Origin: Lactobacillus sp. LL6 | Lineage (GTDB): Bacteria; Bacillota; Bacilli; Lactobacillales; Lactobacillaceae | Direction: 5' to 3' | Length of the DNA: 64,000 nt | NCBI RefSeq assembly: GCF_007570935.1 | Contig: NZ_VLLR01000002.1 | Span: forward strand, 124,001 to 188,000 | Part shown: positions 1-64,000 of the stretch, in pieces | Layout: every line of letters starts with the position of its first letter | Numbering within the stretch: position 1 is the first letter of the stretch | The notes under the pieces: model-generated | What the model was told of the DNA's origin: nothing | Seen by the model: the letters and a program-made list of their open reading frames with translations, nothing else | The model's database searches: none | Position numbers and translations under genes: made by a program

Positions 1-1088
1 TTATGCCGGCGTTTTTTCCACAAAGTCAAACAGCATTGAAAAAGTTTGGTAATGAATATGGAACTGCGTCTAATAAGATGTATTATAATGGACCATTTAA
101 AGTAAATGGATGGACTGGTAGTAATTTATCATGGAGTTTAGATAAGAATAGATACTACTATAATAAAAAAGATATTCATTTGCAAAAAATGACAATGCAG
201 GTAGTTAAAGACGCAAACACAGCTCAGCAACTTTTCCAACAAGGAAATCTTGACGATGCAACTATTACCGGAACTACAGCGCAAGGTATGCAAAATGATA
301 AGAACCTTATGCACCTTAAAAGAGCAGGAGTATATCATTTACAGTTAAATAGTAGAAGAGATGCTGTTTTGTCTAATGTTAAATTAAGACAAGCACTAAA
401 TTTAGTTCTTGATAAAGAACATTTAACTAAAAAAGTTTTAGCAGATGGTTCTACTCCAGCCTATACTTTTGTGGCTCCAAACTTAGCTCAAGATTCAACC
501 ACTAAGAGAGACTTTGCTACTGAAATGAAGCCTAGTGAAACATTTAATGTTGATAAGGCAAAAAGATTATGGCAAGAAGGACTAAAAGAAGAAGGAAAAA
601 AGAGAGTAGATTTGAAATATTATACAGATGATCAAACTATCAATAAAAATATTGCTCAATTTGTGCAATCACAAGTAGAAACTAACCTTAAAGGGGCGAG
701 TGTTGAAGTTCATTCTGTTCCTAAGAAAAATGCTCAAGATAATGTAGCCAAAGGAAACTTTGATATGTATTTATCTTTGTGGCTAGCAGATTATGCTGAC
801 CCAATGAGTGATTTAGATATTATGCAAACGAATAATACTCAAAACTATGGTAAATATCATAGTCAAGTTTATGATAACTATGTAACAGCTGCTAAAAGTA
901 AGAGTGCAGTAAATCCTAAAGATTATTGGAAAAATATGCGTGGCGCTCAAAGACAATTAACTAAAGATGCGGCTACAACTCCACTTTATAATATGACAGA
1001 AAGTCATTTAGTAAAGAAAAACTTGAAAGGTGTATTATGGCATCCAGTGGGTGAAGTAGATTACACTAGAGCTTATTTTGATAAATAA
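1..1088 (+). CDS. Oligopeptide ABC transporter substrate-binding protein (OppA family), 5' end missing
   Basis: This is the C-terminal part, about 361 residues, of an extracytoplasmic peptide-binding protein of the SBP_bac_5/OppA family. The frame is open to the window edge, so the apparent ATG at position 3 is internal and the signal peptide and lipobox lie outside. Family features seen include the segment LRQALNLVLDKEHLTKKVL and a C-terminal lobe with 'YLSLWLADYADPMSDLDIMQ', where OppA proteins usually carry a W-x-ADYxDP-type motif. The family captures peptides for an Opp ABC importer; no permease or ATPase gene follows, so it either pairs with one encoded elsewhere or ends an upstream operon. 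A second family member lies at 31.0-32.8 kb. Family assignment is firm; peptide specificity cannot be read. Confidence 0.88.
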   Translation, partial: MPAFFPQSQTALKKFGNEYGTASNKMYYNGPFKVNGWTGSNLSWSLDKNRYYYNKKDIHLQKMTMQVVKDANTAQQLFQQGNLDDATITGTTAQGMQNDKNLMHLKRAGVYHLQLNSRRDAVLSNVKLRQALNLVLDKEHLTKKVLADGSTPAYTFVAPNLAQDSTTKRDFATEMKPSETFNVDKAKRLWQEGLKEEGKKRVDLKYYTDDQTINKNIAQFVQSQVETNLKGASVEVHSVPKKNAQDNVAKGNFDMYLSLWLADYADPMSDLDIMQTNNTQNYGKYHSQVYDNYVTAAKSKSAVNPKDYWKNMRGAQRQLTKDAATTPLYNMTESHLVKKNLKGVLWHPVGEVDYTRAYFDK

Positions 1089-1115
1089 TTATATGAAAAA
1101 TCAATCTTATTTAAT

Positions 1116-1146
1116 AAAATCCTACTCCTATAGAAGTAGGATTTTT
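1116..1146 (+). terminator. Rho-independent terminator after oppA-like gene
   Basis: An 11-bp perfect stem (arms 1116-1126 and 1135-1145, AAAATCCTACT) with an 8-base loop, beginning 28 bases after the stop codon of the oppA-like gene. The T-rich 3' arm continues into TTTTTATAT. Confidence 0.85.
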
Positions 1147-1324
1147 ATATATTTTCAGTAACCCTAATTTGTTAATTGTGGAAAAGATAAACTAATATGG
1201 TTAATAATTAATGTTCACAATTAATATATTTAGTATAAAAATTTCGTATACTAAGCAGTACATTAAAGCAATCTACATTTGTTCACTTTCCTGCTACTAT
1301 GATATTGGAGAGGAGGGAGCTAAT

Positions 1325-2203
1325 ATGAAGAAACTTACTTTTCCAAATGAGTTAATCCATATTCCCCAAAAATATGAGCATCCAATAAATGAAGCTGGTA
1401 AACTGATTGACTTTTATTATGATACTTATGAGTCATTTTCCTATAATGAAAAGAAACAAAAATTACATAAACATGCGGTAGTTTATCTTCCAGCAAATTA
1501 CAATAAAAATCAAAAATATAATGTATTTTATTTGATGCATGGAGGATGGAGTAATGAAAATACTTATTTGGGCCGTCCAGGACAAGAAAGCGAATTTAAA
1601 AATGTGTTAGACAATGCAATAGCTGAAGGAATTATGACGCCAATGATTGTAGTTTGTCCGACTTATAATAACTTAAGTCCGCAAGATAGTAGCGACTATA
1701 ATTTGGCAGTTCGTTTAGCAAATAATTATCATAATGAATTAACAAATGATTTAATGCCAGCAATTGCAAAAGAATTTAGTACTTTTGCAAAAAGCGATAA
1801 TCAAACTGATATAAAATTAGCTCGTGACCATCACGCCTTTTGTGGCTTTTCAATGGGTGCAGTGACAACTTGGTTTACTTTTCAATATGCACTAGATTAT
1901 TTCCGTTATTTCATGCCATCTAGTGGAGCAATTACTGATAATGGAGAGCTGATGGCACAAATGGTAATAAATCAAAATAAAAAATGGAATGATTTCTTTA
2001 TTTTTGCAGCATCAGGTACAAAGGATTTTGCCTATCCGAGTTTTACTAGACAAATTCAAGCAATGGAAAATCAACCGATGTTTAGATATGCTAACAATGA
2101 AGAAGATGGAAACTTATATTATTTAGTTGCGCCTGGTGGCGTCCACGGACGCAAAAACGCATTAGAGGATTTTTATAATGGGATGATTCAATTATGGAAA
2201 TAA
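1325..2203 (+). CDS. Putative esterase, alpha/beta hydrolase (esterase D / feruloyl esterase-like)
   Basis: A 292-residue cytoplasmic serine hydrolase of the putative esterase family (PF00756 type). The open frame extends upstream to 1211, but I place the start at ATG 1325 because GGAGAGGAGG lies just before it at 1308-1317; the upstream extension is hydrophobic noise without a ribosome binding site. Visible features are VFYLMHGGW (oxyanion-loop HGG), the nucleophile elbow CGFSMGAVTTW (G-x-S-x-G), and a late histidine in PGGVHGR. Related enzymes cleave hydroxycinnamoyl or acetyl esters from plant carbohydrates, which would be my first guess for substrate, but nothing in the sequence fixes it. 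It overlaps the next hydrolase gene by 10 bases, so the two are co-transcribed. Confidence 0.85.
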   Translation: MKKLTFPNELIHIPQKYEHPINEAGKLIDFYYDTYESFSYNEKKQKLHKHAVVYLPANYNKNQKYNVFYLMHGGWSNENTYLGRPGQESEFKNVLDNAIAEGIMTPMIVVCPTYNNLSPQDSSDYNLAVRLANNYHNELTNDLMPAIAKEFSTFAKSDNQTDIKLARDHHAFCGFSMGAVTTWFTFQYALDYFRYFMPSSGAITDNGELMAQMVINQNKKWNDFFIFAASGTKDFAYPSFTRQIQAMENQPMFRYANNEEDGNLYYLVAPGGVHGRKNALEDFYNGMIQLWK

Positions 2204-3078
2204 CAAAATTTAATCCAAATACAACTGTTCAAGAAGTAAGAGAAGCTTTTGGAAAAGCTGGAAAATTATTATTCCCGGTAAATTTACCAATTTCAGAAAA
2301 CGATACCTTAAAAAGTATTAGTAATAGTTCAACTTACATGTGGTATTCTGAAATTCAAGTTAACAAAACTGTTGAAATTTTAAACTATTTAAAAACAGAA
2401 CAAGAAAAGCGACAAATATTTTATCCAATATATTCTAAAGCGGAAAGAAAGGCTAACTCAGAGCTAGAAGATACTGGTATTTATTATTTTAAAGGGAAAA
2501 AGGATGCTCCTTTTTCAATTAATAATGCTGGTGGTGGCTTTTATTACGTAGCTGCAATGCACGACAGTTTTCCTCATGCATTGGAACTTAGTAAAAGAGG
2601 ATTTAATGCTTTTGCCTTAATATATCGTGTAAATGACCCCTATGCAGATTTAGCTCGAGCTTTAGAATTTATTTATGATCATGCAAAAGAGCTAGAAATT
2701 AATCGCGAGCATTATTCTCTTTGGGGTGGCTCGGCTGGAGCACGAATGGCAGCAGTTATAGGAAATTTACAATATTTAAGAAGCTATACTGAAAGAACTG
2801 ATATTCAACAAGCCGATAGTGTAATTATGGAATATACTGGTTATAGTCGTGTTTCAAAATATGATGCTCCAACATTTGTTGCTGTAGGAGACCGTGATGG
2901 GATTGCAAATTGGCAAGTTATGCGACAGCGTTTATTTTATTTAAGTGAGTTAGGAATTCCAACTGAGTTTCATGTTTATCCAGGTTTAAGTCATGGATTT
3001 GGCTTGGGGACTGGCACAGTGGCAGATGGCTGGATTAATGAGGCAATCCAATTTTGGAAAAACAATATGAAAAAATAA
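2194..3078 (+). CDS. Alpha/beta hydrolase, BD-FAE/acetyl-esterase-like
   Basis: A 294-residue alpha/beta hydrolase with no signal peptide. It shows NNAGGGFYYV in place of the usual HGGG oxyanion loop, the nucleophile elbow WGGSAGARMA (G-x-S-x-G), an acid-region aspartate in VGDRDG, and the terminal catalytic histidine in GLSHGFG. The layout resembles bifunctional feruloyl/acetyl-xylan esterases and carbohydrate acetylesterases. Its ATG lies inside the end of the preceding esterase gene, indicating translational coupling and possibly sequential deacylation of one substrate, which is inference. The first oxyanion-loop residue is Asn-Ala rather than His, a departure from the HSL-type signature. 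Confidence 0.82.
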   Translation: MEITKFNPNTTVQEVREAFGKAGKLLFPVNLPISENDTLKSISNSSTYMWYSEIQVNKTVEILNYLKTEQEKRQIFYPIYSKAERKANSELEDTGIYYFKGKKDAPFSINNAGGGFYYVAAMHDSFPHALELSKRGFNAFALIYRVNDPYADLARALEFIYDHAKELEINREHYSLWGGSAGARMAAVIGNLQYLRSYTERTDIQQADSVIMEYTGYSRVSKYDAPTFVAVGDRDGIANWQVMRQRLFYLSELGIPTEFHVYPGLSHGFGLGTGTVADGWINEAIQFWKNNMKK

Positions 3079-3104
3079 ACTAAATTCGAATAAATTATAA
3101 AGAT

Positions 3105-3170
3105 AAACTCGCTGATATAATTCAGCTTTAGATTCAGAATGTTTAAAGCTAAGATTATCAGCGAGTTTTT
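3105..3170 (+). terminator. Two-tier hairpin terminator after the esterase pair
   Basis: Outer arms AAACTCGCTGATA (3105-3117) and TATCAGCGAGTTT (3156-3168) are perfectly complementary. An inner 7-bp stem (3124-3130 with 3144-3150) sits inside, and TT follows the outer arm. Confidence 0.85.
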
Positions 3171-3243
3171 ATTGAAAATATACCGGAGAAAACTTGAGAA
3201 TTTATAGTTTATGAGATAAGTAAGCATTGAAATTTTTCTAGTT

Positions 3244-3270
3244 TTAGTATACACTTGATATATACAAGTA
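3244..3270 (+). promoter_or_regulatory. Possible promoter/autoregulatory operator of the mazEF-like pair
   Basis: Directly before the AAGGAGG ribosome binding site is ACTTG-ATATATA-CAAGT, a 5-bp inverted repeat around an AT-rich core that could serve as -10 region. MazE/AbrB antitoxins usually bind such symmetric sites and repress their own operon. I infer this from position and symmetry only; the -35 element is unclear. Confidence 0.35.
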
Positions 3271-3283
3271 AGGAGGTACTAAA

Positions 3284-3517
3284 ATGGCTGTAAAAATTAG
3301 AAAAGTAGGTAATTCACAAGTTCTAACCGTCCCTAAAAGTATTAGCGTAGCTTCAGGTACAGAATATGAAGTATTTGCTGGCAGAAATGGGGCAATCACA
3401 TTTCTGCCCATAGAATCTAATCCGTTTCATTCCATTGCAACTTTAAAAAAATATGGAAAGTTTAATGGAGACACAAAAGGATTCATTGATGCGGAAATAG
3501 ACAATGACGAAATTTAG
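3284..3517 (+). CDS. AbrB/MazE-family antitoxin
   Basis: A 77-residue SpoVT/AbrB-like DNA-binding antitoxin. The N-terminal swapped-hairpin pattern is visible in VKIRKVGNSQVLTVPKSI, and the acidic C-terminal tail (FIDAEIDNDEI) is typical of the segment that wraps the toxin. The start follows AAGGAGG with good spacing. It overlaps the mazF-like gene by 14 bases, the usual antitoxin-first arrangement. Antitoxins of this class neutralise the toxin protein and repress the operon. Confidence 0.88.
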   Translation: MAVKIRKVGNSQVLTVPKSISVASGTEYEVFAGRNGAITFLPIESNPFHSIATLKKYGKFNGDTKGFIDAEIDNDEI

Positions 3518-3857
3518 AGATTACATACCTAATAAACAAGACATAGTATGGATAGATTTTAAGCCAAGTATAGGTCAAGAAATTAGAGGGAGGCATCCAG
3601 CTGTTGTACTTAGTACATCTATCTATTCAGAATTAACGGGCCTAGTTTTAGTTACACCCATAACCCATGGTACTAATAATCGATTAAAGGATTTTTTTAT
3701 TCCACTGACTAACTTGACTTCAGTAGAAGGATATATAAATCCGTTGCAGTTTTATACTTTTTCTTATATCAATCGGCATATTCAATTTTCGGGTGAAATT
3801 CTTGACGACAGTACTTTTGCTTTGGTTCAAAGACGAGTAAGAGAAATAGTTGATTAA
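3504..3857 (+). CDS. MazF/PemK-family mRNA interferase toxin
   Basis: A 117-residue PemK/MazF toxin. The family pattern is clear: QDIVWIDFKPSIGQEIRGRHPAVVLS near the N-terminus (the loop before GRRPAVV with the conserved basic residue), then VTPITHGT in the middle, and a C-terminal helix ALVQRRVREIVD. Such proteins cleave mRNA at short motifs and are held inactive by the partner antitoxin encoded immediately upstream. Length is normal (110-120 residues), so the toxin looks intact. Confidence 0.9.
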   Translation: MTKFRDYIPNKQDIVWIDFKPSIGQEIRGRHPAVVLSTSIYSELTGLVLVTPITHGTNNRLKDFFIPLTNLTSVEGYINPLQFYTFSYINRHIQFSGEILDDSTFALVQRRVREIVD

Positions 3858-3883
3858 TTTGGTTGAAAATATCGCTTAAAGTA

Positions 3884-3987
3884 AAAAAGTTGATAATCAA
3901 TGGTTCAATGAACTGAAGTGCCTCACAATCATTAGATCTATATCTAACAATTATGAGGCACTTCACAACCTTGATTATCAACTTTTT
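3884..3987. terminator. Long nested inverted repeat between convergent genes (bidirectional terminator)
   Basis: About 104 bases fold almost end to end. The outer arms are AAAAAGTTGATAATCAA (3884-3900) and its perfect complement (3971-3987). Inside lie GGTT/AACC (3902-3905/3967-3970), GAAGTGCCTCA (3915-3925) with 3954-3964, and TTAGAT/ATCTAA (3932-3937/3942-3947). Both outer arms end in A or T runs, so it can stop transcription from mazF-like (+) and from the dipeptidase gene (-). It is longer than a typical terminator. Confidence 0.75.
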
Positions 3988-4016
3988 ATGTCTTATTCTT
4001 CTGTAAGAATTAGCTG

Positions 4017-5435
4017 TTACAAATTTGGATCCATCTTAAAGGACATTTTAGAAAGTTCGCATCCCTGAGTTAACAAATCATAGAACAATTCAAGTGTGCG
4101 TTTATTGTAATGACTAGCAATTTCATGGTTTTGCTCAGTTAAATAATCAATTAATTCTTGACCATCTAGTTTTTCAGCTTTTTCATCAACTTCAGCAATC
4201 TTACGACGAGCCCATTCGTTTAGTTCATTTTGATAATCAGTGTCTTGTTCCATAAATTCATCATAGTGACTTTCAACAACTTCAGCTAGTGCCTGGTTAA
4301 GCCAATAAGCAGACTTGAGGTCCATCTTTTTTGGAACTTCACGATAAGATTCATCAGTATCATCACTATTAGCAAAGAATGGCACATATGGATTAAAGGC
4401 AGGAACACCTAATTCAATCCAGTGAATGCTGGACTTATACTTCTTAGAATTGCGAACTTGTAAGATATGAGACTGTGCGGTTCTTGATAGAGAAATTGCA
4501 CGGTAAGTCTTGTTTTGAGGACTATTTGACATTGGATCATAGGGTGTTTCATTAAAGTGAGACTTTAATATGTATTGAATATCTTCAAAAGAAATCTTGT
4601 ATTCAGCTTTGCGGATGAATGGCATTTCATCATCTTCTGGTGTTTGATCTTTAGCAGCTTTAGGGCTTAAATAGCGTTGGGCAAACCAAGTACGAGGAGT
4701 GTTATAGTGGTGGTCTTTTTGAGTTTTTGTACCAAATATGTGACGGAAGTCCCAACGATTTTCATCTGGGTTTAATTGGTGTTTTTCAACAAATTCACGA
4801 ATGCCATCAGCCCACATATAATTATCAGGATCGTTAAAATCAATATCTTCAATTGCCATTTGGTTAGGAGTAACAGCATAACAATCATCAGGAATGCGAA
4901 CAGCAACCCATTGGTGACCGGTTACAATTTCCATATACCAAATACTATCTTCATCAGAAAATTGAATGCCGTTTCCTTCGGCAGATCCATACTTGGCTAC
5001 TAATTTTCCAGTATATTCAACCCCTTCACGAGCTGAATGGATAAATGGCAAAATCAAAGTACAAAGTGAATCTTCAGCAAGGCCATTTTTAACATAGGGA
5101 TCATATGCTAAAACGCGGTCATTTGCATAAACACTTTCAGTAAAAGATGCTGCAACATTCGCTTCATTTATACCATCTTCTTCGTTGGGGCCTGTACTTT
5201 GATCAAGATGTGGGGTAGAAGTATAACGCATACCACTTTCTGGCATTGGAACAGTTACCTTATTATAAGGTGAAACATAAGTTTCATGACGCCCCTTTAC
5301 TGCAGGCTTTACTACAAAGCGCTTAGGCGTAATAGCTTTTACACGGTCTTCATTACGAGCAATAAATGTTGCTCCATCTAATGAAGCCTTTTTACCAACC
5401 ATAATTGAAGTACAAGCATCAGTATTCTTTTTCAT
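4017..5435 (-). CDS. pepD: C69-family dipeptidase (PepD-type)
   Basis: A 472-residue Ntn-hydrolase of peptidase family C69, which cleaves a broad range of dipeptides in the cytoplasm. The N-terminal MKKNTDACTSIMVGKKAS places the presumed catalytic Cys at residue 8 after a short propeptide, followed by GATFIARNEDR, the family's conserved early motif. AGGAGG lies just upstream of the ATG. It is the last gene of a minus-strand operon that begins with an OPT oligopeptide transporter, which fits import followed by hydrolysis of peptides. Lactobacilli carry several paralogues, so the exact paralogue number is not assignable. Confidence 0.88.
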   Translation of the reverse strand: MKKNTDACTSIMVGKKASLDGATFIARNEDRVKAITPKRFVVKPAVKGRHETYVSPYNKVTVPMPESGMRYTSTPHLDQSTGPNEEDGINEANVAASFTESVYANDRVLAYDPYVKNGLAEDSLCTLILPFIHSAREGVEYTGKLVAKYGSAEGNGIQFSDEDSIWYMEIVTGHQWVAVRIPDDCYAVTPNQMAIEDIDFNDPDNYMWADGIREFVEKHQLNPDENRWDFRHIFGTKTQKDHHYNTPRTWFAQRYLSPKAAKDQTPEDDEMPFIRKAEYKISFEDIQYILKSHFNETPYDPMSNSPQNKTYRAISLSRTAQSHILQVRNSKKYKSSIHWIELGVPAFNPYVPFFANSDDTDESYREVPKKMDLKSAYWLNQALAEVVESHYDEFMEQDTDYQNELNEWARRKIAEVDEKAEKLDGQELIDYLTEQNHEIASHYNKRTLELFYDLLTQGCELSKMSFKMDPNL

Positions 5436-5450
5436 GATAAACCTCCTAGA

Positions 5451-5819
5451 TTATTTATTTTTAACTTTAATGATTAGATGATTTTGTTGGTCTAGTTCTC
5501 TAAGATAAATTACTAAACGAGTATATTGATATTTACGAGTTTCTTTGAACTTATTACCAAGCTTTTTTCCTAAATCATAGACATTAGTTTTTCCATCTAA
5601 ATTATGAAAAACAAAACTTCCATATTTATATAATTCTAAAGTACTTTGTTCAGGAATATTAAAGCGAAGATATTTTCGGAAAAATCGTTGAATGGGGTGG
5701 TTATTTTCTTTAACAATCGTAACGATGCCATCTTTTTCAACAAATTCAACAGCGGGATTACGCTGATAAATCATTTTCTTTAACTCTTCATCAGTAATAC
5801 CTTTTTTATTTTTAAACAT
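5451..5819 (-). CDS. PqqD-like small protein
   Basis: A 122-residue soluble protein. The C-terminal half reads like a PqqD/RRE-type domain: a strand region VFHNLDGKTNVYDLGKKLG matches the 'DG-x-x-T-v-x-d-i' pattern and is followed by helices ending in LRELDQQNHLIIKV. PqqD-like domains bind leader peptides in RiPP pathways. Here no precursor or modifying enzyme is nearby, and the gene sits between an OPT peptide transporter (2-base gap) and a C69 dipeptidase (15-base gap), so a role in peptide handling within this operon is only inference. The family call is by pattern, with moderate certainty. Confidence 0.6.
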   Translation of the reverse strand: MFKNKKGITDEELKKMIYQRNPAVEFVEKDGIVTIVKENNHPIQRFFRKYLRFNIPEQSTLELYKYGSFVFHNLDGKTNVYDLGKKLGNKFKETRKYQYTRLVIYLRELDQQNHLIIKVKNK

Positions 5820-5821
5820 TT

Positions 5822-7762
5822 TTATTCTTTGGCATCCTTTTTATTTTGAGAATCATGAATTCTAAATAATGGCCACATTACACAAATCAGCATGATTACT
5901 AAAAGTACCCAAGCCATTTCATTGGATGCAAAGAATCCAGTTAATGTTCTATCTTTCAAAACTCCAAATACATGCAAAAAGATTCCAATCAAACCAAGAA
6001 TTGAAGCACCAGCAACTAATCCGGATGAAAGACTAATACCACTTGAAACACGGTGGTCACGAGTAGATTTGTCTTTAGTGAGTTTTTCTATAATTAAACG
6101 AGCAAGAGCACCAATAAAGATGATTGAAGTAGTTGATGCAGGAAGATAGAATCCTAAAGCAACTGCCATTACTGGAAGTCCAAACATTTCAAAAGTAACC
6201 GCAAGAACAAGACCACTAATAATCATGACCCATGGCAATTTATTGGACATAATACCTTGAGTTAATGCAGCGATTAAGTTGGCTTGTGGAAGTGCAAATG
6301 GAGGGTTAGAGCCAGTTATTCTAAGTTGTGGTTCAAGTAAAACCATAGTTCCTACTACTACGATTGTACCGATTGTACCAGCGATTAAGTAGTATTTGGA
6401 CATTTCATTTTTGCTGCCGCCAATAACAAATGAAACTTTTTGGGTTTGCATATAACCACTACCAACAGAAATGGCGGTTACGATAAATACTCCAAAAGTT
6501 AGTAGAATTTGAACATGGTCAGTATTTGTCCAACCACAAAGAGCAAATATTAAAGTTAAGATAACCATTGAAGCAATTGTCATCCCGGACACTGGGTTAT
6601 TTGAAGCACCAATTAAACCAGCCATTCTAGCAGAAACAATTACAAATAGAAATGACAGTAAAATTGAAAGAATTCCACCCAATAACATAATCATTATATT
6701 ATTGTTTGAAAAGAAGAAAGCTAATATTAAGATTAGGATAATTCCACCTAATAATAGAATTGATGAACCTTTATCGCTATCTTTGCCAGAAGCTGATTTC
6801 TTAGCCTTTAAAGTGGCAGAAATTGATTGTTTAATTGCAGGAATAAGTTTAATTGCTCCAATAATTCCGCCTCCAAGCATCATTCCCGCGCCGATATACT
6901 TAAGATAAGAACTAATTACAACATCTGCGTTTGCTTGGTTTAATTGAATACTTGCATCATTCCATACATGCCAGCTTGAGCCAGCCATAGCTATAAAGTA
7001 AGAAATTAATGGACCAACTGCAAACCGAGCAAACAGCATCCCAGCCATCATAATTAAAGAAACTTTTATTCCAATAATAAAACCAAGACCCAACAGCATT
7101 GGATTTACTTCTGTGGACATGGACCATTTATAAAATTTTTTGCTAGAAAAACTGATCGTACTATTAAATAAGCCTAAAAATTGGTTAGTGAAAAGAGTAA
7201 TTAGTCCACCAATTCCAAATCCCAAGCCCATCATTTTAAGGGATTCACCACCAGCTTCAGAAGCTACAATAGTTTCAGCAATTGCCATTGATTCTGGATA
7301 CTTCAAGATACCATGTTCAGTAATAATTAAATAATTATAAACAATGTTGGAAACACCAATCGCAAATGCTACTGCAGCTACTCCTACTAAAAAACCGTAG
7401 AAAAAGTTGATTTTGCGACCAATTAAAACAATTGCAGGTAAAACATAAATCATTCCACTTGCGATTGATTCACCACCACTTGACATACCTTGAATTAAGT
7501 TAACACCAAGAATGCCTTTCTTTTTAGCAAAAACTGCCACTAAACCAGAGCCCAAAATAGCTCCAGGAATTCCGGCTGAAACAGTTAATCCTGCTTTCAT
7601 GCCGGAGTATGCTGTAGAAGCTGCAAAGATAATGGCTAAAATGGCACCGATAATCATAATAACCGCATTACCGCCGAGTCCATCATGTTTTCCAATATAG
7701 GGGTGATATTTTTCACCTGGGACTCCGCCGTACGCTGAATGATCGAGCGTTTTCTTTTTCAT
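5822..7762 (-). CDS. OPT-family oligopeptide transporter
   Basis: A 646-residue polytopic membrane protein of the oligopeptide transporter (OPT) superfamily, with roughly 15-16 hydrophobic segments and the family-typical early GAILAIIFAASTAYSGMKAG. OPT proteins import short peptides by cation symport. Two ATGs are possible (7768 and 7762). The ribosome binding site AGGAGG ends one base before the first and seven before the second, so I choose 7762. The operon continues with a PqqD-like gene and a C69 dipeptidase, giving an uptake-plus-hydrolysis unit. A well-spaced promoter and a cre-like site lie upstream. The exact peptide substrate is unknown. Confidence 0.92.
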   Translation of the reverse strand: MKKKTLDHSAYGGVPGEKYHPYIGKHDGLGGNAVIMIIGAILAIIFAASTAYSGMKAGLTVSAGIPGAILGSGLVAVFAKKKGILGVNLIQGMSSGGESIASGMIYVLPAIVLIGRKINFFYGFLVGVAAVAFAIGVSNIVYNYLIITEHGILKYPESMAIAETIVASEAGGESLKMMGLGFGIGGLITLFTNQFLGLFNSTISFSSKKFYKWSMSTEVNPMLLGLGFIIGIKVSLIMMAGMLFARFAVGPLISYFIAMAGSSWHVWNDASIQLNQANADVVISSYLKYIGAGMMLGGGIIGAIKLIPAIKQSISATLKAKKSASGKDSDKGSSILLLGGIILILILAFFFSNNNIMIMLLGGILSILLSFLFVIVSARMAGLIGASNNPVSGMTIASMVILTLIFALCGWTNTDHVQILLTFGVFIVTAISVGSGYMQTQKVSFVIGGSKNEMSKYYLIAGTIGTIVVVGTMVLLEPQLRITGSNPPFALPQANLIAALTQGIMSNKLPWVMIISGLVLAVTFEMFGLPVMAVALGFYLPASTTSIIFIGALARLIIEKLTKDKSTRDHRVSSGISLSSGLVAGASILGLIGIFLHVFGVLKDRTLTGFFASNEMAWVLLVIMLICVMWPLFRIHDSQNKKDAKE

Positions 7763-7790
7763 ATTCATACCTCCTCGTAATAGATTTTAT

Positions 7791-7806
7791 GTAATAACGC
7801 TTTCAT
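7791..7806 (-). promoter_or_regulatory. cre-like CcpA site over the OPT transcription start
   Basis: On the minus strand ATGAAAGCGTTATTAC matches the cre consensus WTGNNARCGNWWWCAW except for the late C and the last base. It overlaps the predicted transcription start, a position where CcpA normally represses. This suggests that peptide uptake falls when preferred sugar is present. Confidence 0.5.
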
Positions 7807-7811
7807 ACTAA

Positions 7812-7840
7812 ATTATATAATTATATGAATATATTAACAA
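7812..7840 (-). promoter_or_regulatory. Sigma-A-type promoter of the OPT operon
   Basis: Read on the minus strand: -35 TTGTTA (7835-7840), 17-base spacer, -10 TATAAT (7812-7817). The predicted start of transcription is near 7805, about 40 bases before the chosen start codon. Confidence 0.7.
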
Positions 7841-7879
7841 GGGATACAGCGGTAATTATTGTATATGTAGCCAGATTTT

Positions 7880-7915
7880 CAGAAAATAAAAAACAGTGAA
7901 ATTAATTCACTGTTT
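7880..7915 (-). terminator. Terminator of the serine dehydratase/DUF59 operon
   Basis: Arms AAACAGTGAA (7891-7900) and TTCACTGTTT (7906-7915) are perfectly complementary. On the minus strand the hairpin is followed by TTTTTTATTTTC. The outer arm overlaps the stop codon of the DUF59 gene. Confidence 0.85.
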
Positions 7916-8232
7916 CATCTAATAATACCTAATTGCTTTTTCGCAATGTCGCTCATTTTGTTTGGAGACCACACAGGATACCAAACAAACTCAACATCAA
8001 CATTTTTAACTTCGGATACTTTACTGACTTCTTCGGTAATTTTCTCAATTAAAAAACTGGTTAAAGGACAAGCAGGAGTAGTGAGAGTCATATTAATTAG
8101 GCAGATTCCATCCTCATCTAAGTCAATAGCATAGATGAGTCCTAAATTAACAATATCTATTTGTAATTCTGGGTCAATCACCTGGCAAAGATGGTTGATA
8201 ATGTCATCTTTGATTGCTTTACTTTCACGCAT
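7915..8232 (-). CDS. DUF59/MIP18-family iron-sulfur assembly protein (SufT-like)
   Basis: A 105-residue single-domain DUF59 protein. Visible family marks are IDPELQIDIVNLGLIY and the conserved cysteine in TTPACPLTSFL, with a C-terminal VWYPVWSPNKMS. Relatives (SufT, MIP18, PaaD) help mature iron-sulfur proteins. It lies 14 bases after the gene for the iron-sulfur subunit of serine dehydratase and appears to be in the same operon, so I infer it assists cluster insertion into that enzyme. A clear paralogue of 102 residues lies at the end of the suf operon (18.4 kb). The pair could divide client specificity. Confidence 0.85.
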   Translation of the reverse strand: MRESKAIKDDIINHLCQVIDPELQIDIVNLGLIYAIDLDEDGICLINMTLTTPACPLTSFLIEKITEEVSKVSEVKNVDVEFVWYPVWSPNKMSDIAKKQLGIIR

Positions 8233-8246
8233 GGTACTTTTCCTCG

Positions 8247-9128
8247 CTATGTGTTTTTACCAAAAATTTTTGTTTTAATAGCTTGACCTGTAGGAGTGCC
8301 AGCCAAGCCCCCAATTCCTGTTTCTCTAAGGGCAACTGGCATAGATCGACCAACTCTGTTCATTGCTAAGATGCATTCATCAGCTGGAATAACACTTTTA
8401 CAGCCAGCAAGTGCCATATCTGCTGCAATTAAGGCATTTGTTGCACCAATTGCATTTCTTTTTATGCATGGAACTTCTACTAAGCCTGCTATTGGATCAC
8501 ATACTAAACCTAATAAATTAGAAAGGGCAATAGATAAGGCCTCAGCACATTGCTGAGGAGTACCTCCAGCAGCTTCAACACTAGCAGCAGCTCCCATTGC
8601 AGAAGCACTTCCTACTTCTGCTTGACAGCCACCTGACGCTCCAGCGATAACAGCATTGTTGGCTATAATTAACCCAAAACCGCCTGCAGTAAATAAGAAG
8701 TTAATTTCTTGTTCTTCAGTCAGATTAAGCCGCTTTTCTAACATAAATAAGATCCCAGGCAAAGTCCCTGATGATCCAGCTGTTGGTGTTGCACAGACTA
8801 TTCCCATAGAAGCATTGACTTCATTTGTAGCAATGGCATTTTGGACTGCTTGCATCATAATATTGCCAGAGAGGGTCTTATGATTATGGCGATAGTTCTT
8901 AATTTTTACTGCTTCTCCACCACTTAATCCAGTTTTTGAAAAAACGCCTTCTCCTTCTTGTCCTTTTTCAACGGCTTTTTTCATCGTAGAAAGATTATAT
9001 TTCATTTTGTTCCAAACTTTTTCTCGAGAAAGTCCAGAAGTATGGCATTCTTGTTCAATAATTAATTCTGAAATTGGTTTTTGCAATTTTTGGGATGCAG
9101 CAATTAGTTCTTTTACGTGATTATACAT
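8247..9128 (-). CDS. sdaAA: L-serine dehydratase, iron-sulfur-dependent, alpha subunit
   Basis: A 293-residue catalytic subunit that carries the 4Fe-4S cluster and converts L-serine to pyruvate and ammonia. Diagnostic stretches include GGEAVKIKNYR, GIVCATPTAGSSGTLPG, the glycine-rich SGGCQAEVGSASAMGAA, and the cluster-region cysteines in LVCDPIAGLVEVPCIKRN and GCKSVIPADEC. The frame also allows a TTG at 9134, but GGAA seven bases before ATG 9128 favours the latter. It follows the beta-subunit gene closely and precedes a DUF59 iron-sulfur assembly gene. The length is normal for the separate-subunit form. Confidence 0.93.
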   Translation of the reverse strand: MYNHVKELIAASQKLQKPISELIIEQECHTSGLSREKVWNKMKYNLSTMKKAVEKGQEGEGVFSKTGLSGGEAVKIKNYRHNHKTLSGNIMMQAVQNAIATNEVNASMGIVCATPTAGSSGTLPGILFMLEKRLNLTEEQEINFLFTAGGFGLIIANNAVIAGASGGCQAEVGSASAMGAAASVEAAGGTPQQCAEALSIALSNLLGLVCDPIAGLVEVPCIKRNAIGATNALIAADMALAGCKSVIPADECILAMNRVGRSMPVALRETGIGGLAGTPTGQAIKTKIFGKNT

Positions 9129-9143
9129 ATTCAAATTCCATTT

Positions 9144-9809
9144 TTAATAAAGTATAATAATAGATTTAAATTTACTTTTAAGTTCTTTAATTAAATCATT
9201 TTGAAGGTAGTTTTTTAAATTATATTCATAAATGTCACTATTTGCTGAATGGTAAGTGTTTTTTTCTACAAAGGGGGCTTTTTCTTTTAAGAACTCATTT
9301 AGTGACAAAATTGTATCATCAAGTTTTTTATGATCAATATATATAATCATTGGAAGTAGCCCAGATGACTTAATTTCAATTCCATTGATTATAAGACTTC
9401 TGATTTCAATGGCACCACCACCAATTGAGCAACCTGATAATTCAAGCTTTTTTTCATCATCTTTCATATCCAAAACAGCCGTATTAGGGTGATTGATAGG
9501 ACTATCGCCCTTTTCTTCGACAAAGCGAATATCAACTCCTTGCTTATGAGCAATTTCGGGAGCTTGAGGAACGCGTGGGTCATCTGGCTCAAAGCCTAAA
9601 ATGCCGGCTGCTATTGCATAATCAGTTCCATGTCCTCGGTGAGTTTGAGCAAAAGAGCCATAATAATGGACAGTGACTTTTTTAGGGACTCCACCAAAAA
9701 GTTTATTTCCTTCTCGGCCGATTGCTACCGCACCAGCAGTATGCGAACTTGATGGACCAATCATTACGGGACCAATAATATCAAAAACACTTCTATACTT
9801 ATTTACCAT
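9144..9809 (-). CDS. sdaAB: L-serine dehydratase, iron-sulfur-dependent, beta subunit
   Basis: A 221-residue partner of the alpha subunit. The conserved N-terminal GPVMIGPSSSHTAGAVAIGR is unmistakable and supplies part of the active site. The C-terminal quarter, where an ACT-type regulatory domain is often found, is lysine-rich here and lacks an obvious ACT glycine loop, so the regulatory domain may be diverged. The start has a GAGGTGA ribosome binding site. It is first in the minus-strand operon sdaAB-sdaAA-DUF59. Serine breakdown gives pyruvate for energy or acetate formation. Confidence 0.92.
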   Translation of the reverse strand: MVNKYRSVFDIIGPVMIGPSSSHTAGAVAIGREGNKLFGGVPKKVTVHYYGSFAQTHRGHGTDYAIAAGILGFEPDDPRVPQAPEIAHKQGVDIRFVEEKGDSPINHPNTAVLDMKDDEKKLELSGCSIGGGAIEIRSLIINGIEIKSSGLLPMIIYIDHKKLDDTILSLNEFLKEKAPFVEKNTYHSANSDIYEYNLKNYLQNDLIKELKSKFKSIIILY

Positions 9810-9914
9810 AATCTCACCTCGTTGTTTATATTTTTATAGTGTGAATACTTATAATTAAACAATAACATTGCTTTTAATTGCTGTAAATAAGAGGATAATT
9901 TCAGAAAAATATTT

Positions 9915-9959
9915 AAGCATTAATCAGCATATAAATATACAAATACTGATTAATGCTTA
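9915..9959. terminator. Strong hairpin in the divergent sdaAB/MFS intergenic region
   Basis: Arms TAAGCATTAATCAG (9915-9928) and CTGATTAATGCTTA (9946-9959) pair perfectly over 14 bp and are followed on the plus strand by TTTGTTTTT. It resembles a terminator, but no gene ends here: both neighbours start outward. It may be a leader attenuator for the MFS gene or end a short unseen transcript. Confidence 0.5.
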
Positions 9960-10043
9960 TTTGTTTTTGTACTTTTATTATAAAAATATAATATTTTTAA
10001 ATAATAATGCTATTCTTATGTTGTAAGAATAGGAGGAGATTTT

Positions 10044-11399
10044 ATGTTTCATTGGATTTTACAACAACCAGACTCTAAAAAATTAGTCCCAAAGAACAAA
10101 ATAGCAAGTATGTATAAATTACATCAATTGGGAGTATTACTTGCTACATGTATCGGATATATAGGTTATTATATTATTCGACTAGTCTTTACCACTGAAC
10201 AAACAGACATTATGAAAGTATACAATTTTACCACTGCAGATATTGGGTTAGTCTTATCGTGCTTCGGGATTGGATATGGTATAGCGAAACTTTTGATGGG
10301 GACATTAGTTGATAAATGTGATTCTAACCGCTACTTAATGTTAGGACTATTATTATCGGCTATTTTGAATATTTTTCTTGGTAGTACGCGCAATTTATAC
10401 ATTATGATGTTTTTAATGTTTTTGATTGCGATTACTCAAGGAATGGGAGCTGCTGCTTGTCAAAGAATGATACAACTATGGTGGGGAAGACGAATGCGTG
10501 GTACCATCTACTCAATTTGGTCTTCAGCTCACAACGCTGGCTCGTTTATTTGTGTGGCTATTGTCCAACTAGCAACATTTTTGTTTGCAGGATCATTACC
10601 AGCAGTATTTTACACAGCTTCAGGAGTTTCATTTGTAATTTGTATTTTAATTCTAGTATTTGGTGCTGATCGTCCTCAAGTTGTAGGATTGCCAGACATT
10701 TCTACTTATACTGGTGATAAAGTTATTTTGGAAAATGGAAAAGTTTCAACTGCTGATTCTACTAAATTAAGTATTGGACAAGTTTTTGTCAAATATATTT
10801 TAAAGAATAAGCTTGTTTGGGCAGTTACTTTGACTTCTATGTCACTATATTTAGTGCGCTATGGTATTCAAAGCTGGATTCCATCATATTTAGTTCAAAA
10901 TAAAGGCTTTGACCCTAATTTTGCTAAGTGGTTAATTGGTATTTTTGAATTGGCGTCAGTTCCCGGAGTTATCATCATTGGAGCAATTTCGGATGTTTTA
11001 AAAGGACGCCGCGGCCTTGTTTCGATTGCTTGTGTAATTGGCATGTTGATTTGTTTAACAATTTACTTTTTTAGTAATAATCACGTATGGATAGTTACTG
11101 TGTTACTTATAATGGGAAACTTAATCTATGCTCCGCTGACTTTGGTAGGATTAATGGTAAATGAAGTTGTGCCCAAGTTTGCGGTGGGAGCATCGACTGG
11201 TTTTATGGGATTTTTCCAATATATCTTTGGAGAAACAATTGCAACGGCTTTAATCGGGATTTTAGTTAATAAGTTTGGCTGGATTGCTAGTAACACGGTA
11301 TTATATGTTGCGTCATTATTTGCAATTTTATTTTTAATTTATACTGCTATAAGTGAGAATAAATTGCGTAAAGAAGCAAAAATAAATGAGAAGAAGTAG
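10044..11399 (+). CDS. MFS transporter, organophosphate:phosphate antiporter family (GlpT/UhpT-like)
   Basis: A 451-residue protein with about 12 hydrophobic segments. The N-terminal part with YYIIRLVFTTEQTDIMK, the loop LWWGRRMRGTIYSIWSSAHNAG, and YGIQSWIPSYL in the second half match the organophosphate:phosphate antiporters, which exchange glycerol-3-phosphate or hexose-6-phosphate for phosphate. AGGAGGAG lies 8 bases before the ATG. It is monocistronic, ended by a perfect-palindrome terminator. Which sugar phosphate is moved cannot be told from sequence alone; glycerol-3-phosphate and hexose-6-phosphate are both possible. Confidence 0.85.
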   Translation: MFHWILQQPDSKKLVPKNKIASMYKLHQLGVLLATCIGYIGYYIIRLVFTTEQTDIMKVYNFTTADIGLVLSCFGIGYGIAKLLMGTLVDKCDSNRYLMLGLLLSAILNIFLGSTRNLYIMMFLMFLIAITQGMGAAACQRMIQLWWGRRMRGTIYSIWSSAHNAGSFICVAIVQLATFLFAGSLPAVFYTASGVSFVICILILVFGADRPQVVGLPDISTYTGDKVILENGKVSTADSTKLSIGQVFVKYILKNKLVWAVTLTSMSLYLVRYGIQSWIPSYLVQNKGFDPNFAKWLIGIFELASVPGVIIIGAISDVLKGRRGLVSIACVIGMLICLTIYFFSNNHVWIVTVLLIMGNLIYAPLTLVGLMVNEVVPKFAVGASTGFMGFFQYIFGETIATALIGILVNKFGWIASNTVLYVASLFAILFLIYTAISENKLRKEAKINEKK

Positions 11400-11428
11400 A
11401 TATTAATTGTAATTAGAATAAATAGTGG

Positions 11429-11456
11429 GAACTTAATCAATTGATTAAGTTCTTTT
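11429..11456 (+). terminator. Terminator of the MFS gene
   Basis: A perfect palindrome from 11429 to 11452 (arm GAACTTAATCAA) is followed by TTTTT, 30 bases after the stop codon. Confidence 0.8.
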
Positions 11457-11642
11457 TATATTTACAAATAATTATTTGGATTTAAGACGATATATAGTAT
11501 TTAAATTCATATTAACTACTATATTTAGTGATTTTTAAAGTATAAGCACAACATCTTGTATAATTCAAGTCGTTACTTTTAATTATTTTAGTGATAAAGT
11601 CTGTATGAATAATTAGGTGAATTTAATAAAAGGGAGATAAAA

Positions 11643-12440
11643 ATGGCAACTTTAGAAATTAAAAATCTTCACGTTGAAGTTAAAGATGAAGAAAAAAAGC
11701 AAATGAAACAAATCCTTAAAGGTGTGAATATGTCTTTGAAGACTGGTGAAATTCATGCAATTATGGGACCTAATGGAACTGGAAAATCTACTTTATCTGA
11801 AACTATTATGGGCAATCCTAACTATCATGTAACTAGTGGCGATATTTTATTAAATGGCGAAAGTATCCTTGATATGCCGGTAGATGAGCGAGCAAGAAAA
11901 GGATTATTTTTGGCTATGCAGTATCCAGCAGAAGTTCCTGGGGTAACTAATGCGGAATTTCTTAGAACTGCTATCAATGTTCGCAGACCAAAGGATAATC
12001 CAATTCCGATTACTGATTTTTTAAATGAACTTGATAAAAATCTAGACTTATTAGATATGAAAGAAGAAATGACAGAACGATATTTGAATGAGGGCTTTTC
12101 TGGTGGTGAAAAAAAGCGGAATGAAATCTTACAGCTATTAATGATTAAGCCAAGTTTTGCCATTTTAGATGAAATTGATTCTGGTCTTGATATTGATGCT
12201 TTAAAAGTTGTTTCTCGGGGAGTAAATGCAATGCGAGGCGATAATTTTGGATCTTTGATTATTACTCACTATCAGAGATTGCTTGATTATATTGTTCCAG
12301 ATGTAGTGCATGTCATGATGGATGGACGAGTAGTCAAAGATGGCGGACCAGAACTTGCAAAAAGACTTGAGAATGAAGGTTATGCAGGCTTGCGAAATGA
12401 GCTAGGCTTGAAGGATGTTTATTTGGTAGATGAGGATTAG
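11643..12440 (+). CDS. sufC: Fe-S cluster assembly ATPase SufC
   Basis: A 265-residue ABC-type ATPase of the SufBCD scaffold. Walker A is GPNGTGKST (residues 42-50), the signature is FSGGEKKR (about 151-158), and Walker B ends AILDEIDSGLDIDAL, the SufC-specific form. It has no membrane domain and powers conformational change in SufB-SufD during cluster assembly in the cytoplasm. It is first in the operon sufC-sufD-sufS-sufU-sufB, with a GGGAG ribosome binding site and a TATAAT at 11559-11564 as the likely -10 region. Confidence 0.97.
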   Translation: MATLEIKNLHVEVKDEEKKQMKQILKGVNMSLKTGEIHAIMGPNGTGKSTLSETIMGNPNYHVTSGDILLNGESILDMPVDERARKGLFLAMQYPAEVPGVTNAEFLRTAINVRRPKDNPIPITDFLNELDKNLDLLDMKEEMTERYLNEGFSGGEKKRNEILQLLMIKPSFAILDEIDSGLDIDALKVVSRGVNAMRGDNFGSLIITHYQRLLDYIVPDVVHVMMDGRVVKDGGPELAKRLENEGYAGLRNELGLKDVYLVDED

Positions 12441-12449
12441 GAGAACATT

Positions 12450-13730
12450 ATGGTAGATAATGAAAAAGTTGCAGAACTTTTAAATGATAGTCTGCTAAGA
12501 CAAGAGCCAGATTGGTTAAGACAAAAAAGAATTTCGGCTTATTTTAAAATAAATCAATTAAAGATGCCCAAGATGCAACGCTTTCATTATCAAGATTGGT
12601 CATTACTTGAGAATGAAAGTTTAAAAAAGATTGAATCAGATACATCTTTAATTGATAAAAATGAGAATATTGATTTTATTCAGTTTGGTCAGACTCTTGT
12701 AAAAAGTACTCTTAATAAACAAGTAAGTGACTTAGGTGTCATACTTTGTGATATGACAACTGCTATTAAGAACCATGCGGAAATTTTAGAGAAATATTTA
12801 ATGTCGGAAGCTATCGCACCTGATGAAAATCAACTGACTGCTAACCATATGGCTTATTTTAATTCAGGCTTACTTTTATATCTTCCTAAAAATGTAAATT
12901 TGAAAAAAACAATTGAGCTCGAATTAATCCAAGATAGTACCCAAAAAATGAACTGGAATCCCCATGTTTTAATAATTGCTGAAAGTGGTTCATCTGTGAA
13001 AATTTTGCAGCATTTGAAAACAATCGGTAATGTTGAAAACAAGACTAGTTTAATGATTGAAATTATTGCTCAATCTGAAAGCAAAATTGAATTTTCTTCT
13101 TTAGAAGAACTGGGTGAAAATACGAAGCTTTATTTTAGTCGTCGAGCTCAAATAAAAAAAGATGCGCACGTAGAATGGGCAATCAGCTTTATGAATGATT
13201 GTGATACAGTAGGAGACATTGACTCTGAATTGATTGGTGAAGGTAGTTATGCCAACTCTCAGGCAATAGCAGTTACTAGTAAAAATCAACGAATGGGAAT
13301 TAACAATCGTGTGACTAATCGTGGCCCTCATTCTACTGGATTAATTAATCAGCGAGGAGTTCTTCTCGAAAATTCGCGCTTGATTTTTAACGGAATTGGG
13401 CAAATCGTTCATGGTGCCCATGGTTCAAAAGCTGATCAGCAAAATCGAGTACTAATGATGTCAGACAATGCTCAAGGGGATGCGAATCCACTTTTATTAA
13501 TTGATGAAAATGATGTTATTGCTGCTCATGCGGCTAGTGTTGGACCAGTGGATCAGATTCAGATGGATTATTTAATGAGTCGCGGGATTCCTTATGATCA
13601 AGCACAACGTTTAGTAATTCGCGGATTTGTAGGAGCGGTTCTTGACGTAATCCCAGATCGCGAAGTCCGGCAAAGAATGATTGATATTTTAGAAAAGAAG
13701 CTCATCTATGGACAAAGAAACGCTAAATAA
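12450..13730 (+). CDS. sufD: Fe-S cluster assembly protein SufD
   Basis: A 426-residue scaffold protein that partners SufB and SufC. The beta-helix core and the conserved C-terminal block (GAHGSKADQQNRVLMMSD, then HAASVGPVDQIQMDYLMSRG) are typical of the SufB/SufD family. It starts 9 bases after sufC and overlaps sufS by 23 bases, showing tight translational coupling. The sequence reads as intact. Confidence 0.95.
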   Translation: MVDNEKVAELLNDSLLRQEPDWLRQKRISAYFKINQLKMPKMQRFHYQDWSLLENESLKKIESDTSLIDKNENIDFIQFGQTLVKSTLNKQVSDLGVILCDMTTAIKNHAEILEKYLMSEAIAPDENQLTANHMAYFNSGLLLYLPKNVNLKKTIELELIQDSTQKMNWNPHVLIIAESGSSVKILQHLKTIGNVENKTSLMIEIIAQSESKIEFSSLEELGENTKLYFSRRAQIKKDAHVEWAISFMNDCDTVGDIDSELIGEGSYANSQAIAVTSKNQRMGINNRVTNRGPHSTGLINQRGVLLENSRLIFNGIGQIVHGAHGSKADQQNRVLMMSDNAQGDANPLLLIDENDVIAAHAASVGPVDQIQMDYLMSRGIPYDQAQRLVIRGFVGAVLDVIPDREVRQRMIDILEKKLIYGQRNAK

Positions 13731-14949
13731 AATTCGGCAGCAGTTTCCAATATTAAAGGAAAAAATCAACGGTAACCAGTTAGTCTATTTTGATGGTGCG
13801 TCTACTGCCCAAGTTCCTAATTTTGTTAGTGAAAAAGTTGAGCATTTTAATAAAACTAAACGAGCTAATGTTCATCGAAGTGTTAATACTTTGAGTTATT
13901 TTGCAACCGATGAATATGAAAAAGCTCGTCGAAAAGTACAAAAGTTCATTAATGCTAAAAGAAGCAGTGAGATCATTTTCACAGCAGGCTGTACAGATAG
14001 TTTGAACTTGGTTGCACAAAGTTATGGTGAAGAAGCTATAGAAGCTGGTGATGAAATCGTAGTCAGTATTATGGAGCATCACAGCAATTTAATTCCTTGG
14101 CAGCAATTAGCAATTAAAAAACATGCAATTTTAAAATTCATTGAAATTAATAAAGATGGCAAACTTGACTTGGAAGATGCGATACAAAAAATTACAGATA
14201 AAACAAAAATTGTAGCAATAGCTCATGCTAGCAATGTCTTAGGAGTTGTTAACGCTATTCCAACGCTCACCGCTTTAGCTCATAAACATGGTGCAGCTGT
14301 TATAGTTGATGGAGCTCAAGCTGCAGGACACATTCCAATTGATGTTCAAAAACTGGATGCTGATTTTTATGCTTTTTCAGGGCATAAAATGTTTGCCCCG
14401 GATGGTATTGGAGTTTTATATGGTAAGAAAGAATTTTTAGAAAAGATGCCCCCGGTTAAATTTGGTGGGGAAATGATTACAACTGTAACTCGTAAAAGTA
14501 GTATCTGGGCTCCCCTTCCGCAAAAGTTTGAAGCGGGAACTCCCAACATTTCAGGTGCAATTGGATTAGGTAGAGCAATTGATTTTATTAATAAAATCGA
14601 CTTCAAAAACATTCAAGAACATGAAGAAGAATTAGTTAAGTTTCTTTTGCCTAAACTTGAAAAAATTAATGGTCTAGAAATTTACGGTCCAAAAAATTAT
14701 AACGAGCATACAGGTGTAATTACTTTTAATTTAAAAAATGTTCACCCGCATGATTTAGCCACTGCACTTGATTTAGCAGGAATCGAGATTAGAGCTGGTC
14801 ATCACTGTGCAATGCCATTAATGGAAGAACTAGGAGTAGAATCAAGTGCTCGTGTCAGCTTATCAATTTTTAATTCTAAAAAAGAATGTGATTACCTAGT
14901 AAAAACTATAAAAGAAGCAAAGGAGTTTTTTGAAAATGCCATTAAATAA
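13708..14949 (+). CDS. sufS: Cysteine desulfurase SufS
   Basis: A 413-residue PLP enzyme that strips sulfur from cysteine, giving alanine and a persulfide for cluster assembly. The PLP lysine lies in FYAFSGHKMFAPDGIGVLYG, and the persulfide cysteine in RAGHHCAMPLMEELG, the type II (SufS) context. HHSNLIPWQ is another family block. The ATG is inside sufD, and the gene's end overlaps the start of its sulfur acceptor sufU. Confidence 0.97.
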   Translation: MDKETLNKIRQQFPILKEKINGNQLVYFDGASTAQVPNFVSEKVEHFNKTKRANVHRSVNTLSYFATDEYEKARRKVQKFINAKRSSEIIFTAGCTDSLNLVAQSYGEEAIEAGDEIVVSIMEHHSNLIPWQQLAIKKHAILKFIEINKDGKLDLEDAIQKITDKTKIVAIAHASNVLGVVNAIPTLTALAHKHGAAVIVDGAQAAGHIPIDVQKLDADFYAFSGHKMFAPDGIGVLYGKKEFLEKMPPVKFGGEMITTVTRKSSIWAPLPQKFEAGTPNISGAIGLGRAIDFINKIDFKNIQEHEEELVKFLLPKLEKINGLEIYGPKNYNEHTGVITFNLKNVHPHDLATALDLAGIEIRAGHHCAMPLMEELGVESSARVSLSIFNSKKECDYLVKTIKEAKEFFENAIK

Positions 14950-15397
14950 AAAAATGCGCATAATTTACAGGCAGGTAATCCTTGAACAGGCTGCTAATCC
15001 GAAAAATAGGGGTAGAATAGAAGATTTTGATCATGAAACAACAGTCTATAATCCTAGTTGTGGTGATAAAATTCATTTAACTATGAAGATTTCAAATAAT
15101 AAAATTGAAAAAATATTGTTTGAAGGCAGTGGCTGCACGATTAGTCAGGCATCAGCAAGTTTAATGACTAGTCTTATAACTGGGAAAAGTATTGATGAGG
15201 CTGTAAAAATTTCTAAAATGTTTTCGGATTTGGCAATCGGTAAAAAATATCCCGAAGAAGAAATTAAGAAGCTTGGGGATGCTCAGGTTTTAATTAGTAT
15301 TATGGAATTTCCCGCTAGAATTAAATGTGCAACGCTTGCTTGGTGGGGGCTTGACCAGATGCTATTTGGCAGAAGTGAAGGAGAAAATAATGACTAA
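14936..15397 (+). CDS. sufU: Sulfur-transfer/zinc protein SufU
   Basis: A 153-residue IscU-like protein that accepts sulfur from SufS in Firmicutes. The zinc/persulfide cysteines are seen in [19 protein letters not shown] and [12 protein letters not shown]. The frame also contains a TTG at 14930, but AGGAG at 14921-14925 is 10 bases from the ATG at 14936, so I choose that. It overlaps the end of sufS by 14 bases and the start of sufB by 8. Confidence 0.95.
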
Positions 15398-16793
15398 AGT
15401 TGAAGAAATTGTAAAAGATGAAGAATATGAGTACGGTTTTCACGATGATGTAAAACCTAAGTATTCTACAGGACGCGGTTTAAGTAAAGCAATTATTCAA
15501 AAAATTTCAGCTGAAAAGCATGAACCTAAATGGATGCTGGATTATCGGCTTAAAGCCTATGAAATTTATAAAAAGTTGCCAATGCCAAAATTTGGTCCAG
15601 ACTTATCAGATCTTAATCTAGATGATATGCTGTATTATCAAAAAATGACTGATAAAAAATATCGTGATTGGGAAGATGTTCCTGAAAGTATCAAGCTAAC
15701 TTTTGAAAAATTAGGCGTACCTCAAGCAGAACGCAAATACTTAGCTGGTTCAGCTGCTCAATATGAATCAGAGATGGTTTACCGCAATATGAAAGAAGAA
15801 TTTGATAAGCAAGGAATCATCTTTACTGATACAGATACAGCACTTCAAAAATACCCAGAAATTTTTAAGAAGTATTTTGGCAAATTAGTCAAACCTGATT
15901 CAAATAAATTTGCGGCTTTAAATTGTGCGGTTTGGTCAGGAGGAACCTTTATTTATGTACCTAAAGACGTACAATGTAAAACACCTCTCCAAGCATATTT
16001 TAGGTTGAATGCTGAAAACTCAGGTCAATTTGAAAGAACTTTAATTATTGTGGAACCGGGAGCTCATTTAGACTATGTTGAAGGCTGTACTGCTCCGCAA
16101 TACTCATCAGATAGTTTACATGCAGCAGTAGTTGAAGTTAATGTGATGGACAATGCTTATTGCCGCTATACAACAATTCAAAATTGGTCCGATAATGTTT
16201 ATAGTCTTGAAACTAAGCGTGCTGCAGCAGCTAAACATGCAACAATGGAATGGGTCGATGGTAATTTAGGTGCCAAAGTAACCATGAAGTATCCAAGTGT
16301 TTACTTAAATGGAGAAGGAGCTCGCGGAACCATGCTGTCAATTGCAGTAGCTCACAAAGGAATTCACCAGGATTCTGGTTCACGGATGCTTCATAATGCC
16401 CCTAACACTTCAAGTTCAATTGTTTCAAAATCAATAGCTAAAGATGGAGGTTCAACTGATTGTCGCGGAAGTGTAAAATTTGGCAAAAATTCATCCGGTT
16501 CAAAATCTCACGTTGAGTGCGATACCATCATTATGGATGATGAGTCTTCTTCAGATACAATTCCTACTAATTCTATTGAAAATTCTAATGTAGCAATGGA
16601 GCATGAAGCTACTGTTTCAAAGGTTTCAGATGAGGAACTATATTATTTAAAAAGTCGTGGAATACCAGAGCGAAAGGCTACAGAAATGATTATCATGGGA
16701 TTTGTAGAGCCATTTACTAAACAACTGCCAATGGAATATGCAGTGGAACTTAATCGCTTAATTAGTTTTCAAATGGAAGGAGCAATTGGATAA
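15390..16793 (+). CDS. sufB: Fe-S cluster assembly protein SufB
   Basis: A 467-residue central scaffold of SufBCD. Diagnostic stretches include [18 protein letters not shown], the beta-helix run [34 protein letters not shown] with a conserved cysteine, and [14 protein letters not shown]-like sequence near the C-terminus. The open frame extends upstream to 15327 within sufU, but the ATG at 15390 follows GAAGGAGA and gives the normal family N-terminus. It is the last recognised core suf gene before a metal transporter gene. Confidence 0.96.
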
Positions 16794-16841
16794 GAAATTT
16801 GCAACAGAATATGTAAGAAATGCATCTTTTAGGAGAAAATA

Positions 16842-18390
16842 ATGAAACAATATCATTTATTTAAGTATGCTAATGAAAAATCTTTAGCCGAAATCAATAG
16901 TTCAATCAAGGTTCCTAAGCATGAAAACTTTTTTAAGATGCTTTTAGCATATTTGGGACCTGGAGCTTTAGTAGCGGTTGGGTATATGGATCCAGGCAAC
17001 TGGGCAACTTCAATCAATGGTGGTCAAAGTTTCCAATATTTGTTGATTTCAACAATTCTGATTTCAAGTCTTATGGCAATGCTCTTACAGAACTTATCTG
17101 CTAAACTTGGCATAGTTACTCAAATGGATTTGTCTCAGGCAATTCGTCTACATACGGATAAATACTTAAGCGTGATTTTATGGGTTATTGCCGAATTAGC
17201 AATTATGGCAACTGATGTAGCAGAGGTTATTGGAGCGGCAGTTGCATTGAATTTGTTATTTCATATACCTTTGATTTGGGCAACTTTTATTACAGTTTTA
17301 GATGTTTTGTTGCTTTTATTTATGAGTAAGATTGGTTTTAGAAAAATCGAGATTTTGATTTCTTGCTTAATTTTAGTTATTCTATTTGTATTTACATATG
17401 AAGTGGTATTGGCTAATCCTAATTGGAACGAAATTACCTGCGGATTTTTTCCTTCTTCAAAAATGATGGCAAAATCACCAGTGATTGGTGGAATTTCTCC
17501 TTTATCGGGAAGCTTAGGAATAATTGGAGCGACTGTGATGCCCCATAACTTTTATTTGCATTCAGGAATCTGTCAAGTCAGAAAGGTAGATTATTCAAAT
17601 AAAGAAAATATTAGAGAAGCCGTTCGTTTCACTGAATGGGATTCAAATATCCAGCTAACAATTGCATTTATTATTAACTCACTATTATTGATTATGGGAG
17701 CAGCGGTGTTTAAAAGTGGCAGTGTAGAAGATAGCTCTTTCTTTGGGTTATATGATGCGCTTAGCAATACGGCTGTTTTAAATAGTCCTTTATTAATACA
17801 GGTAGCAAAAACCGGTGCCTTATCTGTCTTATTTGCAGTTGCACTTCTTGCTTCTGGTCAAAACTCTACTATTACAGGTACCTTAACTGGTCAGCTAGTA
17901 AATGGAAGGTTTTATTCACTTGAAGATGCCCCTTTGGGCAAGAAGATTGGTAACGCGTTTAATTTCAATTATCCCTGTCTTAGTGTGTGTAAGTTTAACA
18001 GCTAATGACTCTATAATAGTTCAGCATTCTGCTATCAATATGTTGATGGAAAATTCGCAAGTATTTCTTGCTTTTGCTGTTCCATTTACCATCATTCCTT
18101 TGCTTATTTTGACAGATAATCATGAATTGATGGGAGAATTTGCTAATAGTCGACTTATTTCAGTAATTGGTTGGACAAGTTCATTAATTTTAGTATTTTT
18201 AAATTTATATAATTTGCCAGCAACTTTTATAAGTTTAAAATTAGCAACTCCTGAACTTGCTAAAACTATAGCCTATCTAATTATAATGGTGATTTTGGGC
18301 TTACTTGTTTGGACATGTGTAGAAATGCTGGAAATTAATTTCAAAAAAATTAACCATCGCTTAAAAAGAAGTATAAGAATATTGCAATAG
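16842..18390 (+). pseudogene. mntH: NRAMP-family Mn2+/Fe2+ transporter (MntH), frameshifted
   Basis: The gene is split by one extra base. Frame 1 (16842-18005) encodes the NRAMP core with VGYMDPGNWATS and ATVMPHNFYLHS, the metal-binding motifs of TM1 and TM6. After GQLV (codon ending at 17900) the true reading continues in the frame starting at 17902 (MEGFIHLKMPLW), so an extra A at about 17901 shifts the frame; frame 1 then runs on to a premature stop at 18005. Joined, the product would be about 515 residues, the usual MntH length, with no other damage seen. This could be a real recent mutation or an assembly error. It follows sufB by 48 bases, so it is probably in the suf transcript, suggesting linked iron or manganese supply. 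Confidence 0.88.
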
Positions 18391-18408
18391 GGCAAGCAGG
18401 AGAAAAAA

Positions 18409-18717
18409 ATGAATGAAATCGAAAAAGAAGTTATGAAGGCTCTAGAAAAGGTGATAGATCCAGAATTAGGAGTTGATATAGTAAACTTGGGTTTGATTTA
18501 TGGGATTAAAGTTGATGAAGAAGGAATATGTAATATAAAAATGACTCTCACTATTATGGGATGTCCTCTTAGCGAATTTTTAAATAATGAAATAACTAAA
18601 CAAGCTGAGAAAATAGCAGGAGTTAAAAGTTGTAAAATAAAGTTAGTATGGTATCCTGCTTGGGATGCATCTAAGATGAGCCGAGCTGCAAGAATCGCCT
18701 TAGGAGTTCATCTTTAA
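18409..18717 (+). CDS. DUF59 family protein, SufT-like
   Basis: A 102-residue DUF59 protein, paralogous to the one at 7915-8232: both share the block IDPEL-x-DIVNLGLIY and a C-terminal VWYP-W-SKMS-like end. The family cysteine is in IMGCPLSEFLN. SufT-type proteins assist maturation of certain iron-sulfur enzymes. Its position at the end of the suf run (18 bases after the broken mntH) supports that role. AGCAGGAG precedes the ATG. Confidence 0.87.
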   Translation: MNEIEKEVMKALEKVIDPELGVDIVNLGLIYGIKVDEEGICNIKMTLTIMGCPLSEFLNNEITKQAEKIAGVKSCKIKLVWYPAWDASKMSRAARIALGVHL

Positions 18718-18747
18718 GAAGATTGATATTTAAATTTTTTGTATATA

Positions 18748-18784
18748 AATAAGCATCAATTGAACATAAATTGATGCTTATTTT
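18748..18784. terminator. Bidirectional terminator between suf operon and glpF
   Basis: Arms AATAAGCATCAATT (18748-18761) and AATTGATGCTTATT (18769-18782) pair over 14 bp around a short loop. T runs on both strands suit the convergent DUF59 (+) and glpF (-) genes. Confidence 0.85.
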
Positions 18785-18806
18785 ATTTGTATTTTAATTT
18801 TATATA

Positions 18807-19562
18807 TTAAAGTCCGAAAGCAAGTTTATATGCGCCAATCCCAATAATTGCACCTAATATTGGTGCCACAACCGGAACCCAACTATATCCCCAATTTGAG
18901 TCACCTTTATTAGGAATAGGCAAAATAGCATGGACTAGTCTAGGACCTAAATCTCGAGCTGGATTTAATGCAGGACCAGTAGGCCCTCCTCCTGCCATGA
19001 CTAAGGCAGTAATCACTAATCCAATTCCAATGTTTGCAATATCGATGGACTGTTTAAAAAACATCCCTCGATAAAGTCCCATAGCAATAAATCCTAAGAT
19101 AGCTGTGTCGATTAATTCACTAATAAAGCCGTTCCACTTACTACCCATAGTATCTCCAGTAGAGAAACAAGCTAATATTTCACTTTCACTATTAGGAGTG
19201 TTTTTAAAATAAATCCAATATATCGCAACAACTAACAGTTGTCCAAAAATCGCTCCTAGCATTTGTGCAATTATATATTGAACTACATGAGACCAAGGGA
19301 AAATTCCACAACTTGCTTCTCCAAGTGTAATAGCGGGATTAATGTGATTCCCTGAAATTGAACCAAATAACATTGCAGGGAGCATTACACCAAAGCCAAA
19401 CCCCCATGCAATAAAACTCCAACCACCATTTGATTGACCATCTTCACCATTAGCAGTTGTTCCGTTGAGAAATGAATTAGATACAGCACCATTACCTAAC
19501 ATTACTAAAATAGCAGTTCCAAAGAATTCAGCAATATACCTAGACATCCATGTCCCAGACAT
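18807..19562 (-). CDS. glpF: Glycerol facilitator, aquaporin family
   Basis: A 251-residue MIP-family channel with six membrane segments and two NPA loops: GNHINPAITLGEA and GPALNPARDLGPR. The aspartate after the second NPAR (NPARD) marks glycerol-conducting members rather than strict water channels. It passes glycerol and small neutral solutes through the membrane. AGGAGG lies upstream. No glycerol kinase or dehydrogenase is adjacent, so the metabolic partner is elsewhere. A promoter with an embedded cre-like palindrome precedes it. Confidence 0.93.
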   Translation of the reverse strand: MSGTWMSRYIAEFFGTAILVMLGNGAVSNSFLNGTTANGEDGQSNGGWSFIAWGFGFGVMLPAMLFGSISGNHINPAITLGEASCGIFPWSHVVQYIIAQMLGAIFGQLLVVAIYWIYFKNTPNSESEILACFSTGDTMGSKWNGFISELIDTAILGFIAMGLYRGMFFKQSIDIANIGIGLVITALVMAGGGPTGPALNPARDLGPRLVHAILPIPNKGDSNWGYSWVPVVAPILGAIIGIGAYKLAFGL

Positions 19563-19606
19563 AATAAGACCTCCTTTTAACCAAATATTATTTACCTTAG
19601 ACTTAT

Positions 19607-19634
19607 TTTATATTCAAATTAAGCGCTTACACAA
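19607..19634 (-). promoter_or_regulatory. glpF promoter with embedded cre-like palindrome
   Basis: On the minus strand: -35 TTGTGT (19629-19634), 16-base spacer, -10 TATAAA (19607-19612). The spacer contains TGTAAGCGCTTAA (19619-19631), a palindromic cre-like core overlapping the -35 region, a repressing position for CcpA. Confidence 0.5.
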
Positions 19635-19806
19635 ATTTTGAAAGGTTATAAAAATAAATTGTTATAATAAGCATTTCTCTTAGTTATACTGAACTTAAAG
19701 GCTACTTAGACTAAGTGTTTAAAATATTAATGATTATAAATTGTTAATATTTTTGTGATTGTTATACAACTTATAACTAATTTTCATAATAGCTAAACTT
19801 CTTTAT

Positions 19807-19822
19807 ATGTAAGCGTTTGCTT
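19807..19822 (+). promoter_or_regulatory. cre-like site upstream of the crotonase gene
   Basis: ATGTAAGCGTTTGCTT keeps the TGNNARCG core and the late C of the cre consensus but differs at two positions. It lies about 120 bases before the crotonase start codon. The rest of the 19563-19893 intergenic region is AT-rich, with no gene seen. Confidence 0.4.
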
Positions 19823-19938
19823 AAATTTTCAAAAAAACTTTAAAAATAACACAAATTTGTCAATTATGTTGAAATGCACAAAAATAATAAGCGTTGAGAG
19901 CAAAACAGATGAGTTGTTTTTTGAAAGGACAAAATATT

Positions 19939-20733
19939 ATGAGTTTCAACACTTATGAAAATGTTTTATTAGATGAAGTTGAAGATGGAATTGCTGTTTT
20001 GACAATTAACAGACCTAAGGCATTAAATGCTTTAAATCTAGCTACTTTGCAAGACATTGGTGATGCATTGCGCGAAGTTAAATCAAGAGAAGATATTCGC
20101 GTAGTTATCATTACAGGGGCAGGTGCTAAAGCATTCGTTGCTGGTGCCGATATTAAAGAAATGCAAAATGACAACGTGACAGAAGCTTTGAAGCTTTCAA
20201 AACTTGCCCACTCATCATTTGGTGAAATTGAACACTTACCACAATTTGTAATCGCTGCAGTTAATGGTTATGCCTTGGGTGGTGGCTGTGAACTCGCATG
20301 TTCATGTGATATGAGAATTGGGGCAACCAGTGCTAAAGTAGGACAACCAGAAACTGGCTTAGGCATTATTCCTGGTTTTGGTGGTACCCAACGCTTAACT
20401 CGTGTTGTAGGACGTGGTAAAGCTAAAGAACTAATTGCAACTTGCGATATGATTGACGCTAAAGAAGCCTATAGAATTGGATTATTTGATGAAATTGCTG
20501 AACCAGAAGAACTTATGAATAAAGCAATTGAAATTGCTCACAAGATTATGAAGAATGCTCCATTATCTGTTGCTCGTGCAAAATATTCAGTTGATCGTGG
20601 TGCGGATTTGCCACTTGATGTTGCAATTGATATTGAAAGTCAAATTTGGGCAGAAATGTTTGATACCAAGGATCAAAAAGAAGGTATGGCAGGCTTTGTT
20701 GAAAAGCGTCCAAAGCACTTTGTTGGTAAATAA
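19939..20733 (+). CDS. Enoyl-CoA hydratase / crotonase-family protein
   Basis: A 264-residue crotonase-fold enzyme. The oxyanion-hole segments are GAGAKAFVAGADIKEM and VNGYALGGGCELACSCD. Two glutamates in the expected catalytic places (GGGCELA and VGQPETGLGIIPGFGGTQR) support true hydratase activity: reversible addition of water to short 2-enoyl-CoA. The frame allows a TTG start at 19894, but ATG 19939 follows AAAGGA and gives the normal N-terminus. Fatty-acid beta-oxidation genes are unusual in lactobacilli, and the next two genes are also acyl-CoA-type enzymes, so it probably works in a short-chain acyl-CoA route rather than general beta-oxidation. Confidence 0.9.
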   Translation: MSFNTYENVLLDEVEDGIAVLTINRPKALNALNLATLQDIGDALREVKSREDIRVVIITGAGAKAFVAGADIKEMQNDNVTEALKLSKLAHSSFGEIEHLPQFVIAAVNGYALGGGCELACSCDMRIGATSAKVGQPETGLGIIPGFGGTQRLTRVVGRGKAKELIATCDMIDAKEAYRIGLFDEIAEPEELMNKAIEIAHKIMKNAPLSVARAKYSVDRGADLPLDVAIDIESQIWAEMFDTKDQKEGMAGFVEKRPKHFVGK

Positions 20734-20784
20734 TAAGTCTAGATTGAATAAATTATATTAGTTAATTTTAAGGAGATATAAATT

Positions 20785-21723
20785 ATGAATCGTGTTACAG
20801 AATTATTAGGTATTAAGTATCCAGTTATTCAAGGTGCTATGCAAGAAGTTGCAACTGCAGAATTAGCAGCTGCTGTATCAAATGGTGGTGGTCTTGGAAT
20901 TATTGCTGCTGGTGGTAAAACTCCAGAAGAGGTAAGAGCAGAAATTAAAAAAGCAAGAAAACTTACTGATAAGCCATTTGCTGTTAATTTAATGTTAATG
21001 GACAAGAATACTCCAGAAGTAGTAAAAGTAATAATTGAAGAAGGAGTCAAAGTTGTTACTACTGGTGCTGGAACTCCTAAGCCATATATGAAAGACTTAA
21101 AAGAAGCCGGTATTAAGGTATTACCTGTAATTCCAAATGTTAAAATTGCTAAAAAGATGGAAGAAATGGGTGCAGATGGTGTAATCGTTGAAGGTATGGA
21201 AGCTGGTGGTCACATTGGTGGTACTACTTCTATGGTATTGTGGCCTCAAATTGCAGATGCAATTTCAATACCTTTAATTGCTGCTGGTGGTATTGGTGAT
21301 GGTCGTGGAGTTGTAGAAGCATTCGTTGCTGGTGCTGAAGGCGTACAATGTGGCACTATATTCTCGATTGCTAAAGAAAGTCCTGTAGGTGATAACTGGA
21401 GAAATGCTGTTATTAATGCTACAGATACTGGTACTGCAGTAGTTGGTTCAACTATTAAGGGCGGAGCTACCCGTGGGATTGCTAATGAAGAAGCAGGAAA
21501 ATTATTTGAATTAGAGAAGACTGGTGTATCAAGAGATGAATTTAACGATGCATTAAATAAAGGTTTGTACGTAGGTGTTAAAGAGGATGATCCAGACAAG
21601 AGTTTCTTTATGGCTGGAGAAGTTGCCGGAATGATCAAAGAATCAAAACCTGCTGCAGATATTATTAAAGATTTAATGGAAGATGCACAGAGAGTTCTTG
21701 ATCAAAAAATTGAAATTATGTAA
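20785..21723 (+). CDS. FMN-dependent enoyl reductase / nitronate monooxygenase family (FabK-like)
   Basis: A 312-residue TIM-barrel flavoprotein. LLGIKYPVIQGAMQEVATAELA, the phosphate-binding VEGMEAGGHIGG and the IAAGGIGDGRG block are those of FabK enoyl-ACP reductase II and 2-nitropropane dioxygenase relatives. In FabK the reaction is NADH-dependent reduction of a 2-enoyl thioester. It starts 51 bases after the crotonase gene with an AAGGAGA ribosome binding site, so a paired hydratase-reductase role on acyl-CoA is plausible. Nitronate monooxygenase is the main alternative, because the families are hard to separate by eye. Confidence 0.82.
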   Translation: MNRVTELLGIKYPVIQGAMQEVATAELAAAVSNGGGLGIIAAGGKTPEEVRAEIKKARKLTDKPFAVNLMLMDKNTPEVVKVIIEEGVKVVTTGAGTPKPYMKDLKEAGIKVLPVIPNVKIAKKMEEMGADGVIVEGMEAGGHIGGTTSMVLWPQIADAISIPLIAAGGIGDGRGVVEAFVAGAEGVQCGTIFSIAKESPVGDNWRNAVINATDTGTAVVGSTIKGGATRGIANEEAGKLFELEKTGVSRDEFNDALNKGLYVGVKEDDPDKSFFMAGEVAGMIKESKPAADIIKDLMEDAQRVLDQKIEIM

Positions 21724-21762
21724 AAATTGCTGTCATAACTCTAAGTTCTAACTAGAATTTTT

Positions 21763-21845
21763 AAAAATAGATGACTATAACTATAAAGTGACTAAATTTT
21801 CTATGGCACTTAACTATTAGCCATCTATTTTTATATTGTTTTTTT
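21763..21845 (+). terminator. Long-stem terminator after the FabK-like gene
   Basis: Outer arms AAAAATAGATG (21763-21773) and CATCTATTTTT (21822-21832) pair perfectly, with an inner AAGTG/CACTT stem, followed by a run of about 12 T from 21839. Confidence 0.8.
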
Positions 21846-21906
21846 TTTTTATTATAATAACTTTTGGTTATATAAATAGTAAATAAAAGGAATTTTACTT
21901 TAATAA

Positions 21907-21922
21907 ATGTAAGCGGTATCTT
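21907..21922 (+). promoter_or_regulatory. cre-like site upstream of the CoA-transferase gene
   Basis: ATGTAAGCGGTATCTT matches the cre consensus except for one core base. It lies about 150 bases before the start codon; a TATAAT follows at 21998-22003 without a clear -35, which suits a LysR-activated promoter. Confidence 0.45.
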
Positions 21923-22074
21923 AAGTATGTGAAAGGGAAACCTTTAACAAAATAATAACAATAATTTTAACATCTACTTGATTAATTGCTCTCAAAATAT
22001 AATATATAAACTCATCTAAAATTTAATTCAGTAGAATTGAAACAGTTGTCTTTAGATGAAAGGAATTTAGTAAG

Positions 22075-23640
22075 ATGTCAGTTCAAATTATTGATAGTAA
22101 AAAAGCAGCTGCACTCATTGAAGATGGAGTTTGTGTAGCCCTTGATGGTTGTTTAGGTACAGATGTTGCTGAAGAAATTCTTGAAGATATGAAAGAAAGA
22201 TTTCAAAAGACTGGTCATCCAAAAAACTTGGATGTTTGGTATGGTTGTGGAATTGGTGATAACCATGGTTCAGCCGTTGAAAACTTTGCAGAAAAGGGAA
22301 TGCTTAAAAGAGTAGTTGGTGGTCTTTGGTCACTAGCTCCAAAGCTTGCCCCAATGGTTGCAAATAATGATTTTGAAGCCTTTAATTTTCCTCAAGGAAC
22401 TATCTCACAATTGTTCAGAGATGCTGCAGCTCACAGACCTGTTTTAGTTACTCATACTGGTCTTGGAACATTCGTAGATCCAGAAAATGATGGTGGTCGG
22501 TTAAATGAAGCTGCTAAAAATTCTACTTTGGTAAATCGAATAAAAATTCATGGTAAAGATTATTTAGCATATGAAACACCAAAGCCTGATGTAGCAATTT
22601 TCCGTGGAACTTATGCTGATGAAAATGGTAATATTACTTTTGATGATGAACCTTTAACTATGGATGTAACCGCAATTGCAATGGCTGCACATAATAATGG
22701 TGGTAAAGTAATTGTTCAAGTTAAGCGAATTGTAAGAAATGGTAGTTTGGATCCAAAGGCTGTTAAGGTGCCTGGCGTTTTAGTGGATTACGTTGTTCCA
22801 ACTGATAATCCAGAAATGACTAAGCAAACTAATGAGTTTGTTTATAATCCTGATATTATAAAGTCAAATATTATAAAAGATGCTGATTCTTTTGATTTAC
22901 CATTAGATAAAAAGAAAATTATTGCAAGACGTGCAGCCTTTATCTTTAATCCTGATACTGACCATTGTGTAAACTTTGGAATTGGTCAATATCCAATGTA
23001 TTGTGCAATGGTAATGAAAGAAGAAGGATTATCTGACAATATCGTTACAACTGTAGAAGCTGGTACTTTTGGGGGGACTTCACTTGGTGGACCAAACTTT
23101 GGTACAGCGATTGCTCCGCAAGCTACTATTGATGAGCCATATATGTTTGACTTTTACAATGGTGGTGGTCTAGATATTACTTACTTAGGATTAGCAGAAG
23201 CTGATGAAAAAGGTAATCTAAATGTTTCTAAATTTGGACCTAAGATTGCAGGAACTGGTGGTTTTGTTGATATCACCCAATATACTCCAAAGATTGTATT
23301 TACTGGAACATTTACTGCTGCTGGGTTAAAAGAAGAAATTAAAGATGGTAAGTTGCACATCATTCAAGAAGGTAAAGTGAAGAAATTTGTAAAGAATGTT
23401 CAACAGATTACTTTCTCTGGTAAGGTTGCTTATGATAGTAATCAAGAAGTATGGTATGTAACTGAACGTGCAGTATTCAAATTAGTAAAAGATGGTCTTG
23501 AATTAGTTGAAATTGCACCTGGAATCGATTTACAAAAAGATATTCTTGACCAAATGGAATTTAAACCAATTATTAGTGATAATTTAAAGGAAATGGACTC
23601 AAGAATTTTTGAAGAACCAATTATGAATATTAAAGATTAG
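22075..23640 (+). CDS. Acyl-CoA:carboxylate CoA-transferase (propionate CoA-transferase-like fusion)
   Basis: A 521-residue class I CoA-transferase in which the alpha and beta halves are fused. The second half holds TTVEAGTFGGTSLGGPNFG, where the glutamate would form the CoA thioester during ping-pong transfer. The length and single chain match propionate/butyrate CoA-transferases (Pct, YdiF). These enzymes move CoA between acetate-, propionate-, lactate- or hydroxyacid-level carboxylates. AAAGGA precedes the ATG. A divergence-free gene order (crotonase, reductase, transferase, LysR) suggests one pathway. The specific acid is not known. Confidence 0.87.
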   Translation: MSVQIIDSKKAAALIEDGVCVALDGCLGTDVAEEILEDMKERFQKTGHPKNLDVWYGCGIGDNHGSAVENFAEKGMLKRVVGGLWSLAPKLAPMVANNDFEAFNFPQGTISQLFRDAAAHRPVLVTHTGLGTFVDPENDGGRLNEAAKNSTLVNRIKIHGKDYLAYETPKPDVAIFRGTYADENGNITFDDEPLTMDVTAIAMAAHNNGGKVIVQVKRIVRNGSLDPKAVKVPGVLVDYVVPTDNPEMTKQTNEFVYNPDIIKSNIIKDADSFDLPLDKKKIIARRAAFIFNPDTDHCVNFGIGQYPMYCAMVMKEEGLSDNIVTTVEAGTFGGTSLGGPNFGTAIAPQATIDEPYMFDFYNGGGLDITYLGLAEADEKGNLNVSKFGPKIAGTGGFVDITQYTPKIVFTGTFTAAGLKEEIKDGKLHIIQEGKVKKFVKNVQQITFSGKVAYDSNQEVWYVTERAVFKLVKDGLELVEIAPGIDLQKDILDQMEFKPIISDNLKEMDSRIFEEPIMNIKD

Positions 23641-23645
23641 TCCTA

Positions 23646-23690
23646 GAAAGCGGTATTTAAATATTAAAAGTGTTTAAATGCCGCTTTTCT
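23646..23690 (+). terminator. Terminator after the CoA-transferase gene
   Basis: Arms 23646-23661 and 23673-23689 pair over 15-16 bp with one G-U. The T-rich end is short, so some read-through into the LysR gene is possible. Confidence 0.7.
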
Positions 23691-23715
23691 GTATTTCAAT
23701 GGAAGGATTAGTAAA

Positions 23716-24633
23716 TTGGAAATCAATCAAATTAAGTATTTACTAACAGTTGTAAGCAATAATTTTAATTTAACTAAAAGTGCTGAAATATTACATGTCT
23801 CACAGCCCGCAATTAGTAAAGCGATTAAAGAAATTGAGTTTAAGCAAGGAATGAATATTTTTAATCGTAAGAAAGGACGAATTATTGGATTAACTCGTTA
23901 TGGTAATACCTTAATAGAAGAATCTAAAAAGGTATATCAGCAATACACTGAAATGATTGATAAACTTAATGAGCTTTCTGAAGAAAATACTGGAATTGTA
24001 AGAATTGGAATTGCTCCTGTAATAATTTCAACAGTATTTAATGATGCTTTGATTGCATTTATTAATGAAAATCCAGGTATCCAATTAAAACTAGTTGAAA
24101 AGGGAGCCTATGAGCTTCAGCAAATGCTAATTCTAGGAGATATTGATTTAGCAGTGATTGTTTCTCCAGCAACAATTGAAGGAATCTATGAAGATTTAAT
24201 TTATGAAAATACTGTTCGAGTTTGGTTTAATAAGCAGCATCGCTTTAACGAATATAAAAATTCAGTTCCGTTTACAGAGATTGAAAAAGAAAAAATAGTA
24301 ACTTTAACTGATGACTTCATGGTTACATTTCAACTTAATAAGAAGTTTAAGGGTGATAGGATTAAGCCTAAGTATTTTTTACAGACTTCATCTTGGGATT
24401 TAATTTTAAATTTAGTTCAAAGAGATCCTAACCTCATTGGAATCGTTGCTGCTCCAATTGGAGAAAATTATAACAATCATAAAATAAAAAATGCTGAAAT
24501 AAAGCCTTCTTTTCCTTGGAAAATCTCATTATGTCATACTATGAATCCGGTTGAAGAGCCGATAGTTGATTACACTAAAGATTGGTTTCTAAAATACTTT
24601 TCTAAATATCAAAAGCTTTCCATTGATAATTAA
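23716..24633 (+). CDS. LysR-family transcriptional regulator
   Basis: A 305-residue LysR regulator. The N-terminal winged helix-turn-helix is seen in FNLTKSAEILHVSQPAISKAIKEIE, followed by a periplasmic-binding-like effector domain. It uses TTG as start, with GGAAGGA eight bases upstream; no ATG fits the conserved N-terminus. It follows the CoA-transferase by 75 bases and is followed 10 bases later by an ECF S-component gene, so it may control the upstream acyl-CoA genes, the downstream genes, or both. The effector is unknown; an organic acid or acyl-CoA is a reasonable guess. Confidence 0.9.
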   Translation: MEINQIKYLLTVVSNNFNLTKSAEILHVSQPAISKAIKEIEFKQGMNIFNRKKGRIIGLTRYGNTLIEESKKVYQQYTEMIDKLNELSEENTGIVRIGIAPVIISTVFNDALIAFINENPGIQLKLVEKGAYELQQMLILGDIDLAVIVSPATIEGIYEDLIYENTVRVWFNKQHRFNEYKNSVPFTEIEKEKIVTLTDDFMVTFQLNKKFKGDRIKPKYFLQTSSWDLILNLVQRDPNLIGIVAAPIGENYNNHKIKNAEIKPSFPWKISLCHTMNPVEEPIVDYTKDWFLKYFSKYQKLSIDN

Positions 24634-24643
24634 GGTGAAAGAA

Positions 24644-25255
24644 ATGAAAAGAAAAGAAACTTTAAAAATGACAATATTAGCAGTTTTTGTAGCATTGCTA
24701 ATTGTTCAAACCTTTGTTCCTAATGTAGGCTATATTAGAATTTTGCCGGCATTACCAGCAATTACAACTATTCCTTTAACAATAGCAGTTTTTGGAACTT
24801 TGATGGGTCCAAAAATGGGAGCAGAGTTTGGATTGATCTGGGGAATAACTAGATTGATAGTTGCTTACACTCAGCCAGGAGATATGGTGAGCTTAATGCT
24901 TTTTCAAAATCCAGCTATCTCTTTGATACCTAGTATTTTATCGGGATACTTTGCAGGTTTAATAACAGCTAAGTTAAGTGATAAAGATTTAACTATTCGA
25001 AAAGTAGGCTATATTTTTAGTGGAGCTGTAGCTTCTTTAACTAATACATTTTTAGTTATTGGGTTAGTAAGCATATTTTTTATGAATAATCCTGCAAGTT
25101 TGACTAGTTATTTAGGAAACTTCAATCAAAGTACGCCTCTATTTATAATTTTGATTTCGGTATTAGGGATAAATGGCTTAGTGGAAGCTGCCTTTACTGC
25201 AATTGTGGTGCCAATAATCGTTACTCCATTAAATTATATCTTGAAAAGGGCATAG
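24644..25255 (+). CDS. panT: ECF transporter S component, probable pantothenate transporter
   Basis: A 203-residue membrane protein with about six hydrophobic segments, of the ECF vitamin S-component type. It starts at ATG 24644 with AAGGTG upstream; an in-frame TTG at 24623 overlaps the LysR gene and is less likely. S components bind the vitamin and pair with the shared EcfA-A'-T energising module encoded elsewhere. It is followed 26 bases later by pantothenate kinase, which is the main reason to assign pantothenate. The residues themselves do not prove specificity. Confidence 0.72.
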   Translation: MKRKETLKMTILAVFVALLIVQTFVPNVGYIRILPALPAITTIPLTIAVFGTLMGPKMGAEFGLIWGITRLIVAYTQPGDMVSLMLFQNPAISLIPSILSGYFAGLITAKLSDKDLTIRKVGYIFSGAVASLTNTFLVIGLVSIFFMNNPASLTSYLGNFNQSTPLFIILISVLGINGLVEAAFTAIVVPIIVTPLNYILKRA

Positions 25256-25281
25256 TTTTAATATAGAAGTGAGGCATTAAA

Positions 25282-26193
25282 ATGAATGATTTCACTAAAG
25301 TTGAACGTGTTAGTTGGTCTAAGTTATCTTCAAATAAAAATTATATAAAAATGGATGAGTTAAAAGAGCTGACTTCGCTTGGGGATGTGATTGATGAAGA
25401 AGATGTTAAGGAAATCTATATTCCTTTAGTAAGGTATTTGCATCTGTTTGCACAACATAAAAAAATGCTAACCAAGTTGCAAGACCATTTTGTAGGAATT
25501 GATGAAATCAATCATCCTTTTATTATAGGGATATCAGGTTCAGTAGCGGTAGGAAAATCGACTACTGCCAGACTTCTACAAGTGTTGATTCAGCGTTGTT
25601 ATCCGGATTTAAAAGTGCAATTAATGACTACAGATGGCTTCTTATATCCTAATCGAGAGTTGAAAAAGAGACGACTAATGGATAGGAAGGGATTTCCTGA
25701 GAGTTATAATATGAAATTGTTGAGTGATTTTTTATCAGATGTAACAAATGGAAAACCTAGAGTTTTGTATCCATTATATTCACAAAGGTTGTCAGATATA
25801 GTACCTAATAAATATGGGGAGGTCATAAATCCAGATATTTTAATAATTGAAGGAATTAATACTCTCCAATTACCACCAGTAGGAGTGGTGGTAACTAGTG
25901 ACTTCTTTGACTTTTCTATTTATATTGATGCTAATGAAGATTTAATTGAAAAGTGGTTTATGCAAAGATTTAAGCATTTATTGATAATTAATAAAAATAA
26001 ACCTGAAAATTTCTATTATAAATGGGCTAACGGACCTATAAGTCAAGCTATTACTAGAGCAGAAACTGTTTGGCAAACTGTTGACTTGGTTAATTTACGC
26101 GAATATATTGCTCCTACAAAAAATAGAGCTAATGTAATTTTACATAAAACTCATGGTCATCGAATTGATAGCATTTATATTAGACATTATTAA
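25282..26193 (+). CDS. coaA: Pantothenate kinase, type I
   Basis: A 303-residue cytoplasmic kinase that performs the first step of CoA synthesis. The P-loop is GISGSVAVGKSTTAR (about residues 83-97), and the type I blocks MTTDGFLYPN, RKGFPESYN and IIEGINTLQ are present. It belongs with the preceding ECF S component in a pantothenate-uptake/phosphorylation unit. The presence of CoA supply next to three CoA-thioester enzymes suggests a local CoA theme. Type I kinases are feedback-inhibited by CoA. Confidence 0.95.
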   Translation: MNDFTKVERVSWSKLSSNKNYIKMDELKELTSLGDVIDEEDVKEIYIPLVRYLHLFAQHKKMLTKLQDHFVGIDEINHPFIIGISGSVAVGKSTTARLLQVLIQRCYPDLKVQLMTTDGFLYPNRELKKRRLMDRKGFPESYNMKLLSDFLSDVTNGKPRVLYPLYSQRLSDIVPNKYGEVINPDILIIEGINTLQLPPVGVVVTSDFFDFSIYIDANEDLIEKWFMQRFKHLLIINKNKPENFYYKWANGPISQAITRAETVWQTVDLVNLREYIAPTKNRANVILHKTHGHRIDSIYIRHY

Positions 26194-26202
26194 GATAAAT
26201 TG

Positions 26203-26248
26203 AAAAATATAGATATTCAGAAAAAATTGTGAATATCTGTATTTTTAG
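26203..26248. terminator. Bidirectional terminator between coaA and glsA
   Basis: AGATATTCA (26211-26219) pairs with TGAATATCT (26230-26238), flanked by AAAAATA and TATTTTT arms. It lies between convergent genes and has T runs on both strands. Confidence 0.82.
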
Positions 26249-26251
26249 TTA

Positions 26252-27160
26252 TTATCTAAAAATATTTATTCTTAATTCTTGAGCAACATCTTTTAGTAAG
26301 GCCAAGCCGGCAACACTATTGCCATCTTTATTAAGTGCTGGACTAAAAATTCCAATCCCATATTTCCTAGGAGCGGCAGAAAGAAGTCCTCCACCGACTC
26401 CACTTTTGGTGGGGACACCAATTAATCTAGAACAAATACCAGATTGGTTATAAAGACCGGTTGTCATCATTAGTGATTTAACACAAGTAGCCGCATTACT
26501 TGAAATAAGTCTATGATTATTCCAAGGAGCAATACCATCATTAGCTAAAAGCGCTCCTAAATTTGCTAAACTTTTAGTGGTTATCATCATTGAGCATTGC
26601 TTAAAGTAAATGTCTAAACTTAGAGTAACATTACTTTTTATCATATTTTTAGACTTCATATAGTAAGCTAAAGACCTGTCTAAGTTTCCGGTTGATTTTT
26701 CAGAATGAAAAATTTCTTCATCTAAGTATATTTGTGAATCATTACAAATTTCTTGAGCAAAATTTAGAATATCTGTAAAAGTATCTTTATTTGCAACTAA
26801 TGATGTCGTCAAAATAGCTCCTGCATTCACAAATGGATTAAGTGGAGCTTTTGTTTTATTAATTTCCATATTCAATATAGAATTAAAGGCAAATCCAGTC
26901 TGTCTAGAACTTACATGTTTAAAGACTTCAGTCATTCCTAGTTTTTTTATTGCCCATAAAAGAGTAATCACTTTAGAAATACTTTCAATAGCAAACCTCA
27001 CATTATAATTTCCAGCTGAACTAATTTTATTAGTAGTTAAATCAAATAAGCTGATTCCTAGTTGTTGTGGATCAACCTTTGCTAGCATTGGAATATAAGA
27101 TGCAACTTTTCCTTTTTTATAAATTGGCAAATTTTTAGTAACAAGTTGAGATAAATCCAT
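26252..27160 (-). CDS. glsA: Glutaminase
   Basis: A 302-residue serine-dependent glutaminase (beta-lactamase-like fold) converting glutamine to glutamate and ammonia. The catalytic S-x-x-K is in RFAIESISKVITLLW, and NPFVNAGAI, GDVNxL-equivalent and C-terminal GVGGGLLSA blocks support the assignment. The frame runs upstream to 27340, but ATG 27160 follows AAGGTG and gives the standard N-terminus. In lactobacilli glutaminase contributes to acid tolerance by releasing ammonia. A terminator-like hairpin lies just upstream of the gene at 27237-27282. Confidence 0.92.
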   Translation of the reverse strand: MDLSQLVTKNLPIYKKGKVASYIPMLAKVDPQQLGISLFDLTTNKISSAGNYNVRFAIESISKVITLLWAIKKLGMTEVFKHVSSRQTGFAFNSILNMEINKTKAPLNPFVNAGAILTTSLVANKDTFTDILNFAQEICNDSQIYLDEEIFHSEKSTGNLDRSLAYYMKSKNMIKSNVTLSLDIYFKQCSMMITTKSLANLGALLANDGIAPWNNHRLISSNAATCVKSLMMTTGLYNQSGICSRLIGVPTKSGVGGGLLSAAPRKYGIGIFSPALNKDGNSVAGLALLKDVAQELRINIFR

Positions 27161-27236
27161 AATTAATACACCTTCTTTTCCTAAGTTTATCTTAGTTTTT
27201 AAAAAGCTAAATTCCAAAAAAATGCGCTTATAAATG

Positions 27237-27284
27237 AAAAACTTGCAGTTTTCAACATTAAATTTGAAGACTGCAAGTTTTTTG
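27237..27284 (-). terminator. Terminator after the small membrane-protein gene
   Basis: Arms AAAAACTTGCAGT (27237-27249) and ACTGCAAGTTTTT (27270-27282) pair perfectly. On the minus strand it follows the stop codon of the 116-residue gene and ends in TTTTT, separating that gene from glsA. Confidence 0.8.
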
Positions 27285-27635
27285 CTAGTAATTTTGTTTA
27301 TTATCGATATGTTTTCGGTAAAATAGTAAAACATACTCAAAAAGCATTAGAAATCCAGCTAAATATATCGAAATTGAAATTTGACGCTCAAGCCATTCTT
27401 GGGGGATTATTAACCAAGACCCTACTAAATATTTATATGCAAGTAGCCCCAGCATCCAGCCAAAACTAAGGGCTTCGAGTTTTTCATAATTAAAGAGAAT
27501 AACTTTACTTTTAGGTGATAGGGGAATGGTAGTTAAAGCAAGCTGGTTGATTCTTTTTTGAAAGCGATAAATTAAAGTCATAACTAAACTAACAATAAAG
27601 GCTAATAAGAAAATGCTAATAAACTCAGGTGTCAT
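27285..27635 (-). CDS. Hypothetical membrane protein, 116 residues
   Basis: I do not recognise a family. It has a hydrophobic N-terminal segment (about residues 5-22), a basic stretch KSPKSKVIL-like, and two further hydrophobic segments (about 55-72 and 88-106), so three membrane spans are likely. GAAAGGAG precedes the ATG; that ribosome binding site overlaps the stop codon of the small ORF upstream (27648-27743). Function unknown. Confidence 0.72.
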   Translation of the reverse strand: MTPEFISIFLLAFIVSLVMTLIYRFQKRINQLALTTIPLSPKSKVILFNYEKLEALSFGWMLGLLAYKYLVGSWLIIPQEWLERQISISIYLAGFLMLFEYVLLFYRKHIDNKQNY

Positions 27636-27647
27636 GTTTTCTCCTTT

Positions 27648-27743
27648 CTAAAAAATAAATAAAAAGATACCTGCGCGGGCAAGTAATATCCAAATAAGAG
27701 CAAGCAATCCTAGTACACTAATAGTAATAAAAAACTTTTTCAT
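27648..27743 (-). CDS. Small hydrophobic protein, 31 residues
   Basis: Read by eye on the minus strand: MKKFFITISVLGLLALIWI followed by LLARAGIFLFIF and TAG. It is a single membrane span with a basic N-terminus. Upstream is GGGAAA at a suitable distance. The stop codon directly abuts the ribosome binding site of the next gene, so the two look coupled. It could be a membrane microprotein or a leader peptide; no family is recognised. Confidence 0.5.
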   Translation of the reverse strand: MKKFFITISVLGLLALIWILLARAGIFLFIF

Positions 27744-27766
27744 TGAAATTTTTCCCATTCATAATT

Positions 27767-27810
27767 AAAAATACGATAGAACCTAATCCCTCTGATCCTA
27801 TCGTATTTTT
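27767..27810. terminator. Strong hairpin 24 bases upstream of the small hydrophobic ORF
   Basis: Arms AAAAATACGATAG (27767-27779) and CTATCGTATTTTT (27798-27810) pair perfectly over 13 bp and are flanked by A/T runs on both strands. On the minus strand it would end a transcript started near 28123 before the downstream small genes, acting as attenuator or as the end of an RNA gene. Confidence 0.7.
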
Positions 27811-28123
27811 AGTATGTTCTGATTTTCTGTTATGCGAGATCATAATTGATAAAATATCAGACATAATCAAGTCTTTCTACTACTTCACCAGTTCCATAAG
27901 GCTATATCTAATGGAGAAAGATATTCGAAAAAAGACTTCATTAAAATTCGCTAGTCAGAGTCAAAGTCTAGGTTACTTGAATCTATCAAATACAACTAGA
28001 AAATCTCATCGGAGACAAATTTACGGTGTTCTTTTATAAAAAAGATCTCAATTTTAGGAGAAAATTGCTACCAAACATTGGTCCAGCTCTACTGTTACCA
28101 GAAATATGATTACAATTATTTCA
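27767..28123 (-). ncRNA. Candidate structured RNA or long leader
   Basis: About 357 bases without a convincing gene lie between an extended -10 on the minus strand (TGG-TACAAT, 28130-28135) and the terminator hairpin. Many local stems can be drawn, such as CAATTTT/AAAATTG, GTCTC/GAGAT, TCTTTCT/AGAAAGA and TGATA/TATCA. It does not show the conserved blocks of RNase P RNA, tmRNA or a T-box. It may be a leader controlling the small membrane genes and glsA or an independent RNA. The plus-strand 98-codon frame across this area has no ribosome binding site and looks spurious. Confidence 0.4.
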
Positions 28124-28220
28124 GTAGTTATTGTACCATACAAAGCAAGCAAAATGCATAAAAATCCGTGACTTTTTCAACTTTTTTGTTATTTATAAGG
28201 TTAAATATTTGACTATTTAA

Positions 28221-28236
28221 ATGATAACGTTTACAA
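28221..28236 (+). promoter_or_regulatory. Perfect cre (CcpA) site
   Basis: ATGATAACGTTTACAA matches every fixed position of the cre consensus WTGNNARCGNWWWCAW. It lies 162 bases before the alarmone synthetase gene on one side and about 90 bases upstream of the possible minus-strand RNA on the other, so the target is not certain. Confidence 0.65.
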
Positions 28237-28277
28237 TAAACGCTATTTTTTCAAAATTAGTCAAATAAGTTGGGTTT

Positions 28278-28313
28278 ATATTGTAGCAAGGTGCTTTTTT
28301 GCTACAATATAAT
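28278..28313 (+). promoter_or_regulatory. Inverted repeat overlapping the likely -10 of the alarmone synthetase operon
   Basis: Arms ATATTGTAGCAA (28278-28289) and TTGCTACAATAT (28299-28310) pair perfectly over 12 bp. The right arm runs into TATAAT (28308-28313). This looks like an operator for an unknown dimeric regulator, possibly the response regulator encoded downstream; it lacks a T run and so is not a good terminator. Confidence 0.45.
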
Positions 28314-28397
28314 ATTGAAAAAATAAAAAACTAAATAAATTTTCACAGAATCTTCAAATGCCTGTGACAAAATATCTAAAAGAAAAAAGGTGAAGTT

Positions 28398-29012
28398 ATG
28401 AGTATCTATGGTGAATATAAACCTACTCTGCAAAAAATATTGCAAGAATTAATGACTCGATTTAATAGTTTGAATCAAGAACAACAATCAAATACAGGGG
28501 ATAGTTTATTTGAACATTTGAATGGACGTGTTAAAACAGAAAAAAGCATGACTGAAAAATGTCAACGTAAAAATTTGCCTCTAACACCATATTCTGCTCT
28601 TCGTGAAAATCGTGACAGTATAGGATTGAGAATCGTGTGTAATTTTATTGATGATATTTATCTATGTGTTGATAAAATTAATCAAATGCCTGATATAGAA
28701 ATTGTTAAGAAAAAGGATTACATTACTAATGCTAAGCCAAATGGTTATCGTTCGTATCACTTAATCTTGGATATGACTACATCAGATATTGATATAGAAG
28801 GTAATTCTCCAGGTCATTATTATGTAGAAATTCAATTAAGAACAATTGCAATGGATACTTGGGCTAGTTTAGAACATGAAATGAAATATAAGCATGAAGT
28901 TAAGCATCCGGAGCTTATTAGTCGTGAATTAAAACGAGTTGCAGATGAATTAGCTTCTTGTGATGTAAGTATGCAGACTATTAGACAAATGATAAGGGAT
29001 GAGAATCAATGA
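28398..29012 (+). CDS. Small alarmone synthetase (RelA/SpoT-domain, (p)ppGpp synthetase)
   Basis: A 204-residue single-domain (p)ppGpp synthetase that transfers pyrophosphate from ATP to GDP/GTP. The RelA/SpoT domain motifs are RVKTEKSMTEK, RDSIGLRIVC (slightly altered from D-I-A-G-x-R), KPNGYRSYHLI and VEIQLRTIAMDTWASLEHEM. There is no HD hydrolase domain, TGS or ACT domain, which makes it a RelP/RelQ-type small synthetase. AAAAGGTGA precedes the ATG. It overlaps the response-regulator gene by 4 bases (ATGA), so alarmone production and signalling are translationally coupled. Which of RelP or RelQ it is cannot be settled by eye. Confidence 0.88.
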   Translation: MSIYGEYKPTLQKILQELMTRFNSLNQEQQSNTGDSLFEHLNGRVKTEKSMTEKCQRKNLPLTPYSALRENRDSIGLRIVCNFIDDIYLCVDKINQMPDIEIVKKKDYITNAKPNGYRSYHLILDMTTSDIDIEGNSPGHYYVEIQLRTIAMDTWASLEHEMKYKHEVKHPELISRELKRVADELASCDVSMQTIRQMIRDENQ

Positions 29013-29674
29013 AGATTTTGTTAGCAGAAGATGAACCGCAGCTTTCTCGAGTTGTGAAGATGGCTATTGAAACTAATGGCTATGATGTGGATGCAGTGTT
29101 TAACGGAAAAGAAGCTGTTGATAAAGTAAAAAGTAATGCTTATGATGTAATAATTTTAGATATTATGATGCCTGTAATGGACGGAATTGAAGCGCTTAAA
29201 GAGATTCGTGCGATGGGTGATAAAACCTATGTTATGATGCTGACAGCGAAAGCAGAAGTTGATGATAAAGTAACGGGGCTTGAATCTGGGGCGGATGATT
29301 ATTTGACCAAACCATTTTCACTAAAAGAATTAATTGCACGCTTAAAATCTCGTGAGCGTCGTGACAGCGACTATTCAGTTAGTGAGCTTCAATATGGCGA
29401 TATTACTTTAAATACAGATGAGCAGGAATTAATAAGCCATAATTCAATTCGCTTAGCAAATAAAGAAACTGATTTGTTAAATTATCTTATGTTAAATAAG
29501 GAAAAAGAAATTTCAACCGAAGATATTTTGAATCACGTTTGGAAAAATGATCCTGACGCTGATAGTGAAATGGTTTGGCTGTATGTTTCTTATTTACGTC
29601 AGAAATTGCTCAATATTCAAAGTTCTGTGAAAATCGAAGGTGACAAAGGTGGTAGTTTTAAGTTAATTAGTTAG
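29009..29674 (+). CDS. OmpR-family response regulator
   Basis: A 221-residue two-component response regulator. The receiver domain has the acidic pair at AEDEP, phospho-acceptor Asp51 in VIILDIMMPVMDG, and the conserved lysine in TKPFSLKEL. The C-terminal winged-helix DNA-binding domain shows ETDLLNYLMLNKEKEIS and VWLYVSYLRQKL-type sequence. It is sandwiched between the alarmone synthetase gene (4-base overlap) and its sensor kinase, which follows directly. Target genes are unknown; the operon's own promoter with its 12-bp inverted repeat is a candidate. Confidence 0.93.
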   Translation: MKILLAEDEPQLSRVVKMAIETNGYDVDAVFNGKEAVDKVKSNAYDVIILDIMMPVMDGIEALKEIRAMGDKTYVMMLTAKAEVDDKVTGLESGADDYLTKPFSLKELIARLKSRERRDSDYSVSELQYGDITLNTDEQELISHNSIRLANKETDLLNYLMLNKEKEISTEDILNHVWKNDPDADSEMVWLYVSYLRQKLLNIQSSVKIEGDKGGSFKLIS

Positions 29675-29683
29675 GTGATAAAA

Positions 29684-30964
29684 ATGAATAAAACGATTCA
29701 AAAGTTTCGTTTACAGTTTATCGTTATATCTATTGCATCTTTAGCAATTGTGTTGTTTTCAACCGTGGGATTAATGATTGGAACTGACTTTAGCAGAGCT
29801 CATGGTGAAGCAACTCGCGTAATGTCAGCTTTAGTTAGAAATAATGGACAATTAACTCCACAAGATTCACATGAATTTAGTCAAAATCAAAGCCCTTTTA
29901 ATGCTTTGATAAATAATCGTCCTAATCCTGATTCAGTGTATCAGTATCGTTATTTTTCAGTAGCTGTTAATAATAACAAACTAAAAATTTTAAATTGGCA
30001 AAATAGTAAGGTATATGGTGTTAGCCAAGATAAAATTTTAAATGTTACTCGTCATTTACTTAATAAAAAACAAACAAAAGGAGTAACGATTTTAGCAAGG
30101 AATACTTACTCATATGAAGTGATTGCTAACAGTAATGGCAAAAAAATGGTAGTCTTTTTGAATACTTCTTTAATTTATGAAAGAAGCTGGAGTTTGCTTC
30201 GTTTAGCAATTCTTCTTACATTGGGAGCTTTAGTATTCTTTGCAATAATTTTAATAATTTTATCTAAACGAGCTATTCAGCCAGTAGTTCGCTCTTATGA
30301 AAAACAGCAGCAATTCATCACTAATGCAGGACATGAGTTAAAGACCCCACTTGCAATCATTTCTGCTAATACTGAAATGGAAGAAATGATGGGGAATGAA
30401 TCAGAATGGACTCAAAGCACTAAGCAGCAAACAGCAAGATTAACCAAACTCATTAACCAGTTGATTTCGATGGCTCGTCTTGGTGAAACTGGAGATTTAG
30501 TATTATCTAAAGTTAACTTTTCTGAAATAGTGGAAGAATCTGCTAAGAGTTTTTCATCAGTAATAAAAAATGATGGTAAAACTTATCAAATAGCTATTCA
30601 ATCGGGCTTATATGTAATGGCTGAAAAACAATCTTTAATGGAAGTTGTTAATATTTTGCTAGATAATGCTCATAAGTATTGTACAGAAAAAGGAATTGTA
30701 AAGATAAGCCTACATAAGAATCGTTTTGCTCAAACTGCAGTTTTACGGGTTAGCAATAGTTTTAAAAATGGTAAAAATATCAATTATGAAACTTTTTTTG
30801 ATAGATTTTATCGAGAAGATGAATCGCATAATAATAAAAAATCCGGCTATGGAATAGGACTGGCAATGGCAAGGGATACTATTCATGCTTTTAATGGAAA
30901 AATTAACGTGTCATATAAAGATGGAATGATTCATTTTGATGTAGTGTTGAAATTAGTTAAATAA
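29684..30964 (+). CDS. Sensor histidine kinase
   Basis: A 426-residue membrane histidine kinase. It has TM1 at about 10-33, an extracellular domain of about 130 residues, TM2 at about 165-190, and a HisKA domain with His217 in FITNAGHELKTPLAIIS. The ATP-binding domain shows the N box EVVNILLDNAHKYC and the G box KSGYGIGLAMARD. A GTG at 29675 is also in frame, but AGGTGA before ATG 29684 favours the latter. It presumably phosphorylates the preceding response regulator. The sensed signal is unknown. Confidence 0.92.
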   Translation: MNKTIQKFRLQFIVISIASLAIVLFSTVGLMIGTDFSRAHGEATRVMSALVRNNGQLTPQDSHEFSQNQSPFNALINNRPNPDSVYQYRYFSVAVNNNKLKILNWQNSKVYGVSQDKILNVTRHLLNKKQTKGVTILARNTYSYEVIANSNGKKMVVFLNTSLIYERSWSLLRLAILLTLGALVFFAIILIILSKRAIQPVVRSYEKQQQFITNAGHELKTPLAIISANTEMEEMMGNESEWTQSTKQQTARLTKLINQLISMARLGETGDLVLSKVNFSEIVEESAKSFSSVIKNDGKTYQIAIQSGLYVMAEKQSLMEVVNILLDNAHKYCTEKGIVKISLHKNRFAQTAVLRVSNSFKNGKNINYETFFDRFYREDESHNNKKSGYGIGLAMARDTIHAFNGKINVSYKDGMIHFDVVLKLVK

Positions 30965-30970
30965 TACAAA

Positions 30971-31009
30971 AACCGGGAATGTACGTTTGTACATTCCCGG
31001 TTCCTTTTT
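30971..31009 (+). terminator. Terminator of the alarmone/two-component operon
   Basis: A perfect 14-bp GC-rich stem, arms AACCGGGAATGTAC (30971-30984) and 30989-31002, with a GTTT loop, followed by CCTTTTT. Confidence 0.92.
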
Positions 31010-31026
31010 AGGAGCGACATTCAAAA

Positions 31027-32775
31027 TTATTTATAAAATCCAGCTTCATACCAATTATGGGCAGATGGTTTTTTAGACCAATTTGATATATTGGAGTTAA
31101 CTGCTGTAATTGAGTATGACCCACTAAGTGGTGCAACATAGGCATGTTGGTACATCCATTGCTGCCACTGATGTAATTTTTTAATACGATAATTTTTATT
31201 GAATGATTTCGTAGAATCAATATCACTAAGAAGCTGAGTATTGGTTGGTGAAGTAAATCGAGAGAAATTATAAGGCATTTTTTCACCATAGAATACATTT
31301 GGCGAAGGATCACCTGATGGATCCCAGCTTCCTTCGAAGACATCAATTTTTGGACTGCTGGCTTTAACCGATTCGACCCAATTGTTAAACTCCATTGGTC
31401 GACCGCCAACAAATCTTACATCTAAACCAATCTTTTTCCATTGTTGAATATAATTAGTCCAGATTGCTTCAACATTCTGTTGAGTATCACGTACTGCTAA
31501 GTTGATAACAAGCTTCTTGCCGTTAGGCTGAGAGCGGTAAGAAGCACCGGGGCGTTTTTTGTAGCCGGCCTTGTTGAGTAGCTGATTGGCCTTTTTTAAG
31601 TCATAAGGATATCCCGGAATTGTCTTATCATGGTATACACCAAATTGACTAGGGATAAGAGTTGTCAGGCGATACCGCAATCCATGATAAAATCGCTTAT
31701 TAACAGCATCAACATTCATTGCATATAACATTGCTTTTCTAAGAGAAACATTATCCATTTTGCTATGAGGAGTTTGGATATTTTTTCCCAATTTGTTATC
31801 CCATTTGCCTACACGGAAGCTAAGATAATCATAGAACGGAGTCTTTCTACCGATAAAATTGACATCCTTAGTATTTTTAACCTCTTCAAATTGTTCTGAA
31901 AGTACAGCTGCAATGTCAAATTTTCGGCTTTTAATAGCTTGTGAAGCACTTGAAACTGAAACAGTTGTCATTTCAATATGTTTAAAATTAGGCTGACCTC
32001 GCCAGTAGTATGGAGTGCGTGACCAAGTTGTAGATTGACCACGAACTGTTTTATCCATTTTGTAAGGTCCGAAGAACAGGGGATATTTGCGGACCTTATC
32101 ACTGGAAATAAGTTTATCCATAGGTATATCTTTAAGATAATGGTAAGGAGCAGCATATTCCCAGAAAAAGCCATTATCGTGTTGGAGCATCGCTGGATTC
32201 ATTTGCTTGAAATGTAATATTAAGGTGCGACCATTTTTGCCATCTGGCATGGATATTCCTGAGATTTTTTTATTCTTGCCCACATGGTAAGAATGTAGAC
32301 CGACAATATTTTCGAGGGAAGAAGTGTACTGAGTTGTGGAAACTTTCGGACTTCCTAAAATCTCATATGAATAATACATGTCTTGAGCAGTGACTGGTTT
32401 ACCATCAGACCAACGAACATTCTTTTTGAGCTGAATTGTGGCTGTCTTGTTTTTTCGGTTAAGTCTTAACACGGCGGGGCCCTTGTCCGTGATTTTAGAA
32501 TTAGTATCTGCATAAAATAGTCCTTCCTCACCGGGCGCAGACGCTTCTTCGTCTGGTTCGGTGTCTTGAAGCTCTTCTAAAAAAATTCCTGTAAAAGGTG
32601 AGTTGTTTTCTAGTGCGACAGTTAATGTACCGCCTTTTTTTATTGGCTTTTTTACGGTTTCTTGCTGAAAGTGCACATGCTCTAGTGAAGTCTGTTTTGA
32701 TTTTGAACAGGCGCTAATGGTTAACATGCTAACTCCTACTAATAGAGCAGGCATTAATTTGGATTTTGATTTCAT
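31027..32775 (-). CDS. oppA: Peptide-binding lipoprotein, OppA family
   Basis: A 582-residue peptide-binding lipoprotein. ATG 32775 follows TTGGAGGTAT; the upstream in-frame extension has no ribosome binding site. The signal peptide ends in the lipobox LTISAC with Cys23 as lipid anchor. The SBP_bac_5 domain is full length, with RKAMLYAMNVDAVNKRFYHG and FEGSWDPSGDPSPNVFYGE as family marks. No Opp permease genes follow, so it is a stand-alone receptor for a shared transporter. A strong promoter and a T-box-like leader precede it, suggesting control by amino-acid supply. It is related to, but not the same as, the OppA fragment at the window start. Confidence 0.92.
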   Translation of the reverse strand: MKSKSKLMPALLVGVSMLTISACSKSKQTSLEHVHFQQETVKKPIKKGGTLTVALENNSPFTGIFLEELQDTEPDEEASAPGEEGLFYADTNSKITDKGPAVLRLNRKNKTATIQLKKNVRWSDGKPVTAQDMYYSYEILGSPKVSTTQYTSSLENIVGLHSYHVGKNKKISGISMPDGKNGRTLILHFKQMNPAMLQHDNGFFWEYAAPYHYLKDIPMDKLISSDKVRKYPLFFGPYKMDKTVRGQSTTWSRTPYYWRGQPNFKHIEMTTVSVSSASQAIKSRKFDIAAVLSEQFEEVKNTKDVNFIGRKTPFYDYLSFRVGKWDNKLGKNIQTPHSKMDNVSLRKAMLYAMNVDAVNKRFYHGLRYRLTTLIPSQFGVYHDKTIPGYPYDLKKANQLLNKAGYKKRPGASYRSQPNGKKLVINLAVRDTQQNVEAIWTNYIQQWKKIGLDVRFVGGRPMEFNNWVESVKASSPKIDVFEGSWDPSGDPSPNVFYGEKMPYNFSRFTSPTNTQLLSDIDSTKSFNKNYRIKKLHQWQQWMYQHAYVAPLSGSYSITAVNSNISNWSKKPSAHNWYEAGFYK

Positions 32776-32849
32776 AATATACCTCCAATCTAAAATCCAA
32801 TGCAGCAAGATACAAAAGCACAAAACACACTAGGAGCATCTATCCTAAA

Positions 32850-33045
32850 AAACTGATCTTAAAAACGTACGGTCAAATGACGATACGCTGTCGCTATAAG
32901 GGGCTATCCCCAAATTACTTTTAATCGTAATTTTGCTCAAAGGTGATTTTTAGTAAAACTTTAGTTGTTTCATCTCAGCAAGTAGAAATTCTCTGTATTC
33001 CCGCTATTTTACTTACTTTCCTTATCAAAGCTGCTTAATATTTTG
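32850..33045 (-). promoter_or_regulatory. T-box-like leader of oppA
   Basis: On the minus strand the leader has a Stem I resembling T-boxes: 5' AAGG, AAAGTA (AGTA loop), AGTAAAA paired with TTTTACT, an opposite loop AAAAATCA, then CCTT. ACAGAGA and GCTGAGA near the stem tip also match T-box signatures. If the loop follows the usual (G)AA-N-codon-ACC layout, the specifier is ATC (isoleucine). Next come a perfect small hairpin (ATTAC/GTAAT) and a terminator-like stem followed by TTTTT (about 32857-32885). The canonical 14-base T-box sequence is not obvious; GGGGATAGCCCC lies in its place. A diverged T-box is my best reading. Confidence 0.55.
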
Positions 33046-33057
33046 TTGGTGATTTTA

Positions 33058-33085
33058 ATCATACTCCCTTTTTTAATTTAGTCAA
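33058..33085 (-). promoter_or_regulatory. Promoter of the oppA leader
   Basis: On the minus strand: -35 TTGACT (33080-33085), 16-base spacer, -10 TATGAT (33058-33063). The predicted start near 33051 gives a leader of about 275 bases before the oppA start codon. Confidence 0.7.
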
Positions 33086-33113
33086 TAAAAAATATTTAGT
33101 AAATTTTTTAAGT

Positions 33114-33159
33114 AAAAAAAGACTTGACTCCAAAAGTAATAAAATGAGTCAAGTCTCTT
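33114..33159. terminator. Hairpin terminator, best on the minus strand
   Basis: GACTTGACTC (33121-33130) pairs with GAGTCAAGTC (33146-33155). On the minus strand it is followed by TTTTTTT. No minus-strand gene is seen upstream, so it may insulate oppA from read-through, or end a short transcript from the 33160-33500 region, where I see only AT-rich sequence and a CTAAGTG/CACTTAG stem (33181-33203). Confidence 0.6.
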
Positions 33160-33477
33160 TTGTAATGATATGTAATATAACTAAGTGATGAGAAAGCACT
33201 TAGAGATTGAATAAGAAAGCTGAAATCAAATGATTTCAATAAACATTATAACAGCTATATAAAAAATAACAAGTGTAAATTACAGAATTATACATAAAAT
33301 TACCATTTTATGTATATAAAGTATAACAATCTATAATCAATATTATAATTATTTTATATTTAATTATAAGTATATATTTTGTACGTTATTTAATGAATCA
33401 TATTATTGTATTTTATCCTAATATCCAATTAAATATATTTTATATAATAGTTATCGAAAAATAAGAACAATATTTTT

Positions 33478-33504
33478 TTGATTTATTCTTAAAAGAACTA
33501 TAAT
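33478..33504 (+). promoter_or_regulatory. Probable promoter of the giant MBG adhesin gene
   Basis: TTGATT (33478-33483) and TATAAT (33499-33504) are separated by 15 bases, with an AAGAA/TTCTT inverted repeat between them. Start of transcription near 33511 would give a leader of about 60 bases. Confidence 0.5.
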
Positions 33505-33574
33505 GTATATATCAATATCAAGGATACAAAAGCAATATTTAGGTAAATCTTTAAAATATAAAAGGATGAGAAAG

Positions 33575-36500
33575 ATGATATATAGTAAAAAGAATTGTGA
33601 TACTAAACAAAGATTTAGTATTAGAAAATTAACTGTAGGAACTTGTTCGGTATTATTGTCTACGTTGTTTTTAACAATAAATAATAATCAAATTGTTCAT
33701 GCAGCTGATAATACAGATACTACTTCATCAACTGAAAAAGATACTACTTCAGCTAATCAAGTACTTCAGAAAAAAGAAGTGACTCTTGATTCTTCTAAAG
33801 ATGCGCAAGATACTCAAAATCCAAAAAGTAAAACTACAGATAATGCCAAAGTTGATACTAATGATTCTAACAACACACCAACTAAAGCAAATACAAATAA
33901 TGATGCAAACACAGATTTAGCAAAAGAAAATACGGCTAGTCAAACTAATCCTAAAAATAAGCAAGAAGTTGATAGTGCTAAAGTTGATAGTACTAAATCT
34001 ACTACCACTAAAACTGATGCTATAAGAGTTTCTCAAGAAGAAACTGTAGCTTCTCAAAAAGATACTAAAACAATCTCATCTTCTGATAATATTCAGAGCA
34101 AAGCTGCTGAAAATACAGAAAATGAAACTAGTAATAAAAATAGCACTAATGATTTAGATCTCAAAGCTTCTACTGCTAATTCAAAAGAATTAACTAAAAA
34201 TCTGAAAGAATCTAAAATTGCTACAGAATTACCTGCTCCAGAACTCAATAGCGCCTTTGCTCAAGATGAATATAAAGGCTTCGTTGTCCAAGGAAGCAAT
34301 ATGAATGAAATCGCATCACAGTTTTTAACTAATAGTGATGCAATCACTAAAGCTGGGGGTAAGATCACTTGGGATGGACCAAATAGCGTCACGAACTCGG
34401 ATGTGAACGCAGGTACCCAGCTATCTGGTAATATCGTGGTGTCATATCCTGACTCAACAAAGAAAACAGTGACTGCTTACTTTATGGGAGTTGCTCAAGT
34501 GGCAGCAAATGCTAACTTGAATACTAGTCAAAAGCAAACTGGATTTTTATATGTGTCTAAGGTTGGCGATTCGATTGATGTTACTGCTTTAGATGCCAAT
34601 AATACCGCAATTTTTAATAGTAGCGCTAGCAATTCAATCATTCCGACAACTGATAGTGTGGGAGTAAATTTATCGGCAAAATTGCTAGGCAGTCCTAATA
34701 CATCAACTATTGGCTTTCATGAACTGGAAGTTGAAGTTACTGATAGTGGAAATGCAAATGGAATGACTGTCATTGGTTCACCTTACACTGTAAAGGTGCC
34801 ATATTTAGTTCAAACGCTAGAACCAATTACCGATACTCCAATCATGAACATTCAAAAATCACAAAATGTTAATCTAGCAGGCACTAGCGAGGTTAACTTC
34901 AAATGGCCATGGCTTAATGCTGGATATTATGATTCCTTGTCTGGTAGTGGTAGTGGAATTGGACGCTTTTTTTATAAGGATTATTTGAAATACTTTGCCT
35001 TAGGTGGCAATTTATATGTATCTACTACTATGAATGGCTTTGGAACCGTGGATAATCCTATATCAGAATTTAAAATTCAATTAGCTACTAGTACGGCAGA
35101 TCCGCAGATTTTAAGTAACGCACCAGCTTTAACCGTAAAGATCAACTGGCTTGATGGGCCAAAAAATACAACAGTATATACTTTTAAAGATTCTACGCAA
35201 ACTAATCTTATGCTTATAAAGCAAGCGATTAAAAAGCAATTAGAAAATATGAGTAGCAGTGAAATTGGTAAAACATTTTCAAAGATTGCTTTAGCTAATG
35301 GAAGTACAACGCAAGCTACTGCTATAGCATTTAGCAATACAGCAATCACGAATCCAATGGCTCTTATAGTTGGGACTCCAGCAACTGGAAAATATACAAC
35401 TGAGCTTAACATAAGCTATGGCCAAGGTGGCGATACTGCTAATGGCTTTATTCCTGATATCTTTTCTACTGAATCAGTCTTGCCTAATGCTGATTTATTA
35501 TCCTTACTTCAAAAATATAACCCAAAGCTTTCACTGACTGACTATGCTTGGGGAAATGCTGGGGGAAATAGTTATTCACCAACTACTTGGACCAAGGTAC
35601 CAGCTGAGATTTACAGCGTAAATGTTCCAGAAGCAATTAATAAGGAAGTTAATATTGCAGACGGTCCGCAAAGCTTTACTGCAGATGAATTACAAGGACA
35701 GTATTTAAAGCAGCTCACATTCGGGACGACTAATGCTACCAGTGCAGATTGGCCAGCAGGCACTACATTTGAATTTGTGGGCGGGGATGCTGAAAACGGT
35801 AAAATTACTATGGACGCTCCCGGTCAAACGAAGACAACCCAACTTAAGATCACTTTGCCCGGTGGAAGTACAACTACTGTAAATGTAACTTTGACTACTG
35901 CTGCCTTACAAGAAAATCAACGTGAGGTAAAGGTTAGATACTTAGATAGTGACGATAATGATAAGTTAGTTTCGACTGGTGATGGCTTTAAGATTGGCGA
36001 GGTTGGCAGTAGTGTCAATTTTACTCTCTCTATTCCTGATAAGTATGAATTAAAGCCTGGTCAAAATGATATCAACGGTAATACTTTAACTTATAAAATC
36101 ACTGATGATAAAAGTGAAGACGGCATTCAATATGCCAATGTTTACTTAATCCATAAAACTGAAAAAATTACTGACCCATCCCAAGCAGAAATTCAAGAAA
36201 CTCGGACTGCTACTGTTAATTATGTTTATGGAACTGATGTTAAAGATGAAGCCGGTAATATTATTCATGCCAAAGATAGTCAAGCTGCTCCTTCTGCAGT
36301 CTTAGATGTTTTCTATACTCGCACTGCTATTAAAGATTTAGTTACTGGTAATATCACTTATGGCAATTGGCAATGGGATGATAGTAAAAATGATGATGGT
36401 TATACTAATGGTTATAAGGTGGTATCTGGTACTTGGTCAAGCTTGCCTACTAGTTGGGCTCCCGTAGTTGCCGATGTGCCAACTGTTGATGGTTTTACTG

Positions 36501-39500
36501 CTTGGACTAAAATTAGTCAAACTTCTGTCCCAACTAACCAGTTTGTTTTCCCGACTTATGTAAATCAGGGTACTTCACAAGCTGATGGTAATTCAACAGC
36601 TTATACAAGTGATGCTGATACTTATGAAGCGCGTCCAGTTCATACGGTATGGTACTTGCCAATTGAAACTGAAGCGCGGACAGTAACAGAAAATTATCAC
36701 TACTGGAAAGATGGACAAGATGCAGGTGAGGCGGCTCCGTCAAGTCAAGTTCAGGTTTTCTATAGTAAAAATGCGACTAATTATGATGCGACTACTGGAA
36801 ATGTAACTTATGGTGCTTGGAAGTTTGATAAGTCTAAAGGAGACTCTACAACTCCGGGCTTCCATGTGATTTCAGGTAATTGGAATGGTTTAACTGGAGG
36901 CAGTTTCGATGTAACAATTCCTCAAATTCCAGAATATACTAGTGTAACTTTAAATAATACAACGACAAATACTTCTACAACTTTTGGAACTCCTACTTAC
37001 GGAGATACTCAATTCACTTCTAATACAGGTACATGGTATTATCGCAATAGTTTAACAACTTATTATGTTCCAACTGCTGAATTAAATAAGACAGTTATTA
37101 GAACTATTAAGATAACCAATCCTTCTGGAGGAAGTACGTTAGTTAAGCAATCAGTTATATTTACAAAAACTCCACGATTAAATGCCGATGATAATGGAGT
37201 AGTTTTTGGAGCCCAAAATCCAGGTAACGCATATTCTTTCGAAGAAGGGGATAATCTTTGGTGGAATAATACTGCAAATGTCCAATCTAATGATGGTAAC
37301 TGGGACAGTTATCCTATTCCCGTGATTAAAGGCTATACTGCAATTGCTAACAATGAAGTCACTAATGAAATCGCTAGCAAAGAAATTACAGTTAATAGTT
37401 CAGATGAAGTAGTCAATGTTATCTATGTTGCTAATAGTGCAGATGTTACAATTGATCACAGTGAAATTAATCAAGTTTATACTGGTGAAGGTGCAGTAAT
37501 TCCAGATGATATCACCCATGCAATTACACCTGCAGATATTCATATAACCATTCCAGATGCAGTAAAGAATGTTGTTTTTGATACTAATGATTATTCATTT
37601 GCTAATGCTGAAGGGAAAATTATTGCTACTCCAGTTAACGTAGGAACTTATCACATTATTTTGAATCAGAATGGATTAGATAAGTTAAAGGCAGCAGCAC
37701 CAGACTTCACATTTACCTATGATCCTAAGACCTCATATGTTGTTTACAATATTACTCCAGTTCAAACCTCTGCTACACTTAGCGGTACAGAAGAAATAAC
37801 ATATGATAATCAAGATGTAACTAGTATATCTAGCAGCGATATTAAAATTACTATCCAGGCAACACCAGCTTTGACTTATAATTTACAAAGTGGGGACTAT
37901 CAATTTGTTCAAAATGGTCAAGTAGTAATACCAAAAGATGTTGGAACTTATGAAGTTCAATTGACACAAACTGGTATTGATCATCTTACTGCATTAGGTG
38001 GCGATAATTATAATTGGTTTACAAATGGTAAAGCTAACATTACTCAAAATGCAAAATTAGTCATTAATAAAGCTACTCCGACTGTAACTATTAATGGTTC
38101 AGCTTCAAAGACTTATGATGGGCTGCCAATTAATAATTATGCTCCAAAAGTTACAATTTCTGCTCCGGGTGTTGGAACGACTACTTTAACTACTGGTGAT
38201 TTTGAATTCAATGTTAATGGTAGTTGGACTGAAACTGCTCCAGTAAATGCAGGCAATTATCAAATTCGGTTAACAAAAAATGGGCTAAATAAGATTATTA
38301 GTCAAAATGCAAATAATATTGCTTGGGCTAATAATTATGATATTAACGGTGAGTATACGATTGTTCCAGCTAGTGTCAACATTACTTTACATGGTAATAA
38401 TTCAAAGACCTACGATGGTAAGGAAGTTATTCCTAGCCTTACAATCGGAGAAAATGGAAACACTACATTAACAGGTGTGCCAGAAGATGGTGTGAATGTT
38501 GATTTAAATAATTTACCAATTGATGCCTTTGAATGGCAAAATTCTGAAGGTCAAGTTTTAACAAAGAATCCAGTGAATGCGGGAGTTTATACTTTAACCT
38601 TAACAGATGCAGCTTTAACTGCTTTAGCTAAGAATAACCCTAACTACACCTTCACTAAGATGGGGAGTTACACTTATACAATTAATAAAGCTCAAGCTGT
38701 TATTAATACAACTGGTAAGCAAGAAATGTCTTGGACTGGTAATCCAGTAGCAATTGATCCAAGTAAGTTTAGTCAAAGTATTTCCACTGACAATGACTTA
38801 TCAATTGATATTCCAAGTTCAGTTAAACTTACAGCTGAAGATTATGACTTAGTGAATGCTCAAGGAAATAAAATTGCTATTCCAACAGCAGTAGGACATT
38901 ATTATGTTAAGCTGAATGAAAATGGCCTAAAGAAGATCCAAGATGCTATTTCTAATAATAGTAATTATAATTGGAAGTCTAATGGTGAAGGGGACTACAT
39001 AATTAACAAAGCCCAAGCTACTATTACTTTAGAGGGGACAAGCAGTGTTATTTATAATGGTAGTCAAGCTATTATTCCAATTAATGAAGATGGAACTGTT
39101 AAAGACATTAGGCTAATTTTAAGTAATGGTGAAACTTATAATTTAAAGCCTAGCGATTTGAAGTTTATGGATTCTAAACATATTGATGCTGGATCTTATA
39201 AGTTGCAATTATCTGATGCTGGATTAGCTAACATTCGAGCAATTGCCGCTGATAGATATGAGTATACTTATGATGATAGTCAAGCAACTTTGATAATTAA
39301 TAAAGCTGCTGCTAACTATACATTGAGTGGTAGTGAAAGTAAAACTTATAAAGGATCTTCATATAACGATAACGATTTAATTCCAGGAAACTATAAAATT
39401 ACAATCACAACAAATAATGGTCAAACAATGAATTATACCTTGAAAAAGGGAGACTTGACTTTTGCTCCAAATCAAGATGTTCTCAATAAGGGAATTTATA

Positions 39501-42500
39501 AAGTTGTTTTGACTGAGCAGGGAATTAACAATATTCAAGCTCTTAATCCAAATAACTATGATTGGAAAGAATTGGATTCAGCTGCTAGTTTTGAAGTAAC
39601 TGCTAAGAATATGTTTGTTAATATTACGGGTACAACTAATAGCGTTTATGAACATGAAGCTAATAATTGGGCTGCTGGAATTGCACAAGGTGTACCTAGT
39701 GATCAAATTGATAAGCTTAGCATGATTTGGGCTGGTCAAAATACTATTCCAGATGGAGTAACTGCTCTTAAGTTAAATGATAGTGATTTTGTTTATTACC
39801 AAAAAGATAGTTCTGGTAATTGGGTTAAAATTACCGATAATAATGGTCTTCCAGTCCATGCCGGAACTTACGGTATTAAGTTAACTGAAGATGCAATTAA
39901 TAAACTTAATGAACAAAATAAAGATTCTAATTATACTTTTGCAAATGGTAAAAACGTTATTGCCACATTTATTATTAATGCTCGTAAAGCAAAATTAACT
40001 TTAAGCGGCTATCAATCAGCCCCATATACCACTAACAAACCACTAGATTATAAGAACTTTACTCTTCAATTGACTGATACAGATAGTGGTACTCCATACT
40101 CTATAAGCTGGGATAGTGTCAAAGGAGATGAAAATGATTATTTAGTTATTACTGGCTATGAAAATGGAAATTTGCCAAAAAATGTTGGCAGTTATGATGT
40201 TAAGGTAACTCCAGCATTGGTTAAAGAATTGGAAGGACTTTTCCCAGACTACAATTTTGGTGGAATTAATGTTGATTCGCAAGATAACATTAAATCTAAT
40301 GACCAAGATTCAAGTGATGTAGTTGTTCCTCAAAACAACAATGGTAAATATATCATTACTCCTTTAGATGCTGATATTGAATTAACTGGAAGTCAGACTA
40401 TTAAATATGGTGAAGATGCTACTATTATTCCAAGTAAATTTACTATTAGTTTGAAAGATAGTTTAGGTCATGATGTAATTAACCGGGATGGTTCCAAGGC
40501 AACTATTGAACTAACTACTGATGATTTACAGATTATTACTCCTGTAACTAATAATCCAATGCATGTTGGCACTTATAAAGTTTTATTAACTGATGCAGCT
40601 AAGCAAAAGATATTTGGTATTGGTGTAGAGGGTAATTCATCTAATTATGAATGGTCTAAAGTTGTTGCAACAGATGCTACTTTTGTAGTTGATGCAATGC
40701 CAGTAAATATTGATGTAACAAACGCAAATGAAAATTCACCAGCAAGTGTTGTTTTTGGCAATCCGATTAGTTTGGATAATAATTTAGGCAAGTATACAAT
40801 TAGTTTGACTACAGAAAATGGTAAAAAGCTCGAATATACACTGCAAAAAGGTGATCTTGAGTTTACTAATGGTATTCCGACTACAGCAGGAGTTTTTGAT
40901 GTTAAATTATCCGCTCAAGGACTTGAAAATTTGAAGCAGAAATTTAATAAAAATTATCCTAACTATGATTTTGATAAACTAGCTTCAACTGCTACTTTCC
41001 TTGTTAAGGCAGCTACTCCACAAGTTACAATTACAGCAAATAGTCAAGAACAAAAGACTTATAATGGTCAAGCAGCTGAAATTAAAGCAGGAGATTACAC
41101 AGTTACCTTTACTTCTAATGCTGGCGAGATAACTATTGGAAACTTAGATGGGAGTTCGCTCCAGTTTGAAGGCGGAGTTGCTCCAACTGCAGTTGGAAAT
41201 TACAATGTAATTTTAACTGATAAAGCAATTGAAAAATTAAAGGCTGATTATCCTAACTTTGACTGGTCAAAAGCTGATACTTTTGTTGGAACCTATAAAA
41301 TTGTGGCTGCTAATGCTGAAGCTGTGTTAAGTGGTCAAAATAGTATGACTTATAATGGTCAAGCAGTGACGGTTGCTGATTTAAACAAAAACGGTACGAT
41401 TCATGTAACTGTATCAATTGATGGCATGACTAAAGTGATTGATTATCAAATTCAAGATAATGACTACGTTTGGAGTAAGGGAGAAACACCAAGAAATGTT
41501 GGAGTTTATACTCTTGAACTTAATAAAAAACAAGTCTTAACACACTTACAAGAAGCCATTAATGCTAGTGAAGGTCTAGGTCAAAATAATCAAGCTAATG
41601 TAACAATTTCATTAGATGATTTATCCGGAAATGCTGAGTTTACAATTAATAAAAGGGTAGCTCAAGTAGTTCTTGATGGTACTCAAACATCTATTTATAC
41701 TGGCAATATAATTTCTATTGATCCAAGTAAATTTACCCTCCAGTTAGATAATGGGGAAACGTATAAACTTCAAGCAGGAGATTTGCAATATACTGATGAT
41801 ACAGCTGGAGCTAATACTAATGTAGGAACTTGGCAAGTGGTTTTAACTAAACAAGCTGAAGAAGCAATTAGTAAATTAAATCAAAATTACGATTACAAGT
41901 TCAGCGGTGTAGGTAAGGTAAACATTGATCAAGCGGATGTAACTAAAGATGAAGTTTCATTTAGTTATACAGGTAACGCTGAAAAGACATATGATGGTAC
42001 ACCGATTGCTAATTATAAACCTACAATAACCATTACTGCTCCTGGAGCTGATCAAATTACTCTTGAGGCAAGTGATTATAAGTTTATTCGTCAAGATGGT
42101 ACTGTCTTTGATTCTGCCCCATGGTCAGCAGGTAAGTATAAAGTTGTTTTAACTGAAGCTGGAATTGCCAAAATTAAGGCTGTCAATAATAAGAACCTTA
42201 ACTGGTCTAAGTTTGATTTTGATAATGCAATTGGTAGATATATCATTAATAAGACCAGTGCTAAAGCCGTTTTAAGTGGTAATGCAAGCTTAACTTATAA
42301 TGGTAATCCTATAACTAGTCAGGAATTAAACAACAAGGGTATTCAAGTTAAAATCTCAATCAAACGTGGGGACAAAATCCAAACAATTGACTACTGGCTC
42401 CACAATGATGACTACACTTGGGAAACGCCAAATGGCGCAGCTCCAAGTAATGTTGGAGTCTACACGATAGTGCTCAATAAAGATAAGATTTTACCTAACT

Positions 42501-44215
42501 TAATTGAAAAAATAAATCGTGATAGTGATTTAGTTGGAAACTATGAGTTAACTGAAGAAAATTTAAGTGGCAGTGCTCAAGTTACAATTGAACCTAAAGA
42601 TTTATCTCTTGTTCAAAAGGGTGAAGCTAGTCAAACATTTAATGGAAAGAATAACTTACTTGCTACAACTATCATCAAGAGTATGGTTGCTGATGGAATT
42701 GTAAATGGTCAAGTTTTAAATATTCAAGGTATAAGCTTATCTGATTTTGATTGGTATGAAAATGGTCAAAAGCTTGATAAGATGCCAATTAATGTAGGAA
42801 CTTATACTCTCAAATTAAATCAAAAGGGATTAGATTTATTAAGAGCTAACCATAATCCTAACTATAAAATTGGAAGTATGCCAACTGGAGAATTTACTTA
42901 TACTATTACTCCATTTGAAATTACAATTACTACTCATGGAAATACGACTGTAGATTCAGGTACAACTACTATTCCAAATGATGTATATAGTTTAGATTTT
43001 GGTAATCAAAAAATGCCAGCTGACTTTGTTGCACCAAAAGTTACTGCTTCTGATTTTGGTTTTAGCGGGGATGCCCCGACTGCTCAGACAATTAGCGGTG
43101 AATTTAGTGTTAACTTTAAAGGCGGTCAAGAAGCTTTGCAAAAGCTTCTTGGAAATAACTATAATGTAGTTTATACTCCAGCTAAAGATAATTATATTGT
43201 AAAAGCTGCTGTACCTACTCAAGGGAAGCAGACGATTCAATATGTAAATTCTGATGGAAAAATAATTAAGGAACAAGTCATTACAGGTAAACTTCATGAA
43301 GAGACTACTTTTAATGCTCAAATTCCAACAAATTGGCAATTAGCTAATGGTGAAAAACTACCCGATAAAATTAAGATTGAAAATGGTATTACTAAGGTTA
43401 TCATTACTCCTCAACTAGAAGAAACAACAGATTATAAGACAGTAACTAGAACTATTATTATGAAGCTACCTACTGGCGACAAAGAAGTTACTCAAGTTGT
43501 TAAGCTTCAAAGAACGGGCAGTAAGAATTTAGTAACTGGAAAAGTAACTTATAGCAATTGGTCAACTTCTAAGTGGGATGAATTTATTCCTGAAAAAGTT
43601 GAGGGTTATACTGCAAATCCAGTTAAAGTAAATGAACAAGCTGTAACTAGTGATACTCAAGATATTTCGATTACTATAAATTATATTAAAAATGGTAATT
43701 CTGATAATGATGAGTCTGGAAATGATAATAATCCTCATCCAGAACCACAACCAAATCCTGATGAAAAACCGGATGATAATCATCAAATTCCGCTGCCAAA
43801 TCCAGATCAAAAACCCGATAATAATAACCAAACTCCACAACCTGATAATAAGCCAATTCCAAAACCTACTCCAAAACCAGAGCCAAATAATTCTCATTCT
43901 TCAGAACATTCAAAGTCTAAGAATCCAGAGAAAGCTTCTAATAAGACCAAAGAAAGTAAAACTTCTCTTAAAGAAAAAGTTGCAAATGTTCATTTTGCTA
44001 AAAAGCCACAAATTCATGTAAATGAAAAGCATATTGCCAAAATGAACCAAAATGCTGGAATACATCCAGCAAAAATAAATGTTCAAAGAGATAAGCAATT
44101 GCCACAAACTGGTGAAAATAATAATTCACTTCTTGCTGCAATTGGTAGTTTATTTGGCGGTTTAGGAATTTTTGGTTTAGCTGGTAATCGCAAGAAGAAG
44201 CGTGAAGATAAATAG
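33575..44215 (+). CDS. Giant LPXTG-anchored MBG-repeat surface adhesin
   Basis: A cell-wall protein of about 3,546 residues. The frame opens at 33503, but AAGG at 33562-33565 supports the ATG at 33575 (or 33566). Layout: YSIRK-type signal (RFSIRKLTVGTCSVLL, cleavage near residue 44); a Ser/Thr/Lys/Asn-rich segment to about 215; a non-repeated N-terminal region to about 830; two Muc_B2-like units (ARTVTENYHYW-type) to about 1200; then 18 MBG-type repeats of about 95-125 residues (about 1290-3210), each with a core such as SKTYDGKEV, TYNGQAV or VGTYKVVL; another Muc_B2-like unit; a Pro-rich wall-spanning tail; and LPQTGEN near residue 3510 with a membrane span and KKKR end. Sortase would anchor it. 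MBG and Muc_B2 domains occur in mucus-binding adhesins. The ligand is inferred. Confidence 0.93.
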   Translation: MIYSKKNCDTKQRFSIRKLTVGTCSVLLSTLFLTINNNQIVHAADNTDTTSSTEKDTTSANQVLQKKEVTLDSSKDAQDTQNPKSKTTDNAKVDTNDSNNTPTKANTNNDANTDLAKENTASQTNPKNKQEVDSAKVDSTKSTTTKTDAIRVSQEETVASQKDTKTISSSDNIQSKAAENTENETSNKNSTNDLDLKASTANSKELTKNLKESKIATELPAPELNSAFAQDEYKGFVVQGSNMNEIASQFLTNSDAITKAGGKITWDGPNSVTNSDVNAGTQLSGNIVVSYPDSTKKTVTAYFMGVAQVAANANLNTSQKQTGFLYVSKVGDSIDVTALDANNTAIFNSSASNSIIPTTDSVGVNLSAKLLGSPNTSTIGFHELEVEVTDSGNANGMTVIGSPYTVKVPYLVQTLEPITDTPIMNIQKSQNVNLAGTSEVNFKWPWLNAGYYDSLSGSGSGIGRFFYKDYLKYFALGGNLYVSTTMNGFGTVDNPISEFKIQLATSTADPQILSNAPALTVKINWLDGPKNTTVYTFKDSTQTNLMLIKQAIKKQLENMSSSEIGKTFSKIALANGSTTQATAIAFSNTAITNPMALIVGTPATGKYTTELNISYGQGGDTANGFIPDIFSTESVLPNADLLSLLQKYNPKLSLTDYAWGNAGGNSYSPTTWTKVPAEIYSVNVPEAINKEVNIADGPQSFTADELQGQYLKQLTFGTTNATSADWPAGTTFEFVGGDAENGKITMDAPGQTKTTQLKITLPGGSTTTVNVTLTTAALQENQREVKVRYLDSDDNDKLVSTGDGFKIGEVGSSVNFTLSIPDKYELKPGQNDINGNTLTYKITDDKSEDGIQYANVYLIHKTEKITDPSQAEIQETRTATVNYVYGTDVKDEAGNIIHAKDSQAAPSAVLDVFYTRTAIKDLVTGNITYGNWQWDDSKNDDGYTNGYKVVSGTWSSLPTSWAPVVADVPTVDGFTAWTKISQTSVPTNQFVFPTYVNQGTSQADGNSTAYTSDADTYEARPVHTVWYLPIETEARTVTENYHYWKDGQDAGEAAPSSQVQVFYSKNATNYDATTGNVTYGAWKFDKSKGDSTTPGFHVISGNWNGLTGGSFDVTIPQIPEYTSVTLNNTTTNTSTTFGTPTYGDTQFTSNTGTWYYRNSLTTYYVPTAELNKTVIRTIKITNPSGGSTLVKQSVIFTKTPRLNADDNGVVFGAQNPGNAYSFEEGDNLWWNNTANVQSNDGNWDSYPIPVIKGYTAIANNEVTNEIASKEITVNSSDEVVNVIYVANSADVTIDHSEINQVYTGEGAVIPDDITHAITPADIHITIPDAVKNVVFDTNDYSFANAEGKIIATPVNVGTYHIILNQNGLDKLKAAAPDFTFTYDPKTSYVVYNITPVQTSATLSGTEEITYDNQDVTSISSSDIKITIQATPALTYNLQSGDYQFVQNGQVVIPKDVGTYEVQLTQTGIDHLTALGGDNYNWFTNGKANITQNAKLVINKATPTVTINGSASKTYDGLPINNYAPKVTISAPGVGTTTLTTGDFEFNVNGSWTETAPVNAGNYQIRLTKNGLNKIISQNANNIAWANNYDINGEYTIVPASVNITLHGNNSKTYDGKEVIPSLTIGENGNTTLTGVPEDGVNVDLNNLPIDAFEWQNSEGQVLTKNPVNAGVYTLTLTDAALTALAKNNPNYTFTKMGSYTYTINKAQAVINTTGKQEMSWTGNPVAIDPSKFSQSISTDNDLSIDIPSSVKLTAEDYDLVNAQGNKIAIPTAVGHYYVKLNENGLKKIQDAISNNSNYNWKSNGEGDYIINKAQATITLEGTSSVIYNGSQAIIPINEDGTVKDIRLILSNGETYNLKPSDLKFMDSKHIDAGSYKLQLSDAGLANIRAIAADRYEYTYDDSQATLIINKAAANYTLSGSESKTYKGSSYNDNDLIPGNYKITITTNNGQTMNYTLKKGDLTFAPNQDVLNKGIYKVVLTEQGINNIQALNPNNYDWKELDSAASFEVTAKNMFVNITGTTNSVYEHEANNWAAGIAQGVPSDQIDKLSMIWAGQNTIPDGVTALKLNDSDFVYYQKDSSGNWVKITDNNGLPVHAGTYGIKLTEDAINKLNEQNKDSNYTFANGKNVIATFIINARKAKLTLSGYQSAPYTTNKPLDYKNFTLQLTDTDSGTPYSISWDSVKGDENDYLVITGYENGNLPKNVGSYDVKVTPALVKELEGLFPDYNFGGINVDSQDNIKSNDQDSSDVVVPQNNNGKYIITPLDADIELTGSQTIKYGEDATIIPSKFTISLKDSLGHDVINRDGSKATIELTTDDLQIITPVTNNPMHVGTYKVLLTDAAKQKIFGIGVEGNSSNYEWSKVVATDATFVVDAMPVNIDVTNANENSPASVVFGNPISLDNNLGKYTISLTTENGKKLEYTLQKGDLEFTNGIPTTAGVFDVKLSAQGLENLKQKFNKNYPNYDFDKLASTATFLVKAATPQVTITANSQEQKTYNGQAAEIKAGDYTVTFTSNAGEITIGNLDGSSLQFEGGVAPTAVGNYNVILTDKAIEKLKADYPNFDWSKADTFVGTYKIVAANAEAVLSGQNSMTYNGQAVTVADLNKNGTIHVTVSIDGMTKVIDYQIQDNDYVWSKGETPRNVGVYTLELNKKQVLTHLQEAINASEGLGQNNQANVTISLDDLSGNAEFTINKRVAQVVLDGTQTSIYTGNIISIDPSKFTLQLDNGETYKLQAGDLQYTDDTAGANTNVGTWQVVLTKQAEEAISKLNQNYDYKFSGVGKVNIDQADVTKDEVSFSYTGNAEKTYDGTPIANYKPTITITAPGADQITLEASDYKFIRQDGTVFDSAPWSAGKYKVVLTEAGIAKIKAVNNKNLNWSKFDFDNAIGRYIINKTSAKAVLSGNASLTYNGNPITSQELNNKGIQVKISIKRGDKIQTIDYWLHNDDYTWETPNGAAPSNVGVYTIVLNKDKILPNLIEKINRDSDLVGNYELTEENLSGSAQVTIEPKDLSLVQKGEASQTFNGKNNLLATTIIKSMVADGIVNGQVLNIQGISLSDFDWYENGQKLDKMPINVGTYTLKLNQKGLDLLRANHNPNYKIGSMPTGEFTYTITPFEITITTHGNTTVDSGTTTIPNDVYSLDFGNQKMPADFVAPKVTASDFGFSGDAPTAQTISGEFSVNFKGGQEALQKLLGNNYNVVYTPAKDNYIVKAAVPTQGKQTIQYVNSDGKIIKEQVITGKLHEETTFNAQIPTNWQLANGEKLPDKIKIENGITKVIITPQLEETTDYKTVTRTIIMKLPTGDKEVTQVVKLQRTGSKNLVTGKVTYSNWSTSKWDEFIPEKVEGYTANPVKVNEQAVTSDTQDISITINYIKNGNSDNDESGNDNNPHPEPQPNPDEKPDDNHQIPLPNPDQKPDNNNQTPQPDNKPIPKPTPKPEPNNSHSSEHSKSKNPEKASNKTKESKTSLKEKVANVHFAKKPQIHVNEKHIAKMNQNAGIHPAKINVQRDKQLPQTGENNNSLLAAIGSLFGGLGIFGLAGNRKKKREDK

Positions 44216-44225
44216 CTAATAAAAG

Positions 44226-44253
44226 AACGTCGATTTTTATCGGCGTTTTTTTA
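44226..44253 (+). terminator. Terminator of the MBG adhesin gene
   Basis: AACGTCGA (44226-44233) pairs with TCGGCGTT (44240-44247) with one G-U, followed by a T run, 10 bases after the stop codon. Confidence 0.82.
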
Positions 44254-44338
44254 TTTAAAATAAGCGTAATTTTTTGAAAATATTCTCAACAAGAATTACT
44301 CTTAAATTAGGAAATTGGTTGAAAAGGAGTGAATAATT

Positions 44339-45622
44339 ATGACTAGACATAAGTTTAATGTAGGGAAATGGCTTCCAAGTGATCAAGAGTTTCAAGATAA
44401 ATGGGTCAAAACAGTTCTTAAAGAAGCTGAAGCTGAAGAAAATCAAAAATTGTTGCCTCCAGTTCAGGAATTAAAAGATTTAATAGATAACAATCACTAT
44501 ATTTGGAATTTGTTTCAAATGATGTTTGACGAAATTCCGCTAAAAGATGTTGATACTCCTGCAGGTACTCCTCAAGTCAGAGATGTCCACCAACTATTAT
44601 TGGTTCTTAATCACATTATTCAACATGCACCTAAATTTAATACGACTGGTTTAGTTGGAACACCAATTAATGCAGTTCTTGATTATCCAATGGGAACTAA
44701 AGCAGGCTATGTTGTTTTTAATAATCCTAAAGTTAATGAAAAAATGAAGGGTATTTTAGATTATTGGGGAAAGTACTTACAGTCTTCTGATTCTTCTTAT
44801 GTATTGAATACTTCGAAAAACGGTTGGCTTTCTCCATATGCTCTTCAAGAAATGGCTAAAGAAGCTAAAGGAGATAATTTTCAAAAAATATTTGCTTGTC
44901 GAAGTTCAGAACTAGATCAAAAATTAGGCTTTACTTCTTGGGATGATTTCTTTACTAGAGTATTTAATCCGGGTATTAGACCAGTTGCCAGTCCTCAAGA
45001 TGATGATGTTATTGTCAATGCTTGTGAATCAGCACCTTATAGAGTTGCCCATGATTTACCATTAAAGGCAAAGTTTTGGATAAAAGGGCAGCCTTATTCT
45101 TTAATGGATTTACTTCATAATGATCCTTGGACTGCTAAATTTGAAGGAGGAACTCTTTATCAAGCTTTTTTAAGTGCCTTAAGCTATCACCGCTGGAATA
45201 GCCCTGTTAGTGGAAAAATAGTTAAAGCATATAACTTGCCCGGAAGTTATTATGGGGAAGCTCTTAGTCAAGGTTTTGAAAATCCTCGAGGTGCCGATCC
45301 TGTGGCTGCAAATGATTCACAAGCCTTCCTTACTTCTACTGCTACTAGAGCAGTAATCTTTATTCAAGCTGATAATCCTAAGATTGGACTAATGGGCTTT
45401 ATTGCTGTAGGAATGGGAGATGTTTCTAATAACGAAATTACAGTAAGAGTTGGTCAACATGTTCAAAAGGGTGAGCAGTTAGGAATGTTCCATTTTGGCG
45501 GTTCAACTCATGTATTATTATTTAGACCTGAAGTAAAACTTAGCTTTAATCTCCATGGACAGACACCGGGCTTAGATACAGTTAATATTAAAGTTCGTGA
45601 CGAAATTGCCAGAGTTAAATAA
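44339..45622 (+). CDS. Phosphatidylserine decarboxylase-like protein (PSDC/PsiD type)
   Basis: A 427-residue soluble pyruvoyl decarboxylase-like protein. The N-terminal ~190 residues resemble the PSDC domain (INAVLDYPMGTKAGYVVFNN, then YWGKYLQSSDSSYVLN). The C-terminal part is the decarboxylase core with SYHRWNSPVSGKI (histidine) and FHFGGSTHVLLF, where GGST is the self-cleavage site that creates the pyruvoyl cofactor. This two-domain form is found in PsiD-type L-tryptophan decarboxylases and many bacterial proteins of unknown substrate, and has no membrane span or signal. Lactobacilli are not known for phosphatidylethanolamine, so an amino acid is a more likely substrate; that is inference. 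AAAGGAG precedes the ATG. A YfcC-family transporter gene follows. Confidence 0.85.
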   Translation: MTRHKFNVGKWLPSDQEFQDKWVKTVLKEAEAEENQKLLPPVQELKDLIDNNHYIWNLFQMMFDEIPLKDVDTPAGTPQVRDVHQLLLVLNHIIQHAPKFNTTGLVGTPINAVLDYPMGTKAGYVVFNNPKVNEKMKGILDYWGKYLQSSDSSYVLNTSKNGWLSPYALQEMAKEAKGDNFQKIFACRSSELDQKLGFTSWDDFFTRVFNPGIRPVASPQDDDVIVNACESAPYRVAHDLPLKAKFWIKGQPYSLMDLLHNDPWTAKFEGGTLYQAFLSALSYHRWNSPVSGKIVKAYNLPGSYYGEALSQGFENPRGADPVAANDSQAFLTSTATRAVIFIQADNPKIGLMGFIAVGMGDVSNNEITVRVGQHVQKGEQLGMFHFGGSTHVLLFRPEVKLSFNLHGQTPGLDTVNIKVRDEIARVK

Positions 45623-45636
45623 AAACATTTACTTTG

Positions 45637-45674
45637 TATCCACCTACATTAAATTAGGTGGATATTTATTTTTA
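45637..45674 (+). terminator. Terminator after the decarboxylase-like gene
   Basis: TATCCACCTA (45637-45646) pairs with TAGGTGGATA (45655-45664), followed by TTTATTTTTAT. Confidence 0.85.
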
Positions 45675-45683
45675 TAATTTACC

Positions 45684-45697
45684 TAAAAACGCTTTCG
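45684..45697 (+). promoter_or_regulatory. Weak cre-like site before the YfcC-family gene
   Basis: TAAAAACGCTTTCG keeps the central A-A-C-G and the late C but misses two outer cre positions. It lies 53 bases upstream of the start codon. Confidence 0.35.
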
Positions 45698-45749
45698 TGA
45701 TAAAGTAGACCTAAATAGTTCTTGTTTATAATAGAATGAAGGTTTAATC

Positions 45750-47282
45750 ATGAAGAACGTTAAAAAGCGGAAAAAGAAACATCAATTTCCCACAGCATAT
45801 ACAGTTGTAATTCTTGTATTGCTGCTTGTACAAATTTTAACTTTCTTTATTCCAGCTGGTAACTATGCCACTATTCAATATAATAGTGACAGTAATAATT
45901 TTACAGTCACTGAGCCTAGCGGAAAGAAAATTAAAAAACCAGCTACACAGAAAATTCTTGATAAGTATAAGGTTAAAATTACAATCAATAAGTTTAAGGA
46001 TGGCACAATTTATAAGCCTGTCGCAATTCCTAACTCTTATAAAAAGATCAATCAGAAAAAACCTAACTTATATCAAGCTGTAGTACAGTTTTTAACTTCA
46101 CAGGTTCAAGGAATTGGTCAATCTATTGATATTATTGCTTTTGTATTGATTTTAGGTGGATGTATTGGTGTAGTTCACGCTAATGGTGCCATTGATTCTG
46201 GAATGGCAGCTCTATCTAAGAAGATTAAGGGTAAGCAAAGTCTTTTGATTATTTTAATTATGGGGTTGATTGGATTAGGAGGTACAACTTTTGGATTAGC
46301 AGAAGAGACAATGGCCTTTTATCCAATATTAATTCCGGTATTCTTAGTTGCAGGTTTTGATAGGATGACAGTTGTAGCGACGATTTTCTTAGGAACAAGT
46401 ATTGGTACAATGGCTTCAACAATTAATCCATTTTCAACTGTTATTGCATCAAATGCTGCTGGAGTCAATTTCTCCCATGCCTTGCCACTTAGAGTTATGA
46501 TGTGGCTTGTTTGCATCATTACAGGGATGATATATGTCTTGATTTATGCAAATAAAGTTAAGAAAAATCCTAAGGCTTCTTTTGTTTATAATGATTTTGC
46601 TAAAGAAGATCAGAAGTATATGAATGAAGATACTAAAGATTACAATTTTACTTGGCATCAAAAATTAACTCTCTTAGTTTTTGCAATTGCTTTTATTACT
46701 ATGATTTGGGGAGTGCAGTCAAAGGGATGGTATTTTACTGAAATTTCTGTGGTCTTTTTAGCAGCAGGCTATATTATGGCGTTTATTTCAGGACTTAATG
46801 AACATCAATTTGTTAAAAGTTTTGTAGATGGCGCAAGTGACTTGCTAGGTGTGGCTTTGACCATTGGATTAGCTAGAGCTGTTTCGATAGTAATGGAAGA
46901 AAGCCATACTAGTGATACAATTATGAATTTTTTCAGTAACGCAGTTAGTGGTATGCCACCATTGATTTTTATTTGGGTAATGTTCTTAGTCTATATTGTC
47001 TTAGGATTCTTTATTCAGTCTTCATCAGGATTAGCTGTTCTTTCAATGCCAATTATGGCACCTCTGGCTAATGTGGTTGGAATTGATAGAGCAAGTATTA
47101 TTGATGCATACAACTGGGGGCAAGGATTTATTTCCCTGATTGCTCCTACTGGATTAATTTTGATGAGTTTGATGATGGTTAATATCGGTTTTGATAAATG
47201 GTTTAAATTCTGTTGGAAACTAATAGTTATTGAATTTGGAATTTGTCTAGCATTTTTAGCTTTAGGACTGGTCGTTTATTAA
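45750..47282 (+). CDS. YfcC-family membrane transporter
   Basis: A 510-residue protein with about 12 hydrophobic segments. It starts with a short basic head, TAYTVVILVLLLVQILTFFIPAGNY, then an extracytoplasmic loop, and holds the family-like GGTTFGLAEETMAFYPILIPVF and QSSSGLAVLSMPIMAPLA. YfcC and ArcD-like carriers are often assigned to amino-acid or C4-dicarboxylate exchange. GAAGG lies before the ATG. It is transcribed apart from the preceding decarboxylase-like gene (terminator between), but the neighbourhood suggests substrate import or product export for it. Specificity is unknown. Confidence 0.85.
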   Translation: MKNVKKRKKKHQFPTAYTVVILVLLLVQILTFFIPAGNYATIQYNSDSNNFTVTEPSGKKIKKPATQKILDKYKVKITINKFKDGTIYKPVAIPNSYKKINQKKPNLYQAVVQFLTSQVQGIGQSIDIIAFVLILGGCIGVVHANGAIDSGMAALSKKIKGKQSLLIILIMGLIGLGGTTFGLAEETMAFYPILIPVFLVAGFDRMTVVATIFLGTSIGTMASTINPFSTVIASNAAGVNFSHALPLRVMMWLVCIITGMIYVLIYANKVKKNPKASFVYNDFAKEDQKYMNEDTKDYNFTWHQKLTLLVFAIAFITMIWGVQSKGWYFTEISVVFLAAGYIMAFISGLNEHQFVKSFVDGASDLLGVALTIGLARAVSIVMEESHTSDTIMNFFSNAVSGMPPLIFIWVMFLVYIVLGFFIQSSSGLAVLSMPIMAPLANVVGIDRASIIDAYNWGQGFISLIAPTGLILMSLMMVNIGFDKWFKFCWKLIVIEFGICLAFLALGLVVY

Positions 47283-47290
47283 AAGAAAGC

Positions 47291-47332
47291 AATAAGTGTT
47301 TTACATATATGTGTAGAACGCTTATTTTTTTA
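47291..47332 (+). terminator. Terminator of the YfcC-family gene
   Basis: AATAAGTGTTTTAC (47291-47304) pairs with GTAGAACGCTTATT (47313-47326) with few mismatches, followed by T6. The rest of 47333-47646 is AT-rich leader of the Mub gene with no gene seen. Confidence 0.75.
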
Positions 47333-47646
47333 TTTTAATCGCGTACATAAAAAAGTGTTACTAAATTTATACAAAAACACTAATAAAAAGCAAAAATAAA
47401 CATAAAAATAATAAAATTACAATAACAAAAGTTATTTTTATATGGTAACGAATGTTTTTTAGTGTTATAATTAGTTTCAGAAAGCTTATTATATTAAGGA
47501 TTTAGGTGTTGAATACATAGAATTACGTAAATAATCTTATGTTATTAAAATAACAAGTTATACAATACCCATGTATGAAATTGATATAAATAAACATAAT
47601 ATAGCACAACTTAATAATGAGAATAAGAGTTAACGGAGGCTGAATA

Positions 47647-50600
47647 ATGGTTTCAAAAAATAATCGTACAAAAAGAATGGAAGAGTCGGCAGAACATCAA
47701 GCCCACTTTGGGATTCGTAAATTGTCTGTTGGTGCTGCTTCTGTTCTTTTAAGTACTACTTTATGGTTTACTGCGGGAACTAATATAGCTCACGCTGAGA
47801 CCCAAGATGCTAATGATAACGAGGATAACGCAAAAGCAACTACTGAAAGTAGTCAGAGTGTTAATACTCAACAAGTAAATAAGGTAGTTGTTCAAGCTGA
47901 TAATTCATCTACTAGTCAAACTTCAAATCAACAAGCAAGTAACGACTCAGAAAAAACGAGCGCAGCTCAAGCTACAGGAGAAAATATTAACACTCCTAAA
48001 AGTGAAGTTTCTCAAAACTCAGCTGCTCAAAGCACTTCTAAAACTGACACACAAAAAAATAATGAAGTTTTAACTCAAGATGCTAAGCAAAATACGGAAA
48101 AGCAACAATCTCAAAATGCAACTCAAACTCAAGCTGCTGAAAAGAATGTTGCTAGTGAAATCCATCAAGCTGCTCAAGATGGTAAAAACGTTGAAAAGAC
48201 AACTGATTTAGAATCTTCTGGTAATTTAGGCAAACAAACTGTTTCTCAAAATACCAATGACGCAGATGTTACTAAGAGTGGTCTAAAGGGAACTAATAAC
48301 TCTTCTGAAGTCAAAGAAGAAGCTACTAGTGAAGCTGATTCTATTGCTAAAGCAGCGTTAAAGTCCACTCAAGCTAATTTGAATGTAAGCAAAACTGCTA
48401 ATACTAACTCATCTAAACAAACTGATGCGACTACTACAGATGAGGCAAAAGAATACACTATCAATATTCAAGAAGTAGATGATACTACTGGAGAAGTTTT
48501 AAGAAGCAATAATTATAAAGGGGTTGCTGGTAGCCATAAAGAACAAATTGTATACAACTTCCAAGGCTACAAGTTAATGAATCCGGAAGAACTTCAAAGT
48601 TTAAACCTTACTTCCCTAGGTGGTGGAGCTGGCTATTTAGTTGTTCCTGAGCATGATATTAATATGACTTTGCATTTTGCTAAGTTATCTCCTACAGTGG
48701 TTAAGTTTGTAGATACTGATGGTAACCTTTTAACTACTTATAGTGATTCTTCTAAGTGGTCAACTTCCAAGAGTGCCTATAGTGATACAGATAATGTTTT
48801 AGACTCCAAGTTTTTAGCAAATGCAATTGAAATTCCAGGTTATGAATTAACTGAAGGCTCACCTACATCAATTGAAATGCCAATCAATCAAACTTATAAA
48901 TCAAAAGATGACCCTAATCCAATGGTCATTACTTTTACTTATAAAAAGATTGCAAAGTATGCTCAAGAAGGTCTTCCAGATGGCGGTGGTGCCAATGTTA
49001 CTGGTCATGACTATGGTAGTGATTGGAGCAGTTTACCAGGTGGAGTAAATATCGACTTAGTATATGATACCTATGGTAGCGGAACTAATGACTTTGAAGG
49101 CAGTGTTAAAAAGATGGAAGATAGATATACGAAGCAGGGTTACACCTTCTTAGGTATCTTAAACGACCACAAGAACACTGATAAAATGAACAGAATGGAA
49201 ATTGCTACAGCTGTTCACTTCCTTCCTAACAAATATGTAACTGTTAACTATGTTGATGAAGATGGTAATAAGTTAGATGAATCTGTTGTTTTAGGTTTCA
49301 ATAAAAATAATCCAGATCAAACTAATCAAGGAATTAATCCCAAGGATCACTGGTATCCAGAAGGCGAATGGCAAACTGAAAGAAAATCATTTGATGGTTA
49401 TGTTTTGGATAAAGTTTTAGGGGCAGAAAGTGGTAAGTTTACTAGTTTTGATTACACTACTACTTACGTTTACACTAAAGCAGCTACTGCTAAGATTAAT
49501 TACATTGATGATACTGAAAACAAGACTTTAACTAGTGACACAGTTGATGGCGGTGTTGGTCTTGCAATCGATTATTCAACTAAGGATAAGATTGCTGATT
49601 ATGAAAAGCAAGGTTACATTTTTGTAAGTGATAATTTTACTAATGCAGATGGTCAAAAGTTTAACGAAGATGCTGCAAAAAATGTGTTTGAAGTTCATTT
49701 AAAGCATGGTACTATTCCAGTAACTCCAGATGATCCAAAAACACCGACTGATCCCATTGATCCAAATAATCCAAACAATCCTAAATATCCAACTGGTGTT
49801 TCTAAAGATGATCTAAATAAAGTCATTACAAGAGTTATCAACTATGGAGACGAATACGGTAATTCAGTTAATGGTAGCCCTGAAGGCAAGAGTCAAGAAA
49901 CTCAAACTCTTAGCTTTACTCGCACAGCAATTGTGGATAAGGTAACTGGTGAGCTTCTTGGTTATGATACTGATAATGATGGTGTGGTAAACACTAAGGA
50001 TGCTGATCGTGCATGGACTCCAATTTCAGGTGAATTTTCAGAAGTAAAATCAGCCGATCCTACTAAGCTTGGTTATGCATCAGTTGATAAGCCAGTTGTT
50101 GAAAAGCAAATCGTTTCACCAGTTAATGGTAATTCAACTGTAACTGTAACTTATTATGGTAATCAAAAAGCTGATATTATTTATCGTGATTTAGACAATA
50201 ATAATCAAGTTCTAAATCAAGCTGAAGTATCAGGAACTACTGGTAGCAAAATTAATTACTCAACTGCTGATGAAATTAAGACTTTAACTGATAAAGGATA
50301 TGTCTTAGTAAATGATGGTTTTAATAAAGATGCTGCCTTTGATAAAGTTAAAGATGAAGATGGAAAAGTCTCTCAAGTATTCTATGTTGATTTCCGTCAT
50401 GGTACTACTCCAGTAGACCCTAACCATCCTGATACTAATAATCCTGATTTATCAAAAGACGCACTTGAAAAAGTCATTACTCGAACAGTAAATTATCTGG
50501 ATTCCGCAGATCATAATAATGTGTTGCTTGATCCAGTGACTGACACAGTAACCTTTGCTGCATCTGGTGTGATTGATAAAGTTACTGGAAACTTAGTGAA

Positions 50601-53600
50601 CTTAAATGATGATGGCACTATTAAGAATCAAAATGGTGAACTTACTTGGACCTACCTAACTTCAACTGGTAAGACTGGAAATGGTACTAGCTTTACTTTT
50701 GCTCAAACCCAAGCTCAACCATCAATCAATAAAGACGGTAAAACTTATAACTTCGCAACTACTGATAATGCTGATTACGCAGCTGGAAATGGTGCTGTTA
50801 AGAGTTATGAAGTTAATGCTTTAAATCCAGCTAACCTTACAGTAAATGTTTATTACAATGAAGAAAAAGCACCAGAAGTTGGTCGCTTAGTTGTTAAGTA
50901 TCATGATGATACCGATAATATTGATATTTCTAATATTGGTTTTGATAGTGGTGACCAAGTTGTTGATACAGCTGTTAACTACAATACTGATAACGACTTA
51001 CAAGATTTAATTAAGAAGGGATATGTCTATGTAGCAACTGATGGTGAAATTCCATCTAAGATTGCAGCTGGTTTAGATCAAGTAATTGTTCACGTAAAGC
51101 ATGGTACTACTACTGTGACTCCAGATAATCCTGGCCATCCAGGTGATCCTGTTGATCCATCAAATCCAACAGGTCCTAAATACCCAAGTGGTACAAGTGA
51201 ACAAGATGTTAAGAGAGTTTCTACTCAAACCGTTCACTATGTTGGTGCAGGCGATAAAACTCCAAAAGATGATACTCAAACCTTTACTTTCACTAGAGAA
51301 ATTACATTTGATAATGTAACAGGAAAGATTATTACAACTGGTGATTGGAATGAAAGTAGTCATACCTTTGATAATGTGAATACTCCAGTTGTAGAAAATT
51401 ATCATGCTGATAAAAAGACAGCGGGTAGTTTAGTAGTAACTCCAGATGATTTAGTTAAGGACGTAACTGTTACTTATGCACCAAATGGTCATGTAGTTCC
51501 AGTTGACCCAGAAGGAAATAAAATTCCTAATGTTGATACACCAACTTTCCCAACAGATCCAAGTGATCCAACTAAAGTAGTAACTGTTGAAATTCCAAAT
51601 GTTCCAAATGGTTATGTTCCACTTAACCCAGAAAATAAGCCAGGTACACCAATTAATCCAGATCCAACAGATCCATCTAAAGATGTTAATGTTGTATTTA
51701 CAACTCAAAATACAATTACAGTTGTCTTCCATGATGATACAACTGGTCAAGATTTAACTGGTTATGGTTATGTTTCTGGTGAAGAAAATGTTGGCACACA
51801 AGATGAAAAGCTGTTGCCAAAAACTCAAAGCGATTTGATTACATTAACTAATAGCGGTTATGAATTTGTAAATGTAACTGGCAATGGAAACGTTAGCTAC
51901 AATAATATTTCTGATATTCCAACTATTATAAGTAAAGATGCTAAAAACTATGTAGTTCATATTAAGCATACAATTATTCCGGTAAATCCAACCAATCCAC
52001 TTGATCCAACTAAGCCAGTAAATCCTGAAGATCCAACTAGTCCAAAATATCCAAGCGGTGCAAATGAAAATGATTTGACCAAGACTGTAACTAGAACAGT
52101 AACTTATGTTGGTGCAGGAGAGTCTACACCTGAAGCAGTTAAAGATACTTTAACTTTTACCGCTCACAGCTACTTTGATAAGGTAACAGGTAAATTTGTT
52201 GATAAAGATGGTAAAGAAGTAGACCAAACTAATCCATTAACTTGGACTATTGAAAATGGAAACAGTGATAATGGAAGTTTTGATTTAGTTCCAACTAAGA
52301 CTATTGATGGTTACACTGCAAGTGTTCCAAATGAATATAATGATGGTAATAATAATGTAAAGAAGATTACTGATATTACTCATAATTCTGCAAACATTAA
52401 TGTAACTGTAACTTATACTAAAAATCCTGATCATATTCAACATGCTAGTGTAATTTATCAAGATATTAATGATCCTAGAAATGTAGTCACTCTTCATGTT
52501 GACAAGGACTTAACTGGTAAAGCAGGAGATAAAATTAATTATTCTCCAGAAAGTGTAATTGCTAACTTAACCAAGCAAGGATATGTATTGCTTTCTGATG
52601 GTTTTGGTGAAAATAGAATTTTTGACAATGATGATAAGGAAGATCAAGTATTCTACATCACTTTCAAGCATGGAATTACTACAGTAACTCCAGACAATCC
52701 AGGTCACCCAGGTGATCCAATTGATCCAAATAATCCAGATGGTCCTAAGTATCCAGATGGAACAAGTCTTGATGATTTAAAGAAGACAGGAACTCAAACA
52801 ATCCACTACACAGGAGCTAATAATAAGACTCCAAAGGATAATGTTCAAAGTTTCGATTTCACTAAGAATATTACTTTTGACAATGTAACTGGTGAAATTA
52901 TCGACAGCGGTTCTTGGAATGTTTCAAGTCATGAATTCGGTACAGTTGATACTCCAGTAGTTGACGGTTACCACGCAGACAAGAAGACTGCAGGCGGTAA
53001 GACTGTTACTGTTGATAATCCAGAAGTAGAAGAAACTGTAACTTATGCTGAAAACGGTAAGATTGTTCCAGTTGATCCAGAAGGAAACAAGATTCCAAAT
53101 GTCGACAACCCAACTTACCCAACAGATCCAAGTGATCCAACTAAGGTTGTACCAAACGAACCAGTACCAAATATTCCAGGTTATACTCCAGAAACTCCAA
53201 CAGTAACACCAAATGATCCAGGTAAAGATACTGAAGTGGTTTACACTAAGCCAGATGCTGATAAAGGTGTTGTAAATGTTTATGTTCATGACAACACTAC
53301 TGGTGAAAATCTTGATCAATACGGATACACAACTGGTAATGTAGATGCAGGTACTAAGGTAAATTATGATAAGAATAGTGTAATTACTGAATTAACTAAC
53401 AAGGGCTATAAGGTAGTCAACCCAGATGTAACTATTCCGGGTGAAGTAGCTAAGGGCAGTCAAAATATTGTGATCCACGTAGAGCATAATACAGTTCCAG
53501 TTAACCCAACTAACCCAGGAAAACCTGATGAACCAATCAACCCTAACGATCCAAATGGACCTAAGTGGCCAAGTGATACTGATAAGGACAGTTTAACTAA

Positions 53601-54375
53601 GACTGGTATTCAAACAGTTCACTACACAGGAGCTGGAGACAACACACCAAAAGACAGCGTAACTACAGTTACATTTGAACACCACTTAGTAATTGATAAG
53701 GTAACTGGCAAGGTTGTTAAGGATGAAGGCTGGACACCAGATTCACAAACTTACAACAAGGTTAACACTCCAGTGATTAATGGATACACTGTTGATAAGA
53801 CTTCTGTAGGTGGTGATACAGTTAAGGTAACTGATGACAACATCAACCGTGAATACACTGTAACTTATACTAAGAATACAACTCCAGTAACCCCAACTAC
53901 ACCAGACGATAACAACGATGTTCCAAGTCCACAACCTCATCCACAAGTAACTCCGGATGAACCACAAGAACCTGAAACACCAACCACACCTGTTACTCCA
54001 AGTACTGATGATGACTTACAACCAAAGACTGATGAGACAGTTAAGCCTCATGAACAAGATAACGAGGAAAAACCAGAAACTGTCAAGCCTCATGGTGAAA
54101 AAGAAAACAAATCAGAAACAGTTCGTCCTCACTCACAAAGTGAAAAGACCAATACTGTTAAGCCACATAGCGCTAAAGTAACTAAGACTTCAACTACAGT
54201 AGCTCAAAATAATAAGTCGGCTGTAACTACTGCTACTGTAAATAATTCAAAGACCACTCTTCCACAAACCGGTGAGGACAATAATGAAGAAGCTTCTGCA
54301 GCAATCTTAGGAGCAGCTGCCGCAGGAATCGGAATGATTGGACTTGCAGGTGTGAAGAAGCGTAAGAGATCTTAA
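47647..54375 (+). CDS. LPXTG-anchored mucus-binding protein (Mub/MucBP repeats)
   Basis: A 2,242-residue wall-anchored adhesin. GGAGG lies before ATG 47647. Layout: YSIRK-type signal (HFGIRKLSVGAASVLL, cleavage near residue 51); a Gln/Ser/Thr/Lys-rich head to about 260; MucBP-type segments (DDTTGEVLRSNNYKG, ATAKINYIDDTENKTL); and six Muc_B2-type units starting near residues 717, 936, 1183, 1472, 1705 and 1978, several introduced by Pro-Asp linkers such as PGHPGDPVDPSNP. Near the C-terminus are four copies of a T-V-K/R-P-H motif, then LPQTGED near residue 2205, a membrane span and KKRKRS. The protein is predicted to bind mucin glycans. Two units about 1.57 kb apart are nearly identical at DNA level. 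Confidence 0.94.
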   Translation: MVSKNNRTKRMEESAEHQAHFGIRKLSVGAASVLLSTTLWFTAGTNIAHAETQDANDNEDNAKATTESSQSVNTQQVNKVVVQADNSSTSQTSNQQASNDSEKTSAAQATGENINTPKSEVSQNSAAQSTSKTDTQKNNEVLTQDAKQNTEKQQSQNATQTQAAEKNVASEIHQAAQDGKNVEKTTDLESSGNLGKQTVSQNTNDADVTKSGLKGTNNSSEVKEEATSEADSIAKAALKSTQANLNVSKTANTNSSKQTDATTTDEAKEYTINIQEVDDTTGEVLRSNNYKGVAGSHKEQIVYNFQGYKLMNPEELQSLNLTSLGGGAGYLVVPEHDINMTLHFAKLSPTVVKFVDTDGNLLTTYSDSSKWSTSKSAYSDTDNVLDSKFLANAIEIPGYELTEGSPTSIEMPINQTYKSKDDPNPMVITFTYKKIAKYAQEGLPDGGGANVTGHDYGSDWSSLPGGVNIDLVYDTYGSGTNDFEGSVKKMEDRYTKQGYTFLGILNDHKNTDKMNRMEIATAVHFLPNKYVTVNYVDEDGNKLDESVVLGFNKNNPDQTNQGINPKDHWYPEGEWQTERKSFDGYVLDKVLGAESGKFTSFDYTTTYVYTKAATAKINYIDDTENKTLTSDTVDGGVGLAIDYSTKDKIADYEKQGYIFVSDNFTNADGQKFNEDAAKNVFEVHLKHGTIPVTPDDPKTPTDPIDPNNPNNPKYPTGVSKDDLNKVITRVINYGDEYGNSVNGSPEGKSQETQTLSFTRTAIVDKVTGELLGYDTDNDGVVNTKDADRAWTPISGEFSEVKSADPTKLGYASVDKPVVEKQIVSPVNGNSTVTVTYYGNQKADIIYRDLDNNNQVLNQAEVSGTTGSKINYSTADEIKTLTDKGYVLVNDGFNKDAAFDKVKDEDGKVSQVFYVDFRHGTTPVDPNHPDTNNPDLSKDALEKVITRTVNYLDSADHNNVLLDPVTDTVTFAASGVIDKVTGNLVNLNDDGTIKNQNGELTWTYLTSTGKTGNGTSFTFAQTQAQPSINKDGKTYNFATTDNADYAAGNGAVKSYEVNALNPANLTVNVYYNEEKAPEVGRLVVKYHDDTDNIDISNIGFDSGDQVVDTAVNYNTDNDLQDLIKKGYVYVATDGEIPSKIAAGLDQVIVHVKHGTTTVTPDNPGHPGDPVDPSNPTGPKYPSGTSEQDVKRVSTQTVHYVGAGDKTPKDDTQTFTFTREITFDNVTGKIITTGDWNESSHTFDNVNTPVVENYHADKKTAGSLVVTPDDLVKDVTVTYAPNGHVVPVDPEGNKIPNVDTPTFPTDPSDPTKVVTVEIPNVPNGYVPLNPENKPGTPINPDPTDPSKDVNVVFTTQNTITVVFHDDTTGQDLTGYGYVSGEENVGTQDEKLLPKTQSDLITLTNSGYEFVNVTGNGNVSYNNISDIPTIISKDAKNYVVHIKHTIIPVNPTNPLDPTKPVNPEDPTSPKYPSGANENDLTKTVTRTVTYVGAGESTPEAVKDTLTFTAHSYFDKVTGKFVDKDGKEVDQTNPLTWTIENGNSDNGSFDLVPTKTIDGYTASVPNEYNDGNNNVKKITDITHNSANINVTVTYTKNPDHIQHASVIYQDINDPRNVVTLHVDKDLTGKAGDKINYSPESVIANLTKQGYVLLSDGFGENRIFDNDDKEDQVFYITFKHGITTVTPDNPGHPGDPIDPNNPDGPKYPDGTSLDDLKKTGTQTIHYTGANNKTPKDNVQSFDFTKNITFDNVTGEIIDSGSWNVSSHEFGTVDTPVVDGYHADKKTAGGKTVTVDNPEVEETVTYAENGKIVPVDPEGNKIPNVDNPTYPTDPSDPTKVVPNEPVPNIPGYTPETPTVTPNDPGKDTEVVYTKPDADKGVVNVYVHDNTTGENLDQYGYTTGNVDAGTKVNYDKNSVITELTNKGYKVVNPDVTIPGEVAKGSQNIVIHVEHNTVPVNPTNPGKPDEPINPNDPNGPKWPSDTDKDSLTKTGIQTVHYTGAGDNTPKDSVTTVTFEHHLVIDKVTGKVVKDEGWTPDSQTYNKVNTPVINGYTVDKTSVGGDTVKVTDDNINREYTVTYTKNTTPVTPTTPDDNNDVPSPQPHPQVTPDEPQEPETPTTPVTPSTDDDLQPKTDETVKPHEQDNEEKPETVKPHGEKENKSETVRPHSQSEKTNTVKPHSAKVTKTSTTVAQNNKSAVTTATVNNSKTTLPQTGEDNNEEASAAILGAAAAGIGMIGLAGVKKRKRS

Positions 54376-54388
54376 TCTCTAAGTATGA

Positions 54389-54425
54389 AATACATGATTT
54401 CTCAATAGAAATCATGTATTTTTTT
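54389..54425 (+). terminator. Terminator of the Mub gene
   Basis: AATACATGATTTC (54389-54401) pairs perfectly with 54408-54420 and is followed by T5. Confidence 0.88.
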
Positions 54426-54477
54426 GCTTTAAAGATGTTAAAATTAAATCATAAATATAATTTTGAGGTACTTGATT

Positions 54478-55077
54478 ATGAGAAAGTTTGTTATTGCATT
54501 ATTTACTTTTTTAATTTTTATTTTCATTGAGCCATATGGTAAGCAAGTCTTTGCATCAACCTCTGACTCAGTAAAAGTGATTAAGAAAACTAAATATCAG
54601 CCTTATGCAGATCCAAGTGATATGCGCAAGATGAGTGGAAATTATTGGAGAAAATCCAGCGAAACGAAGACTAAATATCCTAATCTTAAGAAGATAAAAA
54701 ACTTAAATTTGCGAGTATCTATTTATGGAAATAGAACCTATATTCGTTCTGGTAAAAAGGTGGTTTACACCATGTATTCTTCTGCTGGTAGCATTATTAA
54801 TGGTAAAAGTTTAACGCCAACTGGAACTTATTATACCAATAATTATCACCCTTATCGTTTTTCAGAAGCTTATTATCCCGTAGGATGGATTGGTCAATTG
54901 TATCTTTTCCATACTGTACCTACTAAACCTTGGAAGAAGCCATATATTCTTTCTGAAGCACGTAAATTAGGACGTAAGCCAAGCAGTCATGGTTGTATTA
55001 GATTATCAGTTAGTGATGCAAAATGGCTTCAAAAGCATGTTCCTTATGGTACAAAGGTGATTATTAAATATAAATAA
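54478..55077 (+). CDS. L,D-transpeptidase (YkuD domain), secreted
   Basis: A 199-residue exported enzyme. The signal/anchor is residues 3-20 (FVIALFTFLIFIFIEP). The YkuD domain follows, with YTMYSSAGSI, LTPTGTYY and the catalytic block SSHGCIRLSVSDAKWL, where Cys attacks the peptidoglycan stem peptide. Such enzymes make 3-3 cross-links or attach proteins to peptidoglycan. GAGG sits nine bases before ATG 54478; a TTG at 54463 in the same frame is less likely. The location between two surface-related genes fits an envelope role. A terminator (arms around 55083-55092 and 55101-55110) follows. Confidence 0.9.
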   Translation: MRKFVIALFTFLIFIFIEPYGKQVFASTSDSVKVIKKTKYQPYADPSDMRKMSGNYWRKSSETKTKYPNLKKIKNLNLRVSIYGNRTYIRSGKKVVYTMYSSAGSIINGKSLTPTGTYYTNNYHPYRFSEAYYPVGWIGQLYLFHTVPTKPWKKPYILSEARKLGRKPSSHGCIRLSVSDAKWLQKHVPYGTKVIIKYK

Positions 55078-55082
55078 TTAAA

Positions 55083-55114
55083 AAACACTGTGATTATAAC
55101 CGCAGTGTTTTTGT
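55083..55114 (+). terminator. Terminator of the L,D-transpeptidase gene
   Basis: AAACACTGTG pairs with CGCAGTGTTT (one mismatch), followed by TTG and TT. Confidence 0.75.
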
Positions 55115-55149
55115 TATAATGTTGTCAAAAGCTTAAGGAGTAGAAATTT

Positions 55150-55599
55150 ATGGATTTTAAAAATTTAGAATATACAGATGCTCGTAAAAGGTTAGTGCAG
55201 TTGTATATTGTGGGAGAAGGATTGCAACTAATTGGAGCAGTGATTGCACTTAATTCTATAATTATTTCTAAATTAATTGTAGGGATAGGAATTAGTATAT
55301 TTATATTAGGTACAATTATTTTTGCAATAGCGTTTTTCATTAGAAGCAGTAAAAGCTATCGAAAATTAAAAAAAGAAGATAATGAAGTTGAAAGTTTTAA
55401 AGATATAACTAAAGAATTTGGAACTTTGATGACATTATTGGGCTTAGCATTTATTCTGGCTATAGTTATTGGAGCAATCTATTTTGCTTATCAGTGGACG
55501 CATTCTTGGATTAAGGTTGTATTATTTCTTTTAGCTTTTTCATTTGTAGATGATTTAAAAGAATACTTTGCTGGTTCAGAAGTAGAAGATGAATTATAG
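55150..55599 (+). CDS. Hypothetical membrane protein, 149 residues
   Basis: I do not recognise the family. It has an N-terminal amphipathic stretch, two hydrophobic segments (about 16-36 and 40-62), a charged loop (SYRKLKKEDNEVESFKD), and two more hydrophobic segments (about 95-115 and 120-137), so four membrane spans are likely. AAGGAG lies 9 bases upstream of the ATG. Function unknown; monocistronic, ended by the hairpin at 55640-55675. Confidence 0.75.
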   Translation: MDFKNLEYTDARKRLVQLYIVGEGLQLIGAVIALNSIIISKLIVGIGISIFILGTIIFAIAFFIRSSKSYRKLKKEDNEVESFKDITKEFGTLMTLLGLAFILAIVIGAIYFAYQWTHSWIKVVLFLLAFSFVDDLKEYFAGSEVEDEL

Positions 55600-55622
55600 T
55601 ATTATTCTGTTCAAGCCAATGT

Positions 55623-55675
55623 TAGAAAAATTATTTTTGAAGCAAGATTTCTAGATATGGATTTCTTGCTTTTTT
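55623..55675 (+). repeat. Repeat E, copy 1 (terminator hairpin)
   Basis: A 53-base segment with AAGCAAGA (55640-55647) pairing with TCTTGCTT (55664-55671) and a T run. Nearly the same sequence occurs at 59019-59076 (GAAGCAAGATTTCTA, then ATATGG and TTCTTGCTTTTTT). It ends the preceding gene and forms the left part of a duplicated unit (with repeat A) around the Rgg/peptidase block. Confidence 0.8.
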
Positions 55676-55690
55676 CTACACAAATTTAAG

Positions 55691-55702
55691 TGTCTTAAGA
55701 CA
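55691..55702. promoter_or_regulatory. 12-bp palindrome, possible operator
   Basis: TGTCTTAAGACA is a perfect palindrome between repeats E and A, copy 1. It is absent from copy 2 at the corresponding place. Possible regulator-binding site; no direct support. Confidence 0.25.
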
Positions 55703-55716
55703 TCTAATTGAAAAAA

Positions 55717-55850
55717 GCAAATAAGTAGTAATTCAACGACAGGAGAGGACTAAGTATTTAGTATGAATATGAGCAAATATGTAGTAGTTGAGCTTTATTC
55801 AAGTGGGAGTGAAATGGAAAAATTGGATAATTAAAAACTGAGCTACCTAT
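55717..55850 (+). repeat. Repeat A, copy 1 (degenerate leader)
   Basis: A 134-base segment similar to 59217-59359, starting GCAAATAAGTAGTAATTCAACG and ending GAGCTACCTAT in both. This copy lacks the TATAAT found in copy 2 but keeps an open mini-frame (MNMSKYVVVELYSSGSEMEK and three more residues) after AGGAGAGG; copy 2 has an early TAG there. Copy 2 is the leader of a secreted-protein gene, so this copy is probably a remnant of such a leader, here fused to a doc fragment. Confidence 0.75.
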
Positions 55851-55917
55851 CAGAAGCTGAATGCTTAATTACATTTTGATTAATATTGATTAAATCTGTT
55901 TTAGTGAGATGCTTCAT
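55851..55917 (-). pseudogene. Remnant of the doc toxin gene (first ~22 codons)
   Basis: These 67 bases match 63387-63453, the 5' end of the Doc toxin gene, with about three differences; read on the minus strand they begin MKHLTKTDLININQNVIKHS. The rest of doc and the antitoxin gene are missing: the fragment joins directly to GAAAAGTATCCTGATTCTA (55919-55937), which in the intact locus lies upstream of the antitoxin (63760-63778). It is a deletion relic, not a working gene. Confidence 0.85.
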
Positions 55918-56092
55918 TGAAAAGTATCCTGATTCTAGATGTATCAAAACTCAAATAAAAAGAGTCTAATCAATTACCGAATATATAGAATTCGGCTAAA
56001 GAATATTTGCAGATTGGCAGATTTTAATTTTTTGTGTAAGATTGTTTGTATAATAGTTTCCTAATAAGGTAAGGTGCATTGGAAAGTAAATT

Positions 56093-56870
56093 ATGACAAC
56101 AATTGGAAAAGAACTGAAAAAAATTAGAATAACCTACGGCTTAACTCAACGTAAAATGAGTGCTGGCGTTTTGAAGCCGACATACTATGGCATAATTGAG
56201 CGAGGAGACCGCCAAATTAGTATTAAAGACTTACTTGAAATACTTAAGCGAAATGGTATTTCTATCTATGAATTCTTTAGTGTATTCGATAAAAAGGCAG
56301 TAAAGCAATATCGCCTTAAAAATCGACTTCAAATGGCGTGCTTGACTAAAGATAAAATTGAAATTGATGACTTATTGAAACTTGACGAAATTAAAGCTAA
56401 TGAATTACAAACTCTACAGTTGAAGCTAGTTAAAGCAGAAATTTTGGGGGGTAAATGCCTTACCTATATGCCTGCAAAAGCACATTCGTAGTGAGCTATT
56501 GAGTGCCGATGAGTGGAATTACGATAATTTATGGGAGCTACTAATTACGATGCCACTCTTTGACCAAGAAGAAGTAGCAACTTTGATAGCATCTGTCTTA
56601 AAGCGAGAGACTTGGGATAATTTAACAATTGAACTTTTTGCTGCGGTACTAGTTGCTTACACTGGTCGTTTATATAGTGAAGGAAACTTTACTGAAGCTA
56701 AAAAAATCATCAAAATTATTAAAGAATTGCCTACTAAGTCAACCTTGATGTTATACAAGGTCTTGGCGATTTATTACTCTGACTTAATTGATAAAAATTC
56801 ACATTCTAACAAAATTGCGTGTTTATTAAAATCAATAAAATATTCTAAGTTTTCGAGGGTAAATAAATGA
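56093..56870 (+). pseudogene. Rgg/MutR-family regulator, frameshifted in a G run
   Basis: The N-terminal helix-turn-helix (IGKELKKIRITYGLTQRKMS, then YGIIERGDRQISIKDLLEIL) is typical of Rgg/GadR/MutR regulators, which respond to short peptides. The frame stops at 56491; the rest of the regulator continues in another frame (through HIRSELLSADEWNYDN) to 56870. Removing one G from the G6 run at 56446-56451 restores one frame of about 258 residues. So the gene is one base out of frame in a homopolymer: mutation, phase variation or sequencing error. Its end overlaps the start of the second Rgg gene (ATGA), so translation coupling is disturbed in the current sequence. Confidence 0.83.
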
Positions 56871-57649
56871 AGATAGGTAAGAAATTTAAGCAGTTGCGGA
56901 AAGAATTAGGTCTAACTCAAAAGAACATGATAGCTGAAGTGATGAAAAGGGAACGCTATTCACGACTTGAAAATGAAAGAAACTCTGTTAGAGCTGATGA
57001 AGTGCTGAACTTATTAAAGCTTCATGATGTATCTATAGTAAAATTCTTGGAGGATGGAGAACAAGTTAATGTACATGAACAGCGTCAAGATCAGGTGATA
57101 AATGCTTACTTTGAGCGTGATATAATGAAGTTAAAAAAGTTGAAAGATAGCAAAGAACTAAATAATCCGCATGAGAAGTTTGCTGTTGCAATATTAATTG
57201 CTAAGCTAAAAGATCAGGATGACAAATTCGCGCCGGATTTTAAGCGTAAGATGAAGCGTGTCTTTCTTGAGATGAAAGATTTGAACAAGAATATCTTGTG
57301 GTTACTCTTAGTGTGTATGAATTTGTATGAGTTTGATGAATTAGAATCTTTGATGGCAGTCATCTTTAGTAGATATAGGAAAGCTGCAAACTTAGATAGA
57401 CGGACATATGAGTTAATGGCAAGTATTTGTGTAAGTTATTTGAAGATTTGTAGTCAGGAAGATGAAGATGGTGTTGAATTTAATCATGCTGTACAAGTGC
57501 TAGAGAGTGTGCCTAGCTTTGGGGATGTGTTCTTACAGAAGTTAGTTGGACAGTATTTCACCTATAAGAGAAATGGACAAGATGAATGTGCTGAGTTCGT
57601 GAAAAATCTAGTTACGGAATGTGGATATTTGAATTATTTAGAAATGTAG
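56867..57649 (+). CDS. Rgg/MutR-family transcriptional regulator
   Basis: A 260-residue intact Rgg-like regulator. The helix-turn-helix is at residues 5-60 (GKKFKQLRKELGLTQKNM, then RYSRLENERNSVRADEVLNLL), followed by a helical, TPR-like C-terminal domain that in this family binds an imported peptide pheromone. It is the second of two tandem Rgg genes and overlaps the first by 4 bases. A terminator (57649-57673) follows. The genes next to it (membrane peptidase, secreted proteins) are plausible targets. No SHP-like hydrophobic pheromone gene was found by eye. Confidence 0.87.
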   Translation: MKIGKKFKQLRKELGLTQKNMIAEVMKRERYSRLENERNSVRADEVLNLLKLHDVSIVKFLEDGEQVNVHEQRQDQVINAYFERDIMKLKKLKDSKELNNPHEKFAVAILIAKLKDQDDKFAPDFKRKMKRVFLEMKDLNKNILWLLLVCMNLYEFDELESLMAVIFSRYRKAANLDRRTYELMASICVSYLKICSQEDEDGVEFNHAVQVLESVPSFGDVFLQKLVGQYFTYKRNGQDECAEFVKNLVTECGYLNYLEM

Positions 57650-57673
57650 AGCAGGGCGACCTGCTCTTTTTTT
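57649..57673 (+). terminator. Terminator of the Rgg pair
   Basis: GAGCAGG (57649-57655) and CCTGCTC (57660-57666) form a GC-rich stem followed by T7. It overlaps the stop codon of the second Rgg gene. Confidence 0.88.
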
Positions 57674-57796
57674 GATGTGAATAACGATGAAAAATTAAAA
57701 TGCTAAAAAGTTGTGCAAATGTGTTTGGTTTTAGCGACAGGATGAGTGGGGTGAGGGATGATATGTATGATTATTTTTTAGAAGAGAGTGATATTT

Positions 57797-58984
57797 ATGA
57801 ATGCTTTGTGGTGTGGAATTTGGACTATTGTGTTAATAATGTTTGGAATTATGGTATGGGTTGGTCCTAAGGCACATAAACAAGATATAAGTTTAGAAGA
57901 ACAAGGGTTATGGGTAAAATTAATTAAGGATGAGACTAAAACGCTTCTAGTGACGCTTGTATTTACTATAATAACTTATAAACCTAAATCAAATACAATT
58001 TGTCAATTAAATCCAATAGGTGTGATATTTTTGATTGTGTTATGTGCATTTATGATTGGCTGGACTGATTATTGGGAGATTCGTCGTTTGAGATTAACGG
58101 AAAAAATAGAGCATCAAAATCAACGTCTAAAACAAAATGGTAAGCCACTTTGTGGATTATATGCATTTTTAAATGGGGTATTTTCACAAGAAGATATATC
58201 ACAAAAAGAAGAACAGATTGATAAAGTAGTAGATAAAATATGGTGGCTGTCATTAGATAAAGAAATTAAGTTAAAAGATAAAGAAATGATAGCAAAAAGT
58301 GACTTGTCTTTTTCATTAGTAGGAGAATTTTTTGCTTCCAATGCTATTGAGGACTTTTTTGATTATCGTGAAAATGAAAGCAACAATCAAGATAGAAACT
58401 TTGATAAAAATCATTTGAATATTTTAAAAGAATTACATTCTGTAGACGCTTCAATAGAAGACTATACAATAAAAGCTATTGAGAATGAGAAGAAATTTAG
58501 AGATGCATATCATAATATAAAAGATGAAAATACTTTTTTTATAATTCCTTATAATGTAGGAACAAATGTACACTGGATTTGTTTAAAATATATTCATAAC
58601 AAAGGAAAATATTATATTTTAAATAGTGCAAAAAATACATCTAATGAATATCGCAGCCTCAGATTTAAAGTACCACTTAAAAAATTGAGAACTTTAAATC
58701 AAGTTGTAAGTGCGTGGAATTATGTAAGAGAGGCTAAGAGCAAAAATGAAAAATTCAATGAATTTGATTTTGGTAAATGGGTTAAGAGTTGTGATGGGTG
58801 TAAGGCTGAAGAAAAGTATACAGATATGTTAGAAGATAATAATGAAGAAAATAATAGTTTAACTGAAAGATTTAAAGACATAAAGGACTCACATATTAAA
58901 TATGAGTATGCTTATAATGAACAATGTGGAGACAAAGTATATAGCAGGTTTGATATTTTAAAAGTAACAGTTAAGCGTCGTTAA
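57797..58984 (+). CDS. Membrane-anchored papain-like cysteine peptidase (predicted)
   Basis: A 395-residue protein without a family I can name firmly. Residues 1-22, about 46-60 and 75-95 are hydrophobic (probably three membrane spans); the basic stretch EIRRLRLTEK after the last suggests the C-terminal domain faces the cytoplasm. That domain has the order expected for a papain/C39-type cysteine peptidase: Cys in GKPLCGLYAFLNGVF, His in NVGTNVHWICLKYI, and Asn in GKYYILNSAKN. A GTG at 57788 is also possible, but GAGAG before ATG 57797 suits the latter. It sits between the Rgg regulators and two secreted-protein genes. It may cleave peptides or signals in this locus; inference. Confidence 0.6.
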   Translation: MNALWCGIWTIVLIMFGIMVWVGPKAHKQDISLEEQGLWVKLIKDETKTLLVTLVFTIITYKPKSNTICQLNPIGVIFLIVLCAFMIGWTDYWEIRRLRLTEKIEHQNQRLKQNGKPLCGLYAFLNGVFSQEDISQKEEQIDKVVDKIWWLSLDKEIKLKDKEMIAKSDLSFSLVGEFFASNAIEDFFDYRENESNNQDRNFDKNHLNILKELHSVDASIEDYTIKAIENEKKFRDAYHNIKDENTFFIIPYNVGTNVHWICLKYIHNKGKYYILNSAKNTSNEYRSLRFKVPLKKLRTLNQVVSAWNYVREAKSKNEKFNEFDFGKWVKSCDGCKAEEKYTDMLEDNNEENNSLTERFKDIKDSHIKYEYAYNEQCGDKVYSRFDILKVTVKRR

Positions 58985-59018
58985 GAAGTATACTAAATAT
59001 CTTAGTATAGAAGGTCAG

Positions 59019-59076
59019 TAGAAAAAATTATTTTTTGAAGCAAGATTTCTAAATATGGAATTCTTGCTTTTTTTAG
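59019..59076 (+). repeat. Repeat E, copy 2 (terminator hairpin)
   Basis: Second copy of the hairpin of 55623-55675: AAGCAAGA and TCTTGCTT arms with a T7 end, here serving as terminator of the cysteine peptidase gene. Between it and repeat A (59077-59216) is AT-rich sequence without a gene. Confidence 0.8.
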
Positions 59077-59216
59077 TTTTCATATGCTTTGTAATTGCTA
59101 CAAGGTCATGTAATTATATTCAATTTATATTTTATGTATAGTGTCTCATTACAGATCAAACTTAGAAACGATAATTAGATTAAAAATGAAAATACAAGTG
59201 CATCAAAAATATTTGT

Positions 59217-59359
59217 GCAAATAAGTAGTAATTCAACGACAAGATATAATTAAGCTTTTAGTATAAACATGAGCAAATAGGTAGTAGCTGAATTTTATTT
59301 AAGTGGGAGTGAAATGGAAAAATTGGATAACTAAATTAATTAGAAACTGAGCTACCTAT
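59217..59359 (+). repeat. Repeat A, copy 2 (leader of the secreted matrixin-like gene)
   Basis: A 143-base segment related to 55717-55850, with a 9-base insertion near its end. It has TATAAT at 59244-59249 but no clear -35, as often seen in activator-dependent promoters, and ends about 80 bases before the start of the secreted protein at 59440. AGGTAG-TAGCTGA and the later GAGCTACCT can pair, so the leader may fold. Both copies keep GGGAGTGAAATGGAAAAATT, an SD plus ATG of a six-codon frame. Confidence 0.7.
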
Positions 59360-59439
59360 AAGAACACGGCAAACCACAAACTAAGCTTGATGTTTCTCAA
59401 GCTAAGTTAACTTTATTCAATTGAAAGGAATCAAAGAAA

Positions 59440-60354
59440 ATGAACAATAAAACGATTACTAAAATGTTAAAGAAAACCGCAACAGTAGCGATGCTAACTT
59501 TTGCAACCGCAGCACCGCTATCAATGACAGCGCAACATGCAAGTGCAGCTACTTACACCGCATCTAAGTATTTTCCAGGTGAATCGGCTGATACTGATAA
59601 TGAGTATAGTGATGAAGAAGGTTCTTATTTCCGTAACTTCAAGCATAGAAGTGCTAATCTATATGTTAAAGATAAAAAGCTAAAGAAAATTTATCAAAAA
59701 GCTGCTAAAGCTTGGGCACCTGTTTTTAAATTTAAATTTGTAAATTCACCTAAGCATGCTAATTTCAATTCTTCTAAATATGCTAATGTCATTATATTGA
59801 AAGATGGTGGTCGTAAGGGAAATTTTGTAAGTGTTAATAAATTACCACTTTATGCTGGTTCAATGAAAAATCTTAAACAAATGCTTAAGGATTTTCCATC
59901 TATGCGTAAAATGAGTTGGTATGGTGCCTATGCTATGGGTAAAATCGTTAACTATGATAAATGGAAAGCTAACAATAAGAAGCTTATTGCTGGAAAGCCT
60001 GGTGCGTTAATGCCGCAACATGGTAATGCAGCTCAAGTTGGAATGTGGATTCCTTCTACTTCTGATGCTAAAAAACATTCATGGAATCATTATATTACTG
60101 TAGGAACTGGAACTAGAGGATTAAGTCAAAAACAACAACTTGGTAATGCCACTGAAACTTTAGGTAAAATTATTGGTGCTGGCGGAGACGTTAATCCAAT
60201 TCATGACAACGATGAGATTGTCAATGATGATAATTCATCAGGATACTATACATATAAAGTAACCCAATCGGATTTAGACCATGTTGATTGGATTTATGCG
60301 CATCCATGGAATGGTAGCAATGTATTTTGGGATAATAGAACTTTATTGGGATAA
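59440..60354 (+). CDS. Secreted matrixin-like protein lacking HExxH
   Basis: A 304-residue exported protein with a signal peptide ending AQHASAA (cleavage near residue 37). The mature part reads like a matrixin/metzincin fold: IYQKAAKAWAPVFKFKFVNS resembles the opening helix and strand, and YTYKVTQSDLDHVDWIYAHPW the final helix. The zinc-site HExxHxxGxxH is replaced by GNATETLGKIIGAGGDVNP, so it is probably not a zinc protease of the usual kind. AAAGGA precedes the ATG. It may be a binding module or a dead enzyme. The family reading is by pattern only; it could be an unrelated secreted protein. Confidence 0.6.
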   Translation: MNNKTITKMLKKTATVAMLTFATAAPLSMTAQHASAATYTASKYFPGESADTDNEYSDEEGSYFRNFKHRSANLYVKDKKLKKIYQKAAKAWAPVFKFKFVNSPKHANFNSSKYANVIILKDGGRKGNFVSVNKLPLYAGSMKNLKQMLKDFPSMRKMSWYGAYAMGKIVNYDKWKANNKKLIAGKPGALMPQHGNAAQVGMWIPSTSDAKKHSWNHYITVGTGTRGLSQKQQLGNATETLGKIIGAGGDVNPIHDNDEIVNDDNSSGYYTYKVTQSDLDHVDWIYAHPWNGSNVFWDNRTLLG

Positions 60355-60444
60355 GTTACTATTGACATCGATGGTATTTTAAAATAAGTTAAATTTTGAA
60401 AATGACGCTAAAAATGTATATTTACCCAAAAACAGATAAATAAT

Positions 60445-60693
60445 ATGTTAAATTTGTTGATTCTATTAATTAGTTGTATAATTGTATTTTTTCTCAAAAC
60501 ATTTGATATCAAACGAGAATTTGATGAAGATGACATCGACTTAACATTATTAGATTCATTGAAAATATTATTTTTAGTAACTGTTAGTCTTTACCAAATT
60601 TACATAAATGATGAATTTAAATCAGACATCAAATACGAAAAAAGTAAACTTAATAAAATATTAGTATTTTTACGTGAACTATCGAATATATAA
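60445..60693 (+). CDS. Small membrane protein, 82 residues (uncertain)
   Basis: An 82-codon frame with a hydrophobic N-terminus (residues 2-18) and a second hydrophobic stretch (about 39-52), joined by an acidic loop (REFDEDDIDLTLLD). No clear ribosome binding site lies before the ATG. It sits between two secreted-protein genes. I cannot name a function; it may be real because of its composition, but coding status is unsure. Confidence 0.35.
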   Translation: MLNLLILLISCIIVFFLKTFDIKREFDEDDIDLTLLDSLKILFLVTVSLYQIYINDEFKSDIKYEKSKLNKILVFLRELSNI

Positions 60694-60737
60694 CATTAAA
60701 TTGATAAGTAAACTCATACTTTAAAAGACTATTTAAG

Positions 60738-60766
60738 ATTAATTTCTTTAATAGTCTTTTTTTTTT
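60738..60766 (+). terminator. Possible terminator upstream of the secreted adhesin-like gene
   Basis: AAAAGACTATTTAAG (60722-60736) is partly complementary to CTTTAATAGTCTTTTTTT (60748-60768), giving a stem followed by a T run. Serves the 60445-60693 frame. Confidence 0.6.
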
Positions 60767-60849
60767 ATTTCAAAAATCATTTTCAAATAATGTAAGTATA
60801 CTAATTACAATCCTATCAAATTTGATATTATAGAAAGGTTGTAATTCAT

Positions 60850-62625
60850 GTGAAAAGTAAAAAACACTTTCAAAAATGGATGTTTTGTGCAACTGCACTT
60901 TTAATGGTCGCACCATTAGCAAGCCAATCACAACATGTTCATGCTAGTATGAATGATGTTGCTAGACGACCTGGTATAACAAGTACATACGGTATTGCAC
61001 CTGATGCTAAGACTGGCAAAGGTGGTCTTAATAGGTCATCAGGCAAAATGGGAGTTGTATTACGTTATAATGAACATGGTCATGGTACTGCTAATGCTAA
61101 TTACATTCACAAACATAAATTATCAGGCTTTTTAGTACGAACTAACAAAGTAATCCATGGTCGACCATTTGGACCAACTAAGTCTAAATTTAAAGTTAGT
61201 ATGGAAGGTGACAAAGGTCACAGGATTCCTTGGGTAGTTTATATGTATCCAAAAGAGTCCGAAGCTGGTAAAGTCGGAATGTATTATAAAGACGCTTTAT
61301 TCTATTATCCAAATAGTAAAAAAGGCAGACGCCTTACTTTAGACGCTCGATTATTTTGGAATGGATCTTATCGTCCTAATGGAATAGGTGCACATAATAG
61401 TTTACACTTTAGCACTAGAAACATTTCAATCAAGGAACCTTATCAAGGTGCAGCTAATTTTACGTTGAAACTTTATCATAACGGTAAACCGTTTAAAGCA
61501 ATCAAAACGCAAATTATGCAAACGGATATTGACTATAAACAAGGTTTGATTTTTGATCCACCACAATATTTAATTTATGACAAATCCACTGCATTAAACG
61601 CTGGATATATTGAGTCTTGGAATACTAATGTTCCTGGTAAAATAAAAGTTTTTGGTGATCAAGGTACACACCACGGTAAACAAGGTACTGTTTATCCTGA
61701 ACAAAAACAAGGACAGATTTCTTATGTACCTAGAAATCCGACTAATTCGTTTAATGTAACATTTGTTCACAGTTATGAATCTATTCCATTGAATTATCAA
61801 AGTCATAGATTTGCTAGTCCTAGTGGTACATCAACAGGCTATGATCCAGACAAATTACAGACATTACCTGTTGATTATGATACGAAAAAATATTATCAGA
61901 CTACGCAACAACTTTCAGGTGGGCAAGCTGACTACTTCGGTTTTGAATTTGACAAAGGGAAAACAAACAGTACTTATAATGTTCCAGTAAATAAACTGGT
62001 TAATACTAAAGATAATCACTTTAAAAAAGTTAAACAAAGTAGTCCTTTAACTGTTAAAGATAACCAAAAGATTTACTTTGACATTCATACACAGCTCCAA
62101 GGTCCATCTAGTGCATATGTTAAAGAAGATAATAGTGATGAAAATTATAATGGATTACCGCTTAAAGATGCTTTAAAAGATAAAAGTGACCCAAACCTTG
62201 GTAAAGCTGGACTTACTGATGCTGGTAAAAATAAACAGCGCTTAGTGTTAAAAGATTCACTTGACCCAAGTCTTGAATTAGCAGGCGACCCTAAAATCGT
62301 TTATGCTGAAAATTGGAATGATACAACTCTTAAAGGTAAAAGACGTGATGCCAGCAAATACTTCTACGTTCATCATGCCAAAGACAAACATGGTCGAACT
62401 GTAGTTGATGCAGTATTAAAACCTGATGCCGCAAAAGCCAAATCTGACGCTTGGTGGAAGGATTATCATTTAATTATTCCCGTTAAATTAAAAAAGGGTG
62501 CGCAACCAGCTCATGGCAGTTATAGTGGTGGCTGGACTCTGATTCATAATAAAGCTCTTATAAATGACCACGGCGGAGACGATGGCGGTAACGAAATGAC
62601 TATAGATAAAATACATCGAGAATGA
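60850..62625 (+). CDS. Secreted adhesin-like protein
   Basis: A 591-residue exported protein, starting with GTG at 60850 (AAAGG upstream); the overlapping ATG at 60848 is followed by TGA in its own frame. The signal peptide ends QHVHAS (cleavage near residue 33). No LPXTG, lipobox or membrane anchor is present, so it is released or bound non-covalently. The C-terminal ~190 residues (IYFDIHTQLQGPSSAYVKED, then LVLKDSLDPSLELAGD, and WTLIHNKALIND) look like the isopeptide-forming or antigen I/II-type domains found in Gram-positive surface proteins. Its 3' end occurs again at 63797-64000. Family uncertain. Confidence 0.7.
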   Translation: MKSKKHFQKWMFCATALLMVAPLASQSQHVHASMNDVARRPGITSTYGIAPDAKTGKGGLNRSSGKMGVVLRYNEHGHGTANANYIHKHKLSGFLVRTNKVIHGRPFGPTKSKFKVSMEGDKGHRIPWVVYMYPKESEAGKVGMYYKDALFYYPNSKKGRRLTLDARLFWNGSYRPNGIGAHNSLHFSTRNISIKEPYQGAANFTLKLYHNGKPFKAIKTQIMQTDIDYKQGLIFDPPQYLIYDKSTALNAGYIESWNTNVPGKIKVFGDQGTHHGKQGTVYPEQKQGQISYVPRNPTNSFNVTFVHSYESIPLNYQSHRFASPSGTSTGYDPDKLQTLPVDYDTKKYYQTTQQLSGGQADYFGFEFDKGKTNSTYNVPVNKLVNTKDNHFKKVKQSSPLTVKDNQKIYFDIHTQLQGPSSAYVKEDNSDENYNGLPLKDALKDKSDPNLGKAGLTDAGKNKQRLVLKDSLDPSLELAGDPKIVYAENWNDTTLKGKRRDASKYFYVHHAKDKHGRTVVDAVLKPDAAKAKSDAWWKDYHLIIPVKLKKGAQPAHGSYSGGWTLIHNKALINDHGGDDGGNEMTIDKIHRE

Positions 62626-62705
62626 ATTCCCGATGTATTTCATTTTGTAGTATCTTTTTCTTGTAAACAATTTTGAAAGCTAAGTATTTGCTTTAGTCGG
62701 TGAAC

Positions 62706-63035
62706 TTAGCTTTCTTCTTCTAATAGTGCTTCATATAAGTTCATAGTCGAAACCATCTTTGCAATTTCCTCTTTTGATAACTGCAAGTTTTGTCTATGCA
62801 CACTCATCTTATCTGTAAATGTTTCATAATAATAAACAGGTGACTTCGTCATTACAGCTGCATAATAACTATCCATATCACCAACTATTTTCAGCTTAAC
62901 GCCTAGTTTTCTAACTTCAACTAAAGGTAAGCTTTCATGGTAATTCAACTTTCGCCAAGCTAAATATTCTACTCGTTTACTGTTTTTAATTTCTTTACTG
63001 GGAACAAATCTTTGATAATCATAAGTTTCCTTAGT
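62706..63035 (-). pseudogene. Unrecognised gene fragment downstream of doc
   Basis: An open frame of about 109 codons on the minus strand, starting directly after a TAG at 63036-63038 and lacking a proper start; the first possible start is a TTG at 62948 without a ribosome binding site. The encoded piece is charged, ending SKEEIAKMVSTMNLYEALLE. It is 22 bases after the doc stop codon in the same direction. I cannot name the family; it looks like the C-terminal remnant of a longer gene. Confidence 0.45.
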
Positions 63036-63057
63036 CTACTTGACTAGTGGTATACAA

Positions 63058-63453
63058 CTATTTTTGCTGACTATGAACTTGCAACCAATCAGCAACAAAC
63101 TTCATAGTTTTATCATCATCTGGATTATTAGTTACCGTTAAAATGAAATCTAAGCTTTCTTTTCTTGGCAAATTTAGTTCATAACCATTAATTTTTAAAA
63201 AGAATGCTGTTGAAATTAAAGCTGTTCTTTTGTTGCCATCGTTAAATATATGCTTTTTAGTAATCTTTTGCAGGATAAATGCAGCTTTAAGCCAAATGGT
63301 AGGATAAAGTTCACGTCCAAAAAGAAATTGCATAGGCTGCTTAGATACAATATCTAGTCCTTCAGAATATTGAATACCAAAATTATCAGAAGCTGAATGC
63401 TTAATTACATTTTGATTAATATGGATTAAGTCTGTTTTAGTGAGATACTTCAT
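63058..63453 (-). CDS. doc: Doc/Fic-family toxin
   Basis: A 131-residue Doc toxin. The Fic active-site loop is HIFNDGNKRTAL, matching the Doc form H-x-F-x-[D/N]-G-N-K-R; in Doc this loop phosphorylates elongation factor Tu and halts translation. The length is that of a lone Doc domain. The ATG overlaps the stop of the upstream antitoxin gene by one base. Its first 67 bases are duplicated at 55851-55917. It appears intact. Confidence 0.93.
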   Translation of the reverse strand: MKYLTKTDLIHINQNVIKHSASDNFGIQYSEGLDIVSKQPMQFLFGRELYPTIWLKAAFILQKITKKHIFNDGNKRTALISTAFFLKINGYELNLPRKESLDFILTVTNNPDDDKTMKFVADWLQVHSQQK

Positions 63454-63701
63454 TATTTAGTTTCTAAATCTTTCATTAACTCACTATTTTTAGCATAAAA
63501 ATTGTCAATAAAATTATCTAATTCAGGGTGAACAGCTTCTAACTTCGAAAATGTAATAGTATTACCATCTGCACTAACCTTTTTTTCAAAGACAGTATTA
63601 TTATCAGCATGTAATAATTTTCGGTCTTCTTTAGTAAGTCTTAAAGCATAGGAATTTCCAGCTTTAAACATTTTTGTTTTTTCTAATGTATTTTCTGCCA
63701 T
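63453..63701 (-). CDS. AbrB-like antitoxin partner of Doc
   Basis: An 82-residue protein. ATG 63701 follows AAAGGAAG; the longer frame to 63839 is spurious. The core FKAGNSYALRLTKEDRKLL resembles an AbrB/MazE/VapB-type swapped hairpin (K-x-GNS-x-x-x-R-L/P), and the C-terminal helix (PELDNFIDNFYAKNSELMKD) would bind the toxin. Canonical Doc is neutralised by Phd, a different fold, so this is a mixed pairing. It precedes and overlaps doc, the normal antitoxin-first order. Confidence 0.82.
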   Translation of the reverse strand: MAENTLEKTKMFKAGNSYALRLTKEDRKLLHADNNTVFEKKVSADGNTITFSKLEAVHPELDNFIDNFYAKNSELMKDLETK

Positions 63702-63796
63702 GTTATTACTTCCTTTCATTATGTAATTACATTTTATACTATAATTATTGAAATACCAAGAAAAGTATCCTGATTCTATACGGTAAGAACAGTAAA

Positions 63797-64000
63797 GGTC
63801 AAACTGTAGTTGATGCAGTATTAAAACCTGATGCCGCAAAAGCCAAATCTGACGCTTGGTGGAAGGATTATCATTTAATCATTCCCGTTAAATTAAAAAA
63901 AGGTGCGCAACCAGCTCATGGCAGTTACACTAGTGGCTGGACCATGATTCATAATAAAGCTCTTATAAATGACCATGGCGGAGACGATGGCGACGACCAA
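63797..64000 (+). pseudogene. Second copy of the 3' part of the secreted adhesin-like gene (cut by window end)
   Basis: Almost identical to 62396-62588, with differences such as an extra ACT (HGSYTSGW instead of HGSYSGGW) and GDDQ in place of GGNE. The similarity starts abruptly after GAAAAGTATCCTGATTCTA (63760-63778), and there is no start codon or signal peptide before it. So this is the tail of a truncated second gene copy, or part of a rearranged paralogue continuing beyond the window. Confidence 0.8.

Follow-up and report, generated by a model that had tools for sequence, protein, structure and literature searches.

Rgg2 and Rgg3 of streptococci, with their SHP peptides, belong to the Rgg/RRNPP regulators and are two paralogues that act as a pair. 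RopB, also an Rgg, adjoins speB in Streptococcus pyogenes. Outputs known for streptococcal Rggs include a secreted protease, a bacteriocin, and competence. RopB of Streptococcus pyogenes is treated in PMC6565748. The locus described here, from Lactobacillus sp. LL6, resembles these systems in part. We suggest, with a probability of about 0.45, that its core is a pair of Rgg regulators of clades B and A together with the adjoining gene for a membrane-anchored, papain-like cysteine peptidase, and that the pair controls the peptidase. All coordinates are positions in the window, the whole 64,000-nt stretch of DNA that was analysed; the locus studied is 55623–64000, and features are on the forward strand unless stated otherwise.

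An earlier note on this DNA described two tandem Rgg regulators. Helix-turn-helix (HTH) regulators are indeed encoded from 56093 and 56867, but the first is not intact. The rgg1 gene (56093–56870) is split into two ORFs in different frames, an N-terminal HTH part at 56093–56491 and a C-terminal part at 56499–56870, whereas the frame of rgg2 (56867–57649) is intact. The N-terminal part of rgg1 and rgg2 both have the XRE-type HTH at the N terminus that characterizes the Rgg family of RRNPP regulators, with HTH_3 scores of 27.6 bits (E = 3e-6) and 26.4 bits (E = 7e-6), respectively, which exceed the cut-off of 23. The C-terminal matches are under their cut-offs, at 18.6 bits (E = 0.0016, cut-off 27) for the rgg1 C-terminal part with Rgg_C and 19.1 bits (E = 8e-4, cut-off 36.9) for rgg2 with RGG_Cterm.

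The trees put rgg2 and both rgg1 fragments among the Rggs of the genus, with rgg2 in clade A (support 99/98). The N-terminal fragment of rgg1 has a long branch, and its smallest supported set contains 13 rows (99/96), the nearest of which are all clade B; the C-terminal part is also in a 13-row set (100/97), and its closest rows are clade B without exception. The profile scores are 89 bits for clade B, 81 for other Rggs, and 74 for clade A with the N-terminal part, and 88, 52, and 56 bits, in the same order, with the C-terminal part. Clades A and B are adjacent in 12 Lactobacillus genomes, and the "tandem Rgg" is therefore an old heteropair, of which only the A member is left intact in the window because rgg1 is broken. 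Rgg arrays are abundant in these lactobacilli, with up to 16 rgg2-like matches within one genome, and the B/A pair gives a comparative handle on them. A scan of 55600–62700 for a cognate peptide gene, as hydrophobic ORFs of 14–50 aa with a ribosome-site-like hexamer, gave five starts, all within or antisense to genes. An intrinsic-terminator-like site (57648–57673, a consensus match with an 8-bp stem) is directly 3′ of rgg2; six such consensus sites were found, with 3.8 expected in 9.6 kb. Since this site lies between rgg2 and the peptidase gene, the two are probably not one simple operon.

The gene at 57797–58984 encodes a protein of 395 aa. As the earlier note had proposed, it is a membrane protein: the ORF is present, and hydrophobic segments at residues 4–22 and 68–86 form a predicted N-terminal membrane anchor. 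We consider it a putative papain-fold cysteine peptidase, based on these segments, on a relative in L. rodentium, and on structure comparisons. The relative, the sole one found, matches residues 100–263 by BLASTP at 1e-21 with 32%. Cys-119 (codon 58151–58153) and His-259 (codon 58571–58573) are identical in the two sequences, the only two in the comparison, and Asn-276 (codon 58622–58624) is opposite an Asp in an alignment made by eye. Thus, both sequences have the order of papain-superfamily peptidases, Cys before His and then Asn or Asp. The family is very rare, being present in 2 of 397 Lactobacillaceae genomes with LL6 itself counted, and a scan of genome contigs with the window peptidase as sole query gave no relative.

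Confidence in the structure model of the peptidase is low, with a mean pLDDT of 44.5, and Foldseek gave nothing at E ≤ 0.001 with it. However, 28 of the 50 matches listed align to the C-terminal domain alone, and 27 of these 28 are papain-superfamily proteins, a class taken in part from the titles. The papain/C39 fold proposed earlier for this domain therefore stays probable. Pfam gave no match to the window peptidase up to E = 5, C39 included, and the L. rodentium relative matches Peptidase_C12 at 14.5 bits (E = 0.03), under the cut-off of 27. The best PDB sequence matches, at E = 0.057 for the peptidase alone and 0.0024 with a two-row profile, are to receptor helices; they lie over the membrane anchor, and we judged them compositional and rejected them.

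Several ideas on the history and expression of the peptidase gene were discarded. Acquisition of the anchor by fusion from a separate 214-aa membrane protein of L. rodentium was rejected, as there is no similarity, and a mobile origin was dropped since plasmids, phages, and viral contigs gave no protein match. A leader-like promoter before the gene failed unbiased tests. The pattern GCAAATNNGTN5TTN3CGACARGA matches exactly at three places, but it was drawn after seeing those places; in the LL6 genome it gave these three and two matches with 2 mismatches, compared to one match for the reversed control pattern. Equally high scores were reached by 1319 of 2000 and 511 of 2000 shuffles, and in a second promoter scan 9 of the 14 listed diagonals were unrelated places scoring 15–20, the candidate site before the peptidase gene scoring 15.

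The L. rodentium peptidase gene is located 2 kb from an A/B Rgg pair. Thus, the link of Rgg and peptidase recurs once, in a second species, although this peptidase has no membrane anchor and its neighbours differ from those in the window. The gene order of the earlier note is found elsewhere to this extent only, as no relatives of the secreted proteins accompany the pair and the peptidase there.

The leader reported upstream of the first secreted gene and again before the Rgg pair does occur twice, at 55717–55835 (copy 1) and 59217–59335 (copy 2, upstream of the gene for a secreted 304-aa protein), with 87% identity over 119 nt. The GCAAATANGTAGTARYTSA box occurs twice in each, at 55717 and 55773 in copy 1 and at 59217 and 59273 in copy 2; these are four boxes in the window compared to 0.68 expected, for a pattern made from these very sites. 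Both copies are preceded by terminator-type hairpins that are 90% identical (second copy 59024–59073). The hairpin and T run at 55639–55675 (fold z −4.65) is 3′ of the gene for a 149-aa membrane protein, and its copy at 59037–59073 (fold z −4.18) is 3′ of the peptidase gene. The leader is not a structured RNA or riboswitch by its folding (z = 0.60 for one copy and 0.19 for the other), with no Rfam match to it or anywhere in 54400–64000 up to E = 1. Searching 60 genomes with the leader gave the two copies in LL6 and one 44-base match in another genome (G014, E = 8e-4), judged to be chance.

Between leader copy 1 and rgg1, on the reverse strand, is the scar of a decayed Fic/Doc-type module (55848–55937). 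Positions 55848–55918 are 96% identical to 63384–63454, the start of a Fic gene, and are directly adjoined by a 19-nt exact copy of 63760–63778. The intact toxin–antitoxin-type module, also on the reverse strand, consists of this Fic/Doc family gene (63058–63453; Fic, E = 2.4e-13) and a small gene touching its start (63453–63716), a probable antitoxin by position, which has no Pfam match and which we take to resemble AbrB/MazE-type proteins. Because the scar separates copy 1 from rgg1, the leader fails as a sign of regulation shared with the Rgg pair. Copy 1 is what remains of a block that was duplicated; recombination or duplication explains it more simply than a role as the promoter of rgg1.

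The two secreted proteins are both orphans, and both ORFs have signal-peptide-like N termini. The 304-aa protein (59440–60354) was described earlier as matrixin-like without the zinc motif. The HExxHxxGxxH motif of matrixin (M10) metallopeptidases is indeed absent from its sequence, but the likeness is weak. A profile of 19 matrixins picked for HExxH (18 from the genus and one from a different family in the order; L087, which contains a stop, was excluded, and L104 had no fitting ORF) scores 16.8 bits over residues 21–109 only, ahead of the active site. This score tops all 200 shuffles (best 7.1) and exceeds those of the other entries in a set of 586 proteins (next 9.5). The protein has no Pfam match, and a PF00413 search of the LL6 genome matched another gene and not this one. 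The structure model (pLDDT 37) was too poor for a structure-based identity, which was dropped. The 591-aa protein (60850–62625) is adhesin-like, as described earlier; its sequence contains no LPxTG sorting signal, and its sole NCBIfam match, to the isopeptide-domain model TIGR04226 (E = 0.1, 13.4 bits), is under the cut-off of 30.

For these two proteins, the search took in 60 genomes of related bacteria, along with plasmids and viral contigs. No relatives were found in the 59 genomes other than LL6, L. rodentium included, and a mobile origin was rejected since plasmids and viral contigs gave no protein match; the DNA of 55600–64000 likewise had no match in plasmids. Beyond the Fic module, 63797–63992 is 95% identical to 62392–62587. 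Here the 3′ end of the 591-aa gene occurs again, as the remnant of another adhesin gene, in an open frame whose product matches residues 502–583 at 77%. The 304-aa and 591-aa genes look like separate, heavily recombined passengers rather than components of one machine.

The earlier note had joined all of these genes in one exoprotein system, in which the Rggs would drive the leader promoters, the secreted pair would be the output, and the peptidase would aid export or maturation. The regulator–peptidase part of this proposal is supported, since the L. rodentium peptidase is again beside an A/B pair, but we consider the whole unlikely. The paired boxes precede both the 304-aa gene and the Rgg pair, and all genes of 54463–62625 in the ORF list are on one strand; yet the scar cuts copy 1 off from rgg1, and terminator-type sites separate the units. 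A BLAST cluster with a SEC10/PgrA surface protein of L. rodentium is present at 8 of 22 Rgg loci, where the domain scan covers the L. rodentium member only and the short member L039 matches an S-layer-type domain only. Against this, the secreted genes of the window have no relatives in the other 59 genomes, and genes with signal peptides are not significantly enriched near A/B Rggs (12 of 67 neighbours compared to 48 of 353 elsewhere, p = 0.23), as judged with a crude home-made predictor at 13 loci that have Rggs of clade A or B and were chosen for similarity to rgg2. We find it improbable that the genes instead lie together by chance, in a recombination hot spot that is decaying between adhesin genes, and no longer have a joint function. 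This would account for the broken rgg1, the duplicated leader and terminator, the Fic scar, and the duplicated adhesin end. It also fits that in other species the DNA retrieved around seven GH31 relatives and around the closest YkuD relative matched no additional gene of this locus; its only matches were to large adhesins, those at 40070 and 47647. However, the frames of rgg2 and the peptidase are intact, and the pair and peptidase recur together in L. rodentium amid different neighbours.

It is also unlikely that the peptidase serves for self-poisoning or against phages, as an effector borne by islands with Rgg pairs and comparable to the nuclease-like and AbiH genes at such islands in L. rodentium and a second species. 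In its longest form, the L. rodentium peptidase ORF overlaps by 32 nt the gene for a 301-aa protein related (3e-16) to a 204-aa protein in the Rgg island of genome G005, and the latter has a weak match to Endonuclease_NS (16.4 bits against a cut-off of 23, E = 0.007). However, no match to Endonuclease_NS was obtained for the 301-aa protein itself, and its BLAST alignment does not cover the region of the likely catalytic His. The G005 island also has an AbiH-family gene (E = 2.7e-8, over the cut-off), with stops upstream, and membrane proteins are beside the effector-like genes in both islands. These cases come from two species only, and the scans of window proteins revealed no nuclease. PADLOC gave nothing for nine of ten proteins (three from the window, four from L. 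rodentium, and three from G005); the remaining one, a membrane protein, has a weak CARF_TM match (E = 0.0036). Up to E = 1, no PADLOC model matched the window peptidase, rgg2, or the 304-aa protein. A broader proposal, which we regard as quite improbable, is that Lactobacillus has undescribed peptide-switched conflict modules, in which an ancient two-clade Rgg pair would arm exchangeable intracellular effectors and a signal would trigger cytoplasmic attack. The effectors would then be the membrane-tethered papain-fold peptidase, Endonuclease_NS-like nucleases, and AbiH, and the signal would be a quorum or a foreign peptide.

We prefer control of the peptidase by the Rgg pair. The B/A pair, today the A member alone, would switch the peptidase gene on an imported or internal peptide, for which we see somewhat less than an even chance. 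The papain-fold domain would face the cytoplasm, and the peptidase, if it is catalytic, would act as an inducible effector that cuts a target located in the cytoplasm or associated with the membrane. The two secreted proteins would be part of the adjoining recombining adhesin and toxin–antitoxin island and dispensable for the pair and its peptidase.

How does this locus compare with known systems? The C39 domains of the peptide exporters PCAT1 and ComA differ in that the window locus has no ABC transporter; furthermore, the peptidase has no Pfam C39 match, and C39 domains are tied with many other papain-fold proteins. Large SEC10/PgrA exoprotein genes are near Rgg arrays in several Lactobacillus species, LL6 included, but the window locus has none, and its own secreted proteins are orphans that are not related to them. 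Rgg2/Rgg3 of streptococci share the HTH, a probable Rgg-type C-terminal domain, and the pairing of paralogues with the locus; here, in contrast, the paralogues are of clades A and B, which adjoin each other in those 12 genomes. Moreover, one of the two is broken in the window, and the surroundings yielded no SHP-like gene. As with RopB and speB, an Rgg-type regulator adjoins the gene for a papain-fold, here putative, cysteine peptidase. SpeB is secreted, whereas the window peptidase is membrane-anchored with its domain predicted to be inside, and no common sequence family was detected for the two. If the B/A pair controls the peptidase, Lactobacillus would have an intracellular protease gated by a peptide, and its Rgg regulators would serve a purpose unlike the streptococcal outputs.

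The window corresponds to G000:C3:124001-188000 in a genome of 2.07 Mb in three contigs, and its source belongs to the same genus as L. rodentium. The region begins with a YkuD L,D-transpeptidase gene (from 54463) and the gene of a 149-aa membrane protein, followed by two adjacent Rgg genes. The first, rgg1, is broken: its HTH part lies in one ORF (56093-56491) and its C-terminal part in a second ORF in a different frame (56499-56870). The second, rgg2 (56867-57649), is intact. After a terminator-like site comes the gene of a 395-aa membrane protein, the putative papain-fold peptidase (57797-58984), and then a second terminator-type hairpin, a leader, and the gene of a 304-aa secreted protein. 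Between this gene and that of a 591-aa secreted protein lies an 82-aa ORF (60445-60693) with two hydrophobic segments and no family above the cut-off. An intact Fic-type module on the minus strand (63058-63716) and the 3′ remnant of another 591-aa gene copy, extending past the window end, complete the region. Directly upstream of the locus is a 2242-aa repeat adhesin (47647-54375), with a YSIRK-like signal and an LPQTG end by eye. A 7-bp hairpin before the 304-aa gene (59384-59403) is listed as a minus-strand terminator-like site.

The tree, built from 48 Rgg proteins with a length of 200 aa or more that come from 22 fetched stretches (three of these stretches in the own genome), contains two clades of 12 rows, A (support 99/98), which includes rgg2, and B (98/97), which are neighbours in the midpoint-rooted drawing. 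Placed separately, each rgg1 fragment falls in a supported 13-row set (99/96 and 100/97) with nearest rows all B, at less than half of the columns filled for either and with the N fragment on a long branch. The profile scores show a clear preference for B with the C fragment (88 vs. 56 and 52 bits) and a modest one with the N fragment (89 vs. 81 and 74 bits). We counted 14 A copies, including two added by profile, of which one is broken (stretch L033) and one lies where the contig of L038 ends. A B copy adjoins the A copy in 13 of the 14 cases (12 genomes), a figure that measures pairing and not frequency, as the loci were selected by rgg2 similarity; the adjoining B copy is broken in the window and in L046, from genome G005. 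The one remaining A copy, in L051, has its start 390 bases from the end of a contig. Given the two-clade placement and the A/B adjacency across genomes, the pair is an old, conserved heteropair, not a local duplication. The tandem Rggs of the earlier note are indeed adjacent, but they are not both intact. In the arrays of L033, L034, L037, and L039, several Rgg genes are split into adjacent ORFs, like rgg1, reflecting either frequent decay or draft-assembly frameshifts. The own genome has a further Rgg cluster (L044, C2:658001-677900), which likewise contains one split Rgg, together with a 1135-aa large secreted protein from a SEC10-containing BLAST cluster, a GDPD-family protein, and, by eye, two small toxin-antitoxin-like gene pairs. 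We infer that the pair may sense peptides; the Rgg C-terminal family scores are under the curated cut-offs, and a scan of 55600-62700 for hydrophobic ORFs of 14-50 aa with a ribosome-site-like hexamer found no SHP-like gene.

L. rodentium carries a relative of the peptidase on the minus strand of stretch L027. In transcription order, the genes there encode a 1177-aa YSIRK, SEC10/PgrA surface protein (E 2.4e-43), a 301-aa protein (L027:13150-14055), the peptidase relative, two membrane proteins of 244 and 214 aa, and finally Rgg A, Rgg B, and a third Rgg. The relative has 224 aa, without the anchor, and its ORF, taken at its longest, shares 32 nt with the 301-aa gene. Since all three rgg2-like matches of this genome lie in the cluster holding the relative, the chance of finding it within about 2 kb is roughly 0.4%, by our own arithmetic and assuming even placing. 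The neighbourhood thus recurs for the peptidase and the A/B pair, but not for the 304-aa and 591-aa proteins, which have no relative in 59 other genomes, plasmids, or viral contigs.

That the Rggs, peptidase, and secreted proteins form one regulated exoprotein system, as previously proposed, is unlikely. Of the 13 loci that contain an A or B Rgg, 8 have at least one signal-peptide gene among the nearest neighbours, but the frequency in these 13 loci (12/67) is not significantly higher than the background of 48/353 (p = 0.23). Against a profile built from 19 matrixins, the 304-aa protein scores 16.8 bits; none of the 200 shuffles scores as high, nor does any other protein in a 586-entry set in which it is present three times. 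The zinc motif is absent, as had been noticed, and the likeness is confined to residues 21-109. When the own genome was searched with PF00413, a matrixin at a different place was recovered, but this gene was not. "Matrixin-like" is a lead. The adhesin-like character of the 591-aa protein comes down to a sub-threshold isopeptide-domain match. The leader does occur before the Rgg pair, within a terminator-leader block present twice (55626-55855 and 59024-59364). However, copy 1 (55717-55835) is followed by a Fic gene start, 96% identical to 63384-63454; the next 19 nt, with no gap, are a copy of 63760-63778, and rgg1 starts about 155 bases past this scar. The fused piece is a decayed toxin-antitoxin-type module, and with the block duplication, it makes copy 1 read as what remains of a duplicated start of an exoprotein gene. 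A Fic/Doc-type module occurs twice in the region, reduced at 55848-55937 to a 71-nt start and 19-nt flank, and intact at 63058-63778. The intact module (63058-63716) is flanked on both sides by the adhesin 3′ end, in two copies that are 95% identical. That the genes are simply decayed neighbours, as such scars might suggest, seems quite improbable. The leader holds a direct repeat, GCAAATAAGTAGTAATTCA and GCAAATATGTAGTAGTTGA in copy 1, with a spacing of 56 bases in both copies; it was reached by 3/300 and 13/300 shuffles and could be a regulator site, for Rgg or another protein.

The peptidase might instead be a conflict effector, which we consider doubtful. The L. rodentium 301-aa protein is related (3e-16) to a 204-aa protein in the Rgg island of G005 (L046:12145-12759) with weak Endonuclease_NS likeness (E 0.007, below the cut-off), and the same island has an AbiH-family gene (L046 7690-9056, E 2.7e-8), apparently broken by stops in its upstream part. 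The 301-aa protein itself has no Endonuclease_NS match, and neither protein has an evident N-terminal signal peptide. PADLOC gave no support for a conflict role apart from a weak CARF_TM match of the L. rodentium 244-aa membrane protein.

Among the titles and abstract openings covered, no paper describes a peptidase next to tandem Rgg pairs in lactobacilli, which does not prove that none has been published, and the main text of PMC12445099 does not mention lactobacilli. We suggest, with a probability of about 0.45, that the B/A pair, in the window down to its A member, would control the peptidase gene, whose product would act as an inducible effector facing the cytoplasm. Regulation in trans, rather than as an operon, fits the start of the peptidase gene after a terminator-like site.
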